Translations under genes and position numbers: made by a program | The notes under the pieces: generated by a model | Told to the model about the DNA's origin: nothing | The model's input: the letters and a program-made list of their open reading frames with translations, nothing else | Database searches by the model: none | NCBI GenBank assembly: GCA_002989075.1 | Contig: PSQN01000006.1 | Coordinates: 1,302,001 to 1,366,000, forward strand | Reading direction: 5' to 3' | Length of the DNA: 64,000 nucleotides | From: Arthonia radiata | Lineage: Eukaryota; Ascomycota; Arthoniomycetes; Arthoniales; Arthoniaceae | Shown: piece by piece, positions 1 to 64,000 of the stretch | Position numbering within the stretch: the first letter of the stretch is position 1 | Layout of the letters: each line of letters begins with the position of its first letter

Positions 1-441
1 GTCTGGCAGTCATTCCTTTGAGTAATCGTTGTATTTGAGTCAGCGCGACGCTGCTGGCGAGGGTACTATCTAAATTACTTAGCCAGTCTCTGGAGTAATC
101 GATTCTATGTCTTCAGTGTTCTCCACGAAACTAAAATGTTTCTGTCGGGCATTTGGTGCCTTAAATATCGGGCACGCAGAAAATGCCATAGCAACCAAGA
201 TGCGTATCTTAACATCATGGCTCTGACAAGCTTCAAGATCGCTAAAAGATGGCAGGAGCGACTGTCATTCATGCAGGTTTGGCTGAAAATCGGCAGCACC
301 TTGCCCACAGATACAAGACGAGCCTCACTTCACACAGCTCCTGCACTGAATCTCACCCACTTGAGACTTTATGCCTGACTCACGACCCGTTAGCCTTTTT
401 CGGCTTTCAGACAGCCCTTGCGAATTTTCTGTTTTGTTGCA
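1..441. other. No gene seen
   Basis: I see no convincing coding signal here. The short open frames overlap each other in several frames and none has splice signals or recognisable protein character. It probably holds the promoter of the gene starting at 442. Confidence 0.5.
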
Positions 442-1868
442 ATGAACTCTTTGAAGCGCAAGCGCTCCGAAACGGAGCTCCAAAATGAGGATTCAGACAC
501 GTTTACAGAGACCCAGCAAGCTCTGACCGAGAAGAACTTGGAAGAGCACACCCAATTATCGAGCGGACGAAGGTCGAGCAGCGGCGGCATGCCAAAGATG
601 TCCTCTTCCTCGAAGAAGTCTGGCACCGGCGCCTCCGATTCAAACCGCAGCGAGACACCCACAAGCATAGACAGTGCGGCTCGAACGCTCGAAAAGTATT
701 GCATCTACCATGATAGTGGAGCCAGCATGCCCAAAGGTAAGCGCACTGCAGTCCTGCTACGAACTTGCAAGCGTCTGCTCGATATGGAGGCTCTCTGACT
801 GCTCCAAACTAGTCCTCGTGGACTTCATTGCAAGCATTACCTCGTTCAGGGAAGGCACCCCCTCACCCCAATCGCTAAAGGTCGCAATGTCGAACAAGAA
901 AACCATGTTCATGTCCGAAGCTCAGCAAATACACGACCTTGAAGAACACCTTGGCTACAAGCCTGAGCTAAAAGGAGGCGAAAAGCATATCGCCCGTGAG
1001 CAGGACCGCCGCTGGCACAAAGAGGCCTTTCCCAATATTGATCCCTACGAGCCGAACGAGGAAATCAGGGAGGTAAGCCGAAGAGCATCCCCTCATTACA
1101 TACTGTGCTTTCGGAGCTATGGTCGGGCAGCGCGCGCCGGCCTTGTCCCACAATGCCTTGTTTGATCTCGAACTCCGGAAGGGGCTGTGTTGACGTCTTG
1201 TTTACAGGCTTACGCCAAAGAACCTCCGGCTCCCTCACCGGCTCCCGACGTTGAATACGGTCACACCGAGACTGCGTTCACTGACCAAGAGCTCAAGATC
1301 ATTAAGCACGTCCTGCCGAAGGAGTGCTGTGTTTATCCAGGCGAGCCGTTCTTCCCTTTCTGGTGCAACCAATGGAAGAGTGAGGCAAAATTCGGCAACA
1401 TGTTGAAAGCAAACATGCAAGCATTGAGGGATGGCGCAGCTGCAGTCTATTCACTCTGGGAACTCTACCAGTCTAGGAATGTCACATCTACGGCGGCAGA
1501 TACTGCAGGTAAGCTTTTTTTCTCCTAAGTCAGGACTCGAGTGGGACTAAGATAGTATGAAAGCATTCACGTCCTGCGTTGATGGACGGCACATCGAGAT
1601 ACGTGTCCACTGGCGCAGCTATAGCGAGGGAAAGTCAGGCTCTAATGATCGACCGTCCCTCTCGTGGGAATGCGCCTTGATCGCTAGTGCCAGGCTGAGC
1701 AATGAGCAGGAAGTGTACCAGGTTAGAGGCGTCATCTACAAAATTCTTGACTGGGCAAGGGATGTACGCCTTCTGGCTATCAAAAACCTGTCGCAGATGA
1801 AACAACGCCAGCCAACATCATCACAGGCATCTGCGGGGTCGAAGCGGAAAGGCGATTTCCGTGAGTAA
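442..1868 (+). CDS. Fungal protein resembling DUF7924 (PD-(D/E)XK-like), four exons
   Basis: Exons 442..736, 813..1072, 1208..1508 and 1552..1868 join in frame into about 390 aa; all three introns are GT-AG. The N-terminus is basic and Ser-rich (MNSLKRKRSE), suggesting a nuclear location. The third exon carries PFFPFWCNQWKSEAK followed by a helix rich in Ala and Leu, and the fourth carries DGRHIEIRVHWRSY. This order (hydrophobic strand, E-x-K, long helix, then an IRIYGHY-like strand) resembles fungal DUF7924 proteins, whose fold has been linked to restriction-endonuclease-like enzymes. That assignment is from memory of the family pattern, so the function is open. The stop lies inside a GTGAGTAAG donor-like string at 1861, so a further 3' exon (perhaps in 1925..2140, with a very acidic tail) is possible. 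Confidence 0.6.
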
Positions 1869-2442
1869 GCTCGAGTACCAACCGCGTTGCGTGGTAGATT
1901 CACAGCCTACATAACTAAGGTCTTATGAGTGAAACGCCTGTGCACCATCACTTGCTTTCGTGCTCTCTCACAGTAACAAAAATCTTGTCCGTGCTCTGGA
2001 TTTTTCACCTCACTGGACAGCGTCACTTGAAGATGCTATTGGATCCCATCTGCCTGCGCCGTAGATGCCAAGCGCACTGCTGCTTGTCGGCCGCTGCACC
2101 AGTCAACGACGCCAATGAAAATGATGATGATTATGCTTAGACGGGTTGCTGTCATGCCCGCGGTGATCCTTCTGTAGGATTATCATCCTGTTGCTATACT
2201 TAGCAGCCAATCAGATTAAGGGTGGGCAGATGGTATGGCACCTCACTACTTTCACGAACCATAAAATAGTCGATACTATCTGCCAGTCGACCAGACCGGA
2301 GCGCTTGGCGTCGGCGGCAGCGATATGTTGCTAATCTAGGTAGATGGTTACCAGATACCAGCGACAAACTAGTCGTTGGGAATACTTAGTAGTTGAGAAC
2401 CAGCATGTCGGTCGAAATCCATGGATACCCAAATTTCAGCAG
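1869..2442. other. Intergenic, possible extra 3' exon of the preceding gene
   Basis: A stretch ending at 2140 encodes an acidic tail (NDANENDDD) and could be a terminal exon of the gene at 442..1868. Otherwise I see nothing before the conserved block at 2443. Confidence 0.35.
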
Positions 2443-2504
2443 CAGGAACATGTCTCACTGCGATGCATACACTTTCTGTTTCACGAAGGAGCGCTCTACG
2501 TGTC
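2443..2504 (+). promoter_or_regulatory. Conserved upstream block, copy 1
   Basis: It contains AGGAACATGTCTCA at the left and GCGCTCTACGTGTC at the right, the same two anchors seen at 5203, 6229 and 6924. It ends 176 bp upstream of the small-protein start codon at 2680. This is the most diverged copy: the middle CTCGCGA core is not recognisable. Confidence 0.6.
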
Positions 2505-2679
2505 TATGTCGTATCGGACATGCTGTCCTACACCGATTTTATCAAAAATTATTATATATCCACAACGCGAGACCCAGCTCACTTAACTATAAACTTATCT
2601 TATTACCATCACAACATTAGCCTTCAGTAAACCCCCTTCCTTGTTTAGATCGTTAGACCTACTCAGCTACAACACCACC

Positions 2680-2928
2680 ATGTCCAGCGCCAAATCTCAA
2701 CACAAAGACGATATTCAAAAGGAAGTGGACGGAGCAGTGGCGAAAGAGGGCTATTATGGGCTCGGTCCTCTACGTAAGATAGTCAACGCTCTAAAGAAGG
2801 CCGTCCCTCATGAGAAACATCACAAATTTGGCTCTATGACGAACAAAGAGGTGCATGATGAGTACCAGACCCGTATTGACGACAAGGCGAGGGACATGAC
2901 GGGTGAAACAGGGACTTCAGACATGTAG
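2680..2928 (+). CDS. Small paralogous protein, member A (82 aa)
   Basis: A single-exon gene of unknown function. It belongs with the proteins at 6467 and 7157: shared motifs are QHKDDI near the N-terminus, a G-x-x-P-[LI]-R-K helix, P-x-x-KH-x-[KE], and TNKEVHDE near the C-terminus followed by an I-x-x-K and TGE. It is hydrophilic, has no signal peptide, no Cys and no membrane segment, so it is probably a soluble cytosolic or nuclear helical protein. The start at 2680 is chosen because ACCACCATG fits a good context and aligns with the ACCACCATG of the member at 7157. Expression is probably driven from the block at 2443..2504. Confidence 0.75.
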   Translation: MSSAKSQHKDDIQKEVDGAVAKEGYYGLGPLRKIVNALKKAVPHEKHHKFGSMTNKEVHDEYQTRIDDKARDMTGETGTSDM

Positions 2929-3202
2929 CTTTACAAACCTCGTGAAGCTTACTCATTCATGAAGCGAGATACGTTATCTTTTGAAATACGTTCACTAAGA
3001 TCAACCACCGCGCGTTCTGTTATTCATAAGACTGTTTCATTAAATGGAGCGGAGTACGTTCCGGAGATCAGTCACTTGGATGAAAGCCATTCACGACGTA
3101 AGGATTTTCCCGTCTATGTCGTAGTGAGAGTTTCTCGAGAAAGCATCCAATTTGAGTGGGACCGCGAGAGTCAGCGTGTTAGCATAATGCTACTAGTAAC
3201 AT

Positions 3203-4562
3203 CTATACCAGCTCGGCCTCTATCACCGACTCGAAGGCAAGCGGGCTACTATAAATCCTGTTGATCTTGAATCCCGACCCACTCAGGATGGTCGTCCACT
3301 CGTCAGCGGTTCCTGTCACTGTCAGCATACGTTGTTCACTCATATCAAAAGTAGTAGATTGAGCACTTACTCTCATGGGCCGAGCTCATTGCCATCATCG
3401 TGATGTCGCAACAGCTCTTCACGCCTGCGCGTTCATTCGCATCCATCACGATCTCGTGGATTAGCAACTTGCTGTGACCGCGCTTCATTGCCGGCTTGAC
3501 GTTGTCCAAGATCTTCTTACAGTCAGAGTCAGGCCAGTCGTGAAGGATGAAATGGCTGCCTTATGTTAGTCATCATCTTGGCGAGACTTGACGATGGAGC
3601 TCACAAATAGTACGCTGCGGCACCCTCGACCAGCTGAGGCGTGAAGAAGTCATACGGCATGCGCTTAATGCCCGTGTCGAGAGTCGTGATCGTGTCCAGG
3701 ACTGCTGGACGATCTTGCAGGACGACCCGGCCAGCTGAATTCGGATGAGCGCGCAAGAAGCTCGCGCTATCGTGACCGACGCTTCCACCGCAGTCTACGA
3801 GGACTGTTTGATCTCCGGATGCCACCTTGATGAGCTCACTAGATGGGTAGATATCCGAAAGCGGCGGTCTATTAGCGGCGTATGCACCCATGGCCATTCC
3901 CAGCGGAGCTTCTTTATCGGGGTTCGTTTTTAGCCAGTCCCAGAAGGCCTTACCAGTCATGTGACCCCAATTGCCGCTCGCATCGTTCGGATTCTGGTAG
4001 TTAATGCTGGCGATGTACTTGGGAAGATTCATCATCACGGGTCCATTGATTGAGTTGAACATGTCAGGAATACCGGAAAGCGGGGGCTCTGCAAGCGCTG
4101 ATGTGAACGGAGACAAGCTGTAGACTCTGGGCTTAGTCTCTTCAAGCATCCTTGTGCCGCTCAGGTTGCTCAGTACACGCCCTAGAGGACTCAGTCAGCA
4201 GGCTCGCAACAGACAAGCGGCGGTTACCGTGAACGGCGAGGTTGAGCAGACTTACGAAGCAGGACAGGATCGCACGACACCAGCTTCAGTAGCTCGTCCT
4301 CTGTCTTGGGTCCTTCGCCTGCTGCTCTCCATTTCTTGAAAAGGTCCAGGTCTGTCGCGATCTTCAGACAAGCCATTCGCGTCGGGTGGATCCAAACATT
4401 GTCAAGTGCAGTCTCCCAAGGGGTCTGTAGTCGAGAGACGAGCCTCTGCGCCTCGGCAAGTGCGTTCACTCGATCTAGCTCGGAGCTGAATGAGCGTTTA
4501 TCGATGGCTTGAAGCTCCGACATGATGTCTGCAGCGCCATCAGTGCCGACATTGACGTACAT
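3203..4562 (-). CDS. SAM-dependent O-methyltransferase (secondary-metabolite type)
   Basis: Exons 4562..4256, 4181..3605, 3555..3371 and 3312..3203 join in frame to about 392 aa, the normal size for fungal O-methyltransferases of the sterigmatocystin/caffeate class. An N-terminal helical dimerisation region is followed by the SAM-binding loop LVDCGGSVGHDS (variant of VDxGGGxG), then HFILHDWPD carrying the expected catalytic His, and the C-terminal signature ERTADEW, ending FESVIEAELV. It should transfer a methyl group from SAM to a hydroxyl of a small aromatic or polyketide substrate; the substrate cannot be read from sequence. No polyketide synthase or P450 lies nearby, so it is not in an obvious metabolite cluster. 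Starts at 4562 or 4523 (MSELQ) are both possible. Confidence 0.88.
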
Positions 4563-5202
4563 CTTGCCTGGGTGAACGGTTTTAATGTGCAGGTGGGGAT
4601 ACAGAGTGAACACAAACAGAGGAATTGCTACCGTGTGAGTGAATATCTAGTATTGAATAATGGGGGCTGGCACTTAGCGCTAGAAGAACTTGCAAGCATC
4701 ATCTCAACTCTTCCGCTGCGGCTGAGTTATTTCAAGAAGCCAGCGCAAGTGCTGTCAGCTGATTAATCTAACACTGCCGCGCTGCTGATTATCCTACCCG
4801 CCCAGCGCCGAGGAATTGCGCAAGTTCGCGCGGTTCATCATTGATATTGGCGGTCGTTTGTGTGGACACCAAATATGTAATGCGTGTACAAGCCGCATTG
4901 ACGTGGCCTGTCCTCGTTCTCCGCTCATGGCAAACGCCAGCTGAGCTCTATGTACGAGCCGTGTGTAATCTTCCGCACATGGGGCTATGCCGCTGGAGGT
5001 TACATGCCCCAAGCCGAGTGCATCTTTGCGGTACTGCTACACTAAAGGAATTTTGTGTCTAGCTTATGGGTCATAGATTGTAGAGTAAGGCTGTGCGGTT
5101 TTGGTCAAGAGAAGAGAGAGGAAATGAGAAGGGAAGGAGTGGGAAAACAGACGGGGAGGAAACGCACTAGGCCTTGTCAGGTCTAGCGTGACTGCAAGAC
5201 GA
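4563..5202. other. Intergenic, purine-rich tract
   Basis: No gene seen. A strongly purine-rich run (GA-rich) occupies about 5105..5160, just upstream of the conserved block at 5203. Confidence 0.45.
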
Positions 5203-5267
5203 GATAGGAGCATGTCTCAGACTCTCCGTACACAATCCATTTCGCGACGGCACGCGCTCTACGTGTT
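5203..5267 (+). promoter_or_regulatory. Conserved upstream block, copy 2
   Basis: It carries GATAGGAGCATGTCTCAG at the left, TTCGCGACGG in the middle and GCGCTCTACGTGTTC at the right. It is very similar to the copies at 6229 and 6924. It lies 347 bp upstream of the next start codon (5614), about twice the spacing in the other three copies. Confidence 0.7.
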
Positions 5268-5407
5268 CGAAATGTATCAAAGCGCTACACACACGTACCG
5301 TGTGATGTGCACTTCGTAGTTGTGCAGGTCTTACGAGCCATGCGCCTATCGCAGCATGAACCGTTGATACTGTAAAGGCCCCTCAGCTCGCTGGACAGTG
5401 CCAAATT

Positions 5408-5436
5408 CTGTCCCAAAACCTGTCCCAAAACTGTCC
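5408..5436. repeat. Short direct repeat, CTGTCCCAAAA
   Basis: CTGTCCCAAAA occurs at 5408 and 5420, and a third partial CTGTCC follows at 5431. It lies between the conserved block at 5203 and the gene at 5614. Confidence 0.5.
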
Positions 5437-5613
5437 GTATATCGGCCAATCCGCGATTGTCTATGTGTTCAATTGGTCTCATGCATGACATGTTACAGCC
5501 AGCCCGCGAGCATACATTGGGAAGCTACACTCCAGCTTCTCACCCTACTTACAAAGCGTTTCACCCCGACCTTTTAGCTTCACAAAGACATCTATAACAG
5601 CAGTCTTCAAACC

Positions 5614-5910
5614 ATGTCCGACCCAGCGGCCTTATGGGCTTCTTCATATCCAGAGAGGAGGGCAGAGTACAAGAGGAGCTTTCGTGAGACGTTCGAGGGA
5701 ACAGCACCGGAAATCATCCACGAGACTATCAAACAATTCCGCATTGGCGGCGAGGAGTCTTGGCAGGAGCATCTCAAGAACGGTACCACGGACGACAAAC
5801 ATCCACAACGCCCATTAGTGACACACCGGCTATTGCACAATATGCACATGGAGTTTTTAGCTGTTTGCCACGAGGAAGTGGCTAAGAAATCGGAGAGTCG
5901 TGGTGATTGA
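5614..5910 (+). CDS. Small hydrophilic protein (98 aa), possible distant member B of the small-protein family
   Basis: A single-exon gene with start context AACCATG. The sequence is charged, helical, and has no signal peptide or membrane segment. Similarity to the neighbours is weak: DDKHP followed after about eight residues by H-x-L-x-H and then a Glu/Lys-rich tail, in the same order as KHPEFHALTN and HDEQ in the protein at 6467. It stands directly downstream of a good copy of the shared block, which supports membership more than the protein sequence does. Function unknown. Confidence 0.6.
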   Translation: MSDPAALWASSYPERRAEYKRSFRETFEGTAPEIIHETIKQFRIGGEESWQEHLKNGTTDDKHPQRPLVTHRLLHNMHMEFLAVCHEEVAKKSESRGD

Positions 5911-6228
5911 CCTGTGCTGTGCTGCGTGTAGATGGGCAGACCATGTGGAGGTTACTTGAGAAGCTACAATGCATCGGGTTGCGTTGCCCTTCATAACTTT
6001 TGCTATGCGTTCGGCCACAACGTGCTGCCGGGAAGTTTGCTATTCACAACGTGACATAACCGATGGTTGAAGACAAGAGCTGGTGTGAGCACGTAAGCTG
6101 GTCTTTATGCACGTCACAGCGCAATGGGCGCAGTCGCGTGTGTAAACTATAGCACGATTTCATTTGCCGGGAAGACCCAAAGTACAGTCTGAAGCTCCGA
6201 CGGCCAAAAGAGTGTCTTGCAGGACAAG
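5911..6228. other. Intergenic with second shared upstream motif
   Basis: Around 6025..6043 lies CTGCCGGGAAGTTTGCTAT, which recurs as ACTGCCGGGAGGGTTGCTAT at 6837..6856 upstream of the next family member. No gene seen. Confidence 0.5.
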
Positions 6229-6290
6229 ATAGGAGCATGTCTCACAATCCGCATACCATCCATCTCGCGACAGAACTGCTCTACGTGTCC
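6229..6290 (+). promoter_or_regulatory. Conserved upstream block, copy 3
   Basis: It carries ATAGGAGCATGTCTCA, then CATCTCGCGACAG, then CTGCTCTACGTGTCC. It ends 177 bp before the start codon at 6467, matching the spacing of copies 1 and 4. Confidence 0.75.
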
Positions 6291-6466
6291 ACTGCCATAT
6301 AAGCCTTACTCGTCACCTCTACCTCATAAACACATATCGAGAAACTCTTAAGCTCGTTGACCAAGATACCGCGTACCCCTCTTCCCACAATCAGCCAAAC
6401 ACGCACCCACTTCCACCCATTCTCACAGCAACCACCCAGCACACCCGCTCAACGAGCCCGCACATC

Positions 6467-6712
6467 ATGCCACTCAGCGAGGACGAGCTCCGCGCCCAAC
6501 ACAAAGAAGAAATCAAAAAGAGGGTGCACAGCCACGGCGACATCCTTACGCTGGACTCGCTGCGTCGGACCGTCAAGGTGGCCCTGGAGAGATCCACCCC
6601 TCACCATAAGCATCCCGAGTTCCATGCCCTAACAAACCAGGAAGCGCATGATGAGCAAATAAAGCATATCAGGGATAAGTCGACGGAGTTGACGGGGGAA
6701 CCGGGGGATTGA
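6467..6712 (+). CDS. Small paralogous protein, member C (81 aa)
   Basis: A single-exon gene of unknown function, clearly paralogous to the proteins at 2680 and 7157. Shared positions are AQHKEEI, LRRTV, a Pro then KHPEFHALTN, EAHDEQ, an I-x-D-K and LTGEPG. It is hydrophilic, probably all-helical, and lacks Cys, signal peptide and membrane spans. The conserved His/Asn/Asp/Glu cluster (KH, H-[SA]-L-TN, HDE) is the most constrained part and could be a ligand- or metal-binding or interaction surface; that is inference. Confidence 0.78.
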   Translation: MPLSEDELRAQHKEEIKKRVHSHGDILTLDSLRRTVKVALERSTPHHKHPEFHALTNQEAHDEQIKHIRDKSTELTGEPGD

Positions 6713-6923
6713 GGCGGGCGATATCTGTGTTGTCGTGTATAGCTGTAATATGTCTAGAGCCTGTGGAGCATAATTGGCTATCAAGCGCGTTGCGTTATTT
6801 TTCATGATATGTTTTGTTGAAGTCAGGTTACAGCGTACTGCCGGGAGGGTTGCTATACGTAGCTTAACATTACCGCTGCGTTTGGACATTTCGCCGCTTA
6901 AGGAGCCGCCGGGAAGTCGATGG

Positions 6924-6987
6924 GATAGGAGCGTGTCTCAGACTGTCCGCATTCCGGCTATCTCGCGACGGCGCGCTCTACGTGTCC
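6924..6987 (+). promoter_or_regulatory. Conserved upstream block, copy 4
   Basis: It carries GATAGGAGCGTGTCTCAG, then CTATCTCGCGACGG, then GCGCTCTACGTGTCC. It ends 170 bp before the start codon at 7157. Confidence 0.75.
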
Positions 6988-7156
6988 AGACCAGATTAAG
7001 CGTGACACCTTTCTCCGATCGCACCACGCTGAATCATCTCTCCGCAACTTGGAATCCTAACTTAATAACACTCCTGTATCACCACTCTTACAACACCATT
7101 TATCGACTCATACAAATATACCGCTATCTTCTCCGGACCTTCACAACCACACCACC

Positions 7157-7390
7157 ATGTCCACCGACCAAACCCAACACAAAACCGACATCAAAAACGA
7201 CGTGGACCTGAGGAGCGACGAAATTGGCGTCAAGCCGATCCGTAAAGAGGTCGAGGACTTCCTAAAGGGGTGCATTCCCGACATGAAGCATTCCAAATAC
7301 CACTCCTTGACGAATAAGGAGGTGCACGACGAGCAAATGATACACATCGGCGCGAAGGAACAATACTTGAAGGGTAAGGGGTTCTTGTGA
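7157..7390 (+). CDS. Small paralogous protein, member D (77 aa)
   Basis: A single-exon gene with start context ACCACCATG, identical to member A. Shared motifs are TQHKTDI, KPIRKEV, P-x-x-KHSKYHSLTN, KEVHDEQ and a short LKGKG end in place of LTGE-G. It is hydrophilic, without Cys, signal peptide or membrane segment. Function unknown. With members A and C it defines a family in which the KH...LTN[KQ]E[VA]HDE segment is nearly fixed while the first 30 residues vary in both length and charge. Confidence 0.78.
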   Translation: MSTDQTQHKTDIKNDVDLRSDEIGVKPIRKEVEDFLKGCIPDMKHSKYHSLTNKEVHDEQMIHIGAKEQYLKGKGFL

Positions 7391-8041
7391 TGATGGATTA
7401 GGTGGATCACGGCCTCGGGGCAGATGAACTTGGGTTGGGCGCTGCGTTGGTATCTGGTTCGCGGGAGTGGTGCATGCGAGGTGTAATGGGACAGTTTGGT
7501 TGCTGCGCTCCGGGCGATGAACATACCAAGTCCATAACTAAAATCCAAATGTCAGCACAACACTTTCTGAACAGCATTGCCATCAGAGTCCCCAGGGTCT
7601 TTACGCGCTTTTATTCTTCACCACCGCCGGCGAACGGGCTCTTTGTTGGGCCACACGATACCACAGAAGCTAAAGCATGGACTGTGGACTTACCCTAAGA
7701 AGAAAACGTCAGCACAGCCGCTTCTGGGGTTTGTTCGAATCTCAAGTGAAGTCTTTTGCAGCAACGCCAGCGCGCTAGTTGCCTGACAATGGTTTTGCGG
7801 CAAGAGAACGTGATGTGTGGATGCTCTGAGGCTTACGTTCCTCGCACGTCCGCCAGACAAGACCGTCTGTGGTTTGATCAAAGAGCTAACATCAGGACGA
7901 ACTGTGACCACAAGCTGCTTGGAATCTCACACTTCTTCCGCGGTCTTTCACTGCTACTCCCCGCCTCATCCTGAGCCCTCGCCCGTCCCCGCGTCCTTAA
8001 ACACACCCATAACACATCACAGCCCCACAATAAACGTAGTA
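7391..8041. other. Intergenic between convergent genes
   Basis: I see no gene. The strand-overlapping open frames lack start context and protein character. Confidence 0.45.
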
Positions 8042-9494
8042 CTAATAAACCCCATCACTCCTCCTCTTCTCAATCTGCTTCGACGTCATCATCGCCGCCC
8101 TCCGCGCTTCAAGCTTGTGCAGTTCATCCGCGTGCTTGTCCACCCAGCTTAGCAAGCCATACTCGCCAGCAAGTCCAATCTGCAGAATGCGCTTATCCGC
8201 GAAAGCACCGTCGTTGAGGGTACCGTGGCTTGGATGAAGATCACCGGGATCGTAGTCGATGTACAAACTGCCGTTGCTATCGAGTTTGACCCAACGCCTA
8301 AGCGCGCGCGCGATCTGCTCGACCTTCGGCTTCGATGGCTGGCATTTGAGATTGGGGAGGTGGAATTCGATGTGTTCCCATTGGAGCGCCTTTTGGTAGG
8401 CTGTGATGATGTTCTCGTACTCGACAGTCTTCCCGAAGAAGCGGACCGCTTCAAGAGCGATGATTTCGCGCACTTCGAAGTTTCGCCATTTCTGCGTTTG
8501 CTCAGTCGTCTCATCATCAAGTCGAGCAACGACGTGGTGTGCTTGCAGGAAGGTTGAGAGGCCGCTCATTGGCGTTTCCCTTAGCAGGTTGTAAATACGC
8601 GGCACCATCTGACGGCGCTCAAAGGTGAGGCGCTCGCCTCTGTTGAGGTCCTTCAGCTTGAGAGCCGACCGATCGAGGAAGCGGCTGGAGCTCAGCCATG
8701 TTGCGATTGCGTCTTCGTTGTCAAAGCCCGCTTTGTGAATTGCAGCGTCCAGGCCCAGGAAGTCGAGCATCTTGGCATGGTCATAGGTCAGCTCGATGGT
8801 AGCGGGGGTGGTGCAGCGGATGTCTTGTGCTGTGCAGTCCTAAGCAAGGTCAGTTTTGCCAAACTCGAGCTGGACGGATACTCACGTCCACCATCGGCAC
8901 CTTCAGAACAAACGCATCCTGCTCAACCACCAGTCCTAAGTGGCGATGCAGCAGGTGCAAGATGTTCCTGATGTCGCCATAGCTGTTGGTAGCGTACAGC
9001 CAGTCGAAGAGTCTGGCCGACATGACGCGGATGTCCAGCTGGACGTACTTATCGCTCACCTCTGGATCATTGCGTAGGCAGGTCTGCGCCAGTGGGACGG
9101 CTAGACTGCAGGTTCTGCCATCATGGAAAGCGCCAGCTTGCTTGCGCTCATGCGGGTCTTTGCTGTCAAGCCCTGTGTTGCGGCTGAACACGCGCCCGAA
9201 GAGGCGCTGCCCGGCTTCAAAAATCGTGCCGTGGTCAAGTGTCTCGATGTCCTTCGGTACGTAGAGATTAAATCGTTGAACCATGCGGTGCTGCACTAAC
9301 GTGTAGTGCATTGAAACTCCACGGTCCCATGGATCAGCGACCAATCTGTCGATGTCGCCTAGATACGGCAGTGGCTGCACCCTGCGGAACTATTGTTTGA
9401 GAAGTTTACTGAATTCGTTGGTAAGAGCTAAATATTGCGCAGTGTTGAGGCGAGGATAGTCAAAGCCTCGGAGGCGCATGCGAGTACCACCCAT
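8042..9494 (-). CDS. Unknown fungal protein with an in-frame amber codon near its 5' end
   Basis: Exons 9494..8886 and 8839..8042 (intron GTGAGT...TTAG) would give about 468 codons. No domain is recognised; it is soluble, mixed alpha/beta, and has a conserved-looking core (LGDIDRLVADPWDRG, DGRTCSLAVPLAQTCLR, LLHRHLGLVVEQDAFVLKV). The reading frame opens at ATG 9494, runs 34 codons (ending NEFSKLLKQ), meets TAG at 9392..9390, and then continues in the same frame as FRRVQPLPYLGDIDR without interruption. No plausible intron of normal length removes the TAG. The first ATG after it is at 9311 (MHYTLVQHRM). So the gene is either recently damaged, read through or edited, or it starts at 9311. C-terminal half rich in Arg/Lys. 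Confidence 0.6.
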
Positions 9495-10322
9495 GTTGGC
9501 CGGTCGATCTCGAGTTGGTAAAAGCTCTTTGAGGTTGTCTATGTTCGACGTTTGACGTATAAAGCGAAATACTGAGAGAGATCGTGAACGACCAATCTAA
9601 GAGTGAGGGAGTGACTGTGCTTAGGCTGTGAGAAGCGTCGACCGTGGTTTCATCTCTTGGTGATGAAACAAGGTATGCGCGTGCATCCGCATCCAGGCAG
9701 GACCCGATGCAAGAGCTGATCTGAGAAATATCAAGCGCAGCATAGAATACACGTGAAACCCTGATTGAACAATCATAACAAGCCCTCAGGTGTCAGCAAT
9801 CGCATTCGGCCTTTCACGTTCGGCAACGTCAAACAGTCGCTTCACAAGGCGCCAGGCTACGGCACAAAAGTCGTGGCGGACGAACAGCAAAACTATACCT
9901 CCTTGATACAACAAAGGCCTTGATTGCAAGCTCCAAGAGCACGCCACGAGGTAAATGATGTCTTTGGTAAGGGTTTCGCTAGCTCAGCTCTGCTCTTGCT
10001 TATGATTTGGTGGGGACTGGAGAGGTTGAAAGGTGACTCTGTAACATGATATGACTTTTGTGCCCCAGCCTTGCGCAGAGCAAACGCGCTTGCTTACATC
10101 GGCTTGCCACGTATCATGATCTCACCGCAAGCACACTTTGCTCACTCGAGCCCGTAATGCGATCTGCAGCAAAAACAAACGAGCCAACAGCACCAATGAG
10201 AACTTGCAACGCTTCTCTGCCCGCGGACAAGCCGGTAATTAAGTACGTGCCCAGCCAGAAGCCGACCTACACACCAGTCAGATATCATCTCTTTAGATCC
10301 ATTCATTTTGTACGCTCGCCAA
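9495..10322. other. Intergenic, no gene seen
   Basis: It lies between the 5' end of the unknown gene and the 3' end of the pectinase gene. No coding signal is supported. Confidence 0.5.
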
Positions 10323-11846
10323 TCAACCTACAAGACCTTGCGAGGCGGACGAGGTCGGCCCGGTGCAGTTGAACCCCTGCGGGTTTGCCACGTTATCGCA
10401 GAGATACTGGTTCGAGGGCGCGCCGCTGGCCGCATCGGTGAGATCGATCTGGTCGATTGTGATGCCGGTGCAGGGACTTGAGGCGCTGCATTGCATTGTT
10501 GCTACTGTCTCCTCGATTATGGGTCCAGTGGTACCTGATAGTCCAGAGACAGTGACGTCGCGGATGTTGAAGAGAGACGTGTCGCAGTCGCCGGTTGCGC
10601 CGCTGAATGAGATGCATTGCGTGATACCCCATGGCATGGATACATTTTCGAGGGTGAAGTTTGAGAAGTCTAGAAAATGCAGTCAGTACGCTATGAGCAA
10701 CGTCCTGATGATTCGGAGAAGCCTGTTGAAAACCGGCGATGAAAGGGCACAGGAGCATACGAAGGTTCGAAGCATCTGCTTCATAGTCAGTATACCGCGC
10801 GACGCCATCATTCGTTGAGATCAGAGCTCACATCCAATGCCCCCACCTCCACCATTCGGAGGATTGCCTTTGAGTACGCCCGTCCACGTCTTGACGCGCC
10901 TGCACAGCACAGTCAGCAGAAATTCCAGTCTCCAGATGCAACCCGAACATACGCCGTATTCCTCGTATGATGGAACCTCACACCCCTCGCCGTCACATTC
11001 TCCACAAACTCAAACACGCCATCAAACTGTCCAATGCTCCCCACGGCAATGCCCATGCCCCTATAGAAGTCACAATCCTCGATCAAGATGTTCGTCGAGT
11101 TGGCCTTCGGGGAGATGCCATCATCGCCATTATCCACGGTCCACCTTCGGAAGGTGATATTATCAGCATAGACAGTGTCAGCACCATCGGTATTGATAGT
11201 AGACACGCCATTAGTGGACGTGCTATTTATGTAGACGTCTTCCAGCAGTACGTTCTCCGCATGGATAAGTGTCATCGTCCACATCTGGCTCTGCACAAAG
11301 CGCATGCCGGAGATGACGGCGTCGGAGATGCCTGTGAAGGTGATGGCGTGGGGGCGGCGTGGATAGTTTGAGCGACCGTTTATGAAGTCGTACCAGACCT
11401 GGCCGTTGCCATCGAGGGTGCCAGCGCCAAAGCCATTCATGGTCACGTTTGTGCCACCAAAGAGCCAGGCTGAGGATTGGTCCTGGTAGCCTACTGGGAG
11501 GGAGGCGGAGAGCCAGTAGTCGATGTCTGTGGACCACTTTGTCGGGCTGGTATCAGCTTGTACGGCTTACTTGTGAGGATGAGCTGGTCTGTACCAAGAG
11601 CGTCCCGTGTATCTCCACATCGCAGTTTTGCAGGCCCGTAGTGTTCATCACGCTGCCCACGTTGTATGTCTCATTCTGGAACACTACCTTGCCGCCCTTG
11701 CCACACTGCTCGAAGGCGCTGATGATGGCCGGAGCTGAGTCTCCGCCATCAGGCGCCGGCTCGACGGTGCATACATTGGACTGAGCAAGGCTAGGAGCTG
11801 CTGCTGATGCTGCGAGCAAGCTATATAGTGCACCCTTGTTCAACAT
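10323..11846 (-). CDS. Secreted GH28 glycoside hydrolase (exo-polygalacturonase-like)
   Basis: Exons 11846..11595, 11536..10953, 10899..10832 and 10669..10323 join in frame to about 416 aa. A signal peptide (MLNKGALYSLLAASAAAPSLAQS) routes it out of the cell. Family signposts: GTLLWSTDIDYWL across the first splice junction, INTDGADT (NTD), DNGDDGISPK (the DD pair), and RVKTW across another junction (the RIK motif). The catalytic Asp residues are therefore present. The canonical GHG is replaced by GMGIAVGSIGQ, so the usual His is missing, as in some exo-acting or rhamnogalacturonan-active members of the family. Many N-glycosylation sequons (N-x-S/T) fit a secreted enzyme. It should release monomers from pectin-type polymers; exact substrate unresolved. 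Confidence 0.92.
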
Positions 11847-12151
11847 CGTGGCTCATGGAACGACCGCGAAGTAAGTTGCCTCCCATTTGTAGCAGCTAGA
11901 TTATTTATAAGCAAATCAGAAGAGTTATTATACGCTTGTGGACTGTTATACATGCCGAGAGACGGAAGTCATGAGGGTAATAGAGGCGTTGATCAGCCGC
12001 CCTTTGCCGCTTTGGTGCCGTGTCACGTGCACGCCATGGTAGGACCTCGGCATGAAATGTACCGACTAGCCAAGCGCATCTAGATGGTCGAAAAAACGCC
12101 TCTACTCTTTCCATCTTCGCATTGTACAACACCACCTGTAACATTCATAGC

Positions 12152-12908
12152 ATGAACGAGGAAGCGCAGAAGCAGCTGTCCAAAGAGTCATATTGGAATA
12201 CTGCATACCAAGAGGCGGATGACAAGTCCGAGCAAGCTCACGAGTGGTTTCGCTCATTCTCAGATCTTGAACCCTTCTTATTACAGCATTTACCACCGTT
12301 CGTGGAGCAGCCGCGGATACTGCACCTAGGCTGTGGCGCAAGTGTATGATGGAGAGCGCGAATAATGACTGGCGGTATGTTGACCGAGATTGAAGGATGT
12401 CACTCGTGGTCTTCACCAGGCTGGTTATCTGAGACAGTGTAATGTCGATTTCTCGCCTGTTGCCATCGAGGCGATGAAGAGAAAGCATGCGGATTTGGAT
12501 GGCGTAGAGTGGGAGATCATGGACGTTCGCAAGCTCGAGTATCCCAATGCTAGTATTGATGTCGCTTTCGATAAGGCATGTATTCATTTCGTAATGTTGA
12601 CGGAAATCAAGGACTCGATCTGTCCATTCACGCGTCTACTGTCAGTATCGCAATTGCGTCGGTATCAATCATTGCTAATCGCCGTCAGGGTACACTAGAT
12701 GCCATGCTCTGGGGCTCCCTGTGGGATCCTGCGGACGAAGTGAAGCAAAACGTTGGTCAATACGTTGATGAAGTGAGCTTCTCCCCCGAGCTTCATACCA
12801 TGCTTTGACTCACTCCACTGTCAGGTAGCTCGCTGCTTGAAGCTACAAGGCAAGTGGCTATACGTCACGTACCGGCAGCCACACTTCATCCGTCCGCTAC
12901 TAGAATGA
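12152..12908 (+). CDS. METTL13/Efm-like SAM methyltransferase, cut short by an in-frame TGA
   Basis: Exons 12152..12343, 12396..12575, 12689..12772 and 12825..12908. The N-terminal YWNTAYQE and HEWF, the SAM loop LHLGCGAS, NVDFSPVAIEAM, and WEIMDVRKLEYP match eukaryotic METTL13/EEF1A-lysine-methyltransferase relatives. DKGTLDAMLWGSLWDP spans the third junction and YVDEVARCLK the fourth. Likely role: protein (elongation-factor type) lysine methylation in the cytosol. The second intron uses a GC donor (AAG|GCATGT). After TYRQPHFIRPLLE the frame hits TGA (12906..12908), then continues as DNVWSLEVETLGG...FEYFAWVITRQ to a TAG at 12993..12995; relatives have an Arg-like residue at the stop position (CGA to TGA would explain it). 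As written the protein has about 179 aa and lacks its last beta-strands. Confidence 0.75.
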
Positions 12909-13020
12909 GACAACGTCTGGAGTCTTGAAGTAGAAACATTGGGCGGACAAAATGGTACTTTCGAATACTTTGCATGGGTGATTACCAGGCAATAGCATTA
13001 GCAGCTGCGGGTCGGTAAGG

Positions 13021-14655
13021 TCATTGTCTTACTTCCACATGCTCGACTCTTCCGCTCTTTTCGCCCCTTTCACTGTCAGTGCCATCGCTTCGGGCCGCTT
13101 CACTGTCTTCTCGCAAGATGTGGCTGTGGTCTTGCAACTCCATCATCACGACGCCATGTGCCCTTCTTGCGGATTTAACCTCGAAGATCCGCTCCATGGC
13201 CTCCAGCGGTACGCCCTTTGTCTCTGGTACCAGAAACCACACAAACACAATGCTGCACAGCATCAGCGCAGCAAAAAAGAAGTACACGCCGTAGCCCATA
13301 TGAGTGAACATCTGTGGGGTGAACCTGCTGATGATGAAGTTCCAGAACCAGTTGCTCGCCGCAGCCGATGCTTGCCCAAGCGCGCGGGTCTGTAAGGGAA
13401 AGATCTCGGAATTGATGACCCAGGGCGTCCCATTCCAGCTTGGTGTATAGAATGCTGTCCAGAGGTAGAAGAAGAGGATGGCAGCGACCGAGAGCGAGTT
13501 GGGGGACGTCCGCTTGACAGAGGGTGGATTGATTTTGACAAAGGCGCCAATGACCCACATGCAGACGCTACCGCCAAACGCGCCATATATGAGGAGATTT
13601 CGTCGTCCAAGGCGATCGATAAGATAGAGAAGCCAAAAGAAGGTAATGACCGTCTTGACAACTCCATACAGGCCTGTAGAGAAAAACGTCGAGTTCGTAC
13701 CGACGAGACCAAGCGATTTAAAGACTGTCGGCGAATAGTAATTAATCGCATTAATACCGGATCCGTTCTGAAATAGGAAGAGCATCGATCCAAGGAAGAA
13801 GCGGTAGGTGATACGGCTGTCGCGAAATACGGCCTTGACTGGGGCCCAGAAACCAGTACCGATGCCCGCAACCTGCTCGGCAATAGATCTGTCAATGCCA
13901 GCGACTTCTTCCACGATGTATGCATGGCTAGCAGGCAAGTTGCGTATCCACGCGAGCTTCTTGATGCCGGCGTCGCGACGCCCTTTGCTAATGAGCCATC
14001 GGGGCGATTCCTTGATCCAGAAGCAGCCAACGAGCAGGAGACCGCCGGGGATAAGCTGGACAGCGAAAGGTATGATCCATTGCTTGCGGCTTGGGGGAAG
14101 CGTCTCAGAGATGCCGTAGTTGATCCAAAATCCGACGAGGCCGCCAATCTGCCACCCAAGCTCGTAGATGCCCACGAGTCGACCTCTGACGGCCGGTGGC
14201 GCCAGTTCGGAGATGTAGATAGGAACGAGATTGCTTGCACCACCGATCGCTAGACCAGCCAGCACTCGGCCACCGTAAATTGGTCCTAGACCGACGTCGC
14301 GACTTGCTGCTAGCATAATGCCGGACCCGAGGACGAAGATGGCAGCAAAAAGTAGCAGGCCTAGTCGGCGGCCCAAGTAATATCCGCCTGCATAGCCTGC
14401 CCATGCTCCGAAGAACGCGCCAGCCTGATACACAGAGACAATGTTTGCGCTCGTGAGATCCTTCTTTGACTGGGAGAGCGAGGCGAAGTCAAACTCTTTG
14501 ACGAAAGATGGGAGCGCCAGTGTCGTTCCAATGAAGGCAGAGTCGTAGCCGATCATGCAGCTGGCGAACGATGCCACTCCTGCCAGACAATACACTCTCC
14601 AGTTGTACACGGCCTTTGGCGTTGGCCGATCTTCGACGAGGGTAAGGATACCCAT
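13021..14655 (-). CDS. qutD: Quinate permease (MFS sugar-porter family)
   Basis: One exon, 544 aa, close to the roughly 533 aa of Aspergillus QutD and Neurospora qa-y. It has twelve hydrophobic segments, the sugar-porter signature GRVLAGLAIGGASNLVPIYI, the RG-R loop (AVRGRLVGIYELGWQIG), ESPRWL after segment 6, and PETKG after segment 12. It should import quinate by proton symport at the plasma membrane. The start at 14655 (MGILTLVEDRP) is preferred over the upstream in-frame Met at 14886 because MGIL-x-x-VEDRPTPKAVYNWR is the usual N-terminus of quinate permeases. It is divergent from the quinate dehydrogenase at 15030, with 374 bp between start codons, so one regulatory region probably serves both. 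Confidence 0.93.
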   Translation of the reverse strand: MGILTLVEDRPTPKAVYNWRVYCLAGVASFASCMIGYDSAFIGTTLALPSFVKEFDFASLSQSKKDLTSANIVSVYQAGAFFGAWAGYAGGYYLGRRLGLLLFAAIFVLGSGIMLAASRDVGLGPIYGGRVLAGLAIGGASNLVPIYISELAPPAVRGRLVGIYELGWQIGGLVGFWINYGISETLPPSRKQWIIPFAVQLIPGGLLLVGCFWIKESPRWLISKGRRDAGIKKLAWIRNLPASHAYIVEEVAGIDRSIAEQVAGIGTGFWAPVKAVFRDSRITYRFFLGSMLFLFQNGSGINAINYYSPTVFKSLGLVGTNSTFFSTGLYGVVKTVITFFWLLYLIDRLGRRNLLIYGAFGGSVCMWVIGAFVKINPPSVKRTSPNSLSVAAILFFYLWTAFYTPSWNGTPWVINSEIFPLQTRALGQASAAASNWFWNFIISRFTPQMFTHMGYGVYFFFAALMLCSIVFVWFLVPETKGVPLEAMERIFEVKSARRAHGVVMMELQDHSHILREDSEAARSDGTDSERGEKSGRVEHVEVRQ

Positions 14656-15029
14656 TTTGCCAGGAATGCTGCGTCCCGCCGACTTTGTGTCGTTTGCGGC
14701 GTTGTTGTCGAAGCGCAGACAATGTCTATGGAGCGACAAAGGCGCGAACAGCGTGCATAGAAGGTTCGTGTAGACATTCTGCTGTAACTTTAAGCTTTTG
14801 CACCCTGAATGCGCCGTCTGCTTGTCGTGTGGGGTTGTTGTTCCAGAAGTCTTCGCTTGCATGATACTTCGCGGGAGGTATTTCATCGGCAGCTGACCTC
14901 GGTCCTGGATCGGCCATCAACACGAAAGGAGTAAAGCCCCTGTACCTGACTCGCTCCGCCTTAATTAGCCTTCTAGTGAAGAACCGTATTGTCGAAAGCG
15001 ATGAACGATGACATTGATAACCCATCTTC
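14656..15029. promoter_or_regulatory. Shared divergent promoter of the quinate genes
   Basis: The 374 bp between the permease and dehydrogenase start codons must hold both promoters. In Aspergillus and Neurospora the pair is induced by quinate through QutA/Qa-1F. I do not see a clean GGATAA-N8-TTATCC palindrome here; only single GATA-like strings occur (for example GATAA at 15016). Confidence 0.55.
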
Positions 15030-16022
15030 ATGTCTCAGGATTCGAAGCCATACGGACGCCTTTTCGGGTACCCACTTGCTCATACCTTGTCACCGTTGCT
15101 GCATCGTACAATTTTCCAATCATTAAGCCTACCATGGGAATATGAAGTACTCGAGTCTCTTGACGTTGATGCTTTTGGGCGGCTGTTACAGGATCGAAGA
15201 TGTTATGGTTCAGCCATTACCATGCCGCACAAGGTCGCTATCATACCTCACCTGGACGAGCTGACCCCAGAAGGCCGAGATGTAAGCGCATGCAATACGA
15301 TCTTTTTCAAGGAGGTTAGAGGAACGCGGAGGACCATTGGGACCAACACGGACGTCGTTGGTGTGAGAGAAGCTTTCATGCGTAGCGTAAAAGCTCCTGA
15401 GAAGGTATTGCAGACACTGCATTGGCGAGTGCCTTGCACCAGGGAAGCTTACCATTCTCAGGTCTTCTTTGATCGCCCAGCATTGGTCATAGGCGGAGGA
15501 GGAGCAGCTAGAAGTGCAGTGTACGCTCTCACCAAGTGGCTGCGTTGCTCTCAGATCTACATCGTAAACCGTGACGATATGGAAGTCGAGGCCCTTGTCG
15601 CTGCATGCAAGCTGTACGCACCAAAGATCACTCATCTAAAGTCCCGTCAGCAAACTAGAGAGCTCGAAGGCCCGGGAGCAATAGTCGGCTGTGTCCCAGA
15701 TATAGAGCCAGTGACACCCAGTGAAAAGGAGCTCCGCGACATTGTCAAGGACTTGCTCGACAGACCGCACAAGGGTGCTTTACTGGAGATGGCGTATCAT
15801 CCAAAGCCTCTCACGCAGCTTGCAGAACATGCAGCTCAGGTTGGATGGCAAGTCATTCTTGGGACAGAAGCAATGATATGGCAAGGACTGGAACAGGCGC
15901 GCTTGTGGACTGGCCTCGAGATGGATAGACTCCCGATTGAACGCGTCAAAAGAGCGATTGCTGAGGAGCTTGCACGCTCACAAGTGCCAGAACTGAGCGG
16001 CATGGAATCTTCGAAGATATAA
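15030..16022 (+). CDS. qutB: Quinate/shikimate dehydrogenase, catabolic
   Basis: An NAD-dependent oxidation of quinate to 3-dehydroquinate, the first intracellular step of quinate use. Seen: substrate loop YPLAHTLSPLLHR (Thr in place of the first Ser of the SxS pair), AITMPHKVA with the catalytic Lys, CNTIFF, GTNTDVVGV, and the nucleotide loop VIGGGGAARSAVYAL. The C-terminal helix ILGTEAMIWQGLEQARLW is typical. Positions 15405..15461 read open but look like a 57-nt intron (GTATTG...CTCAG, a multiple of three); removing it gives APEKVFFDRPALVIGGGG, the expected family spacing, and about 311 aa. It is divergent from the permease at 13021..14655. Other qut genes (dehydroquinase, dehydratase, regulators) are not in this window. 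Confidence 0.92.
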   Translation: MSQDSKPYGRLFGYPLAHTLSPLLHRTIFQSLSLPWEYEVLESLDVDAFGRLLQDRRCYGSAITMPHKVAIIPHLDELTPEGRDVSACNTIFFKEVRGTRRTIGTNTDVVGVREAFMRSVKAPEKVLQTLHWRVPCTREAYHSQVFFDRPALVIGGGGAARSAVYALTKWLRCSQIYIVNRDDMEVEALVAACKLYAPKITHLKSRQQTRELEGPGAIVGCVPDIEPVTPSEKELRDIVKDLLDRPHKGALLEMAYHPKPLTQLAEHAAQVGWQVILGTEAMIWQGLEQARLWTGLEMDRLPIERVKRAIAEELARSQVPELSGMESSKI

Positions 16023-16269
16023 ATGGGAAGAAAAGAAGCGACGAGGAAGCCGCGCTCTATCTCGAGGAAGGGGCGACCACCCTAGCGTCTTGGCATCTCA
16101 ATGAGGAAAAGCGCCACCTGATATCGTCTTCAATTCAAACGTCAACGTTATCGCAGCATCATAAAACTTTCACTAGAGCACGTCAAAGCGGCGTAAGGGG
16201 AGATGAGAAGCTAGCTACCTACGCTACTATCAACAAACCTCATCCCACGCCGTGCGAGATCCCAAGAAA

Positions 16270-17646
16270 ATGCGACCACCCCTCCCCCCACCCCTAAAAC
16301 GCCCACAACTCCGCTCCCTCCGCCCCCTCCACCGGCCCTTCTCCTCCACCCCCCGCCCAAACGCAGACTTCACACACACCGTCATCGGCGCCGGCGCCGT
16401 CGGCCTCGCCACAGCCCTGCGCCTGCAATCCCACCCCGGCGCCTCCGTCCTCCTGCTGGACCGCCACCTCCTCCCCGGCACCGAGACCTCCAGCCGGAAC
16501 TCCGAGGTCATCCACGCCGCGCTTTACTACGGGCACTCCACCTTGAAGACTTCGTTGTGCCTGCGCGGGAAGAACGCGCTTTATGCGTTTTGTGAGAGAA
16601 AGCGCGTACCGCTGCGCAGAACGGGGAAGTGGATTGTGGCGCAGACGCGTGAGCAGAGGGAGGCGTTGGAGGGCGTGGCGGGGTTCGCGGAGGAGGTGGG
16701 GGATGGGACGGGGGATGGGTTGGGTGGGGTGTGGGGGAGGGGGTTCAGAGGGGGTGGGTTGGTGGATGAACGGGCGATCCCGATGAGGTGGTTAGGGCGG
16801 GAGGAGGCGGAGAGGAGGGAGCCGGATGTGAGGGCGCAGTGTGGGGCGTTGGAGAGTAGCGGTACGGGGATTGTGGACAGCCATGCGTTTATGCAGGCGC
16901 TGTTGGGGGAGTTTGAGGACGCGGGCGGGACGGTGGCGTTGGGGAGCGATGTGGTGAGGGTGGAGAGGCAGGGGAGTGAGTGGAAGGTGTGGACGCGGGA
17001 TGCTGGGTCTGCGGAGGCGCAGGAGAGGGTGGAGCATAAAGCTTCTCCGTTCATGGCGGAGGACCCGGAGAGGGAGGGCGCGACGAGCGTGAGTAGTGAG
17101 ACGATTGTGAATTCGGCGGGACTGGCGGCGATTCCGTTGAGTAATGTGATTTTACCCCAGGAGCATCATAGGGAGCCGGCGTACGCGAAGGGGACGTATT
17201 ATTCGTATACGACATTACGGCCGAAAGCGTCGACGTTGATTTACCCGGCGCCGGTGCCGGGACATGGTGGGTTGGGGACGCATTTGACGCTGGATATGGG
17301 CGGACGGATACGATTTGGGCCGGACGTGGAGTGGGTTGACGATCCGAGTAATTTGAAGCCGAACGGTGATAGGGAGAGGTTTGAGACGGCGTTGGATGAT
17401 ATACAGACGTATTTGCCTGGGCTGGATCGCAGCGCGGTGATGTTAGACTATTGCGGGATCAGGCCGAAGTTGAATAGAGGTGGGAGTGCGACTAGTGGAA
17501 AGGGGTTTCAGGACTTTTATATACAGCGAGAGGATGATAAATTAGGAGGTGGAGCTACTCTCGTAAATCTGCTGGGTATCGAGAGCCCGGGCTTGACGAG
17601 TAGTATAGCGATAGGTGAGTATGTGCATGACTTGTTGTATAGATGA
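16270..17646 (+). CDS. L-2-hydroxyglutarate dehydrogenase, mitochondrial, FAD-dependent
   Basis: It oxidises L-2-hydroxyglutarate to 2-oxoglutarate, a metabolite-repair step in mitochondria. One exon, 458 aa from the Met at 16270; an upstream in-frame Met at 16252 is possible. The N-terminus (Arg/Pro/Ser-rich, no acid residues, RPLHRPFSSTPRP) is a mitochondrial presequence. The FAD loop VIGAGAVGLATALRL is followed by SSRNSEVIHAALYY, a diagnostic signature of this subfamily, and the end LLGIESPGLTSSIAIGEYV is equally typical. Odd point: synonymous codon choice switches from C-ending to G-ending around 16540, giving an abrupt strand skew inside one gene. Confidence 0.92.
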   Translation: MRPPLPPPLKRPQLRSLRPLHRPFSSTPRPNADFTHTVIGAGAVGLATALRLQSHPGASVLLLDRHLLPGTETSSRNSEVIHAALYYGHSTLKTSLCLRGKNALYAFCERKRVPLRRTGKWIVAQTREQREALEGVAGFAEEVGDGTGDGLGGVWGRGFRGGGLVDERAIPMRWLGREEAERREPDVRAQCGALESSGTGIVDSHAFMQALLGEFEDAGGTVALGSDVVRVERQGSEWKVWTRDAGSAEAQERVEHKASPFMAEDPEREGATSVSSETIVNSAGLAAIPLSNVILPQEHHREPAYAKGTYYSYTTLRPKASTLIYPAPVPGHGGLGTHLTLDMGGRIRFGPDVEWVDDPSNLKPNGDRERFETALDDIQTYLPGLDRSAVMLDYCGIRPKLNRGGSATSGKGFQDFYIQREDDKLGGGATLVNLLGIESPGLTSSIAIGEYVHDLLYR

Positions 17647-17810
17647 CATCAAAAAGAGATAATCGATTTTGAATCACGACTGAAAGTTCATTTTACAGTC
17701 ATGCGTGCGAAGAGGGTACCGTAGATATGCTTTTCCAATCTCATTACAGATTCACATGCATCGACTACCGTAAGTATACATCACCGAGCGCGGCTGCCAG
17801 TCACTCACCC

Positions 17811-19123
17811 TCATACCTGCTCGTTCACGATCAAAGAAGCCATGCCCTGGCCCGTGCCAATGCACATGCTCGTCAACAGAATCTTCTTCTTTTGCCTTCG
17901 GCACTCGCTCAGACCGGTCACGATCTGCCGCGCACCGGTGCAGCCCAGCGGGTGGCCAAGCGCAATAGCACCACCACGGATGTTCATCTTCTCATGCGGG
18001 ATCTTCAGCGTGTCCTTGCAGTACACTGCCATGCTCGCGAAAGCCTCGTTCAGCTCGATCACATCGACTTGGTCAAGTGTGATATCGAGCTTGCCCAGCA
18101 GCTTCGGGATGGCGATAGAGGGGCCAATACCCATGATCCTTGGCGCAAGACCAGCAACAGTCGCGCCAACGAATTTGGCCATGATAGGTTGCCTCATCTC
18201 AATAGCCTTCGAGCGCTTCATGAGCAGCACAGCCGCAGCGCCATCGGTCACCTGCGAGGAGTTGCCGCCGGTTGACTTGTCGCCGAACATCTTGAACGCA
18301 GGGCGGATCTTGCTAAGAGACTCGAATGTGGTGCCATATCGGGGACCCTCATCCTTGCTGATGGTAATCTGCTTCTCCTCGCCGGTCTTGGGGTCCTCGA
18401 TGGTCACCTTGATCGGTGCGATTTCATCATCAAACCAGCCTGCCTTCTGCGCTTTCTCCGCGCGTGCGTATGACTCCGCAGCGTAGCGATCCTGCAGCTC
18501 TCTCGTGACGTCGAAGTCCGCACCCACGTTCTCTGAGGTCTGGCCCATAGGCTGCAGGCAGTCACGAGCCTCAGACTCTGAGTCCATGACCTCTGGTGAG
18601 AAAGCTTGCATGCCTTCGCCAGGCGTAGACATGGACTCGGCGCCAATGGCGATGCCGACGTCGATGGAGCCCATGTGGATCTGGTTGGCGATGTCCTGGG
18701 TGGCTTTGAGGCCGGAGGAGCAGAATCGGTTGACAGAAGAAGCACCGGTGGTGTTGGGAAAGCCGGCGGCGAGGGAGGACGCGCGGACGTAGTAAGCGGC
18801 TTTGCTGTCGCCGACCTGTTGGACATCAGCAAAGATCCAGAGACAGCTCTTTTGAAGCTCGCCCGACTACTCACATTTCCAACACAGATGTCCTCGACCA
18901 TCTGCGGATCGATTCTGGACCGGTTCTTGACCTCGGTCAGGATCTTGAAAAGCATAGCATCGAGCGCGGTGTCTTTCATGCCACCCTTGCCGGCCTTGGT
19001 GAGGGGCGTGCGGACAGCGAGGGTGATGACTACATCGTCAGGGTTTTGCGAGGTGACCTGTGCAAGGCCGCCTTTAGTAGGGGTGATGTGGGAGAGGATC
19101 GAGGAGAGGCGTTCTGCTGCCAT
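17811..19123 (-). CDS. Peroxisomal 3-ketoacyl-CoA thiolase
   Basis: Last step of fatty-acid beta-oxidation: cleaves 3-ketoacyl-CoA to acetyl-CoA and a shortened acyl-CoA. Exons 19123..18875 and 18815..17811 give 417 aa. The N-terminus has RLSSILSHI, a PTS2 peroxisomal signal (R-L-x5-H-[hydrophobic]) at residues 5-13, in the same place as in yeast Pot1. Catalytic residues are seen: the nucleophile Cys in VNRFCSSGL, ELNEAFAS, His in GGAIALGHPLGCTGAR, and the second Cys in SMCIGTGQGMA. The short C-terminus (NEQV) has no PTS1. Role and compartment are secure. Confidence 0.95.
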
Positions 19124-19697
19124 CTTGGCGGGTCAATGGCCGAGAGTGTAAGTAAGTTCGGCTTGTGCGGGGTGTGATGTTACGGTCCTGTGTGGTTGCT
19201 AAAGGGATGCTTGTCAGCTCTAGATCTTTGTTGAATATGATGAGGCTGCTAAAGCAGTACAACAATTGACAACAGCACTTACGGATCAGGTGTGAGATAA
19301 TAAAGACTGCAAGAAGGTAGGTCTGGAGTTAAGTAGCAGAAGATTCGCTCGTGATGGCCTCAGTGAGAGCCGAGGCTGTTCTGACTCGGATGAGTACCGC
19401 CTTAGCGCGGAATTGCTTCTGGCCTTCATCAGCAGCACATGTCCATTCAAAGTGACATCCGACAGCTTTTAATGTATGCTGTCTCTATATTCAGTGTGAG
19501 GGATATCTCTCTTTGACATCCGCAAAAGGAAACTCGCGGCGAGCCACCAACGATGCGGACGTCAGTCGTGTAAAACTTGTTAGAATATTGAATCGCCATC
19601 TACCTAAATTTTGGAATATTCATACATGTCCTTGCGGCCTTCGCTATGCAATACCAGAGTGGAGCAGCTTCTCGTCTGACCTTGATTCACCTCATCT
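19124..19697. other. Intergenic, no gene seen
   Basis: It holds the thiolase promoter and the 3' end of the Mia40 gene. I see no coding signal. Confidence 0.5.
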
Positions 19698-20955
19698 CTA
19701 CTTCCCGCTGTTCATCTCAGTCGTGTCATGCCAGGCCTTCGGCACCAAGCTCTCGCTCTCGTCCTGCGCTCCTTGTTGCCTGACTTGCGCAGTAGCTTGC
19801 TTGCTCCTTTCTCGTTGTTCATCTCTGGCTTGCGCTCTTGATTCGTCATCTTTGCTCTTTGCGTTCTCCGAGATGCCTGTACTGCCGGAGAGACTGGTGG
19901 GTGTTGCGGAGGGAGTTGATGTAAGATTGGCGCCTGGGGTACTGGCTGATGGTGTCGCAGCGCCTGAGTATGGCGCGGTGGGCGGTTGTGCTGTAGACCT
20001 TGACGACGCCGCGGGTTGTTGCGATGTCGATGTATGCGGCGCTGCTGGGGAAGAATCTGTGGCCGTCTGCGTATGCGCTGGCGTTGCGCTGGGATCATCA
20101 AAGCCATCGTCCAGCGGCTCATCCTCGCCGTCTGTCAACTCGCTACCGTAGACATCCGGATGCACTCGGAAGCAGTCTTGCATGCCCTTGAATTTGTCGA
20201 TACAATTGATGCCCTTTGGCTCATCCTGGCTGTATACGAAGCAGCTGAACGCTTCTCGAAACTCCGGACCGCATGGTCCGTGTGCCATGCCACCCAGACA
20301 TGGACAATCGAAATTGATCTCGCCAGTTTCTGGATTGAAAGCGCCTTCGCTCCCAGCCTCTTCTTCAAGCTCTTCCGTGCCAGATGGTGCTGCGCTGCCA
20401 GACATCGGAGGTGTTGCCTGCGCTGTTGATGATGCAGAGGAGGGCGGATATGCGGAAGATAACGATGCCGCCGCGGCGGCTTGACTGTCTGCTGGTGATG
20501 GCGTAGAGGGCGATGGCGCGTCGACGGTGGGAGTGGCGGGAAGGGCGGCGAGGCGGTCTTTGCGCGCAGCAGTAAGAGACTCTATCGTTGCGAGCTCATC
20601 TGTCGCGGGCTCGTCGGCTGTCTCTAATATGGTGTCTTTGTCGACTAGATCATCAATTGGTCAGCAACAGCGTTTCATTGACCTTCCCGCTTAACGAGGG
20701 GGTCTCGGCGGGATTGATGTGGAATCGGTGCGCTAACGAAGCGAGATACGTACGGCCAGTTTCTGACCAGATATCATGTGTACTATAATACCACACTGCC
20801 CCTGCTGCGAGGCCCCAACGCGCAGCGGAGCTCTTCCATGTCCGTGATCGATGCGCTGGTGGCGTTGTAAAGAGCGTGCGACGGGCTAATAGCTCCCTTT
20901 GCAAAAATCGAGAGCCCGGGGTGCGGAGAAATGGACGTACACCTACGTTTAGCAT
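19698..20955 (-). CDS. MIA40: Mia40, mitochondrial intermembrane-space import oxidoreductase
   Basis: It oxidises and traps Cys-rich proteins entering the mitochondrial intermembrane space, working with Erv1. Exons 20955..20754 and 20644..19698 give 382 aa. Order: Arg-rich presequence (residues about 1-45), a membrane anchor ([12 protein letters not shown]), a long Ala/Ser/Pro linker, then the redox CPC motif in NFDCPCLGG, and the twin Cx9C pair ([11 protein letters not shown] and [11 protein letters not shown]), followed by FRVHPDVYG. The C-terminal tail of about 150 residues is low-complexity (Thr/Ser/Ala/Gln) and longer than in yeast. The layout matches fungal anchored Mia40 rather than the short animal form. 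Confidence 0.95.
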
Positions 20956-21312
20956 CTTTTGTCGTGGTACTTAAATATTTCGTAGCCGTCGATGCTGCAA
21001 AGAAGGTGAGATTATGATCGTGTAATCTACTTTGACAGTCTTGGCAGGGCTATCGGGCGAAACCATTTTCTTGACCATCGAAAAGCTCGACGAATATACT
21101 TAAAACATAGTATACTCTGAAAGTGCTGAGTATGCAGCCTACAAAGTACTACATTGATGTTGAAGCGTTGATACGGACAGCTATTTGCTAGACACATGAT
21201 CCTGGAAACTCGGTTTCTCCTTTCCAAAGGAAGACACACGGACCTCCAAAGAAAGCGTGCCATGATTGAACTTCATTCAAATCTTGGTTACATAGCCAAT
21301 TTGCACATGATA
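20956..21312. other. Intergenic, no gene seen
   Basis: AT-richer spacer between the Mia40 start and the carboxylate permease stop. No coding signal found. Confidence 0.5.
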
Positions 21313-22936
21313 TCAAGCATACTCCTTCCCCTCCACCCTCTCCTTTCGGCCCTCTTCGCTGCTCCCACTGGAAGCCCTCCCACCGCCGACCACAGCATCA
21401 TACTGATCGTGCGCGGCCTCCCTCAAATCCGGATCATGCGCCACGTCCATTTTGCAGCCTCTGTTCTCAGGGCCGATGAAGGTCAGTAGAATGACGTACG
21501 CGTACACGCATCCCATGAAGATGCAAATGACCCGTCCGTACTGATACCGCTTCGTATGCTTGCCGGCCGCGCTGACTTTATCCGGGAGCGGGAAGCGCTC
21601 GCCGATGGTTGCTTCGATCGTGCTGCTCGCGCTGGAGACGAGATTGCCGAGTTGGTAGGACGTACCGACGACGAACGTGCGGAACGAGCCAGGGGAGAGC
21701 TCCATGAGATGGACGGGAATGACACCCCAGGCACCTTGCACGCAGAATTGCTCGAAGTACGCTGGTGCAATAATCTTGGTGTCGTCAACGAAAGTGTAAG
21801 GATAGAGGAGCGCACCGCCGATGATCGAGATGAAGATGATGCTGAAGCGCCGGCCTAGGCTTTGCGAGACGTATCCGACGATCGTGCCGCCGGTCATGGC
21901 GCCGAGGTTGGCGACGACTTGGGTGACGGTTACAGCGTTCGCAGAGAAGTTGTACTGATTCTGAAGCATGGTTGGGTACAGATCCTGGGAGCCGTGGGAC
22001 ATGAAGTTGAAGCCTGCCATGAGGAGCACGAGGTAGATGAGCAGGAGCCAGTGGTTCTTGAGAGCGACTTTACCCTCCGAAACAAAAGTTTTGCCCACGT
22101 TCGCGCCGGCGGCACGGACACGTTGGCGCTCGATAAAGGCGTCGTTCTCCGGAAGCATGAGTCGGAAGATGATAATGAGGACGGGAGGGGCGGCGCCGAA
22201 CCAGTAAAGAGGGCGCCAGCCGTGGGACGTGGTGTTGACGAGACCTCGTGCGAAGGCGGTCGCGAGGAGGTACCCGAAGGCGTAACCTTGCTGGAGCATA
22301 CCACTGATGATACCTCTGGCCGGACCAGGACAGTCTTCAAGCGCCGTCGCAGCAGCGTTACCGTATAGACCGCCCATGGCAATACCGTAGACTGCGCGCA
22401 CCCCAAGGAACTGCTCGTAAGTCTGAGTGAAACCCGTGCCGAGCTCAAGGACGATGAAGAGGAACAGATTGAAGCAGTAGGGGATCTTGCGGCCGTAGCG
22501 GTCGGCCCAGATACCGAAGATGATGGCGCCGACAGAGCGCAACATGAGCACGAGGGTGATACCCCATGTTATGTCGGCGTTGGTCTTCTCGAACGTCTCG
22601 GCGAGATCGGTGATGGTAAGAGAGACGGTAAAGAAGTCGAAAGCGTCCCTTTTGAGTGACTCGTTAGCCCTGTTGCAGAGCGCTGAGCTTGGTGTATAGT
22701 ACTCACCACGTCCAGCCCAGGAATGCAACGAGGAAGAACAGCCATTGCTTCGTGTTGAGCAATGCCAAGGTCTTGAAAGGGTTCGGTATGGGATCGAAAG
22801 TTGGGATAAGGGTAGGAATGCGTGTCGCAAGATATCGTCCCACACCCATGCCCACATAATCCGCATCGTTGGTGTCGTCGCTGCCGCGCGAGGACGTCTG
22901 ATGCGCGTACGCCGTCTTTTCGTCTGAAGTCGCCAT
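21313..22936 (-). CDS. Jen1-type carboxylate:proton symporter (MFS)
   Basis: It imports monocarboxylates such as lactate or pyruvate (or dicarboxylates, in Jen2 types) across the plasma membrane. Exons 22936..22707 and 22648..21313 give 521 aa; the junction rebuilds GWTWDAFDFF, the family's first-helix motif. About twelve hydrophobic segments are visible. The Jen signature N-x-x-[ST]-H-x-[ST]-QD-x-x-x-T is matched exactly by NFMSHGSQDLYPT in the middle of the protein. LYGNAAATALEDCPGPARG is the usual conserved loop after segment 4. The cytosolic tail is Glu/Ser/Gly-rich, which could be used for regulated endocytosis. Substrate preference cannot be fixed from this. Confidence 0.92.
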
Positions 22937-23676
22937 GGCGGTGGATGGGATGGCTGTAAGACCTGCTACAACAACACCTGAGGAGAGGAAAGCAAGATGA
23001 AGCTGAGACGAAACAGCAGCCGACGGATATTCATACGATCTTGTGACCGGCACATTGGTGAGGCAATCACATCTGGGGCGAGTCAAGCAATGGCGGGGCC
23101 ACTCATCTCCATGCTGCTCATTGGCCACCCCAGGTCTTGGCTTTCGGATCGATGTGGAGACGCCAAGAACATTTGCCGGTGTCAAGTTTCTTCCGCTCGA
23201 GCTTGACAATCCTCGTATCCAAAGGTACCGAACATTTCCCTGCCGGATCTGTCACAGATGGCTTCCAGAATGACTGCCGGTCGGCACTCATCGGCGCCCT
23301 GCTCTTGGCTAGAGCACTCGATATTGAAGAGAAAGTCTCAACAAACGACTTCTTGGTGCAGCCCGGCCGGCACACCTCGAGGGACGGTGACTTCACAGCA
23401 GCGCCGGCTCCTCGTGCTTAGAGTGTACTGCATCTCTTCCTCCAAGAGGTCTTGAAGCCATATCTTGAGATATTGAGCATACGCGTACGATGTTTGTAAT
23501 TCTTCTTCTTCTTCACTGCTCAGACAGGATCAATACTGCCACTGTCAAACAATGGCCGCCACCCGTCGTTTCTTGCCAACACAAGCCTCGCCCAAGCCCG
23601 CTGCTAAGCTCCCGCGCTCACTTGGCTGAGACCTTATTCCGTACCAAGTGATCATAACCCTTCATCCATACAATCC
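22937..23676. other. Intergenic, no supported gene
   Basis: A Lys/Trp-rich minus-strand frame at 23118..23396 has protein-like composition but no good start codon, because a stop precedes it and the first ATG comes late. I do not call it. Confidence 0.4.
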
Positions 23677-24650
23677 TCAATCACTGTCACCACCGCCATA
23701 CGCATCTTGGTCGTCATCAGAACCCTCGCCATCCGAACTACTACTTTCGTGTCCTGACCCATGTTCATCGCTATCCGACGAGCTTTCCTCCTTGTCAGAC
23801 CCGCTCTCATGTTCAGAACCACTTTCCGTTCTCTCCTCCACTCGCTCATGGGAGGATGACGAGTGTTCGTTTCCATAATACGCCGTCCCAGTTTGATTGT
23901 GCGCGCCGCCGTAGTGGGTCTGAGATTGCTGGTGGCTCACGCTCTGCTCCTTATGCTGCTTCGCCTTCTGCCCTTTATGATAGGCCATAGCTTTCTTAGC
24001 AGCCCCGATGGCGAATTTGCCGTAAGTGGAGCTCTTGCTGGACTTTTCTTTCGGAGCGGCAACCGTGACATCCTTGGTGTGGCTTACGGGCTGAGGAGAT
24101 GCAGCGGCTTGGTACGCGTTGTGCTGGACAGGAGGGCTTTGGTACGCTTGAGGCTGATAACCGTGGATTGAAGGTTGCTGATGCGCAGTGGAGTTGTATC
24201 TGGCTTGCTGATATGTGTTGGTAGGGTGCGAAGCTGGTCCAGTCTGATATGATGTGGGCTGAACGGGATAGGCACCGTAGTTGGGGGTCTCATGACGTAC
24301 TGGAGCACCGGGGTATTCCCAAGTGGTTACGCGCGTATGTGTGTTTTCAAAGTAATAGCGGTGAGTGCTGAAGGGTCAGTATTGCTGTGCTGTGAGTGTG
24401 CATGGGCGTGGTCTTACTTCATGTCCCAAAGAGCTACCCAAGGAGGCGCGCATTGAGGCGGTGGCGGAGCGCCCGGAGGAGCAGGCGGTTGATAATACGT
24501 TTGCTGTGGCGGTGCGCCGGCTTGATACGGCGAAGCTCCCCCGTGAGGACTGCTGTAGTCTGATTGTCCCTGGAACGAAGAATACGAACGATCATACTGA
24601 TTCCCGGAGTCCATGTGCAGGCCTGCATTTTGCTGGGCATAGCCTGCCAT
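23677..24650 (-). CDS. WW-domain protein with acidic low-complexity tail
   Basis: Exons 24650..24418 and 24367..23677 give 307 aa. The N-terminus is Gln/Tyr/Pro-rich (prion-like composition), then a WW domain is completed across the splice junction: APPWVALWDMN then THRYYFENTHTRVTTWEYPG, with both Trp residues and the final Pro in place. After it come a Gln/Tyr-rich stretch, a Lys-rich helix with FAIGAAKKAMAYHKGQKAK, and a terminal tract of mostly Ser, Glu, Asp and Gly. WW domains bind Pro-rich ligands (PPxY and similar); partners cannot be told. Probably a cytosolic adaptor. Confidence 0.82.
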
Positions 24651-25082
24651 GATGATGGACTAGGATTCCTCTGAACTTATCGGACAGCCAGACAAGAGTT
24701 TTACACAAGCCTCAAACAACAGACGTCAATGATTGGAAAGTTTACTGGAAAGATCCTGCACGAGGCAGGATGTGGGAGTAGCCGCATTTGTTATGTAGCT
24801 GTCGCTCATGATTGATCAAAACGGTCTTATTCACGATTTGCGCCTGTCCGAGCCGTCAATGGGCCATGCAGTCGCAAGACGCAGGTAAGCCGCTCGGGGC
24901 TGATGGTGAAACCCTATCATTCAGCTTGAAGCAGACGCTGAAAGACGCAGAAGTGCTTGGGAAGGTTCGTCTCACCGTCTCACTGCATAAGCCGACGTCC
25001 CTTACGCCCAAAAAGCTTAATGCAAGGGTAAATACCACGCTTTTGTGACCTGGACACAGCCGGTGGTAGCAGCACCTAAGTG
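24651..25082. other. Intergenic, no gene seen
   Basis: Open frames on both strands overlap and lack start context or recognisable motifs. Confidence 0.4.
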
Positions 25083-25462
25083 TCACAAATATGAAAGCCG
25101 GGTCTGGTTAATCTCGTTTCCAAGCTTAGCGGCGGGCTGAGCTGCGTTTTGCTGCTTTTCGGGACCGATCCATTTCTTGTAGAAGGCTTTCTCGTCATCA
25201 AGCTGCCACAGCAGCCTATCGCTATGGACCGCGGTCGTGATTACGTTTCGAAGGCGATCGTAGTATTCTATAGAACAGCCGCCCCGGAGATCAACACTTG
25301 CAAACGACACAGACCTTGGCGTACCAGCGGCGGAAGCGATTTATCTTCTGCTCGCCGAAAAATTCCAGGTCTGAGCTACGCGCTGTTGTGGAAGGCATAC
25401 GGATCTAGCTCGATGACCTGTTTAACGAGGCCAATAGCATGCTGAATTCCAAGCAATGCCAT
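25083..25462 (-). CDS. Small hypothetical protein (104 aa), two exons
   Basis: Exons 25462..25380 and 25314..25083 with an intron GTAGCT...CCAAG give 105 codons exactly in frame. It begins MALLGIQHAIGLVKQVIELD and ends with a charged helical tail (DEKAFYKKWIGPEKQQ). No signal peptide, Cys cluster or known domain. Support is limited to frame continuity across plausible splice sites and protein-like composition. Confidence 0.45.
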
Positions 25463-25682
25463 GGGCCGTGGGGGTCATTGTTCTAACCACGAGATCCACT
25501 GTGACCACGGACAATGGCCTTGTAAAACATTCTTTGTTTGCCTGGCTATTGTTCACATGGTACTGACCTCAGCTGTTCGCCATGATGGTTTGAGCAACGT
25601 CCATGAGTGATGACTTGGCACACTCACCGAGCTTCTCTTCTCTTCTAGCTGTTGTTGTCTTCTCGTAGCTCATTCCTCTGCG

Positions 25683-27032
25683 ATGGTGTATGTGAGAGCA
25701 ATAACACCTGAGCGCCTGGCGCGCTCTCCACCGGACACACGTCTCGCTTTGCTCGAGGCACACCTTCATAGATTCAATACGTTCCCCAAATCCTACGATG
25801 ACACGCAAGCCGTCAAGGTAAGCCTTGCGACTGCTTTGAAGAAAGCAGGGCGTAGTGTTACATTTTCCACGAGCAACCAAGCATTTGGCGACAAGAACGC
25901 TACACTTTCCGATGTAGACAAAGTGCTCCAGGATTGCGTTGACCGCTACATTTCTGAAGTGGAAAGGTTTGCCAAAGACTGCGACGTCGCGATTCTAAAT
26001 GTTTTACTAAGGATTATCCAATCAGAGTATCAATCTGCTCTACGCTTACGACAGGGTAGAATGGACGTGTACGGCGAGATGGACCATGACGCGCTGAAAG
26101 GGAAGCTCGACGATTTGCAAAGTAAGCTGGAGGTAAGTCGCTGGCGCGTCCGAGTGTGTCATGACCAAAAGTCCAGAAAAGCGGCTGCACAACAACTAGC
26201 GGACGTCCAACGAGAGATGCGAAAACTGCTTGCCGATCCGACGCGCAAAGAGTTTGAGCTTGTTGTTGCTGAGTGTGTGGTTGCTAGACTGGGCTTGCTT
26301 GTGAGGCGACTCAAAGCCAGAGCTGCGCCAGAGCCAAGGTCCTGTACTTGCATTCAACAGGAGGATTTAGTAGAGCCTAACGCTAGCCATGGAGATCTGC
26401 GGCGTACTTTCTTGAGGAAGCTGAAGAGGACTAAGTGTGTCAGCTTTCAGGCCGAGGGCGTCAGTGACGAAGCTGACAGCATCAACAGCGTTGAGAAGAC
26501 ACCGACTCCACGGTCAAGCACCAATCGGCGACGGCGCGGCACCTTCAAGCGTTGCAGCTCCTTGTATCAACCGGGCAGATGGGCTGATCAAAGTGGCCAC
26601 GGCCTTGTCGATACGAGTGGGTTTACGCTAAACCATGAAGAATGGGAAGCGAACGTCCAGCCACTTTCGCCGCAGGAGTGCTCACCGCCATTGTTGCACG
26701 CTATCATCTCTCAGAGCGATAAGAAAAATGATTTGTACAATCCGGACGACGACCAGGGCTTGTCATGTACGCCTCCAAGTTCTCCTAACGTAGGTTCCTT
26801 GACGCTAGAAATCGTCGATAAGTTCGAAGCGGATCGTGAAGCCATGATAAACGACCTGGACTCACTGCACGGCGAGTATCGAAGGCTTTCGGATGAGACA
26901 TCCACGAACGTGGTACAGCCCCTTTCGAGAGCTGCTTCACGTCTGGCAAGAGGCAGAGAGGGTGTCCGCAAGCTTGGTCGTCTTCTCAAAGTACGTGCTG
27001 ATCAACGCGATAGAGCCCGGGGATGTTGTTGA
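25683..27032 (+). CDS. Unknown protein, helical N-terminal half, 449 aa
   Basis: One long open exon. Residues 1-200 are charged and helical with coiled-coil-like spacing (LKGKLDDLQSKLEV, AAQQLADVQREMRKLL). The middle is basic and Ser/Arg-rich (RSSTNRRRRGTFKRCSS), possibly a nuclear-localisation stretch. The C-terminal part returns to helix (FEADREAMINDLDSLHGEY) and ends in a basic, Cys-terminal tail (RDRARGCC), reminiscent of a lipidated C-terminus. No family is recognised. Two in-frame GTAAG...AG strings (near 25819 and 26133) could be unspliced-looking introns, but the second is only about 39 nt, so I keep a single exon. Confidence 0.6.
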   Translation: MVYVRAITPERLARSPPDTRLALLEAHLHRFNTFPKSYDDTQAVKVSLATALKKAGRSVTFSTSNQAFGDKNATLSDVDKVLQDCVDRYISEVERFAKDCDVAILNVLLRIIQSEYQSALRLRQGRMDVYGEMDHDALKGKLDDLQSKLEVSRWRVRVCHDQKSRKAAAQQLADVQREMRKLLADPTRKEFELVVAECVVARLGLLVRRLKARAAPEPRSCTCIQQEDLVEPNASHGDLRRTFLRKLKRTKCVSFQAEGVSDEADSINSVEKTPTPRSSTNRRRRGTFKRCSSLYQPGRWADQSGHGLVDTSGFTLNHEEWEANVQPLSPQECSPPLLHAIISQSDKKNDLYNPDDDQGLSCTPPSSPNVGSLTLEIVDKFEADREAMINDLDSLHGEYRRLSDETSTNVVQPLSRAASRLARGREGVRKLGRLLKVRADQRDRARGCC

Positions 27033-28006
27033 GTAGAGGTGACGAGGCCATAGTCTAAGATGTACGATGCTTCAGCGTCAACGGGACAGATCATCGGAGC
27101 AGGGAGTCTACACAGGACTTTCATCATACTTTACATGCCAGAATGGGTCGCGGCTGAGAAAAACCCGCAGAGCCTGTGCGTAGGGCAACTAGTCTGCGGT
27201 GCTGGTCCAAGTTACCTGCGCCCGCGTATCAAAGTCGAAAGGACCATCTTCAAAGAGCATAGCAATCATGCATGAATTGCTCGACACCCTCTGTAGTAAG
27301 ATGGACAATGCTGTCAGCCCGCAAGCGTTTTGAAACTCCACATTAGCTTTCAAAGTAAGCCTTATAACAACGCCGTTCTGTTAATGCTTCCATTCTGAGT
27401 TCTTTCGAACAAGCCACGAGAGTTGGGTGAGAGGTATGTGATTTGCTCAAGAGTCAAGAGAGTGTGGAGAACGAGAGCGATCAAGGGTTGATACTAGATT
27501 GGTGCGGAACGAATCGGCCCGGAAGATCACGTGTGGACGCGGTGGCCGAAAGCGCCGAAAATGGCGCGCAGCGCGCCTCCCCAATTTTTCCTCTCGCGCT
27601 GAGTTTTGATCAAAAGGCTGGGTACAGACATTCAACACTTATTCACGACTTGCCTTTCTACGACAGGAATCTGGCACAAACCAAAGACCTTGCCGCCGGG
27701 TTCAAAGAGATCTGACGCGCGGGTTTCCGCAGCCGGTCAACTCCGAGTCAGCCAACGCGGACGCGTGGAAGAAGATCACGTCACAAGGCCTCCACACTTT
27801 GTCGCAATATTCACAAGTGCTAAGCCACGTACAACTTCAGTGACGCGCCAATCCTGTGACAAACACTCGCACAGACATTGAAGGCGGCAGTCCGGCAGCA
27901 GGCCGAGTTGCGCGCGTTCAATTCATGCGTGGGTGGACGCGTCCTCGAACCCCGCACTCGTCCATCGCGGTGTCAACATCCACCATCTGCGACCACATTT
28001 GCCGGC
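27033..28006. promoter_or_regulatory. Promoter region of the Whi5/Nrm1-like gene with MluI cell-cycle boxes
   Basis: ACGCGT, the MluI cell-cycle box bound by MBF, occurs at 27761..27766 and 27937..27942; the second lies in the ten-base palindrome GGACGCGTCC. They sit about 240 and 65 bp upstream of the start codon. The string GCGCCGAAAATGGCGCG near 27553 is E2F/SBF-like in flavour. No gene is supported within the stretch. Confidence 0.55.
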
Positions 28007-29311
28007 ATGAACAACAAAGAAGCCACAACGCCTCATCCAGAGAAGGCCGAGCCTTTCAGCGAAACGTCATCTCGACCACTCGACTATGAGGATCACTCAC
28101 AATCGACCGCAAGCGGCTCAGATCACATCTTTGGTGGGAGCCAGAGTCAAGCGAGCCAGGAAACACAGATCACCGCTGCGTCACAAAATTCTCGACCGAC
28201 CTCTGCTCACCGTCCCGAGACTCCAGATGTGACGGCTCGTTTTAAGCTTGCAGACCACAGCTTCGCTGCGGACGTCTCGCCAGCTCGCGGAGCCAAGAGG
28301 ACCGCCAGCGGATTCGTCAAGCCGCCTTCACCCACCAGAGAAGATCTGTGTCAATCTACAAACCCCGACGGGCGAGGTCATACTAGGACTTCCAGTACTG
28401 AATCTCTGAGCCGAGCGAGTGAGGTAGGTCTAGCCACCACTGCCGTTGCGACGTTGTCCGCTGACATATCTTAGTTGTCGTCTCAGCTCAAAGCTCGCCT
28501 CTCATATGCCATGGTGAAAGTACAGAACGGTTGGGAATCTCGAAGCATAGACGAGGTAGAGCAGCTGGCCTCACAGATGCACTCGCCGATATCACCACGA
28601 CGTCCGAGCACCGGCTTCCGTTCACCTCGACACGACCTAGCTCAAGCCGCGAGTCGTTCGCGAAATCTAATCGCATTAACCTCTGACCTGGATGTCTATG
28701 GTCAGCGCCATGATCGATACGCACGCGGTCAGATGTCACCTGGGACTCCGGGGTATGTAGATGGCCAGTGTCATTTTCGCCAGCCTCCGCCGAACAGCGA
28801 ACACCAATCGCGTCCGCGAACGCTCGAAACCGGGCCTCCACTTGCCTCAGCACAGCTGCCACCGTCTCGCACCCCGACAGCGCCACGGACAAGGACGCAT
28901 AGCGACGTCACCGATGCAAGACAATTAACCAGCATCTCCACCCCAACACCGCGGGAGCAAGACGCCGTTGATACCCTCTTGCTCATGAGCTCACCTGCAA
29001 ACTCTACCACTTTCGGAAGAAGAGCCAACGGGCTGAGTACCACCAGTAGCAGTGCACAAACCAGTCCCACTCAGTCTGCCTTTGGGTCTGACTATCCACA
29101 TACGAATTTCTCACCGTCTCACCAACGAGATCAGTACGACAGAATACCACGCAAGGACGCCCAACAGGGAAGCCAGTCGATGGATAAGTTCATGGCCGAG
29201 ATAAAGGAGTATGGTGGTTGCGGACCGGACAACGTGTTGTCGAGGTCAACGCTGTCACGTAACGTAGATGGTGGAGGTGCGAGATATACCTCAGGGATTC
29301 GTCGGGCTTGA
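28007..29311 (+). CDS. Whi5/Nrm1-like G1/S transcriptional repressor
   Basis: Exons 28007..28423 and 28475..29311 give about 417 aa. Most of the chain is disordered Ser/Thr/Pro-rich, with many SP/TP sites for cyclin-dependent kinase (for example PPSPTRE, MHSPISP, SPTQ). Right after the splice junction is SSQLKARLSYAMVKVQNGW, matching the Whi5-family GTB motif (L-K-x-R-L-x-x-A-x-x-K-V), which binds the SBF/MBF transcription complex. A second conserved patch is DAVDTLLLMSSPAN. It should hold G1/S genes off until phosphorylated or degraded, in the nucleus. MluI boxes upstream suggest control by MBF itself, as for yeast NRM1. Family is fairly sure; Whi5 versus Nrm1 role is not. Confidence 0.78.
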
Positions 29312-29800
29312 TTACCAAGGCTTTGTGAAATATGATTGGCTTCGTCTGAGGTACAAAGCTGTACAGAAAGGCGAGGACGTTTGCACACATATTTGGTTGG
29401 AGCATAGCCTTGCCTACAATCTAGTCGAGCTTGACTTGATAAGCTCCAGGAAGCTCTCGTTAGTGTTCTTGTGCTTAAATAACGAGGCGCTGAAAGACAT
29501 GTTCGTCCTGTATTCCGAAGGAGAAAGGGGGCTTCGCCGAATCGATATTGCCCAATGCGGCGTTTGACGATCGTTATGAATCGTCTTCACGCTGGAGTTG
29601 GGACAATAGCTCGTCACCCTCTAAGCAAGAGAATCAGCTTGTATCTGTGTATTCTTACCTTTCAACCTCGTATTGTTCTCGAAAGACAGCGCGATCGCCT
29701 CAGTTCCGAACTTACCCAGCGCTCCGGTCTTGCAGCAATAGCTCTCCACACCCCTGCAACTTCCCAGGCTGCTGGCTGACACCCCCTTGCCTGATCAGCA
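29312..29800. other. Intergenic, no gene seen
   Basis: It holds the 3' end of the repressor gene and the promoter of the CAP gene. No coding signal supported. Confidence 0.45.
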
Positions 29801-31622
29801 ATGGCTCAAGGAGGAGGAATGCACAATCTGACAACCCTCATCAAGAGGTACGCTTTGACTACAGAAGCATCATGGCCGCCATGGAAGCTCTCGAGGAGAC
29901 TCGTCGACTCAAGTTGACCGCTCTACTCTCCAGGTTAGAGGCCGCAACGTCCAGACTCGAGGACATTGCGTCCAGCTCTCAGTCCGACGTTCCCCATGGC
30001 ACATCTGCTGCTGCGATCAGCCGTTCAGCGAGCATCAATGGTGAATCGGCTCCTGCGTCCGCGACGCCAAAACCCTCCACCACGGGCATGTCACCGTCGT
30101 CGCCAGCTGCTCCGGAGCTGCCTCAACAAATACGCGACTTTGACCAGGTAGTGAAGGAGTACCTTGGTCCGTTCCAAGACTTCAGCGCCAAAATCGGTGG
30201 TCTCGTCGCGGACTCAGTATGTCCCACGTCCCAATATGATCCCATCTTATGTGACGAGTGCTGATGTTGGGAAATGGCAGGCCGCAGCATTTGCCGACGC
30301 TTTCAAAAATCAGCGAACGATCCTCCTCATCTCAACAAAAGCGAAGAAGCCAAGTGAGACCTCACCTGTCTTCATGGAAATGTTTCAAGATATGCAAAGA
30401 GGCATCATGGAAGTGAACAGCATACGCGATAAGAACCGCAAGACTCCGCAAGAGAACCACTTGGCAACGTTGGTAGAGGGTTCTGGCGCATTCAGCTGGC
30501 TGTTACAACCAGTGCAGCCAGATAAATATGTCGAAGAAGTTCTGGGTGGCGCGAAGATGTACAGCAACCGGATCTTGACACAACATAGGGAAAAGTAAGC
30601 TTTGCGTACTGCTACACAGCCGTCATGAGACTGATTGCAACCGCAGGGAGCAAGTACAGGTTGACTGGGTAAACTCCTTTGTTGCACTCTTCAACGCACT
30701 CAAAGGGTACACCAAACAGCACTATGCACGCGGCCTGATATGGAACGGGAACGGGGTTACAATAGAAGAAGCCATCAAGCAAGATAAATCTCCACAGCCA
30801 TCTGTCAATGAGGCATCCGCTCCGAAAGCACCAGCGCCGTCAGCCAGCGCTGCTCCTCCGCCTCCTCCACCTCCGATGCCACCTGTGTTCGACATCACAC
30901 CCTCAGATAATCGAAAGGGGTCTTCACATACTGACATGGGCTCTGTCTTCGCAGAATTAAATCGAGGCGAGTCTGTTACCTCTGGGCTGAAGAAAGTAGA
31001 CAAGTCGCAAATGTCACACAAGAACCCTACCCTACGCTCGCAAGCACCCGCACAGCCTTCGCGGTCAGACAGCAACTCGTCTCGCGGCAAGTCGCCAGCA
31101 CCGTCGCGGAAACCTGATTCACTGCGGTCCAAGAAGCAATCACGAAAAGAGCTCGAAGGAAACAAGTGGACGGTCGAGCATTTCGACAATGAATCGACCC
31201 CGATCAACATTCAAGCCGAGAAGCAACAGTCAATCTTGATCTCGAGGTGTAAGTCTGCGGATGTGGTCATTAGTGGCAAAGCCAACGGCATCATTGTTGA
31301 CGGCTGTCAACGTGTCAATTTACTGGTTGAGTCGCTTGTGTCTGCCATTGAGGTTGTCAATTGTGCCCGATTCAATGTCCAAGTAACCGGCACACTTCCC
31401 AGCATACAATTGGACAAGGTCGACCAAAGCAGCATCTATCTGAGCGAGGAGAGCATCAAGGTGACCGAAATATACACAAGCAAGTGTTCTGCGATCAATG
31501 TCGTTGTGCCACCGAAGGGCGAAGAGCAAGATAGCGTCGAATGTCCAGTGCCCGAGCAGTTCAAGATTTACATCAACGCCAAGGGCGAGCTGGTGACTGA
31601 GATTGTCAGGCAAGAGGGCTGA
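29801..31622 (+). CDS. SRV2: Adenylyl cyclase-associated protein (CAP/Srv2)
   Basis: It binds adenylyl cyclase and recycles cofilin-bound actin monomers. Exons 29801..29847, 29934..30216, 30281..30594 and 30647..31622 give 539 aa. The N-terminus MHNLTTLIKRLEAATSRLEDI is rebuilt across the first junction and is the cyclase-binding CAP signature. The helical folded domain follows, then a Pro-run (APPPPPPPMPP, profilin/SH3 ligand), a WH2-like region, and the C-terminal beta-helix CARP domain (KSADVVISGKANGIIVDGC, VNLLVESLVSAIEVVN), ending KGELVTEIVRQEG. Domain order and length are those of full fungal CAP. Confidence 0.95.
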
Positions 31623-32138
31623 GCGAGAATATGGAGTGCGTATGTATCAATTACAAACATTTAGATGTGTTAATAGCTATCTTGGAGCCGACTGCACAGC
31701 CTCAAAAGCCAGTACCCAGTCATTTGACCAGTTCTCCGACTGCTGCATTTCTCACGCGCGGACTCAGATTTCATAGCCGAAAGGGACCGCACACAAATTT
31801 TCCAGTATATGATGCGTAGAGCTCCGAGACATACGTCTTAGTTCCAAAAAGGGAACCTCTTAAAACACTGTGCTCGTTACGAAGCGCTATCGGGGCACGT
31901 TGACATTGGTCATAGAAGTGCACAGTGCTCGCAGACTCAGGTGTTCGGACTATAACAGCGTATTGTTGCACTGTGCAGGTGGCCGCAACACTGAGATATT
32001 GTAGTATTTGAGGGCGATGATCGGCGTCAAGTGATTTGCTTCATCACTCAAGACATTGTCTCTGAAATCCTTTGAAACCTACTACCCATTGAGCATCTGA
32101 TCTTCTCATACCAGATCCAAAAGTTCACGCCATCAATC
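31623..32138. other. Intergenic, no gene seen
   Basis: Spacer between CAP and the first gene of the paralogue array; no coding signal supported. Confidence 0.5.
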
Positions 32139-32879
32139 ATGGCCACCCCAATGTCTTACCCGAGCTACAGCAAGGCTCTACAAGCCACCACACACGAAAG
32201 AATCGAAGGAGCCGCAAAGCCTGGCTTAGTAGCTGACGGCCAAATCACTAAACCATTCAATCTACCATCTGAGCTCATATCGGTGGTTCTTGAAAACGGA
32301 CTAGAGACCGAACTCTTCAAGCTAGTTTCTGGACCCTACAAAGAACCAGAAACACACAAGTACAAGCACATCTTTGATATGGGCTATACCATTAAAAGCG
32401 GCGTCGGCATCCGTTCCACCCTCAAAGTCCCAGCAGCAGATGTACTGACCTTACCCCACTACGCCAGCTACTACGTGAGCGCCCTCAAATTTGCCTCACT
32501 GTCCTACGACTGCGCACGCGAGGTCTCCAAGGTGCTCGAGCGCCATCTAGCTGTTGTCGAACAAGATCTCAAATTGAACATCCACCAGTACCGGATGTTC
32601 AGCAGCCGCGCCAACAAACTCTTAGCAAAACATTACTACGTTGTGTACGATCCATTTCACCCACCACCGGCAGAGTATGTTGAGGCAATGGAAGAGAGCT
32701 GCGAGGCAATTGCGCACTGGGAGCCGCTGATGAAGTGTGCATCTGCTAGCAGGTTTGTGCTGAAGCTTTGCATGACGAAGGTTGAGCGCATTCTTGATGG
32801 GAAGGCGGCGGAGAAGAGTGCGGGCGTTTGGAAGTACAAGGCTACTGCTTATTCGCTCCGAGCTGGTAAGAAAGCGTGA
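32139..32879 (+). CDS. Array paralogue 1 (246 aa), unknown family
   Basis: A single exon, no known domain. It shares three blocks with the six following genes: an N-terminal FNLPSELISVVLENGL then SGPY, a central LPHYASYYVSALKFASLS then REVSKVLERHL, and a C-terminal RFVLKLCMTKVERILDGK. It is the most divergent member (it lacks the KPLPxLP lead-in, having KPFNLP). Hydrophilic to neutral, probably all-helical, no signal peptide or membrane segment. The first block (LP-x-E-[IL]-x-x-x-[IV]) looks a little like an F-box start, but the F-box core Trp/Leu pattern does not follow. Confidence 0.72.
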   Translation: MATPMSYPSYSKALQATTHERIEGAAKPGLVADGQITKPFNLPSELISVVLENGLETELFKLVSGPYKEPETHKYKHIFDMGYTIKSGVGIRSTLKVPAADVLTLPHYASYYVSALKFASLSYDCAREVSKVLERHLAVVEQDLKLNIHQYRMFSSRANKLLAKHYYVVYDPFHPPPAEYVEAMEESCEAIAHWEPLMKCASASRFVLKLCMTKVERILDGKAAEKSAGVWKYKATAYSLRAGKKA

Positions 32880-33458
32880 GACGACACTGTGGCGTGTAAG
32901 ATTCGATTTTCCTTTTAGTCGGCATGGCTAGAATGTAATTGAGAAAGAGACGGTAGGCCGGTCATAATCGCAAGATGAAAGAATTGTCTACATTCATTTG
33001 GGTTCGTGAAAACAAGACTCGCATTTGTATATTTACCCTACACCTCTTTGCTCTAGGTAAGTCGGGCCATCCTCTCACACAATATAACGTCACAACAGTT
33101 GGCTAATTCTGCTTTTACAGAAACGCAGCGCTTGTCCAAGACTGGCTGGCTGTCGTGCAGTATCCGGCCTTGATATTTGAAAAACCCGCACTCTCCCTTG
33201 AGTCTACGGCGATGACAGAACACTAGTCGATAATGCTGGGCATTTGCACTGTGCGATTACGATGAAGCCGTAGTGCTGCCACATGGCACGCAGCTGAAAT
33301 ACTCATGTCGTTCGCTGAACGCTTTTGTCACTCTTCTCGACATTATAGGAAGCAGACAGGACTCTGCTCTTACTATCGTCATCTGACAGGTACTCACGCC
33401 TTCAACAACGCAGGCGGACTTACGCAAGCTCTCTCAGCTGTCACCGTATCCACGCAAG
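32880..33458. other. Intergenic within the array
   Basis: No gene seen. The AT-rich part is at 32930..33110. Confidence 0.45.
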
Positions 33459-34271
33459 ATGGACGCAAAACCCGCCAGCCACTCTAGTAGTGCTGATGCG
33501 ACTGCCAACACCACGAAACCTCTTCCGCAGCTTCCAGTCGAGATCCAGTTCCAGGTTCTCGGATTCAACATCGACCACGCCTACGAAACACTAGCGTCAG
33601 GGCCTCTCGAGGCAACCCGTCCCTATGACTTCAACAACGTGCAGCTGCGATCCAAAGTACAGTACCCTTCAAGCCGTTCTCTGACTTACGCTGCAGGCTC
33701 AGAAGACGACAACCGCGAGCCAGTCACCCTGAAAACCCTCCTCGGCTTCCCAAACATCGCAGCTTTCCACCATACTATACTGGCATACGCATCTCTCTCC
33801 CACGGCTTCGCGGAAGAAGTCTACAAAATTCTTCAGCAACAGCGCGACATTGCTTCTGACGCGTATCTAGCGGTCGCACGCACGACTCTCACCTTGCAGT
33901 CCCAGGCAACAGATACTTTCCGGCAGATGATGCATGCTGGACCCTTTACGTACGCCCAAGCACGCACGAAATTTCGCGAAGCGAACTGCACTTGCGACAA
34001 GGCTTTTCAAGACGCAGAGAAGGCAGGTGTAGCATTGTTTGTTGTGGAAAGCTGCTTAGAGTGGGTGGAGGCGCTACTGCGAGGCGGACGAGTCGACAAG
34101 GGCCGTGGCTGGTCGTATGGACCGTGCGTCGCAGAGGTGAAGCCGAAAGGACAAGTCCAGCGTCCCAAAATCGAAGCCAAGAGTAGTAGACTTGCTCTTG
34201 TCCCTCGCGCCGATTTTGGCAAGGGGGGATTTTCAAAGTGGAGGTTCGAGACTGACCTCCGTCATCGTTAG
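33459..34271 (+). CDS. Array paralogue 2 (270 aa), unknown family
   Basis: A single exon. Block 1: KPLPQLPVEIQFQVLGFNID then ASGPL. Block 2: LKTLLGFPNIAAFHHTILAY with ASLSHGFAEEVYKIL. Block 3: GVALFVVESCLEWVEALLRGG. The region between blocks 2 and 3 is helical and charged. The C-terminal 40 residues are basic (VKPKGQVQRPKIEAKSSR). No signal peptide or known domain. Blocks 2 and 3 are shared strongly with paralogues 3 and 5. Confidence 0.75.
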   Translation: MDAKPASHSSSADATANTTKPLPQLPVEIQFQVLGFNIDHAYETLASGPLEATRPYDFNNVQLRSKVQYPSSRSLTYAAGSEDDNREPVTLKTLLGFPNIAAFHHTILAYASLSHGFAEEVYKILQQQRDIASDAYLAVARTTLTLQSQATDTFRQMMHAGPFTYAQARTKFREANCTCDKAFQDAEKAGVALFVVESCLEWVEALLRGGRVDKGRGWSYGPCVAEVKPKGQVQRPKIEAKSSRLALVPRADFGKGGFSKWRFETDLRHR

Positions 34272-34871
34272 GGCAGGCGCTCGCTTTGACTTCATGCTGC
34301 TTCAAGCAGCTTCTCGGTAACGCGAGATCACTACAAGCCAGCTATTCGCTGCGCGTAGATATTCGGTCTCAGCCAGATCGAAAGGACAGAACGGCCTGAA
34401 GGGAGCTCCGACCTCTCTGTAAGTATTACAAGCGCATCAATAGCTCGCTCTTTCACAGCTGATAATCGAATAAAATGCAATCGTGTTTGAAAAAAATCTA
34501 AAACCCGGTTCTGTCGAGCATATCGCAGCCCTTATAAGTAAGTACGTTCGTTACTAGGCTCTGTATCACGCCACATCAACATTGATGAATGCGTCACGAT
34601 CTGGAAATGTTCAATCAAGCGCCCGCAAAATATGCCTCGCAGCAGTATATCTCAGAGTGCGAAGGAAGTCCAAACATACTGCGGACAGACGTACGCACTG
34701 TGTGGTTGCCATCACAGTTCTGTGGAGTTTTGCCACGCGCTATAAGACTTCGGACTCCGAGCTATCTTGCAACTCCCCAGATCTTACTGAGCATACAACA
34801 CAACCAGTCAGAAAATCATTCATCATTCACGGCAAACAACCCATTTCATTCAAAATCTCAAACCCCGAATT
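34272..34871. other. Intergenic within the array
   Basis: Two overlapping plus-strand frames near 34582..34882 run into the next gene's start but are mutually exclusive and look non-coding. No gene called. Confidence 0.4.
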
Positions 34872-34874
34872 GTG

Positions 34875-35891
34875 ATGGGTAACACTACCTCCAAGCCGCA
34901 GGTTCCCATTGTGAGCGAGACTACATGCCACGAACCTTTCCCTCTAGATCCTGAGACTAGGCTTCAGATTGAAGACTATACAATCAAGTTGCAGGCACAC
35001 GCAAGGGGCGAAAACGTATTCGAACAATCTATTCTCGACCGTCCCGAAATCAAGTTTCTGATGGATCAGGCTCGTTCCCTGTTTCACGAAAATAGGCGTC
35101 GAGTTGATGACTCTGAAACCAATTTGGCGGCATACGCAATTGGCGCAGGCGCGTCCCGCCATCCTCCCGGTCAAGGTCCCGAAATTGAGCATCTGATAGG
35201 TAATATTGCATCCGGGCCGCAGACTTGCACAACAGGCGCAACCACATCTCATCACCCTCCTCCTTCCCTCGGAACGACAAAAGCGCCACCAGAGCTGCCG
35301 TTAGAGCTCCAACTTCATATCATCGGCTCTGGTCTTGAGGATGCGCTTGCAGCTCTAGTGAAACATCCCCTCAATACCCTCAGTGATGCCGAATTTGATC
35401 GCTTCATGGAACTCGTCCACAAATCCCGCCTATCAACCCCCCGCCGACGAGCACGTCTTCCTCCAGGCGATCCTCTGGCTACCTTTGAGCTGTTGACCCT
35501 CAAGAAACTTCTCGACTTTCCGAACGTTGCAACGTACCACAAAACTGTCCTCACTTGCGCATCCATCTCCCGAAGCGCTGGCGAGGAAGTTCACGAGATC
35601 CTCAAGCGTCAGTTTGACAGTATCGAGAATGCGAACCAGGTGCTGTTAGGCAAGGTTGATGGTTTACTGGATCAGGAGTGTGACGCGCGACATGAGCTTC
35701 AGCTTGCGTCGCCGGATACTGTTGGCGAGGCAAATCGGAACGTCCGTGAGGTGCAAGACGCTTGCAAAAAGGCTCGCACTGAGATGGAAAAGGTCGGTCT
35801 CGCGCTCTTTGTTGTGTATGAATGCATGAAATGGGCCGACTCGCTGTTGGAGGGCGTGACACTCAATAGGGGCCAATACGGCCTGGTGTGA
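34875..35891 (+). CDS. Array paralogue 3 (338 aa), possible N-myristoylated member
   Basis: A single exon; two ATGs in tandem (34872 and 34875). Starting at the second gives MGNTTSKPQ, a strong N-myristoylation consensus (G2, small residues, Ser/Thr at 6, Lys at 7); the first would block it. An N-terminal extension of about 130 residues is unique in the array and contains a weak internal duplication (RPEIKFLM and later GPEIEHLI). Then block 1 ELPLELQLHIIGSGLEDALAAL, block 2 LKKLLDFPNVATYHKTVLTC with ASISRSAGEEVHEILKR, and block 3 GLALFVVYECMKWADSLLEG. No other domain recognised. Confidence 0.73.
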   Translation: MGNTTSKPQVPIVSETTCHEPFPLDPETRLQIEDYTIKLQAHARGENVFEQSILDRPEIKFLMDQARSLFHENRRRVDDSETNLAAYAIGAGASRHPPGQGPEIEHLIGNIASGPQTCTTGATTSHHPPPSLGTTKAPPELPLELQLHIIGSGLEDALAALVKHPLNTLSDAEFDRFMELVHKSRLSTPRRRARLPPGDPLATFELLTLKKLLDFPNVATYHKTVLTCASISRSAGEEVHEILKRQFDSIENANQVLLGKVDGLLDQECDARHELQLASPDTVGEANRNVREVQDACKKARTEMEKVGLALFVVYECMKWADSLLEGVTLNRGQYGLV

Positions 35892-36529
35892 CCGTTGAGC
35901 CACAAGAAAACATGAAGAAGCTAGCGACCCAAGCAGCGAGTTGAATGCTGGACCCGAAGTGGCGTCAGCAACTTGCTTGCAGGCATGCAGGGACTTCCCT
36001 TCGTATGAAAGATCCGTATCCAGCTTTGGTGGGTCGAGCATATGTGTTGACGCAAGCCGCTCCAAAGATCCCTCATTGACATTGGACAGCCGTCATCTGG
36101 GTGCTTGAGCTTCCGGGCTGTAGCGTTGCAGTCGACTTGGTGAAGTATTTCTATTTGGGGCCACGGACCCCTAATTAGGCGCAGCAGCAGATGCATGAAG
36201 CAGCGCTGGAAGGAGGACTGAACATTGTCAGTGTAGAACGAACGAAAACTGCGACAACAAGATCGCCTAACCGATAGTGTTGATGATGATTCAGAGAGAA
36301 TGTTTGAGGCTGCGTAGAGAGACTGTGCGTTCGAGGAACCGGTATGTTGGAAATGTTAGCACATCTGTGAAGTTCAGTAATAACTTCTCAAGAGCTTCGC
36401 ACTACAATGTGCAACTGCTCTTATGTAACCTTTACCTCTGCCTCTCCCGGAAGCTATAAGACTTCCGACACTTAGCTTATCTTGTGCAGCTCCTCTTCTA
36501 GCTGTTTGCAAACCATTCGCATCTCTCAG
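35892..36529. other. Intergenic within the array
   Basis: No gene seen; it runs up to the left end of the MITE at 36530. Confidence 0.45.
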
Positions 36530-36786
36530 CAGAGTTGGCAATAAGTCAAACGGATCAGTTCTTGACCCTGGCCTGATCGGCCTGGATAAAAAAAAGAAGA
36601 GGACTGATCTGACTCATCCGGCCAGATATTTGATTATCCGTCAAATGTTGCCCTGATATTGCCCCAATATATGACATAAAATTGACCTGAACTGACCCGG
36701 ATGACTCCCAGGAGCGGACTGATCCGCCTGATAACTAACCTGGCTAGCACACCTGGCCTGAATGACCTGACCCATTGCCAACTCTG
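36530..36786. mobile_element. Non-autonomous hAT-type MITE (about 257 bp)
   Basis: The ends are inverted copies of CAGAGTTGGCAAT (36530..36542 and, reversed, 36774..36786). The start CAGAG-TGG-CAA is the classic hAT terminal pattern. Flanking 8-mers TCTCTCAG (36522..36529) and TCGCACAG (36787..36794) match at six of eight positions, as an aged 8-bp hAT target duplication would. The inside is full of degenerate CCTGAYC/GGATCAG words on both strands and has no coding capacity, so it would need a transposase in trans. Confidence 0.72.
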
Positions 36787-37021
36787 TCGCACAGTTTATT
36801 CACCTACCTCGAAAGCATATCTTACTGGTCAGTCCGCCAGCGTTGCCCAAGCACAGGCTTCTTGCAAGCTCTGAAATTTCTCCGCATGGGCTGTGCTGAA
36901 GTGATGTGTCTAACTGGCTCAGGGAATCTTGCTTTGTTTGCGGGAAAGGTACAATCTTCGTCGATTTGTGTTCATTGAAAATCATAGTGAACAAGCGCTA
37001 CGCAACCCGTGTCTACCGATA

Positions 37022-37738
37022 CTAGTCGGGGCGCTTAATCAACTCCAACTCGACTCGCATGTACTGGTGGATGTCCTCGCCAGCCAACAGTTTCTCCATG
37101 CACTGCGTGGTCGTCTCGACGACAAACGCTCCAATCTGTATCAATTGATACTCCTCGTATTTCTCCACCCAGGCCTCGCATACATTCATATAAGCAGTAG
37201 CCTGGTCAGACCACATCTGCGTGCCTGAACGCGCCTGACGTATCTTTCTAGTTGCGTCCTGATGCTCTTCTCCGCTATACCTGGCTTTCTCCAACGCACT
37301 TTGCACTGCCGAGTGTGCAGTGTCTCGATGCAGGCGCAAAATCTGCGTTACTTCCGTAGCATAGCTACATGATAGATCAGCATTTTTGAGAGCCTCATCA
37401 TAGTACATGCCGAATTGAGGGAGAGCGATAAACTTCCAAAAGGGGATCTTGCATGAGCCTAGGGTGATATGTTCCCTCCACTGGGCACAGGACGTCTGGT
37501 CCGTCAAGTCGTCTTGGCTGTCTGCGTCGCTGGCATTGTGTTTCCGGCGTGTCCCGTGTCCACAATTGTACTCAGGAGAAAGCATGCAATATGGTCCTAC
37601 AAAGAGGACTGGATACGCTTTATCAAGAGTAGCTTTAATTATCATGAGTTGGATCTCAAGAGGAAGTTGTGGTAGTGGTTTAGGCTTGCCTGCTTGTGGT
37701 GTTGCGCTACTAGCCGTGGTAGCGGTAGTGGGGTTCAT
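37022..37738 (-). CDS. Array paralogue 4 (238 aa), unknown family
   Basis: A single exon. The start at 37738 (MNPTTATTASS) is preferred to the in-frame Met at 37792 because it aligns with MDPNIAPQASS of paralogue 6, its closest relative. Block 1: KPLPQLPLEIQLMIIKATLD with VGPYC. Then DQTSCAQWREHI, shared only with paralogue 6 (DQMSCARWRRYI). Block 2: FIALPQFGMYYDEALKNADL and ATEVTQILRLH. Block 3: IGAFVVETTTQCMEKLLAGE. No known domain; soluble and helical. It lies on the opposite strand to paralogue 6. Confidence 0.75.
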   Translation of the reverse strand: MNPTTATTASSATPQAGKPKPLPQLPLEIQLMIIKATLDKAYPVLFVGPYCMLSPEYNCGHGTRRKHNASDADSQDDLTDQTSCAQWREHITLGSCKIPFWKFIALPQFGMYYDEALKNADLSCSYATEVTQILRLHRDTAHSAVQSALEKARYSGEEHQDATRKIRQARSGTQMWSDQATAYMNVCEAWVEKYEEYQLIQIGAFVVETTTQCMEKLLAGEDIHQYMRVELELIKRPD

Positions 37739-38265
37739 GGTTCGAAGCGTTGATAGAACAACTCTCTTTTTTGGTGTGCTGTGCTGGCGCAACGGCTGAG
37801 TCGTATCGGCTTTGCAATTTGTAAAGGTAGTAATAATAGTGTTGTAAAGAGGGGTCGTGCCTCGGGCAGAGCCGAAACGTACTTCAACGGCGCCCCTTCA
37901 GAGTACACAGTGGAGTACTGCTGTACGCACAGCGCCAACGCAAGACTCTCCAGGTTCGTTAGAAGAAGTTGTGTTATTTGTGTGAAGAAGCTTGCAGGGT
38001 CCAGACAGTCTACGTTTAGCTAACCTATGTTGTCTTTGTTGTCTGTGTTGCATGAGCTACTGCCCGCCGTACCCAAATAGACGAGATTGTGCTTACGTTG
38101 ATTTCCTTGAACGCCATGTACATGGTAACTTATCAATATTCACTCGGAAGCATCACAGGCAACATACAGTCAGCCCTCTAGCTCCGTCAATCCCGCGAAC
38201 CGTTCATTCATCATCTATCCCTCGTCACCAGCAGCCGCCTTCGCACCCTCATCATCCTCCCGATC
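37739..38265. other. Intergenic within the array
   Basis: No gene seen between paralogues 4 and 5, which run in the same direction. Confidence 0.45.
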
Positions 38266-39057
38266 TTACTCGGTCTCATCATCACCCGCATCTCCATCAT
38301 CCTCCACATCAATGGTATGATCGTCATCACCATGCCAGAAATTGTCCGGTCGCAGCAGCCATTGACGGCCTTGGTCAACGCTTCGCCCATCCATAAACGC
38401 CTCAACCTTCTCGAGACAACACTGCACCACGAAAATCCCACCTCGCGCGTTGTTCACTCTGTCAAAATTCTCTCTGATAACTCGCGCGACCGCATTGGCT
38501 TTTTCCCGTAGCGCATCCTCCTCTTCATGCGCTAACCAGCTATCCACCGCCTCTTTCGTAACAGCCGCAGCCCTCCTATTCGCGACGAACGCTTTCTTTT
38601 CGATCTTCAGCGCTCGATCGAGGTGCTGCCCGAGTACTTTGCGCACGGTCACCCCAAAAGCCTTCGAGACGGACAAATACCGGAAGACGCTGTGGTAGTA
38701 GGCTGCGTATTGCGAAAACTTGAGCATCGTGCGGAGAGTGACTGGGGGACTATCTGGAAAGACGCGGGGCCAGGCTGTTCTACGGGCGCCCTTCTGGGAA
38801 GGGTTATGTGGTTCTGCGTCGGGGTAAACGGCGTGGAATGGCGCGCGCAACACGGCTCTTCTACGGACGCTCCCCTGGAAGGATTTGTTTGGTCCTGCGT
38901 CGGGATGAATGGAATAGAATGGGCCATGCGGCAACGCTGCAAACGCGGTTTCAAGGCTGCAGCCGACGACGTGCATTTGCAGCTCTAGCGGTAGTTCGGG
39001 CAGCGGCTTTGTTGTTTGTAGAGACTTCGAGGAGTCGCTGGAGTGTGGAGTATCCAT
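38266..39057 (-). CDS. Array paralogue 5 (263 aa) with an internal 27-residue duplication
   Basis: A single exon. Block 1: KPLPELPLELQMHVVGCSLE then HGPF. Block 2: LRTMLKFSQYAAYYHSVFRY with LSVSKAFGVTVRKVLGQHL. Block 3: GGIFVVQCCLEKVEAFMDGR. Between blocks 1 and 2 an 81-bp tandem duplication (units near 38773 and 38854) repeats a stretch of the type APFHAVYPDAEPHNPSQKG. The C-terminus is very acidic (about 16 Asp/Glu in the last 22 residues), unlike the others. Confidence 0.74.
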   Translation of the reverse strand: MDTPHSSDSSKSLQTTKPLPELPLELQMHVVGCSLETAFAALPHGPFYSIHPDAGPNKSFQGSVRRRAVLRAPFHAVYPDAEPHNPSQKGARRTAWPRVFPDSPPVTLRTMLKFSQYAAYYHSVFRYLSVSKAFGVTVRKVLGQHLDRALKIEKKAFVANRRAAAVTKEAVDSWLAHEEEDALREKANAVARVIRENFDRVNNARGGIFVVQCCLEKVEAFMDGRSVDQGRQWLLRPDNFWHGDDDHTIDVEDDGDAGDDETE

Positions 39058-39586
39058 CGCGCACCTGTCAGAAGTGGGGAGGCTGTTGTTGAGTATGTGT
39101 GTACTTCTGGTCTATCACTTCGTCAATATGCTCTTATCTGGGGTGTTGCAAGTGCTGTGCGAGTGCTCTGAGATCGACATACATGTCAAAGTCATTCATG
39201 CCTTGCACAAATTCTCGTACAACGACTGAATGAGGGTGTTGTGCTTTTCGAGGACCGACCGGAAGCGCGAGATGGCTGTGTCGGAGGTCTTGCCCACGTG
39301 ACTGATGCAACGCCTGCGGGCTGACCGTAAAGTGTATTGATCCGAGATCTTTCTAGCACAGTGAAGCGCATCATCGTTGAAGGAATCCGGAAGTTGCCGG
39401 ATCGGCGTTGGGCAGACAGCAAGGTCTCACTGTGCGTCAACAACCGAGATCATTAAAATAAGTCTCACCCTTTGAGGCAGGCTTCACTTTCCAACTCTGC
39501 TCCACTTACCTCTCATACTCCAAAGCAGACAGGCTCTGCTACGACAGCACTTCAGGTTCTCACTCCATCTAACAAGACCTCGAAAC
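39058..39586. other. Intergenic, divergent promoters of paralogues 5 and 6
   Basis: No gene seen. The two start codons (39057 minus, 39587 plus) face away from each other, so this stretch holds both promoters. Confidence 0.45.
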
Positions 39587-40330
39587 ATGGACCCCAATAT
39601 CGCTCCTCAGGCTAGCAGCGCAACAGCACAACCCCACACCAAGCCGCTGCCTCAACTCCCTCATGAAGTTCAACTCATGATCACCAGAGCCGCCCTCGAT
39701 AACGCGTATCCAGTTATGTTTGCTGGACCACACTGCCCGCGCCCATTTCGGACTGCTTGTAGGCACCGGGTGAGTTGGGCTAGATACCATGCTGGCAACG
39801 GAGATAACCGACAAGATGCCACAGACCAGATGTCCTGCGCGCGTTGGAGGAGGTACATTGGCCACAACAATCACGGATCATCTAAGACTACTTTCGGAGA
39901 ATTGATAAATTTTCCTCAGTTCGGCGTGTACTACTATACGGCGCTCAACCATGTCCTTCAATCGCGCGGTCATGCTGCGGAAGTGATGCGGGTACTTAGC
40001 GTGCACGCAAACGATGCGCTGGAGGCCGAGGAAAACGCAGAGGAGAAGGTCGACAAGATGCGAATAGAGATGGCCTTAAGCACGGCCTCACTCGGGACCA
40101 CGCAAGCGATAGCTAACGCTATGGAGACTATGTAGGCGTTAGCTCAAGCTCAGGAAGAGTGGGCGTGGAAGGAGGTAGGCTTGTTTGTCGTCGAGCGCAC
40201 AGAAGCTTGCATGAAAAGACTGTTGGCTGGAAAGGAGATCTCCCACTTCATGCAGGATGGTTTGAGCCTAGATGCAGACCCAGCTGACAGTGATAGTCAT
40301 ATGCATGGGTGCCCCTGCTGTCGTTTCTGA
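39587..40330 (+). pseudogene. Array paralogue 6, frame interrupted by one in-frame TAG
   Basis: It starts MDPNIAPQASS; block 1 KPLPQLPHEVQLMITRAALD with AGPHC, then DQMSCARWRRYI, block 2 LINFPQFGVYYYTALNHVLQ and AAEVMRVLSVH. After 182 codons (AIANAMETM) comes TAG at 40133..40135. The same frame continues as ALAQAQEEWAWKEVGLFVVE and TEACMKRLLAGKEISHFMQ (block 3) to a TGA at 40328..40330. Block 3 beyond the stop is as well preserved as in paralogue 4 (FVVETTTQCMEKLLAGE). The only GT-AG removal of the stop would be about 22 nt, too short for an intron. Either a very young pseudogene, or a stop that is read through or edited. Confidence 0.7.
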
Positions 40331-40790
40331 GCACTTTCGTCAATACGTAATCAATGGAATGTTCCTTATGAAGCTGAAGTTATGTCTCCACTGCTTTGAG
40401 AAGTTTTGCCTCAGACACAATGCCAGTGTGGTATTTTGAAGATGTTTCCTATATAATGATTGAATGCTGCTTCGCGACGACGTGCCATCAGCCGCCGGAC
40501 GTGCTCTGGAGTAAAGAAACGGATTATGCGAGATCTTTGAGACTGACAGAGGTCGCAAAGCCATCCAAGCCGTGCACTGTGCTGGTCGATATTCAGCCGA
40601 GTGCCTCTGCTTTGACAACGTATAAATCGCTCGTGGTCAGATCCTGTGTGCATGGTTCTTGCCACGTCATTTTTCTTTTTGAAGTCCTCCGAATAACTCT
40701 GCAAACAGGAATCCAAACTATTTGTATCATCGATCCCCACCTATACAGCCCCTCGGGCGAACTTGATTCGCCTAGCGGCCTCTTGTCACG
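40331..40790. other. Intergenic within the array
   Basis: No gene supported; frames on both strands overlap and lack motifs. Confidence 0.4.
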
Positions 40791-41498
40791 ATGTACCGAG
40801 TCTCGGATGCCCAGCTAGGTAGCACGAGCGCAGCCAAGATTAAGGAGCTCCTTCCAGATCTCCCTATTGAGGTCCAATATCAGATCATCGCAGCAGCTCT
40901 GAAAGAAGAGTCGTCAGGGTTATTGGCAGGGCCATATTACCCAGCCGATTTTCGAGCCCATGGGGACTACCTCAACTTCGCTGCCGTGGTGGATGACGCG
41001 TCCTTGTCTTTCCTGGCTTTGGCATACTCGCAAGCACCTCCTTCAACTGGGCTGGTGCAAATCCAGGAGTTACTGAAGTTCCCAAAGTACGATGCATACC
41101 ACCGCACCGCACTCAGGTATGCCTCCGTCTCCACGGCCTACGCTTCAGAGGTGCGTGAGGTCTTGCGTACCCATGTGAGTGCTGCCACTGACGCTGATGC
41201 GGAGGCCAGGACTGTGTGCCGAACACAGTTCAACGAAGTCGAAAAGGTTGAGGTCTGGATTATGGCTGCTTTGACATCTCAACCTGCTACACACTTAGGA
41301 AACCTCAACAACCAGGCTCTATCGACCAGGTACCGGGAGGTGCTCTGGGAGCGAGCGGAAGCTATACAGAACGTTGAGTTCAAGAGCGCTGCGCTCTTCG
41401 TTATCGAGGGGTGCGAAGAGATCATCGCGGCGTTGGCGGACGGGGGAGATGCGCAAAAATCGAAGGCTTGGCTCTTCGATGACGAGGATGGAACATGA
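40791..41498 (+). CDS. Array paralogue 7 (235 aa), unknown family
   Basis: A single exon. Block 1: LLPDLPIEVQYQIIAAALKE with AGPYY. Block 2: QELLKFPKYDAYHRTALRY with ASVSTAYASEVREVLRTH. Block 3: SAALFVIEGCEEIIAALADGG. Ends in an acidic DDEDGT. It is the last recognisable copy in the array. No signal peptide or membrane segment; function unknown. Confidence 0.75.
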   Translation: MYRVSDAQLGSTSAAKIKELLPDLPIEVQYQIIAAALKEESSGLLAGPYYPADFRAHGDYLNFAAVVDDASLSFLALAYSQAPPSTGLVQIQELLKFPKYDAYHRTALRYASVSTAYASEVREVLRTHVSAATDADAEARTVCRTQFNEVEKVEVWIMAALTSQPATHLGNLNNQALSTRYREVLWERAEAIQNVEFKSAALFVIEGCEEIIAALADGGDAQKSKAWLFDDEDGT

Positions 41499-41839
41499 AG
41501 CGGAGCGGACCCTCCGGCTCTGATACTAAGGAAAATCTCCCGCCAGTAAGGCTTTCTAGCAAGCTTGCGTAAATCGTGTCGAGAAGGAACGAGCTAATGG
41601 AAGGAGACTGCTGTTTCTAATGTAAGATGAATGAAGAAGCTCTCGATCAGCCAGATTTCCAGATCTTTTGTGATGTTGTGGGTAGCCGTCTGGTGGCACA
41701 AGCAAGTGGAGATGATGCCAGAGCGTTGCCGCGAAGGAGATCGATCTTGAGAAGATGGCTGGAAGGGTTCTTCGCAGTCGACGCGTGCAGGAGGTAAATA
41801 AGTCGAGTTGAGTGGAATCCCGAAGCTTTACTCGCGCCG

Positions 41840-42305
41840 CTAAGCCTACTAGCGCCTCTAAGCGCGAAATCGACAAAACGTCTGCCACTGCCTTCACATC
41901 AACGCTACAATGTTGCAACCTTGATTTTTGAAATCAAAGCAAAAAACAGACCTTAGCGATGTCGCCCAGTAGATTCAGCAAAAATGGTGCAGGTTTCGTG
42001 GAGCTGTGCTGGCGATATCCTGAGCCAGACCGCTAAGCTTAAAGTGTTACTAGCGCGGTCACAGTGCGGAATCGACAAACCGCTTTTTACTGCCGCCACG
42101 TCAACGCTACAATGTTGCATCCTTGATTCTTGGAATCAGCGTAGAAAGTCGACCTTAGCGATGTTCCCCGCAAGATCTAGCAAAATTGGCTACAGATCTA
42201 TGGAGTTGCACTGTATCGTCTGCAGAAAGGACGCCAGGCCGAAACCGTCACTAGCGCCTGATTGAAGCTGCCATTTCTTTCACATCAACGCTATATTGAT
42301 GCGTC
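41840..42305. repeat. Diverged tandem repeat, unit about 184-202 bp, 2.3 copies
   Basis: Each unit contains AATCGACAAA then CATCAACGCTACAATGTTGCA, followed about 60 bp on by GACCTTAGCGATGT and GCAAAAATGG-like text. The anchor TCAACGCTA lies at about 41899, 42101 and 42285. Units also share ACTAGCGC upstream. Copies are only moderately alike, so the repeat is old. No coding potential. Confidence 0.65.
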
Positions 42306-43559
42306 TGCTCGCCAGCTGTAGCCTGTGAGACGCGTTCTTCAGCGTTAGGCTCTACCTCCAAGCGCTAAACAATGCGAATATTCAGGGGCGTGAAGATACT
42401 GGAGAAGGTGTGCCGTGCTCGTGCTTAGACTTCTGCGCTCCTGACGAAACGATTGTGCTCTTACAGTCCTTCTCATCAGAGTCTGCGCCGCTTGCTTCTC
42501 ATAGTTCCGTGCGCGAATTGTTTCTTCGAGCGCCGCAGGTCGGAGACGAATGATCCTAACGATCCGTTCCGCACGGCTTTGTCACCGTCCACTCCGGTGT
42601 GTGAAAAATCGGGAACGCGAAGCATTATATCAAGGTTCCCAGCGAAACTTCAACGTGGCCACTAGTATCTGCATGAGGAAAGAGGCTCGACCTCGTATGC
42701 CGATCATTGATTACTGTTGGCCCCTCGCACGTTGATGGACGCATTTGGATACTCCTATGACGAGTGTTAGAACTATCATTTCATCAGTTACAGAAGCTCT
42801 CACGAGGCCCGCATACTTTATTGAAAGTGCCCTTTCCCAATTCCTATCGATTTTCTGTCGTTGTGTTCGGCCGTCTTGACTAGTAGCCATCGTCGCCGCT
42901 GCCCATCGACAAGCTTGGTATGGTGTAAAACACGAATTTGATGAACAGTGTCGTAACATATCGGGCCCGAACTCGTGAAGCCCTGAGTTCGCCTACGCGA
43001 TCCTGCCAGACGAAATTTAGCTCTTCCGGAGCGGGAAGCTGTCTACTCCTCTATCTGGTGATATCTTGCTTAGCTGGGAGGCTGTTGTATAGCCTAAGCG
43101 TTTATTGGGACTCTGTCAACATTTATTTGTTGCGAGCGGTCCGTGTGCGATGCTGTCAAGGCGTCAAGAATTGTCAAGAAATGCATCATAAAAGCGCTTC
43201 TGCTTGACATGTACGCCCATTTACGTTGACTCAAATACTTCCATAATTTCTATCATAATACAACTGAGTAGCAACTCTCACAGGGTTGAAATATATTTAG
43301 CAACCAACTATTCGATCGCAACCGAACATGGTCCCCTCGATACATCAATTCGAAGGCAACAAACGATACAAAAACAACAAAAAGATCCGGTACAGGATGG
43401 TACTTAAAGAATGGCCCAAAGAAAGCCAATTTTCAGTACAGAACGCCTTCTCGACCATTGCCGACCAGTATGAGACTCGGAACGGACCTCAACATATGGA
43501 GCACGCACCGCAAGGTCCGGTTCTTGGTACAGTCAGGTAAGTGTAGCAGGCAGAGCTTT

Positions 43560-43618
43560 CTGCTGATAGCGTCACGCCTTGCAGCTGTTCCTGCTGATAG
43601 CGTTACGCCTCGCAGCTG
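43560..43618. repeat. Two near-identical 28-bp direct repeats that each contain a branch-point/acceptor signal
   Basis: Units at 43560..43587 and 43591..43618 differ at only two positions. Each carries CTGCTGAT (branch-point-like) and ends GCAG, like a 3' splice site. A good donor GTAAGT lies at 43537, so this may be an intron with a duplicated acceptor in a marginal gene starting about 43328. Confidence 0.5.
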
Positions 43619-44397
43619 CAGCTTACGATCGCGTCCAGGTATCGCAGAAGCACCGACCAGTTCACCATCAAGATCCCCAAAGGGGACCTTTACAGTGGCT
43701 ACACAGGAACGTTCTCGGTTTCCGGCACGGGCGGAAAGGGGAGGGCTCCGTGGTGGAGGACTCTGTGCCGTGGGCCTCTGAAGCGTTTTTGTTAGTAGTT
43801 GCATACACAATCAGAGACAGAAAGTCAGCACAAGTCATTCTGACGAGTAGTCACATCAGTGACCGTGGATTCTAGAACTTCTCTTCGGACGCAACGCCAG
43901 CGCGTTGCTAGCTAAGCGCTAGATATTATAGCAATATAGAGAAGCACCTCGTATACGCTGGTCGTAGGATAGTAGCATTTCGAAAGTGTTCTCATCTCAT
44001 TTCCTTCTTCCCTTTGGTCTTCCATTGACTTTAGTCTTGACCTCCAGCGGCACTTCAAGATCACGAGCACGCCTCAAACGCAAACCCTCGCCCCATTTCC
44101 AGAGACCAGCAGTGACGCAAACCCCCAAACCGCGGCGATGTCACAAGATCCGCGGTCTCCGCGGAGTACATGACGAAAACACCAGATAGACGTCTTCAGC
44201 CATTCCTTCCACACCGTCTTCAGGAAGCCTCCAGATGTACGATCCTAAGTACCATCAAGCATAGCTGTCAACAGTCTATTTTCGATCATCTCTTGCAACA
44301 TATAGTCTCAACTTAGGACAATGTCTGACCTGTTCTCATCAATTTGCGCGCAAAGACTTAGAAATTCACTGAACCACACGCTTTAACCAACCTAACA

Positions 44398-44814
44398 ATG
44401 CTCTTCCTCGGCGGCGACGGCCACACGACCGGTGACAACGGCCAAAAAATCAAACTGCACTTCCGCGACTGGCCATCCACCTGGCCAGTCTCCAATTCGA
44501 AATGGGAGATGGAGCAGTTGTGTCAAAGTCTATTCAACGAACGCTTAGAGAAAAAGCCAGACACTAAGCCTACGCAATGGTGGAAGCCCATAAGTGTTGA
44601 TATCATGTACGTTTCGACTGCGGCGAATCGGGCTCAGAGAGCTTGTTCATGGTTAGCGCGATACTGACGAATGAGTAGCTTTCTCAAGGAAGAGGCCAAG
44701 GGCAAAGGCGAGTCGCTGGCGACGATATCGGTTAAGTTCGATAGGAAGGCTTTGGCTGATCTGAAGATGAACCCGATCAGTAAAACGACGGAGACCCATG
44801 CCCGTCCGTGCTGA
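44398..44814 (+). CDS. Small hypothetical protein (114 aa), two exons
   Basis: Exons 44398..44606 and 44679..44814, intron GTACGT...GAGTAG, give 115 codons in frame. It starts MLFLGGDGHTTGDNGQ, has a Trp-rich middle (WPSTWPVSNSKWEMEQL, QWWKPISVDI), then IFLKEEAKGKGESLATISVK and a C-terminal HARPC. No signal peptide or known domain. Splice signals and frame continuity are the support. Confidence 0.55.
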
Positions 44815-45024
44815 GATGTTGCGGGAGGTTTGCTGTGGAGTAGCGATCGTCAATCTTTCGCGACGTGATCACATGCGTGATAGGCGAGGAGAAAATGGTC
44901 ATGCTTCTGTGCTGCATACTCATGACGGAGTTTAGCTGGTAAGAACTTGCCCACGCAATCTGAATTTGCAAGCGAGCAGGCAAAGAGGATGCAGCATTGC
45001 AGCTTTCGTGTTTTAAAGAACACT

Positions 45025-48000
45025 TCACCTCTTCTGCTTCTTCCTCCCCCCACCACCCCCTCCTTCTTCCTGCCTCGCCCTCTTCTTGCCCTCCGTGCGC
45101 CAATAAGCGTCCTTTTCCCTCTTCTCGCGCGCCTCTTTCTTCTCCTTGTCCTCCGCCACCCGTCTTCGATACGGTTCTTTCCGCTTTTCTTGTGCTGCCT
45201 TGCGCTTCTCTACTTTCTCATTGCGCAGCGTGAATAGCTTTTGCATCAGATCGCGCGCCTTCTTCTCTTCACCGCCAAGTACCACAGCGCGCTTTTGTAG
45301 GTACGTCTCGCAATTCTGCGGCTTCATGGTCGCGATCTGGGACTTGAAGGGGAGATCGGAAGCGAGCTTGCGAGGCACACGCAGGGGGTTGAAATGGCGC
45401 TCGGGGCGTTCGATGGGGCGGTAGTTGCTGTCGCGATTTTGGGGCGTGGGAAGGGAAAGCGCCGCACGCAGCTGGCCGGTGGTGCGCATGCCGTGCCATT
45501 CTGTTCGGTCATCCAGTCTCGATTCCTGCTTATCGCCGGGCGTCAGGGTGGAGGCAGAAGCCGGATTTGTAGCTAGGGCGTCGGTAAGGAGGTTTGTCAT
45601 TGGCATGTAAAATTCTCTCGGCCGTACGGTCGCCCAAGCAGACAAAAAGATAATGTCACTCTTGAGGATCTTGTCTTCGAAGCCTGCGCGTATGTAGCCC
45701 TCCGGAAACTGTGCGCCGGCTTTGCCTTTGACCATGCCGCGGACGCCGGATACCGTTCGGAGGTTGCCCGACTTGAACTTGGCAATCTCAAGGTCGGATT
45801 GGAACATGTCACGTATGATGGCTGTGTTCTTGAAGACTTTGTGCGGGAAGCCTTTCAGCTTGAGCTTCTTCACGATCTCAGTGCTCTCGTCGACGTTGAG
45901 CACAACACCAGTGGCCGCAATGCGGAAGCCAGGGGTCTTTTGTGAGAAAGACTGCACGCAGCTGAAGCCGGTGTTGGGAGCGACGAGTGGACCGTAGAAG
46001 GTGCCGAAGCAGTGCATGTGCTCTGGTGTATATTTCAAAAGGCGGTTGCGTGTGCGTGAGTCGCTAAGATGGTAGAGTGGGAGAGACTGGAAGCGCCGCC
46101 AACCAAGGGAGAAAATGAGAGGATCGTTAGACTTGAGGATACGTTGATGCCATCTGTGACGCTTGATGCGGACTTGGAGATAGCCGAAGCGGTTCTCAGT
46201 GGCTGTGAGTCCACCCAGAATGATGGGAAAGCGAGGTGTGAAATTTCGAGCGAACTCGTAGGGAACGTCCTTGAGGACCATGCGGACGTAGCTTCCAGCC
46301 TTGTAGCCTTCCACTCGAACGCGAGCACGCTCTTCCATGCCGTCGAGCTCTGCGCGATTGATATCGATCTGTTTCTGCATGGTAGCTTTTTGAGCGTCAT
46401 ACCATTCGTCTTCCCCAAACGTGTCTTGATTAGCGTCGGCTCGATTCTGTGACTTCTCGTTGAACACGCCCTCGGCGTCCTCAGCCTCGAAGCGCAGCTT
46501 AAGCTCTTCTTTGCGGCGGGCGTTCTTTTCTCTTTCGTCTTCGATTGTCTTCGTCTTTTCCGCTTCGGATTGCTCTGCTCCAGGTGCAGCATCGCCATCG
46601 TTTTCCAGGTCTTCGAACGCACCATCGCCTTCACTATCGTCTTCAAATGCGCTCCCTGCGTCTTCGCCATCCACACCATCACTTCCGTCCTCACCACCGG
46701 CAATGCGGGTTGAAGCGAATCGTGACGTAAGAGCTTCAAGTCTGTCTTCATCCGCCCATTTAGCCTCGAGATGCTCAATATCATACTGAGGGACAAGTCG
46801 ATCTGCACCGTCCTCTTCTTGCGACTTGCGCTGCCTAAACAGTTCTCCTTCTTCGTCTAGCTCATGAGCAACGATAGTTTTTCTAGCTGAATCGCCGTTC
46901 CATGTTCGAATTGCATCGACAGGATGGATCGTAGTGTTGTACAACATCCTAACTAAGTCGCGGGTCTGTCGCGACCGTGATTTAGTGTGTGCAAATTGAG
47001 CCTTCTCTGCTAGACCGCTCTTCCAGACCGGCGCATCGTCATCATCGTCGTAGTCTAATTCGCTAGCTTCATCAGCGTCATCTACATCATCTGCATCATC
47101 TGCATCATCTGCATCCGATAAGGGGCCTATGTCTGAATCGCTATCAGCAAACGCCGCGTCTTCATTCTCGTCGCTGTCATCCGCAAGGCCCTGAGACGGG
47201 GCGTGATCTAGTTGAACACCGCCATATGCATCGGCATCGCTGCTCTCTGCATCTGGTGCATCGTCTGCTGATGATCCCGAGCCACTAACGTAAGCCTCGT
47301 CTGTAACGTCTCCATTGGCTTGCTCAAACTCAAGACGCCTCCGCTTGGTCTTTCTGTGATTTATGTCGATGTCTTCCCCAACGCCACTGGTGACTGAGAC
47401 TTGATCGCCAAACAACCGCACGCCTGCGTCTGCCTGGCCCAACAGCCTGCGATCGCCCTGCAGGCCCATGACCAACTGCTCGCCAAAGCCTCGAGTCTCG
47501 ACGTCCGCACCTTCAGAGTCGAACGTAGGCTGCTTGATGTTGATGTACACAGCGTCTTTATCAACTAAGACGCCTCCAACATCCGACATGGGTGCGAACA
47601 ACACCTTCTGCTTCTCCCCTAGTCTTTTGCGCTTGGTGCTGCCGGTAGCTTTGGCAACCTGCTGGTCCATGTATGGCGTTGGGCATGGATCTGGTAAAGC
47701 CTCCACCTCGGCAATATCAAGGTCCCCTACGCCAGGCACATGAACTTTTGCGCCTTCCGCAGGTAGATTGGTCCCTCGCAAGTACCCATACAAGGCGACT
47801 TGCCGATCACATTTTGGATTTACCTCCATGTTAACAGGAGGAGTGACGTCCAGAAAGCGATCAGCGAGACAGTACGGATGCGAGTTGCGCCAGACAAGCG
47901 GTCTCGGGTTCTTCATTACGGACAGAAACCGTGAGATGTTAAGCACTTCTCGGTCCGGGTATCGACCGTTGATGACACCTGATAGATAGAATAATTTGGC

Positions 48001-48648
48001 GCCCTGGTATAGCTCACTCCAGAAGCGGTGCTTCAGCTGCTTCTTCCTGGTACGCAACGTATCTTGCTTCTTGAATTGGTCGAGGTGGGTGAGAATACCA
48101 AAGACGTTGCCTGGCATACCACTCGAAGACAACACGTTGAGAAACTCCATGGTCTCCATCTCAAAGCCATAGTGTCCGTCAATCATAAGAAGCACAATGT
48201 CCACAATCTTCGCTACATCGATCATGCTGGCTAATGAGTCGGAGGGACATTCGAAGAAGGTAAGGCGGCGGCGTTTGGACGTCACGACTGTAAGCGGCCC
48301 CTTTGGATCACTCAAGGTCTGCTTCGTATACCTGCGGATCAGGGATTTTACGAGTGTGGATTTGCCAACCCCGGGGGGACCGACGACGCCCACCACAAGA
48401 GGGGGCGCCTCCTCCGGTAAGCGATCGACGAGAGGGACATGGAGGCGTTTCTCCTTGACATCGGCGGAGCGACCAGCCTGTCTCTGGTATTTGCCCGGCT
48501 TTGCGAAGGCATGGGCTTTGGGGTTGTCCGCTGTCGCAAGTCAGTCAGCATATTCTGATACAGGCGTGAAGAAACAAGACTTACTTCCCGCTGGTCTCTG
48601 CTTCTTCTCTTTACTCTTCCTATGGACCTTGTGCTGCTGCTCCGACAT
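45025..48648 (-). CDS. BMS1: Bms1, GTPase of small-subunit ribosome assembly
   Basis: It drives 40S pre-ribosome maturation in the nucleolus, partnering Rcl1 within the SSU processome. Exons 48648..48585 and 48530..45025 give 1189 aa, matching yeast Bms1 (about 1180). The N-terminus is basic (QQHKVHRKSKEKKQR) and HAFAKPGKYQRQAGRSADVKEKRLH is the family lead-in. The P-loop is VGVVGPPGVGKSTLVKSL, then DGHYGFEMETMEFLNVL and GILTHLDQFKK. A long acidic middle (Asp/Glu/Ala tracts, partly a GAT/ATC microsatellite at about 47078..47117) is followed by the conserved C-terminal half (VRMVLKDVPYEFARNF, PIILGGL, MHCFGTFYGPLVAPNTGF, GMVKGKAGAQFPEGYIRAGF). A Lys/Arg-rich tail ends the protein. Confidence 0.96.
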
Positions 48649-48938
48649 TGCGGACTTTGGACGTGGAAATGCGTTGTTCTCTGATGGGCAATCGCGAATA
48701 TCTTCAGAAAATCTTGGCAATTTCGGGGCTGAAAAAGCACGTTCCAGCTGCATGACATCGCGTGCCAAGCTTCACTAGTGGGGCATTAGATCGTCTGATA
48801 GACCTCCGCGTGCACCAACGTCCTGCCAACTTGAACTGCTACCAAAGGACAACCATCACGATTCTATCCATCCGTCGAAGCATATCAAATACTGTCAAGC
48901 TATATCGTCTAAGTCCACGAGTATACCAAACCGCCGCC

Positions 48939-49315
48939 ATGCCCAGAATCATGGTATGCATCCTGGATGTAATCGATATCCATCTCTTAATTCTGACACA
49001 CCTCTCCAGGTAACCAAGAAGGATGGCGAGACTGGCAAATCGTGGGAAGAGTAAATCTTCCCCATTGTAAAGCTCAGGCTGCAGATTGACACACTGCAGC
49101 ATCAAGAAGGACATTGAGAATTCCGGTGGTAAAGTCGTAGATGAGTTCACATTGACCAGGACGTATTTGTGAGTTGAAACACTTGGATACAGAAACTTAT
49201 ATGTGCTGATTGAATGTGGTGTAGGGTCGATATGCCGGACGACAAGTTGTCAGCGTTCGAGAGCAACGAGCACTACACGGTGGAGGCGGACAAGGAGGTC
49301 ACCACTCAGGTGTAG
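48939..49315 (+). CDS. I9-type proteinase B inhibitor (69 aa), four exons
   Basis: Exons 48939..48953 (only five codons, MPRIM), 49010..49050, 49100..49162 and 49225..49315 join to 70 codons in frame. The product runs VTKKDGETGKSWEDIKKD, NSGGKVVDEFTLTRTVDMPD, and FESNEHYTVEADKEVTTQV. This is the layout of yeast Pbi2/I9 inhibitors: a first strand, a helix, a G-G-x-[IV]-x-[DH]-E-[FY] turn, then E-x-x-x-x-V-E-x-D near the end. It should inhibit vacuolar subtilisin-type proteinase B and, in yeast, also helps vacuole fusion. No signal peptide, as expected for the cytosolic inhibitor. The region is divided among four tiny exons and would be missed by ORF length filters. Confidence 0.85.
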
Positions 49316-49621
49316 CGTGGAAACCTGTTGAGCTCATGGGTGCCCTAATTCTGTGATATGCGAAGAAACACATTCGTAGATTTGTCGTCTTCATTGTCGT
49401 TTCTTCGAGTTGATCGATGGTGAAGTGCTTTGGACATCGCTCTCCAAAGCACAGACCATCTACGTCACCTCCGCAGCTCTTCGCGGTCGCGACTTTCTTG
49501 CAGTGGTGCCATTTAGCAGGAGCGACTACAGTCCACCACACGTCGCAGGGCGTGCAACATCTAAGACCACCTTGTTCCTGCTGATCTTCTTCCACATCTC
49601 TGAACATTGCCTCTCCACAGC
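49316..49621. other. Intergenic, no gene seen
   Basis: Spacer between the inhibitor and the membrane protein at 49622; a long minus-strand frame here is antisense to both and not supported. Confidence 0.45.
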
Positions 49622-50270
49622 ATGTCTTCCGACTCATTAGCAGCTCTCCGCAAGACCGCAGGTCCAGACTTTGCTCAGATCGCAGAGCAACATCTAAAAC
49701 ATGAGTATGCCGCAACTTAATGTTAGAGGAAGTCGTATGAAGCTTACACAGCTACAGCCTCCGAGACGAAGACCGCACCGTGCTAGAGAAGGCCGCCACA
49801 CGCCTCGGTACCTTTGCGACCGTTGGATCAGTAGTCGGCCTAGGCCTGGGCATAGCTCTAGCTTTCCGCGTACGATCGTCGAGAACGAAGATGTTCGCAG
49901 CGTTTCGAGCACAAGAAAAGCCAACACATGTCGAATTTCCCAGCGGCAGAAAAGGTGGGACATGCTTACAATAAGAGCTATCACAGACATGGCTGACACT
50001 CGCGCAGAACCCATCCCAGACCTTACCAACCTCATCAAGCCGAGCACACTCGGCGACGTCGCTGCTTACACCTTTTTCTCCGCTGGCGGTCTGTTTCTGG
50101 GCGGCGAGCTCGGCGCACTTGGTGGCTCTGTAGCTGCGCAGCGAACATTGTCAAAAGACCCGGAGTCGAAGCAGCGAATTGAGACGGCGTTCAGAAAGTT
50201 CAGGGCAGACATACTAAGAAAGGAAGCACAACAACTAGAGCAGGGCGAGACCGTCGTCAAGGGTTTTTGA
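49622..50270 (+). CDS. Small two-span membrane protein (182 aa), unknown
   Basis: Exons 49622..49704, 49752..49954 and 50008..50270 give 183 codons in frame. The N-terminus (MSSDSLAALRKTAGPDFAQI) is soluble. Then come two Gly-rich hydrophobic segments: LGTFATVGSVVGLGLGIALA and FFSAGGLFLGGELGALGGSV. The loop between them is LTNLIKPSTLGDVAAY. A charged helical C-terminus follows (FRKFRADILRKEAQQLEQ). Gly-x3-Gly spacing in both segments suggests helix packing, as in mitochondrial or ER membrane proteins. Family not recognised. Confidence 0.75.
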
Positions 50271-51059
50271 TTATGATGGTATAACCCTTGCTGTACAATA
50301 CAATCAACAAAGAACAGTCCATCTTAAATTCAGTTGACCCCACAACTTGGCGGTCTCTTCTCCGATATCAGCACTTGCAAGATTTCACAAGCAGATTTTT
50401 GGGAGTATTGACCCGAGCGTGTGCTTCAGGGTGGTCCTGCGCGGGGTTTTGAGTTGCTTTGAGCCACTGGCACTACTGAAATTCAATCAGCTTGAGACAG
50501 CAGACGAGACATGATTGCACAGGACATGGCGGGCCTGAGATGATGGCGTCGCCTTTCATTGTCAGTTGAAAGGCTATCTACGTCGAGCACGCGTGCTACC
50601 CGTGAAATTCACACGTTAGCCACAACTATGTGCGAGCTTAGCCACGACCATAACTCCGATGATGACTCTGCTACTGGCCAATTCTCCTGCCACCTGAACC
50701 CTGCGAGCCCCATGACGGAGCAATGTACTGCGAATACCACTGTCGCATGGTGAAGTTGAATAGCTCCGCAGGCATAATTGGATTCTCAGATATCAACCGA
50801 CGCGCTTCTGCATCACCTTGCAAGCGTATCGCAGCCAATTGCTCGGAGGTCAGACTGAGCAACAGGACCGCGAGCTCTAACAGTGTTATTACGAGTGAAG
50901 ACGGCGACAACTGTGACGGGAGTGTCAATGTTTCCCGAAACATATGACAAGTTGCTCGAAGAACGAAGAAGACACGTATGGCCACTTCAAACGATGCTAT
51001 CAAGGCTTGTCGCCTTGCGGAAAGACTTCTTTCGCTGGTTCGGTTCATTGGGATCTATG
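50271..51059. other. Intergenic, possible 3' exon of the next minus-strand gene
   Basis: A minus-strand stretch at about 50671..50850 encodes protein-like text (LTSEQLAAIRLQGDAEARRL, MRQWYSQYIAPSWGS). It could be a last exon of the gene at 51060..51784, but I cannot place a convincing donor. Confidence 0.35.
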
Positions 51060-51784
51060 CTAAGCTGCCGCAGACTTCCTGGGTGGGACGTTGTCCGCAT
51101 CGGATCCGCTTCCATCGATCTTCGCCCGCTTGCGTCGATCTTCATTCGAAGGGCCGGCAGGGACAGAGCTTGATCTATTACGCTTCTCTCCGCGCGCTCG
51201 AGTTTGCTCCCTTCGACGGTCTACTTCCTCTGGCGACTCGTCCACCTGCGGTATCGAGAATATCTTGTCAACCACTTCCGCCGAGAGCTCCATGTCCTTC
51301 TGCTCAAATTTGTCGGTGTACCCATTTACACGATGGATTCTGAGAAGGTGCTTTCCATCCTTCTTAACTCGACCGAATCCTAACCTCGCGTGCGTCGAAT
51401 TGCGATCGCCCCCAAAATATTCAGCGACTTCGTGGAACTGCTCCTCTATGACATGAGCTATACTGGTGCCAGGTCTGATTTCTGGCTTTCTGAGGACAGT
51501 TAGCTAAAAGTTCTCGAGATCGTAAAACTGAGGCTTACGGCAGTGGGCGCGCCATCTTCGCGTAACGTATACGCTGTTGCCAACTGCGGGATTTTCTGAT
51601 ATGTCTGGTCTACGGAATGTGTCTGCTTCAAAGTGCGAGACACGCCGTAAAGAACTTGTATTATTGGGGGAAAGCTGACACCGTGTCCATACATCTCGAT
51701 CTTACTGGAGTTCAGAATGGGGCGAAGGGGGCTCATGCTGTCGACGGAATTCCGTGGATAGCATTTTCCATGGACATCGCCCAT
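51060..51784 (-). CDS. Hypothetical protein (about 223 aa), basic C-terminus
   Basis: Exons 51784..51539 and 51485..51060 (intron GTAAGC...AAAG) join in frame. The N-terminal part is neutral (YGHGVSFPPIIQVLYGVSRT), the middle has PGTSIAHVIEEQFHEVAEYF and LLRIHRVNGYTDKFEQKD, and the end is basic and Ser-rich (RRREQTRARGEKRNR, RRKRAKIDGS), a likely nuclear-localisation stretch. No family recognised. The 3' end is uncertain (see 50271..51059). Confidence 0.5.
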
Positions 51785-52518
51785 AAGTTCTTATCCATGG
51801 GTTTCGTCGGACAGCGTCTGGGGTCGCATTAGATTACTGATAGGACTGTGCCGCCGGAATGATTGATCCGACGACAGCCAATGAGCTGGCCGGCTCATCC
51901 CGCCCACCGGCCGATTTCCGAGCCAAAAGTTGCCAGAGCGTAGCCCATCATTGCAAATCCCTCTCAACGTCCACGATGCCCGAGCGCAAGACCAAGTCTG
52001 CCGTGAATGGCGATGCCTCATAATCCGAGTCAGACTCCTCCTCGTTGCTCACTGTCGATTTTGACTTCTTTTAACCTGACCAACGCGGCTACCATGAGCT
52101 AAATGCCTGCTGAACCAGCTCCTCTATACTTCGTCCAAGACCTTACCGGTCGCGCAGCTTGCAGATGCAGTTATAAGTCAGCCTGTGCTCGGAACTTGTG
52201 GGAAGTGCAAAGGTGAAGGGTAGGTTGCAGCGGAGTATGATCCCCTCGCACTTCTAGCTTGGGTGGATCTCCGGGAACGGAGAGACGAAGATGGCATCAG
52301 GAAGACGAGTACTTGACTGCGAAAGAAGTATAGAAGTCACGCTAGTGATTAGCTCTACGCGCTAGAACGTAAACTCCCTAGCCGTATGCAAGGCAATCCG
52401 TATCAACGCCGAAACGCAGACATGCCTGTGCGCTGAGCAGTGATTCCGCCATGGCAGTGCACCTCCTCATTGCGCCCTGTCAAAGCATTGACAGTACTCA
52501 TGCGAGAGCATCAGAGAC
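51785..52518. other. Intergenic, no gene seen
   Basis: No coding signal beyond short frames. Confidence 0.45.
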
Positions 52519-53163
52519 ATGGAGCAGCACCTAGAGCAAGCTCAAGAGCTACTGGCTCTACCTCCGCAAGTCCGCACTGGAGAGAACACATCCTCAGCCT
52601 TGTCAGGTGAAGAGAGTGGCAGCCACATAAGACGAAGAAGACAGCACCAGCGTATTGATGACTTAGAGCACTTGTGTGAGTAGAAGTAAAAGCGTGGGGT
52701 CAAGTTATCTGGCTCAAGATCGAGATTAGCAAACACCACTGGGCGTCCTCGAAGGTCGGAAACCGTAGAAGCGCTCCGCGACATTGCGTATCATTTGCTA
52801 TGGCTCGAACTGTATACCTGCGTAACTTTTCGAGAAGCATTGTCCGTGTCCTCGGAATACGTGGGTAGAGGCGCCGAAGAAGATCTACACACCTTGACAG
52901 ACGCACCTCTGGACGATTTCTGGTGCGCATATGTAGACCAAGACCCTTCAGATGGGCTATTAGCCTATCTGGGTAGGCTTTCTAACGAGATGGTCCTTGT
53001 ACGAATTCGCGACTGTCGTCTGGCGAGGTCCTTCGCGCAAATGGTGTACATAAGGATGAGTCTGACGCACTCTGCAAACTCCGATTTGGAGTTGGCAAAA
53101 ACAGTGGACTACCATTTAATTCCAGAAGAGATCAGAATCGACCGGGAAATCGTCACTCCTTAA
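52519..53163 (+). CDS. Hypothetical protein (196 aa), two exons
   Basis: Exons 52519..52675 and 52730..53163, intron GTGAGT...GATTAG, give 197 codons in frame. It starts MEQHLEQAQELLALPPQVR, an amphipathic helix, then a basic stretch (HIRRRRQQHQR). The second exon is helical with no Cys cluster (SETVEALRDIAYHLLWLELY, DGLLAYLGRLSNEMVLVRIR). No known domain. The next gene starts 27 bp after its stop on the same strand, unusually close for this window. Confidence 0.6.
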
Positions 53164-53190
53164 GCATACTCGAGAATCACGACTGCAAGA

Positions 53191-53937
53191 ATGTATGAGG
53201 CGATGGATCGGCTCAAGGCTATCTTAAGCGAGATCCGGCTACTTGAAGAAAGTGTCACATTCGCGGGCGACCATGGCTTTTTGGACAAAGAAACGCTTAC
53301 AGAGCTGGAGAAGAAGATGAGGGCATTGGGAAGTCATTATCGCCAGGCCTGCATTGTGGCAGGAGAAAAGGCTGAAGACTTGCAAGCCATGAAACGCACT
53401 GAATACTGGTGAGTAAAGGGAAATCTGCACTTACGCGGGCTTACTCAGATCAGGCGCGCTGCTTTCCAACCTGAATCGACCGAGGAAGTCATGATGCAGC
53501 CGCCCGACAATGCCGCGGAAGCCTACCGAGGCTCATTACACAACACCACAGCAACACTTCTATTTCTGGTACCTTTAGTCTGCGTGGCTACAGCTATTTT
53601 GCAGACATTCGCACACAGCCGTGCTCCCCCAGAGCCAGGCAAAACGACGGATCTCGACTTCTTTCAGCTTTTGATCACTTCTACCATGCAACTCCTAGGG
53701 CTCGTCACGTTGATCTGGCCCACTTTCTTCCGAGCACCTCTGGTAAAGCTATCAAGTGCATTGGCATGGGTCCTGGCGTCGGTGAGCGTGTGCTGCAGTA
53801 TTGCTGCTGTACCTACCTATTTGTACACGCCTGTCTTTTGGAGCGGGTTGCTATCTTACATGGCTAGCGTGATGCAGGCTCTCGTCACGCTGCAACTCAT
53901 CTACGCTATCTCGAGCCCATTCAAGCGCACCAGCTAG
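53191..53937 (+). CDS. Membrane protein with helical N-terminus and about four spans (233 aa)
   Basis: Exons 53191..53408 and 53454..53937, intron GTGAGT...GATCAG, give 234 codons. The N-terminal 90 residues form charged coiled-coil-like helices (MDRLKAILSEIRLLEESV, LTELEKKMRALGSHY). The second exon has hydrophobic segments ATLLFLVPLVCVATAIL, LLITSTMQLLGLVTLI, SALAWVLASVSVCCSIAAV and GLLSYMASVMQALVTLQLIY. A coiled coil in front of membrane spans suggests a membrane-anchored assembly factor. Family not recognised. It lies 27 bp after the gene at 52519, which also has a helical N-terminus. Confidence 0.68.
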
Positions 53938-54538
53938 GCAGCTAGAGATATAGCTCAGAAGAGGAATGCGACGTATGAAAGACTTGCTTAACAACCCCAT
54001 ACAGTCGGCCTGAAGAGACGAGAACGGAAGCTATTCGGCCTGATATGACTCACGACTTGAACACGAATCATGCCTTGAGTGTGGATTGGGACAAAGAGCT
54101 TGTATCTACTTCTTCTCACTCACGTCACCGAGCAAGCTCGTTCGAGCAGGCTATCATCTGGAACTTTGGGTGGAGATCTGTTGTGTGTAGCCTGAGGTGA
54201 GATGTGTCTCATATATACAGCGGCCCACGCAACATACTTACCCAAGTAGGTACGTAGTACAGGAGACCTCAATGTTCGGGTGTAGATAAAGAATGCGCAA
54301 GTTATTCCCCGAGCGCTGACCCGTCGAGACGGTAACTTCATGCTCAGTGGAGTTGCACTGTCCGGCTTCGCATTGCTGGACGGGCAATACCGGGTAGATA
54401 ATCGCATATACTTAGGAGTCCCTCCATACCTTGTGCTTGACATCGGCAGTATTCATCGCCTTTCTACTGATACATGAGTATCTGAACTTTTGAACTGTTT
54501 AGATTGATCCGGTAAGCGCGCTAATTTTTGCGTGACAA
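53938..54538. other. Intergenic, no gene seen
   Basis: One minus-strand frame (54120..54443) lacks protein character. No gene called. Confidence 0.45.
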
Positions 54539-55024
54539 ATGCGCGCCATTAAAGTCGACGGCGCCGACATGCCGATCCAAGCAAGAGACAAAGCCTATGA
54601 GTTTTACGAGCATCAGGGACGGGCCAGCCAGGAGCACATCGAGGAATGCCTGCACGACGTGATCAACCGTGCCAGAGAGGTGTATCCACCCCGTTCGAAG
54701 ACCACGTACATCGCAATTATCGCGTAGGTCGCTCCGAAACAAAATTCGTGTTTTTGCTGTGTTGACTTTTGATCTTATAGCCATATAGACAATGTGTGCT
54801 TGGACGTTGTCTTCGAGAAGAGGTGGGCATTCTTCTCTAAGTGTCTTTCGAGGTATGAGCGTGTCGCCTGGACTCAGGACCCCGGTCCCGACGATCACTG
54901 GAAGGGAGAATGGCTGGATCGTGCGAAGGAGGATAAAGCTCATGGTGGTACGCTGACCCACTTCTGGGATGGTTATGAGGGCGTGAAGAGGAAAAGATAC
55001 GTGCGCGACCTGATCAGGTTGTAA
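54539..55024 (+). CDS. Small hypothetical protein (142 aa), two exons
   Basis: Exons 54539..54723 and 54781..55024, intron GTAGGT...TTATAG, give 143 codons in frame. Text: MRAIKVDGADMPIQARDKAY, HIEECLHDVINRAREVYPPR, TYIAIIAHIDNVCLDVVFEK across the junction, and WLDRAKEDKAHGGTLTHFWD. Soluble, acidic/basic balanced, Trp- and Tyr-rich at the end. No signal peptide, known domain or paralogue in this window. Confidence 0.6.
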
Positions 55025-55890
55025 ACGGGAGTGGTAGCTGCGACAAGTCGAAGACAGGACCTCTGCTCATGGATGTGTGCGTCTGAAAGCCGGCAACCCT
55101 CACCAAACGAACAGTGTCGAATATGCATCGAACAAGGGCTGTCATCTGCTCTCTCTCAAGAAGGCGATAATGCAAGGGTAGTGACGGGCCTTCCAACGCC
55201 GTTCGCACTCCTGACTTGCCATGCTCATACAGAGAAGCTGTTGTATATTATGCTGCATGAAAGCATTTCCGCCAGATGCTTTTCGCGATTGTGCAGCGTT
55301 TGATATCAGGGTCGACTTCGTTTGGTCCTGCACGAGCTTTCTGAGACTGTGCGACAGGATTTGTTCCAGATTGAGAAGCCGTCTCCGGAGGATCTGAGTT
55401 CCTGGCCCCATTGAGCATCTCGGATCACGTGGGAAGCTCGCTTGGCTTACCACATCACGTTAGACTAGACGAGAAGGACACGACCTAAGCCCCTTCCAGC
55501 CAAATGGTCAGCAGCGGCAGAGACTTGGCAGAGACAGTCGTCAATGGTTGGCTCGTACCACAAGCTCCACGCGGTCCTCCGCCGCAGCACTCGAGCAGGC
55601 TATGCGAACTCCCCCTAGACATTGCATTTGCCTCGCCCATGATCAATGCGGGCAGTGCCAACTCCATACTTTTATCCTCTCCTTGGCCTCGCATCTTAGC
55701 TGCCTGTTCATACGAGCCCAGCAGCAGTCCTCTGCTCGCTCGACCTTGATCCACCCAAGCGTTAGATTGCACCGTCTGTCCCGCTCATCGCCCACGCTAG
55801 AGACGCAATCTCCTCTCGCACTCAAGTTGGATGCATGACAGCGACATCCGCCGACACTCCTCCGTTTACGTGAGGGAACGTTCAAGCAGC
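55025..55890. other. Intergenic, no gene seen
   Basis: Several frames of 80-100 codons overlap on both strands, but none has splice support, start context or motifs. Confidence 0.45.
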
Positions 55891-56814
55891 ATGGCTTCAC
55901 TACACATGGACCAGCGCGACGCGAAGACGCCTGGTGAGTCAATGCCAACAGCCCTATTCAGTACAGACAAACAAAGAAAGCACCGAAATATCCACAAAGT
56001 TCTCCACTCAGCTAACCACCTCACCTTCCCTCACCCACCCGCTCCCACCCCCAATCACTAACACAACCCAGTCGGCCACACAAACAACTCCGACCATCCC
56101 CCCTCCTACGAGCGCGCCTCCTCCCCCTCCAACACGGCACCCTCCACACTCTACGACGGCGAAGTCGACACCGGCCCGCGCGCCCTCCAACCCGACCACT
56201 CCTACACCCACCCGCAGCACACCGGGAACAACTACTCCTCCCCCAACCCGACCTACGCCGGCCCCTCCAACATGCACCACCAGGTCTCCAACCCCACCAT
56301 GCAGCACCACAACTCCCACCCCTCCATGCACTCCATGTCCCCGCCCCCCGCCGGCTACTACCAGCCTCCACCCCCCGCCGTCTCCCCCATGGCCCAGCAC
56401 CAACAGACCATCCACCAACAACCTCCCCACAACCCCTACGAAACGCAGCACGCCCCGCAGCAGATGGACTCAATCAACTACGAGCCGTCCCGCCCGGCCG
56501 CCGGCCCCACCGGCGCGAAAGTCGGCACCCCGTCCGGCCAGTTCAAGAACATCACGCCGATGTACGCGCTCACGTCCGCGCCGGCGCCGGTGGAGTGTCC
56601 GGCGTGCGGCGCGCGGGCGCTGACGAGGACGCATACCGTGGTGGGGAATACGACGCACGCGTGGGCGGCGGGGGTGTGTTTGTTCACGTGTTTGGGATGC
56701 ATTCCGTATTGCGTGGGGGGCACGAAGGACGTGGAGCATAAGTGTGGGAATTGTGGGGTTAGGCTTGCGAGTTGGCATCGGAGTGGGCGGACGGAGGTGT
56801 TGATGCATGCGTGA
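55891..56814 (+). CDS. LITAF-like zinc-ribbon membrane-associated protein (261 aa)
   Basis: Exons 55891..55933 and 56072..56814 give 262 codons. The first two thirds are disordered and rich in Pro, His, Ser, Gln and Tyr, with PPSYERA (a PPxY-type ligand for Nedd4/Rsp5 WW domains) near the N-terminus. The C-terminal LITAF domain has VECPACGARALTR, a hydrophobic knuckle (WAAGVCLFTCLGCIPYCVGG), then HKCGNCGVRLA, giving the two CxxC zinc knuckles with the membrane-dipping segment between them. Animal relatives act at late endosomes. PPxY plus LITAF is the same layout as in those relatives. Codon ending switches from C to G at about 56530. Confidence 0.9.
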
Positions 56815-57220
56815 TGTTTCGTTGTTGGGATATGGAGGGGAAGGTTGGGTGGGATAGGATAGTGGGGTGTTGAATGTGAGATGGGAGTGCATGGAGAGGA
56901 GTGGGTGTGGTCGTCAGGGGTCGAGCTTACGATTCCGTGGCGTCCGTTGTTGACGATTACATACTGCGATTTTGATAGTGAATAATGTTACGAAATGATA
57001 CCCTGAGCGCCTATTTGCTGCTAGCAGAGTCGTGTGTTTTCTCCTATGCAATGGTTTTTCACACGAAGTCAGGGATCTTGAAAGTCTAGAGGAGCATGAT
57101 CGGATCGTAGCGGCTACGATCGTTCCTGTACAGTGGTAATACAGATTAGATACCGTATATCTAGACACCGCGCAATGCCGACCATTGACATTGTGCGCAA
57201 TTCCCAAAAAGCGCCATGCA
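56815..57220. other. Intergenic between convergent genes
   Basis: G-rich 3' trailer of the LITAF gene for the first about 100 bp, then AT-richer spacer. No gene seen. Confidence 0.5.
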
Positions 57221-58573
57221 CTATGCTATCACCTCGCCATAATCCACATGCGACGGCTTGAACTGCTTCGTGGCGCCCAAGCTGCCCTCAGTCTCACTCG
57301 GCAGTATCGCTGTGCCCTGCTCTTGCCCCTGCCCAACAACTGGACTGTACAGGTACCACCCCTTCAGCGCTGCGACCGCTGCTTTGAACCTCGCCTCGTC
57401 CAGACTCGACCCTGCATCGACGCCTAATCGGTCTCGGCCACTGTACACGCCGACAACGAAGACGGGATGCCGACTCAGCCGCCCAGTCTCGCTCTCCAGC
57501 CTCGCCACGGGACTATCAAAACCCTCTCTTGCACACAATCTCGACAGATCCCTTAGCGGACTCGTAAACGTAAACAAACCCGCCAGATCCAGATGCCTGC
57601 TCAAGATATGGTTTTTGAAAAAAGCATGTGTCGCGCCGCTTCCCGCATGCAGATACACAGCACCGGCCAGCGCCCGCACAAACTGCGTCGCCGCCCGATC
57701 CAGCGTCGTTACCTCTTTCGCCTCGCCGGCCGGCCGCTGCAACTCCCCAAACGCATCGTCGTACACCACTCGCGAGCTCATGCCTCTCCGCCAGTCTACG
57801 ATGTCCCCTCTGCGATTTGTATGCGGCCTGTTACTCTCTCCGATATCAATGTGCTCTGGATGCGTCCCTGGTAATGCGCGCTGGAACTGCAGTAGTCCTG
57901 GGTCGACCTCATCGCCGGGCTCAGCCGCGACTTCAATGCCCCAGCCCTGGGCGACTGACGCTAATGAGGCGGGACCGACGTATGCTTGTTGCGCGGCGAA
58001 GAGGACGGCCATGGGCAGGCGTGGGTAATGTACGAGGAGGTGCTCGGCCATGTAATAGCCCAGGAGATGGTTTCCAAGGATGGCGAGGGAGGCGTTGTTG
58101 AAGTGTGGAGAGCGGTCGGCGGTGGGATGTATGAGTGCGCGCATTAGTGTGGGTAGAGGTAGTCGTGAGGGCAGAGCCAGGCGCGCGTGTAGAGCGGAGA
58201 GTTTGGCGGAGGAGGAGGCGCGCGAGGGTGGTGGTGAGGGGAGGGATTCGAGGTCGGTTGGAGGATTGCTTGTTGGCGCTTTATGTTGTAGATCTTGGGT
58301 AATATCGGTTTTCGGGTAAGACGCAGGTACAGTATCTGGAGGTAGATCTTGGGGTGGTGCGGCAGCTGTTGCTAGGTTGGACTCGAGAGCTTCAGATTTT
58401 CGCGGTCGACCGCGTTTTCGTCTGGGTGCTGAGGCATCTTGCTGCTCCACAGAGGCTTTTGTCGATTGAAAGTGTTGGCTATAATATGCCCATGCTCGAC
58501 ATCGAATGCAAGGCGGTCTCGTGCCCAGGAGAAGAACTGGAGAGCCCCGTCTTCCAAGGCGAAACGGTCTCAT
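57221..58573 (-). CDS. MRPL3: Mitochondrial large-subunit ribosomal protein mL44 (MrpL3)
   Basis: A single exon of 450 aa. It has a basic N-terminal presequence (MRPFRLGRRGSPVLLLGTRP) and a disordered Pro/Ser/Arg linker, then an RNase III-like domain (FNNASLAILGNHLLGYYMAEHLL is the usual mL44 text, with no catalytic acidic quartet apparent). LDRAATQFVRALAGAVYLHAG is the second conserved helix pair. The C-terminus has the dsRNA-binding part (ESETGRLSRHPVFVVGVYSG, ARFKAAVAALKGWYLY). Structural role in the mitoribosome. Domain order and length fit fungal mL44. Confidence 0.9.
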   Translation of the reverse strand: MRPFRLGRRGSPVLLLGTRPPCIRCRAWAYYSQHFQSTKASVEQQDASAPRRKRGRPRKSEALESNLATAAAPPQDLPPDTVPASYPKTDITQDLQHKAPTSNPPTDLESLPSPPPSRASSSAKLSALHARLALPSRLPLPTLMRALIHPTADRSPHFNNASLAILGNHLLGYYMAEHLLVHYPRLPMAVLFAAQQAYVGPASLASVAQGWGIEVAAEPGDEVDPGLLQFQRALPGTHPEHIDIGESNRPHTNRRGDIVDWRRGMSSRVVYDDAFGELQRPAGEAKEVTTLDRAATQFVRALAGAVYLHAGSGATHAFFKNHILSRHLDLAGLFTFTSPLRDLSRLCAREGFDSPVARLESETGRLSRHPVFVVGVYSGRDRLGVDAGSSLDEARFKAAVAALKGWYLYSPVVGQGQEQGTAILPSETEGSLGATKQFKPSHVDYGEVIA

Positions 58574-58834
58574 TAATAGCTTTTATAATCTTGACATGCG
58601 GTGCTGATGTCACGCAATTTCATCCGCTTCTTTTGATTCCAGATTTGATTGGTATGGGCGGCGCAATGGCGTGTAATAGGTGGACGTTCGCTGGAGCTTG
58701 TCGATGATGAAGACGAAACATTTTCCAGGACAACGATCTCATCTGCCGCTTATGTAAGGTCTTGGCAGTTTGTCCTTCCCAAGCTTCAATCTAGAGCTTC
58801 TCGACTTCATTGCTGTCGTTACCTCACAGCAACC

Positions 58835-59227
58835 ATGCGCGCTACAAGGTTATTACGAAGCGGCGGTGGCAAGGTGCCGTAAGTCGACGGCCCATGTGTT
58901 GCGAAGAAGTGCTCGCTGACCGTCCACAAAGCTACCCGAAGCACGTCTGGTCTCCGGCAGGAGGCTGGTACTCACAGCCAGCCAACTGGAAACAAAACAC
59001 TGCTGTGGTCGGCACCGTCATCTTCGCATTCACTGCGCTTGCTTTCAAGTACAGCGCCGACCATGAACACCGAGACCGTTTTCCTGAGCCCGGCAGATTC
59101 TACCCGAGTAGATAGTACGTCCTGCTACCACTGAAAACGTTGCCCAAGCTGACAGTGTGCGCCCTATAGTTGGAGTAAGGAAGTTATCGAGCATGATAGA
59201 AAGTTGAAGGAGCAGGGCAAACCATGA
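58835..59227 (+). CDS. Small mitochondrial-type single-span protein (94 aa)
   Basis: Exons 58835..58878, 58932..59114 and 59170..59227 give 95 codons in frame. Basic start MRATRLLRSGGGKVP, then YPKHVWSPAGGWYSQPANWK, one hydrophobic segment (TAVVGTVIFAFTALAFKYSA), then DRFPEPGRFYPSRYWSKEVI and a charged tail. Short basic N-terminus, one span and a Trp/Tyr/Pro-rich collar are typical of inner-membrane accessory subunits such as those of complex I. I recall similar fungal proteins but cannot name the subunit, so no symbol is given. Confidence 0.8.
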
Positions 59228-59299
59228 GCCAATAGTGCATGCAAAGCATAGACTAGGCGTTTGGGGGAACATATGGAGAAGGATAGCATGCGCATCAGA

Positions 59300-60635
59300 T
59301 CAGGAACGCAATCGACGCTTGTATTGAGCAAGCCTTTCCGCAACATTCACATCGTTCCACGTCTCGTCTTTACCAGAGCCTTCGAGGACCGGCATACCAA
59401 CTTGCTCGATCGCAAAGCTGGCAGCGACCGAACCCCAGGCTGCGGCTTCCTCACCGAGAGTCAGGTCGCTGGAGGAGACATTGCGAGCCAAGCAGACTGC
59501 AAGGCCACCGAGAAAGGTATTGCCGCCTCCTGTAGGGTCGACGACTTTGCCAGCATCTTGGTGCCAGGCCGGCATCCAAACAAAACTATGTCTTGAGGCG
59601 ACCAAGCACCCACTTGCTCCAGCTCTCACTACTACAAGTCCGTTTCCCTCAAGACCAATCCCAGAGTCGAGCCACTCTCTGCAGCATTGTTCTATTACTG
59701 TACTGTCTATTTCTCCCGTTGCAAGATTCCCTTCCGTTCCAAAGAAACCACAAAGCTCACTAGGTTTATAGCGGTCAGAATTTCATTGAGTGCAGTGTTT
59801 GTACTTTGGCCTCCGTTTTCATGCCGTTGTCGACACCATCAGGCACGGCGACTTGACGGGCACTTTCAAATAAAGGAGCACAAGGGATCAAAGCTGTAAA
59901 CTTACCTATGGTTTGGACTGACCACATCTATTTGCTTCAATGCTCGCAAGCAGTTGTCCGCTTCCTCCGGGACACACAGGTCCGGCACAGGCTCCCAAAG
60001 GAAAAGTGGTTGCGCCTCGGTATGCTGCACTCTTCGCTCTAGTATACCTCGAATCTGATCAGTGCATCTATTTGGCGAAGAGATAAGATGAAAAGATTTT
60101 GCAAGCAGTAGCTCGGTAGACAGCGATGTATGGTCGAGTCTAAGCTTCTCGGTTGTATACTTGAAAGCTGCTCGGCATCAGTGAGACGATAGTGCACCAG
60201 CTACAGCTAGGACAATCGCACCTCTCTGTTCATGCTCCCCGTACCCATTCCATCCTCTCGTCGTTAGCCTGTTCGGTGTTTCTCGAATGAGGCAGCTTGT
60301 TTGCCAACGCGCAATGACCTCGCGCAAGTCCGATGGGAAGTCGAGACCTGCGTCAACAATCCAGCCTACGTATTTGGACAAAGGTGGAGGAGAGAGCAAG
60401 CGAGCGCCGAGTGCGGAGTAAGAGCCGGCTCCGCCTAAGATATCGAAAACTGGAGGTTTGGGCGGACGGAAATGGATCTCATCTTGATGGCCTTGTCAGG
60501 TATAACAAGTCATGTGCATCACACTGATTTACCAATGATGAACATGCCCAAGGTGCAGAAGTCGATGCCAGCTTCTCGTGATGCTGGTTGTGCCAGTTCG
60601 GGCAATCCGCAGTCCATTGGGTCATCGTCTTCCAT
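59300..60635 (-). CDS. Mak32-like pfkB-family protein
   Basis: Exons 60635..60533, 60482..60222, 60167..59906 and 59759..59300 give 361 aa. N-terminal text IDFCTLGMFIIDEIHF and ILGGAGSYSALGARLL, then the Mak32-typical TTRGWNGYGEHEQRAFKYTT. SPNHSELCGFFG spans a splice junction. The C-terminus has VDPTGGGNTFLGGLAVCLAR, the second pfkB signature in its Mak32 form (GGGN in place of GAGD, so the catalytic Asp is Asn). In yeast MAK32 supports maintenance of the killer-toxin dsRNA, but its reaction is unknown; the altered Asp makes ordinary sugar-kinase activity doubtful. Confidence 0.88.
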
Positions 60636-62298
60636 TATAAGGCCGTCACCTTCAGGCAAAAGCAACTAAGCGCCTGTTAGGCTGGTCTGCAATGACACTG
60701 CCGTTGCTATCTTGCATGCTTGGTCACCAGCCTACTAGGGTGTAGGGCTATTTGACTCGTGCTATGATCTCTCATAGGAGCCCCATCAGATCTATATAAA
60801 TGCCTGGATGCGGTAATTAGCTTAGCAGGACGATCATTGCTACGTGCAAACCTTGATCGGCGTGAGGATTCTCACTGAATTTCGTTTATGACTACAACAC
60901 TTTGACCACTGAGTGGTTTTGGCTCTCATCCAGAATGACCTTTGACTTGAGCGCGTGTCTTGTTGCCACGGATTGGAGAAGCACTGCCTCCTAAATGGGC
61001 CTGTTTCGCTCATCGTCGCAACCCCCTTGAATCCTAACAGCAAGCCATGGTACTCCTGATCATCGCGTCCTAGACCTTCCCGCCATCCTCTGGACTCCCT
61101 ACGCAGCTTTTATTGCGGCGCTTATGGCTACCCCTTGCATGAACCTCTTCAACGAGGGGAACACGCCAGTATGATCTCCAGCCGACCGACTTGCCTGTGT
61201 CAAGACCTCCTCCTATTACCATGTCGTAAAGATACCGATCACAAATAGCTACATAGCCACGAGACCTTTGGGAACAGCAGAGGAGGGAAGACGATATCAA
61301 GAGTGGGTTTAGTGGACATTGACAGTGCACCGGCACCTCGTGAATGCCTCAGATATCGATCCAGATGGCATTGAAGATTACAGCAGCGTTTTGCTGAGAC
61401 AAGAATGCTGCTGTAACCTATCGGTACTCATGTTGTCTCGGTCAGACACTGGATGGCAGTCAGGGTTTGATACTGCTGCTCTCTGAGAAAATGCCACTGC
61501 ACCCTTTTTGTGGGTCTGCTCTCTGCTGTGTTCCTACCTACTCCTGGCGTTCCTGGCTACTTCTCTTGATCATTGTCCATGAAAATGGCCTTGCTGAGAT
61601 CACGTCTACCTCGTGTGCTAGTGTCAGCGCTTGATGGCGTCTCCACTGACATCGTCCTTTGAGACGAATGCGGCGGGTAGGGACAGTAGCTTTTCATGTA
61701 TAGCATAGCGCTCTTCATTTGCCAGTGAGCTACCTTCCAATAAGAACATATCCTGCCGCACGGCCCAAAGATTGTGCATCCACGATCAAGAGCTTGAGCA
61801 TATGTATGCTGCAGACACTGCGAAGAGCAAGCGGACTCCGCTTACCGAAAAGGCAGACACGCTAACCACAAACCATTGACGATATTCTTAGCGCTACTCA
61901 TTTGTCCAGTAAAGCAAAAGACAGCACGCAAATATGTGGGGCGGAGCGTCTTTATCGACGGACAGATTTGGGGCAAGCTTGTCTAAGTACCTTGTACTTC
62001 TTCAGCCTCCACGACTTTAGTCACCTCCACAACCTTACCTCTTAGTCTTTTCATCTTCGGCTCACCTACAACACGAGCAGGCTTCGCATAGCATGCTGCA
62101 ACGACACTGACTGTTCCCCCAGAGCGCGCGGGCTTTGAGCCCGACATTCAAGTCTCACGCGACTGCAACCTCGTTCAGATTTACTAAGAAAGTCGGACAA
62201 GTCTTCACTGCTCGCAGGCGCAACGACAATGATTAAAAATGCATGGAAGCAGAAAAGCGATACTAAGATAGCGGCTGGTGTCAGATAGGTTTACTGCC
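60636..62298. other. Long intergenic stretch, no gene seen
   Basis: About 1.66 kb. Only short scattered frames, none with motifs or convincing splice sites. It separates housekeeping genes from the NLR gene. Confidence 0.5.
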
Positions 62299-64000
62299 AT
62301 GCATCACGCGGACTTCACAGTGGGTTGGATCTGTGCTCTCCCACTCGAGCTCACAGCGGCAACTGCTGTACTGGACGAAGAGTACGGGAGCCTTTCACAG
62401 CTCCAAGGGGATGACAACAACTACATTCTCGGTCGCATACACGGCCACAACGTCGTTCTAGCATGTCTTCCCTCCGGTGTATATGGTACCACGTCTGCTG
62501 CTATTGTAGCGGATCAGATGCGGCGCAGCTTTCCTCGCTTGCGGTTCGGGTTGCTGGTTGGCATAGATGGTGGTGTACCTGGAAAAGATTACTCGGTACG
62601 GCTTGGTGACGTTGTGATCGGCGTTCCGACTCACTCGAACGCTGGGGTCATTCAGTATGACTATGGAAAGGTACGTGGCTGGCTTTGACACGTTTCGTTC
62701 TGAATGGTTGTGTGCAAATTCCAAACCAGCTTATTTACATAATTCAAAGAGCTCCACACAGGCCATATGTCGTCTGGCATGATCGCCGTGAAGAACGCTC
62801 TGTGCTGACACCATGGTCGTCAGGTCATATCAGGGGGTGAGTTCCAGATTACAAGCCATATGAATAAGCCGTCCAGACTCGTGTTGAACGCTGTATCCAC
62901 TTACCGGTCCAGAGTGCAGCTCTCGGGATCGCAGATCAATAGGAGCATCTCGCGAGTGAGAGCGAGACACCCTCGCATGTGGAATGGCTTCACGCATCCT
63001 GGCTCGGACGCGGATATCCTATTCGAGAGCGAGTACGAACATGCCGATGACACAGACTCCACTTGTTTAGTGTGTTGCAACTTATTAAAGGCTGTGCGAC
63101 GACCTCAGCGAAACGACGCGCAGCCCGAAGTCCATTTCGGCCTTATCGCGTCAGCGAACAGTGTTATGAGAGACGCACATATTCGAGACCGGCTAGCCAA
63201 TCGATATGGTATTAAGTGTTTTGAGATGGAGGCTGCCGGTCTTGTTGACAACTTCCCGTGCTTGGTCGTGAAGGGGATTTGCGATTACGCAGACTCGCAC
63301 AAGAACAAACATTGGCAGGATTACGCAGCCATGGTCGCTGCGGCTAGTGCAAGGGAGGTTCTCGAGATACTGCCTCGTGAGACGCTGGAAAGGACCCAAG
63401 CAACGGAACACAAAGTCGCTGAGAATAGCCTTCTAACCCAAGGTGACTTGTCACTGCATTTCGGACTGACTGGTCAGACTTGCTTGTCTTTGTAGATATG
63501 AGTCCTACTGACTTCGTTCTAGAAGCGCCGGATCGCAAGCCAATCCTGGACATGCTCTCTCATTACGATCATGAGCTTTCGCATCACAAGATCTCCTATC
63601 ATCGCGTCAAAGCCACCACAGATTGGTTTATGGGCATCTCAGACTTCTTGGAATGGGTCGAACACCAAAGCAAGTCGTTTCTCTGGCTGTCTGGAATAAG
63701 TAAGTCAGATATATGCATTTTCCGCCCGAGGTACCATAAACTGATGGAGCCTTAGTTGGGTCCGGAAAGACCTACATTTGGTGAGTACGGGCCACGACAC
63801 GGAAAGTGCTAAGCTTACGAAGTCCATACAGCTCCCGTGTGATCGATCATCTGAAGGCTCGCGGGTAAGCCCTTAAGCATATGTACATTTCATCGTATGC
63901 TCGCATCAAAAGCCCGCAGCTCCCAAAATGCCAATGTTGGAGCCAGAATTCTTCTTTCAAATGCTGCATGGCATGCATCAACTGAGCTAACACTTTGTAC
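62299..64000 (+). CDS. NLR-type protein: nucleoside-phosphorylase-like effector domain plus P-loop (NACHT-type), 5' part only
   Basis: Exons so far: 62299..62670, 62824..63442, 63496..63699, 63756..63780 and 63832..63864; the gene runs off the window. The N-terminus TVGWICALPLELTAATAVLD is the standard opening of fungal PNP_UDP-type NLRs. VRLGDVVIGVP, FQITSHMNKPSR, FGLIASANSVMRD, CFEMEAAGLVDNFPCLVVKG and ICDYADSHKNKHWQDYAA follow in the usual order, so the phosphorylase-like fold is complete, including the MEAAG ligand loop. A linker then leads to FLWLSGIIGSGKTYICSRVI, the Walker A loop (G-x-x-GSGKT), assembled over three splice junctions. Such proteins are intracellular sensors linked to non-self recognition and regulated cell death; C-terminal repeats, if any, lie outside. 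Sequence after 63865 does not continue as expected and may hold further tiny exons or damage. Confidence 0.85.

Follow-up and report, generated by a model that had tools for sequence, protein, structure and literature searches.

The window studied here, a 64-kb stretch of DNA, contains a tandem array of lineage-restricted small genes (S1-S4), each behind a promoter-proximal element of ~65 bp that we consider, with a probability of about 0.7, to be under selection as a composite upstream activating sequence. The arrangement is of a known kind, tandem paralogues with a common promoter element. The regulatory interpretation is the best supported by the sequence, and is unproven.

A shared block upstream of four small genes

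The preliminary description reported a common DNA block upstream of four small genes, and both alignment and a profile confirmed this observation. The profile built from the four blocks (b1-b4) recovered all of them in the window, together with a fifth, degenerate copy, b5, which is new in this analysis and absent from the earlier list of blocks.

Table 1 Features of the array. Gaps run from the block to the start codon; codon-usage ranks are among the 100 ATG open reading frames of 70–110 residues in the window.
Feature	Position in window	Strand	Basis	Remarks
b1, before S1	2440..2506	+	alignment + profile	gap to ATG at 2680, 174 bp
b2, distal block of S2	5203..5269	+	alignment + profile	gap to ATG at 5614, 345 bp
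b3, before S3	6228..6291	+	alignment + profile	gap to ATG at 6467, 176 bp
b4, before S4	6924..6988	+	alignment + profile	gap to ATG at 7157, 168 bp
b5, degenerate, proximal block of S2	5417..5470	+	nhmmer	gap to ATG, 143 bp
S1, 82 aa	2680..2928	+	paralogue of S3, S4	codon-usage rank 7/100
S2, 98 aa	5614..5910	+	probable diverged paralogue	codon-usage rank 14/100
S3, 81 aa	6467..6712	+	paralogue	codon-usage rank 5/100
S4, 77 aa	7157..7390	+	paralogue; AlphaFold model	codon-usage rank 1/100
Exact HacA consensus	2519..2529	+		only one in 64 kb; 13 bp past b1; 161 bp before S1 ATG

Over the 64 kb, b5 scored 14.3 bits (E-value of 0.0021) against 3.8 bits for the next-best match. Scaled to the genome, about one chance match of this quality is expected, so the weight of b5 rests on its position, the other proximal blocks lying 168–176 bp before their start codons. 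With b5 as the proximal block of S2, the outlying distance of 347 bp originally noted for this gene is explained, b2 being a second, distal block.

A methyltransferase-like gene of several exons was recognized by eye between S1 and S2 (window 3345-4613, minus strand); the piece that we tried gave no Pfam match. A scan for sigma-70 promoters and terminators, which is not applicable to a fungus, returned no more than shuffled sequences did.

Conservation and composition of the block

Pairwise identity between copies is 71–84% in the blocks and 47–54% at third codon positions. The block thus exceeds both its flanks and the third codon positions in conservation, as anticipated from the much less similar spacers, and the alternative of equally conserved block and spacer was not seen: the flanks have diverged, while the limits of the conserved patch are approximately the same in all pairs, as is its position before each gene. 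That the block stayed alike while the surrounding DNA drifted suggests a shared on-switch.

Gene conversion between copies could mimic such selection, and the blocks might be conversion patches, or leftovers of tandem duplication, with no regulatory role. We consider this unlikely, given the divergence of the third codon positions and the shared limits and position of the patches, which would not be expected of conversion tracts. Two copies of a 49-bp repeat, 76% alike, follow S2 and S3 at window 6017-6065 and 6830-6878 and are a trace of the duplicated unit.

The most conserved part of the block is CTACGTGT(C) at its 3' end. CTACGTGT is present in all four full blocks, and b5 has CTATGTGT in its place. 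Of the CTCGCGA core attributed to copies 2–4, TCGCGA is kept in b2-b4 and changed in b1. In each of b1-b4 one end (GGA-n-CAYGT) is an imperfect inverted copy of the other (ACGTGTCC), with variable last bases in b1 and b2; the two are possibly sites for one factor.

Such ends would also suit a piece of some miniature mobile element. However, the full copies found in 33.5 Mb number four, with a single degenerate one besides, and all lie in one array, in one orientation and at approximately one distance from an ATG, which makes this extremely improbable. No target-site duplication was seen when the sequence was read by eye. Equally hard to credit is a protein-coding block, as an unpredicted upstream exon or upstream open reading frame. 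Among the inner 30 bases of b2-b4, one frame varies at 6 of its 10 third positions and at 5 of the 20 others (p of 0.07), and it reads similarly in the three copies (TxRxxxISR). However, AGGA and GCTCTACGTGT are 49, 50, 47 and 48 bases apart in the four blocks, leaving remainders of 1, 2, 2 and 0 on division by three, so that the conserved stretches fall in different frames across the copies, and b4 lacks an ATG.

The block might instead be transcribed and act on translation or stability as an RNA element, since a position ~170 bp from the ATG could fall in a long 5' leader and RNAalifold pairs the two ends of the block. We rejected this as highly improbable: no copy folds significantly better than shuffled sequences (z-scores of 0.68, 0.62, 0.20 and -0.89), two-sided changes occur in only 1 of 11 consensus pairs, and window 1-9000 contains no Rfam match.

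Confinement of the block to the array

We searched the genome (33.5 Mb in 16 contigs, the window being C13:1302001-1366000) for further full blocks and found none beyond b1-b4. At a tolerance of up to 3 mismatches, a 17-mer gave 76 matches (54 in the reversed control) and the 3' anchor gave 21 (38 in the control); a two-anchor pattern gave 3 (none in the control), and DNA similarity was searched with b3 and b1 as queries. The second anchor was checked at 8 of the 76 17-mer loci and 20 of the 21 3'-anchor loci, and only b1-b4 had one. The similarity and two-anchor searches each recover only some of the known copies (similarity with b3, b2-b4; similarity with b1, b1 alone; the two-anchor pattern, b1-b3), and a very divergent copy could therefore have escaped. 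A further 17-mer match with one mismatch, on contig C3, lacked a second anchor and reached 10.1 bits with the block profile.

Outside this genome, the two-anchor pattern matched once in viral contigs and six times in prokaryote genomes, the latter fewer than the ~50 that we estimate for chance, and these seven loci scored at most 10.0 bits with the block profile. None of the papers listed by our literature searches pointed to the array or the block.

Thus, a block widespread without the small genes, the case that would have counted against a regulatory role, did not appear. The proposed constant association of block and family was upheld in one direction within this genome: full copies were found only before S1-S4, but one relative of the family, described below, has no block.

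Another tandem family in the window (32139-41498) comprises seven open reading frames of ~180–340 residues on both strands, with a common PLPxLPxExQ start region; its upstream DNA contains no common block. At window 13021-16022 an open reading frame for a sugar- or quinate-type transporter adjoins one resembling shikimate/quinate dehydrogenase (by eye).

An orphan family with a predicted fold

Protein comparison supported the earlier assignment of S1, S3 and S4 as paralogues; these three are therefore paralogous neighbours, as in a co-regulated tandem array, and S2 is a probable, diverged member on sequence grounds. S2 shows weak similarity to S1, S3 and S4, and 9 of 1000 shuffles matched the further relative on contig C7 as well as S2 did. 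With the family profile S2 was the best of 1632 non-member open stretches, at an E-value of only 0.3, and as a query it found no relative in the genome.

The further relative (83 residues, beginning MSAVDHES) is located at C7:53580-53828 (minus strand), on a contig of 0.94 Mb that ends ~54 kb away, with E-values of 2.7e-4 with S3 as query and 9.1e-5 in reverse. The 600 bp scanned there contain no block, TACGTG or HacA 10-mer. The existence of this relative without a block, and the degenerate proximal block of S2, with CTATGTGT for CTACGTGT, count against a shared switch.

None of S1-S4 matched Pfam-A above the curated cut-offs, the weak matches reaching at most 14.6 bits. In a large protein set, the S1/S3/S4 alignment returned 14 candidates, none at an E-value of 1 or below, and the C7 protein had no homologue, a negative limited by the frequency with which genes so small escape prediction. 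The set does contain fungal proteins: the window protein at 57221-58573 has ascomycete matches, the closest among the 120 listed being from Coniocarpon cinnabarinum (Arthoniomycetes, Arthoniales; 80% identity, full-length), with Chrysothrix at 54% and many other ascomycetes. On the strength of this one protein the window is placed as fungal. Protein searches for the family in prokaryote and viral DNA collections gave no relatives.

AlphaFold, given three sequences, predicted S4 with a mean pLDDT of 89.9 and helices at residues 3-23, 25-37 and 53-73, with the P-x-x-KH motif in the loop preceding the last helix. Single-sequence predictions of S2 were poorer (best mean pLDDT of 70.3, the other four 51–61) and likewise placed its KHP in the loop preceding the last helix. 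Solved structures yielded no convincing relative, the one match by sequence having an E-value of 0.46. S1-S4 are an orphan family with a confidently predicted fold; in the models the proteins look three-helical and, from charged N-termini and the lack of a hydrophobic stretch by eye, they look cytosolic. A helper role under stress is a guess, and for the stress proteins suggested earlier there is only a motif lead.

Candidate activators of the array

In the mechanism that we propose, selection would maintain the ~65-bp element as the flanks and the silent codon positions diverge, and one or more activators would bind it and switch on S1-S4 together. We tentatively suggest a bZIP factor of the Hac1/HacA type, from the unfolded protein response (UPR), as an activator, based on motif resemblance. 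It would bind the 3' end of the block through CTACGTGT(C) and would also use a HacA-type site at S1 and possibly at S4. The fuller proposal, a lineage-specific UPR arm in which orphan cytosolic three-helix proteins come under Hac1 by way of a 65-bp element combining UPRE-2 with sites for a partner factor, is doubtful.

The conserved CTACGTGT(C) matches the yeast Hac1 element, which is given as TACGTG (PMC509306) and is quoted as CTACGTGTCT (PMC4836707). Block b1 contains CTACGTGTCT exactly, b3 and b4 have CTACGTGTCC, and b2 has CTACGTGTTC. The A. niger HacA consensus is quoted as CAN(G/A)NTG(T/G)CCT in PMC3472299, which counts it for 47 of 598 induced genes and for 457 of the 13156 others. A UPRE-2 or HacA-type site is therefore found in each promoter with a full block, through CTACGTGT, and the exact HacA consensus only at S1; S4 matches it at 10 of 11 bases, and S2 and S3 lack it. 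At BiP in this genome the HacA-type site begins with the same 10 bases as b4 has at 6939-6948, CAGACTGTCC. Of 10 such 10-mers in the window, 2 fall in the four 250-bp promoters (p of 0.010). In the array, HacA 10-mers are limited to b4 and to S1, where the site is not part of the block, and none lies in b1, b2, b3 or b5; this counts against the UPR lead, as does the choice of motifs for comparison after the block was seen.

We then compared ER genes of the same genome, scanning 17 of 32 loci from gene searches, the rest being mostly other exons of the same genes. The HacA consensus occurs at three of these loci: BiP at -230, one PDI gene at -30, and calnexin at -208 counted from a start codon that is provisional. 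The other 14 of the 17 loci, two further PDI-like genes among them, lack it. BiP was identified by its HSP70 match and, on reading the translations, by its hydrophobic N-terminus and HSEL end; a pattern search for KDEL-like ends found none. The placement of TACGTG also counts against a UPR link: neither the 1 kb before BiP nor the stretch scanned upstream of calnexin contains it, PDI has it only ~1.2 kb upstream, and it is present ~1.2 kb before a cytosolic HSP70 gene too. In U. maydis, moreover, only 2 of 74 effector genes with predicted elements are described as showing UPR-dependent expression (PMC4836707).

That the same element serves another regulator, a spore-stage or developmental factor or a Gcn4-type bZIP, is a real possibility, somewhat short of even. 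A StuA-like site could lie in TCGCGA, which is kept in b2-b4 but changed in b1. Overexpressed Gcn4 alone is described as activating yeast UPRE-2 (PMC509306), and small lineage-specific proteins are reported to dominate dormant conidia of A. fumigatus (PMC3424117).

The array is a natural experiment, in which four or five copies of an element in diverged surroundings reveal which bases matter, and it brings to light an orphan family whose members are so small that gene finders often discard them. If the UPR link is true, it would show how an ancient stress response recruits new genes. A follow-up of the array would be rewarded by its orphan fold and the UPR lead.

Comparison with known systems

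The Hac1/HacA elements of yeast (UPRE-2) and A. niger resemble the array in the CTACGTGTCT of b1 and the adjoining exact HacA consensus, as far as they are described in PMC509306, PMC4836707, PMC12310822 and PMC3472299. However, the block is ~65 bp long with two further conserved stretches, and the ER genes of this genome carry the HacA type near their starts, not TACGTG.

The mig2 cluster of U. maydis has a common promoter element and, like the array, groups small paralogues side by side under what looks like a single control. PMC4836707 includes three mig2 genes in its list of genes with predicted UPREs. The likeness drawn here is in gene layout; mig2 proteins are secreted, whereas S1-S4 have no evident signal sequence by eye. 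The conidial proteins of A. fumigatus have no sequence link to S1-S4, but are likewise described as very small, taxon-restricted and in many cases of unknown function (PMC3424117).
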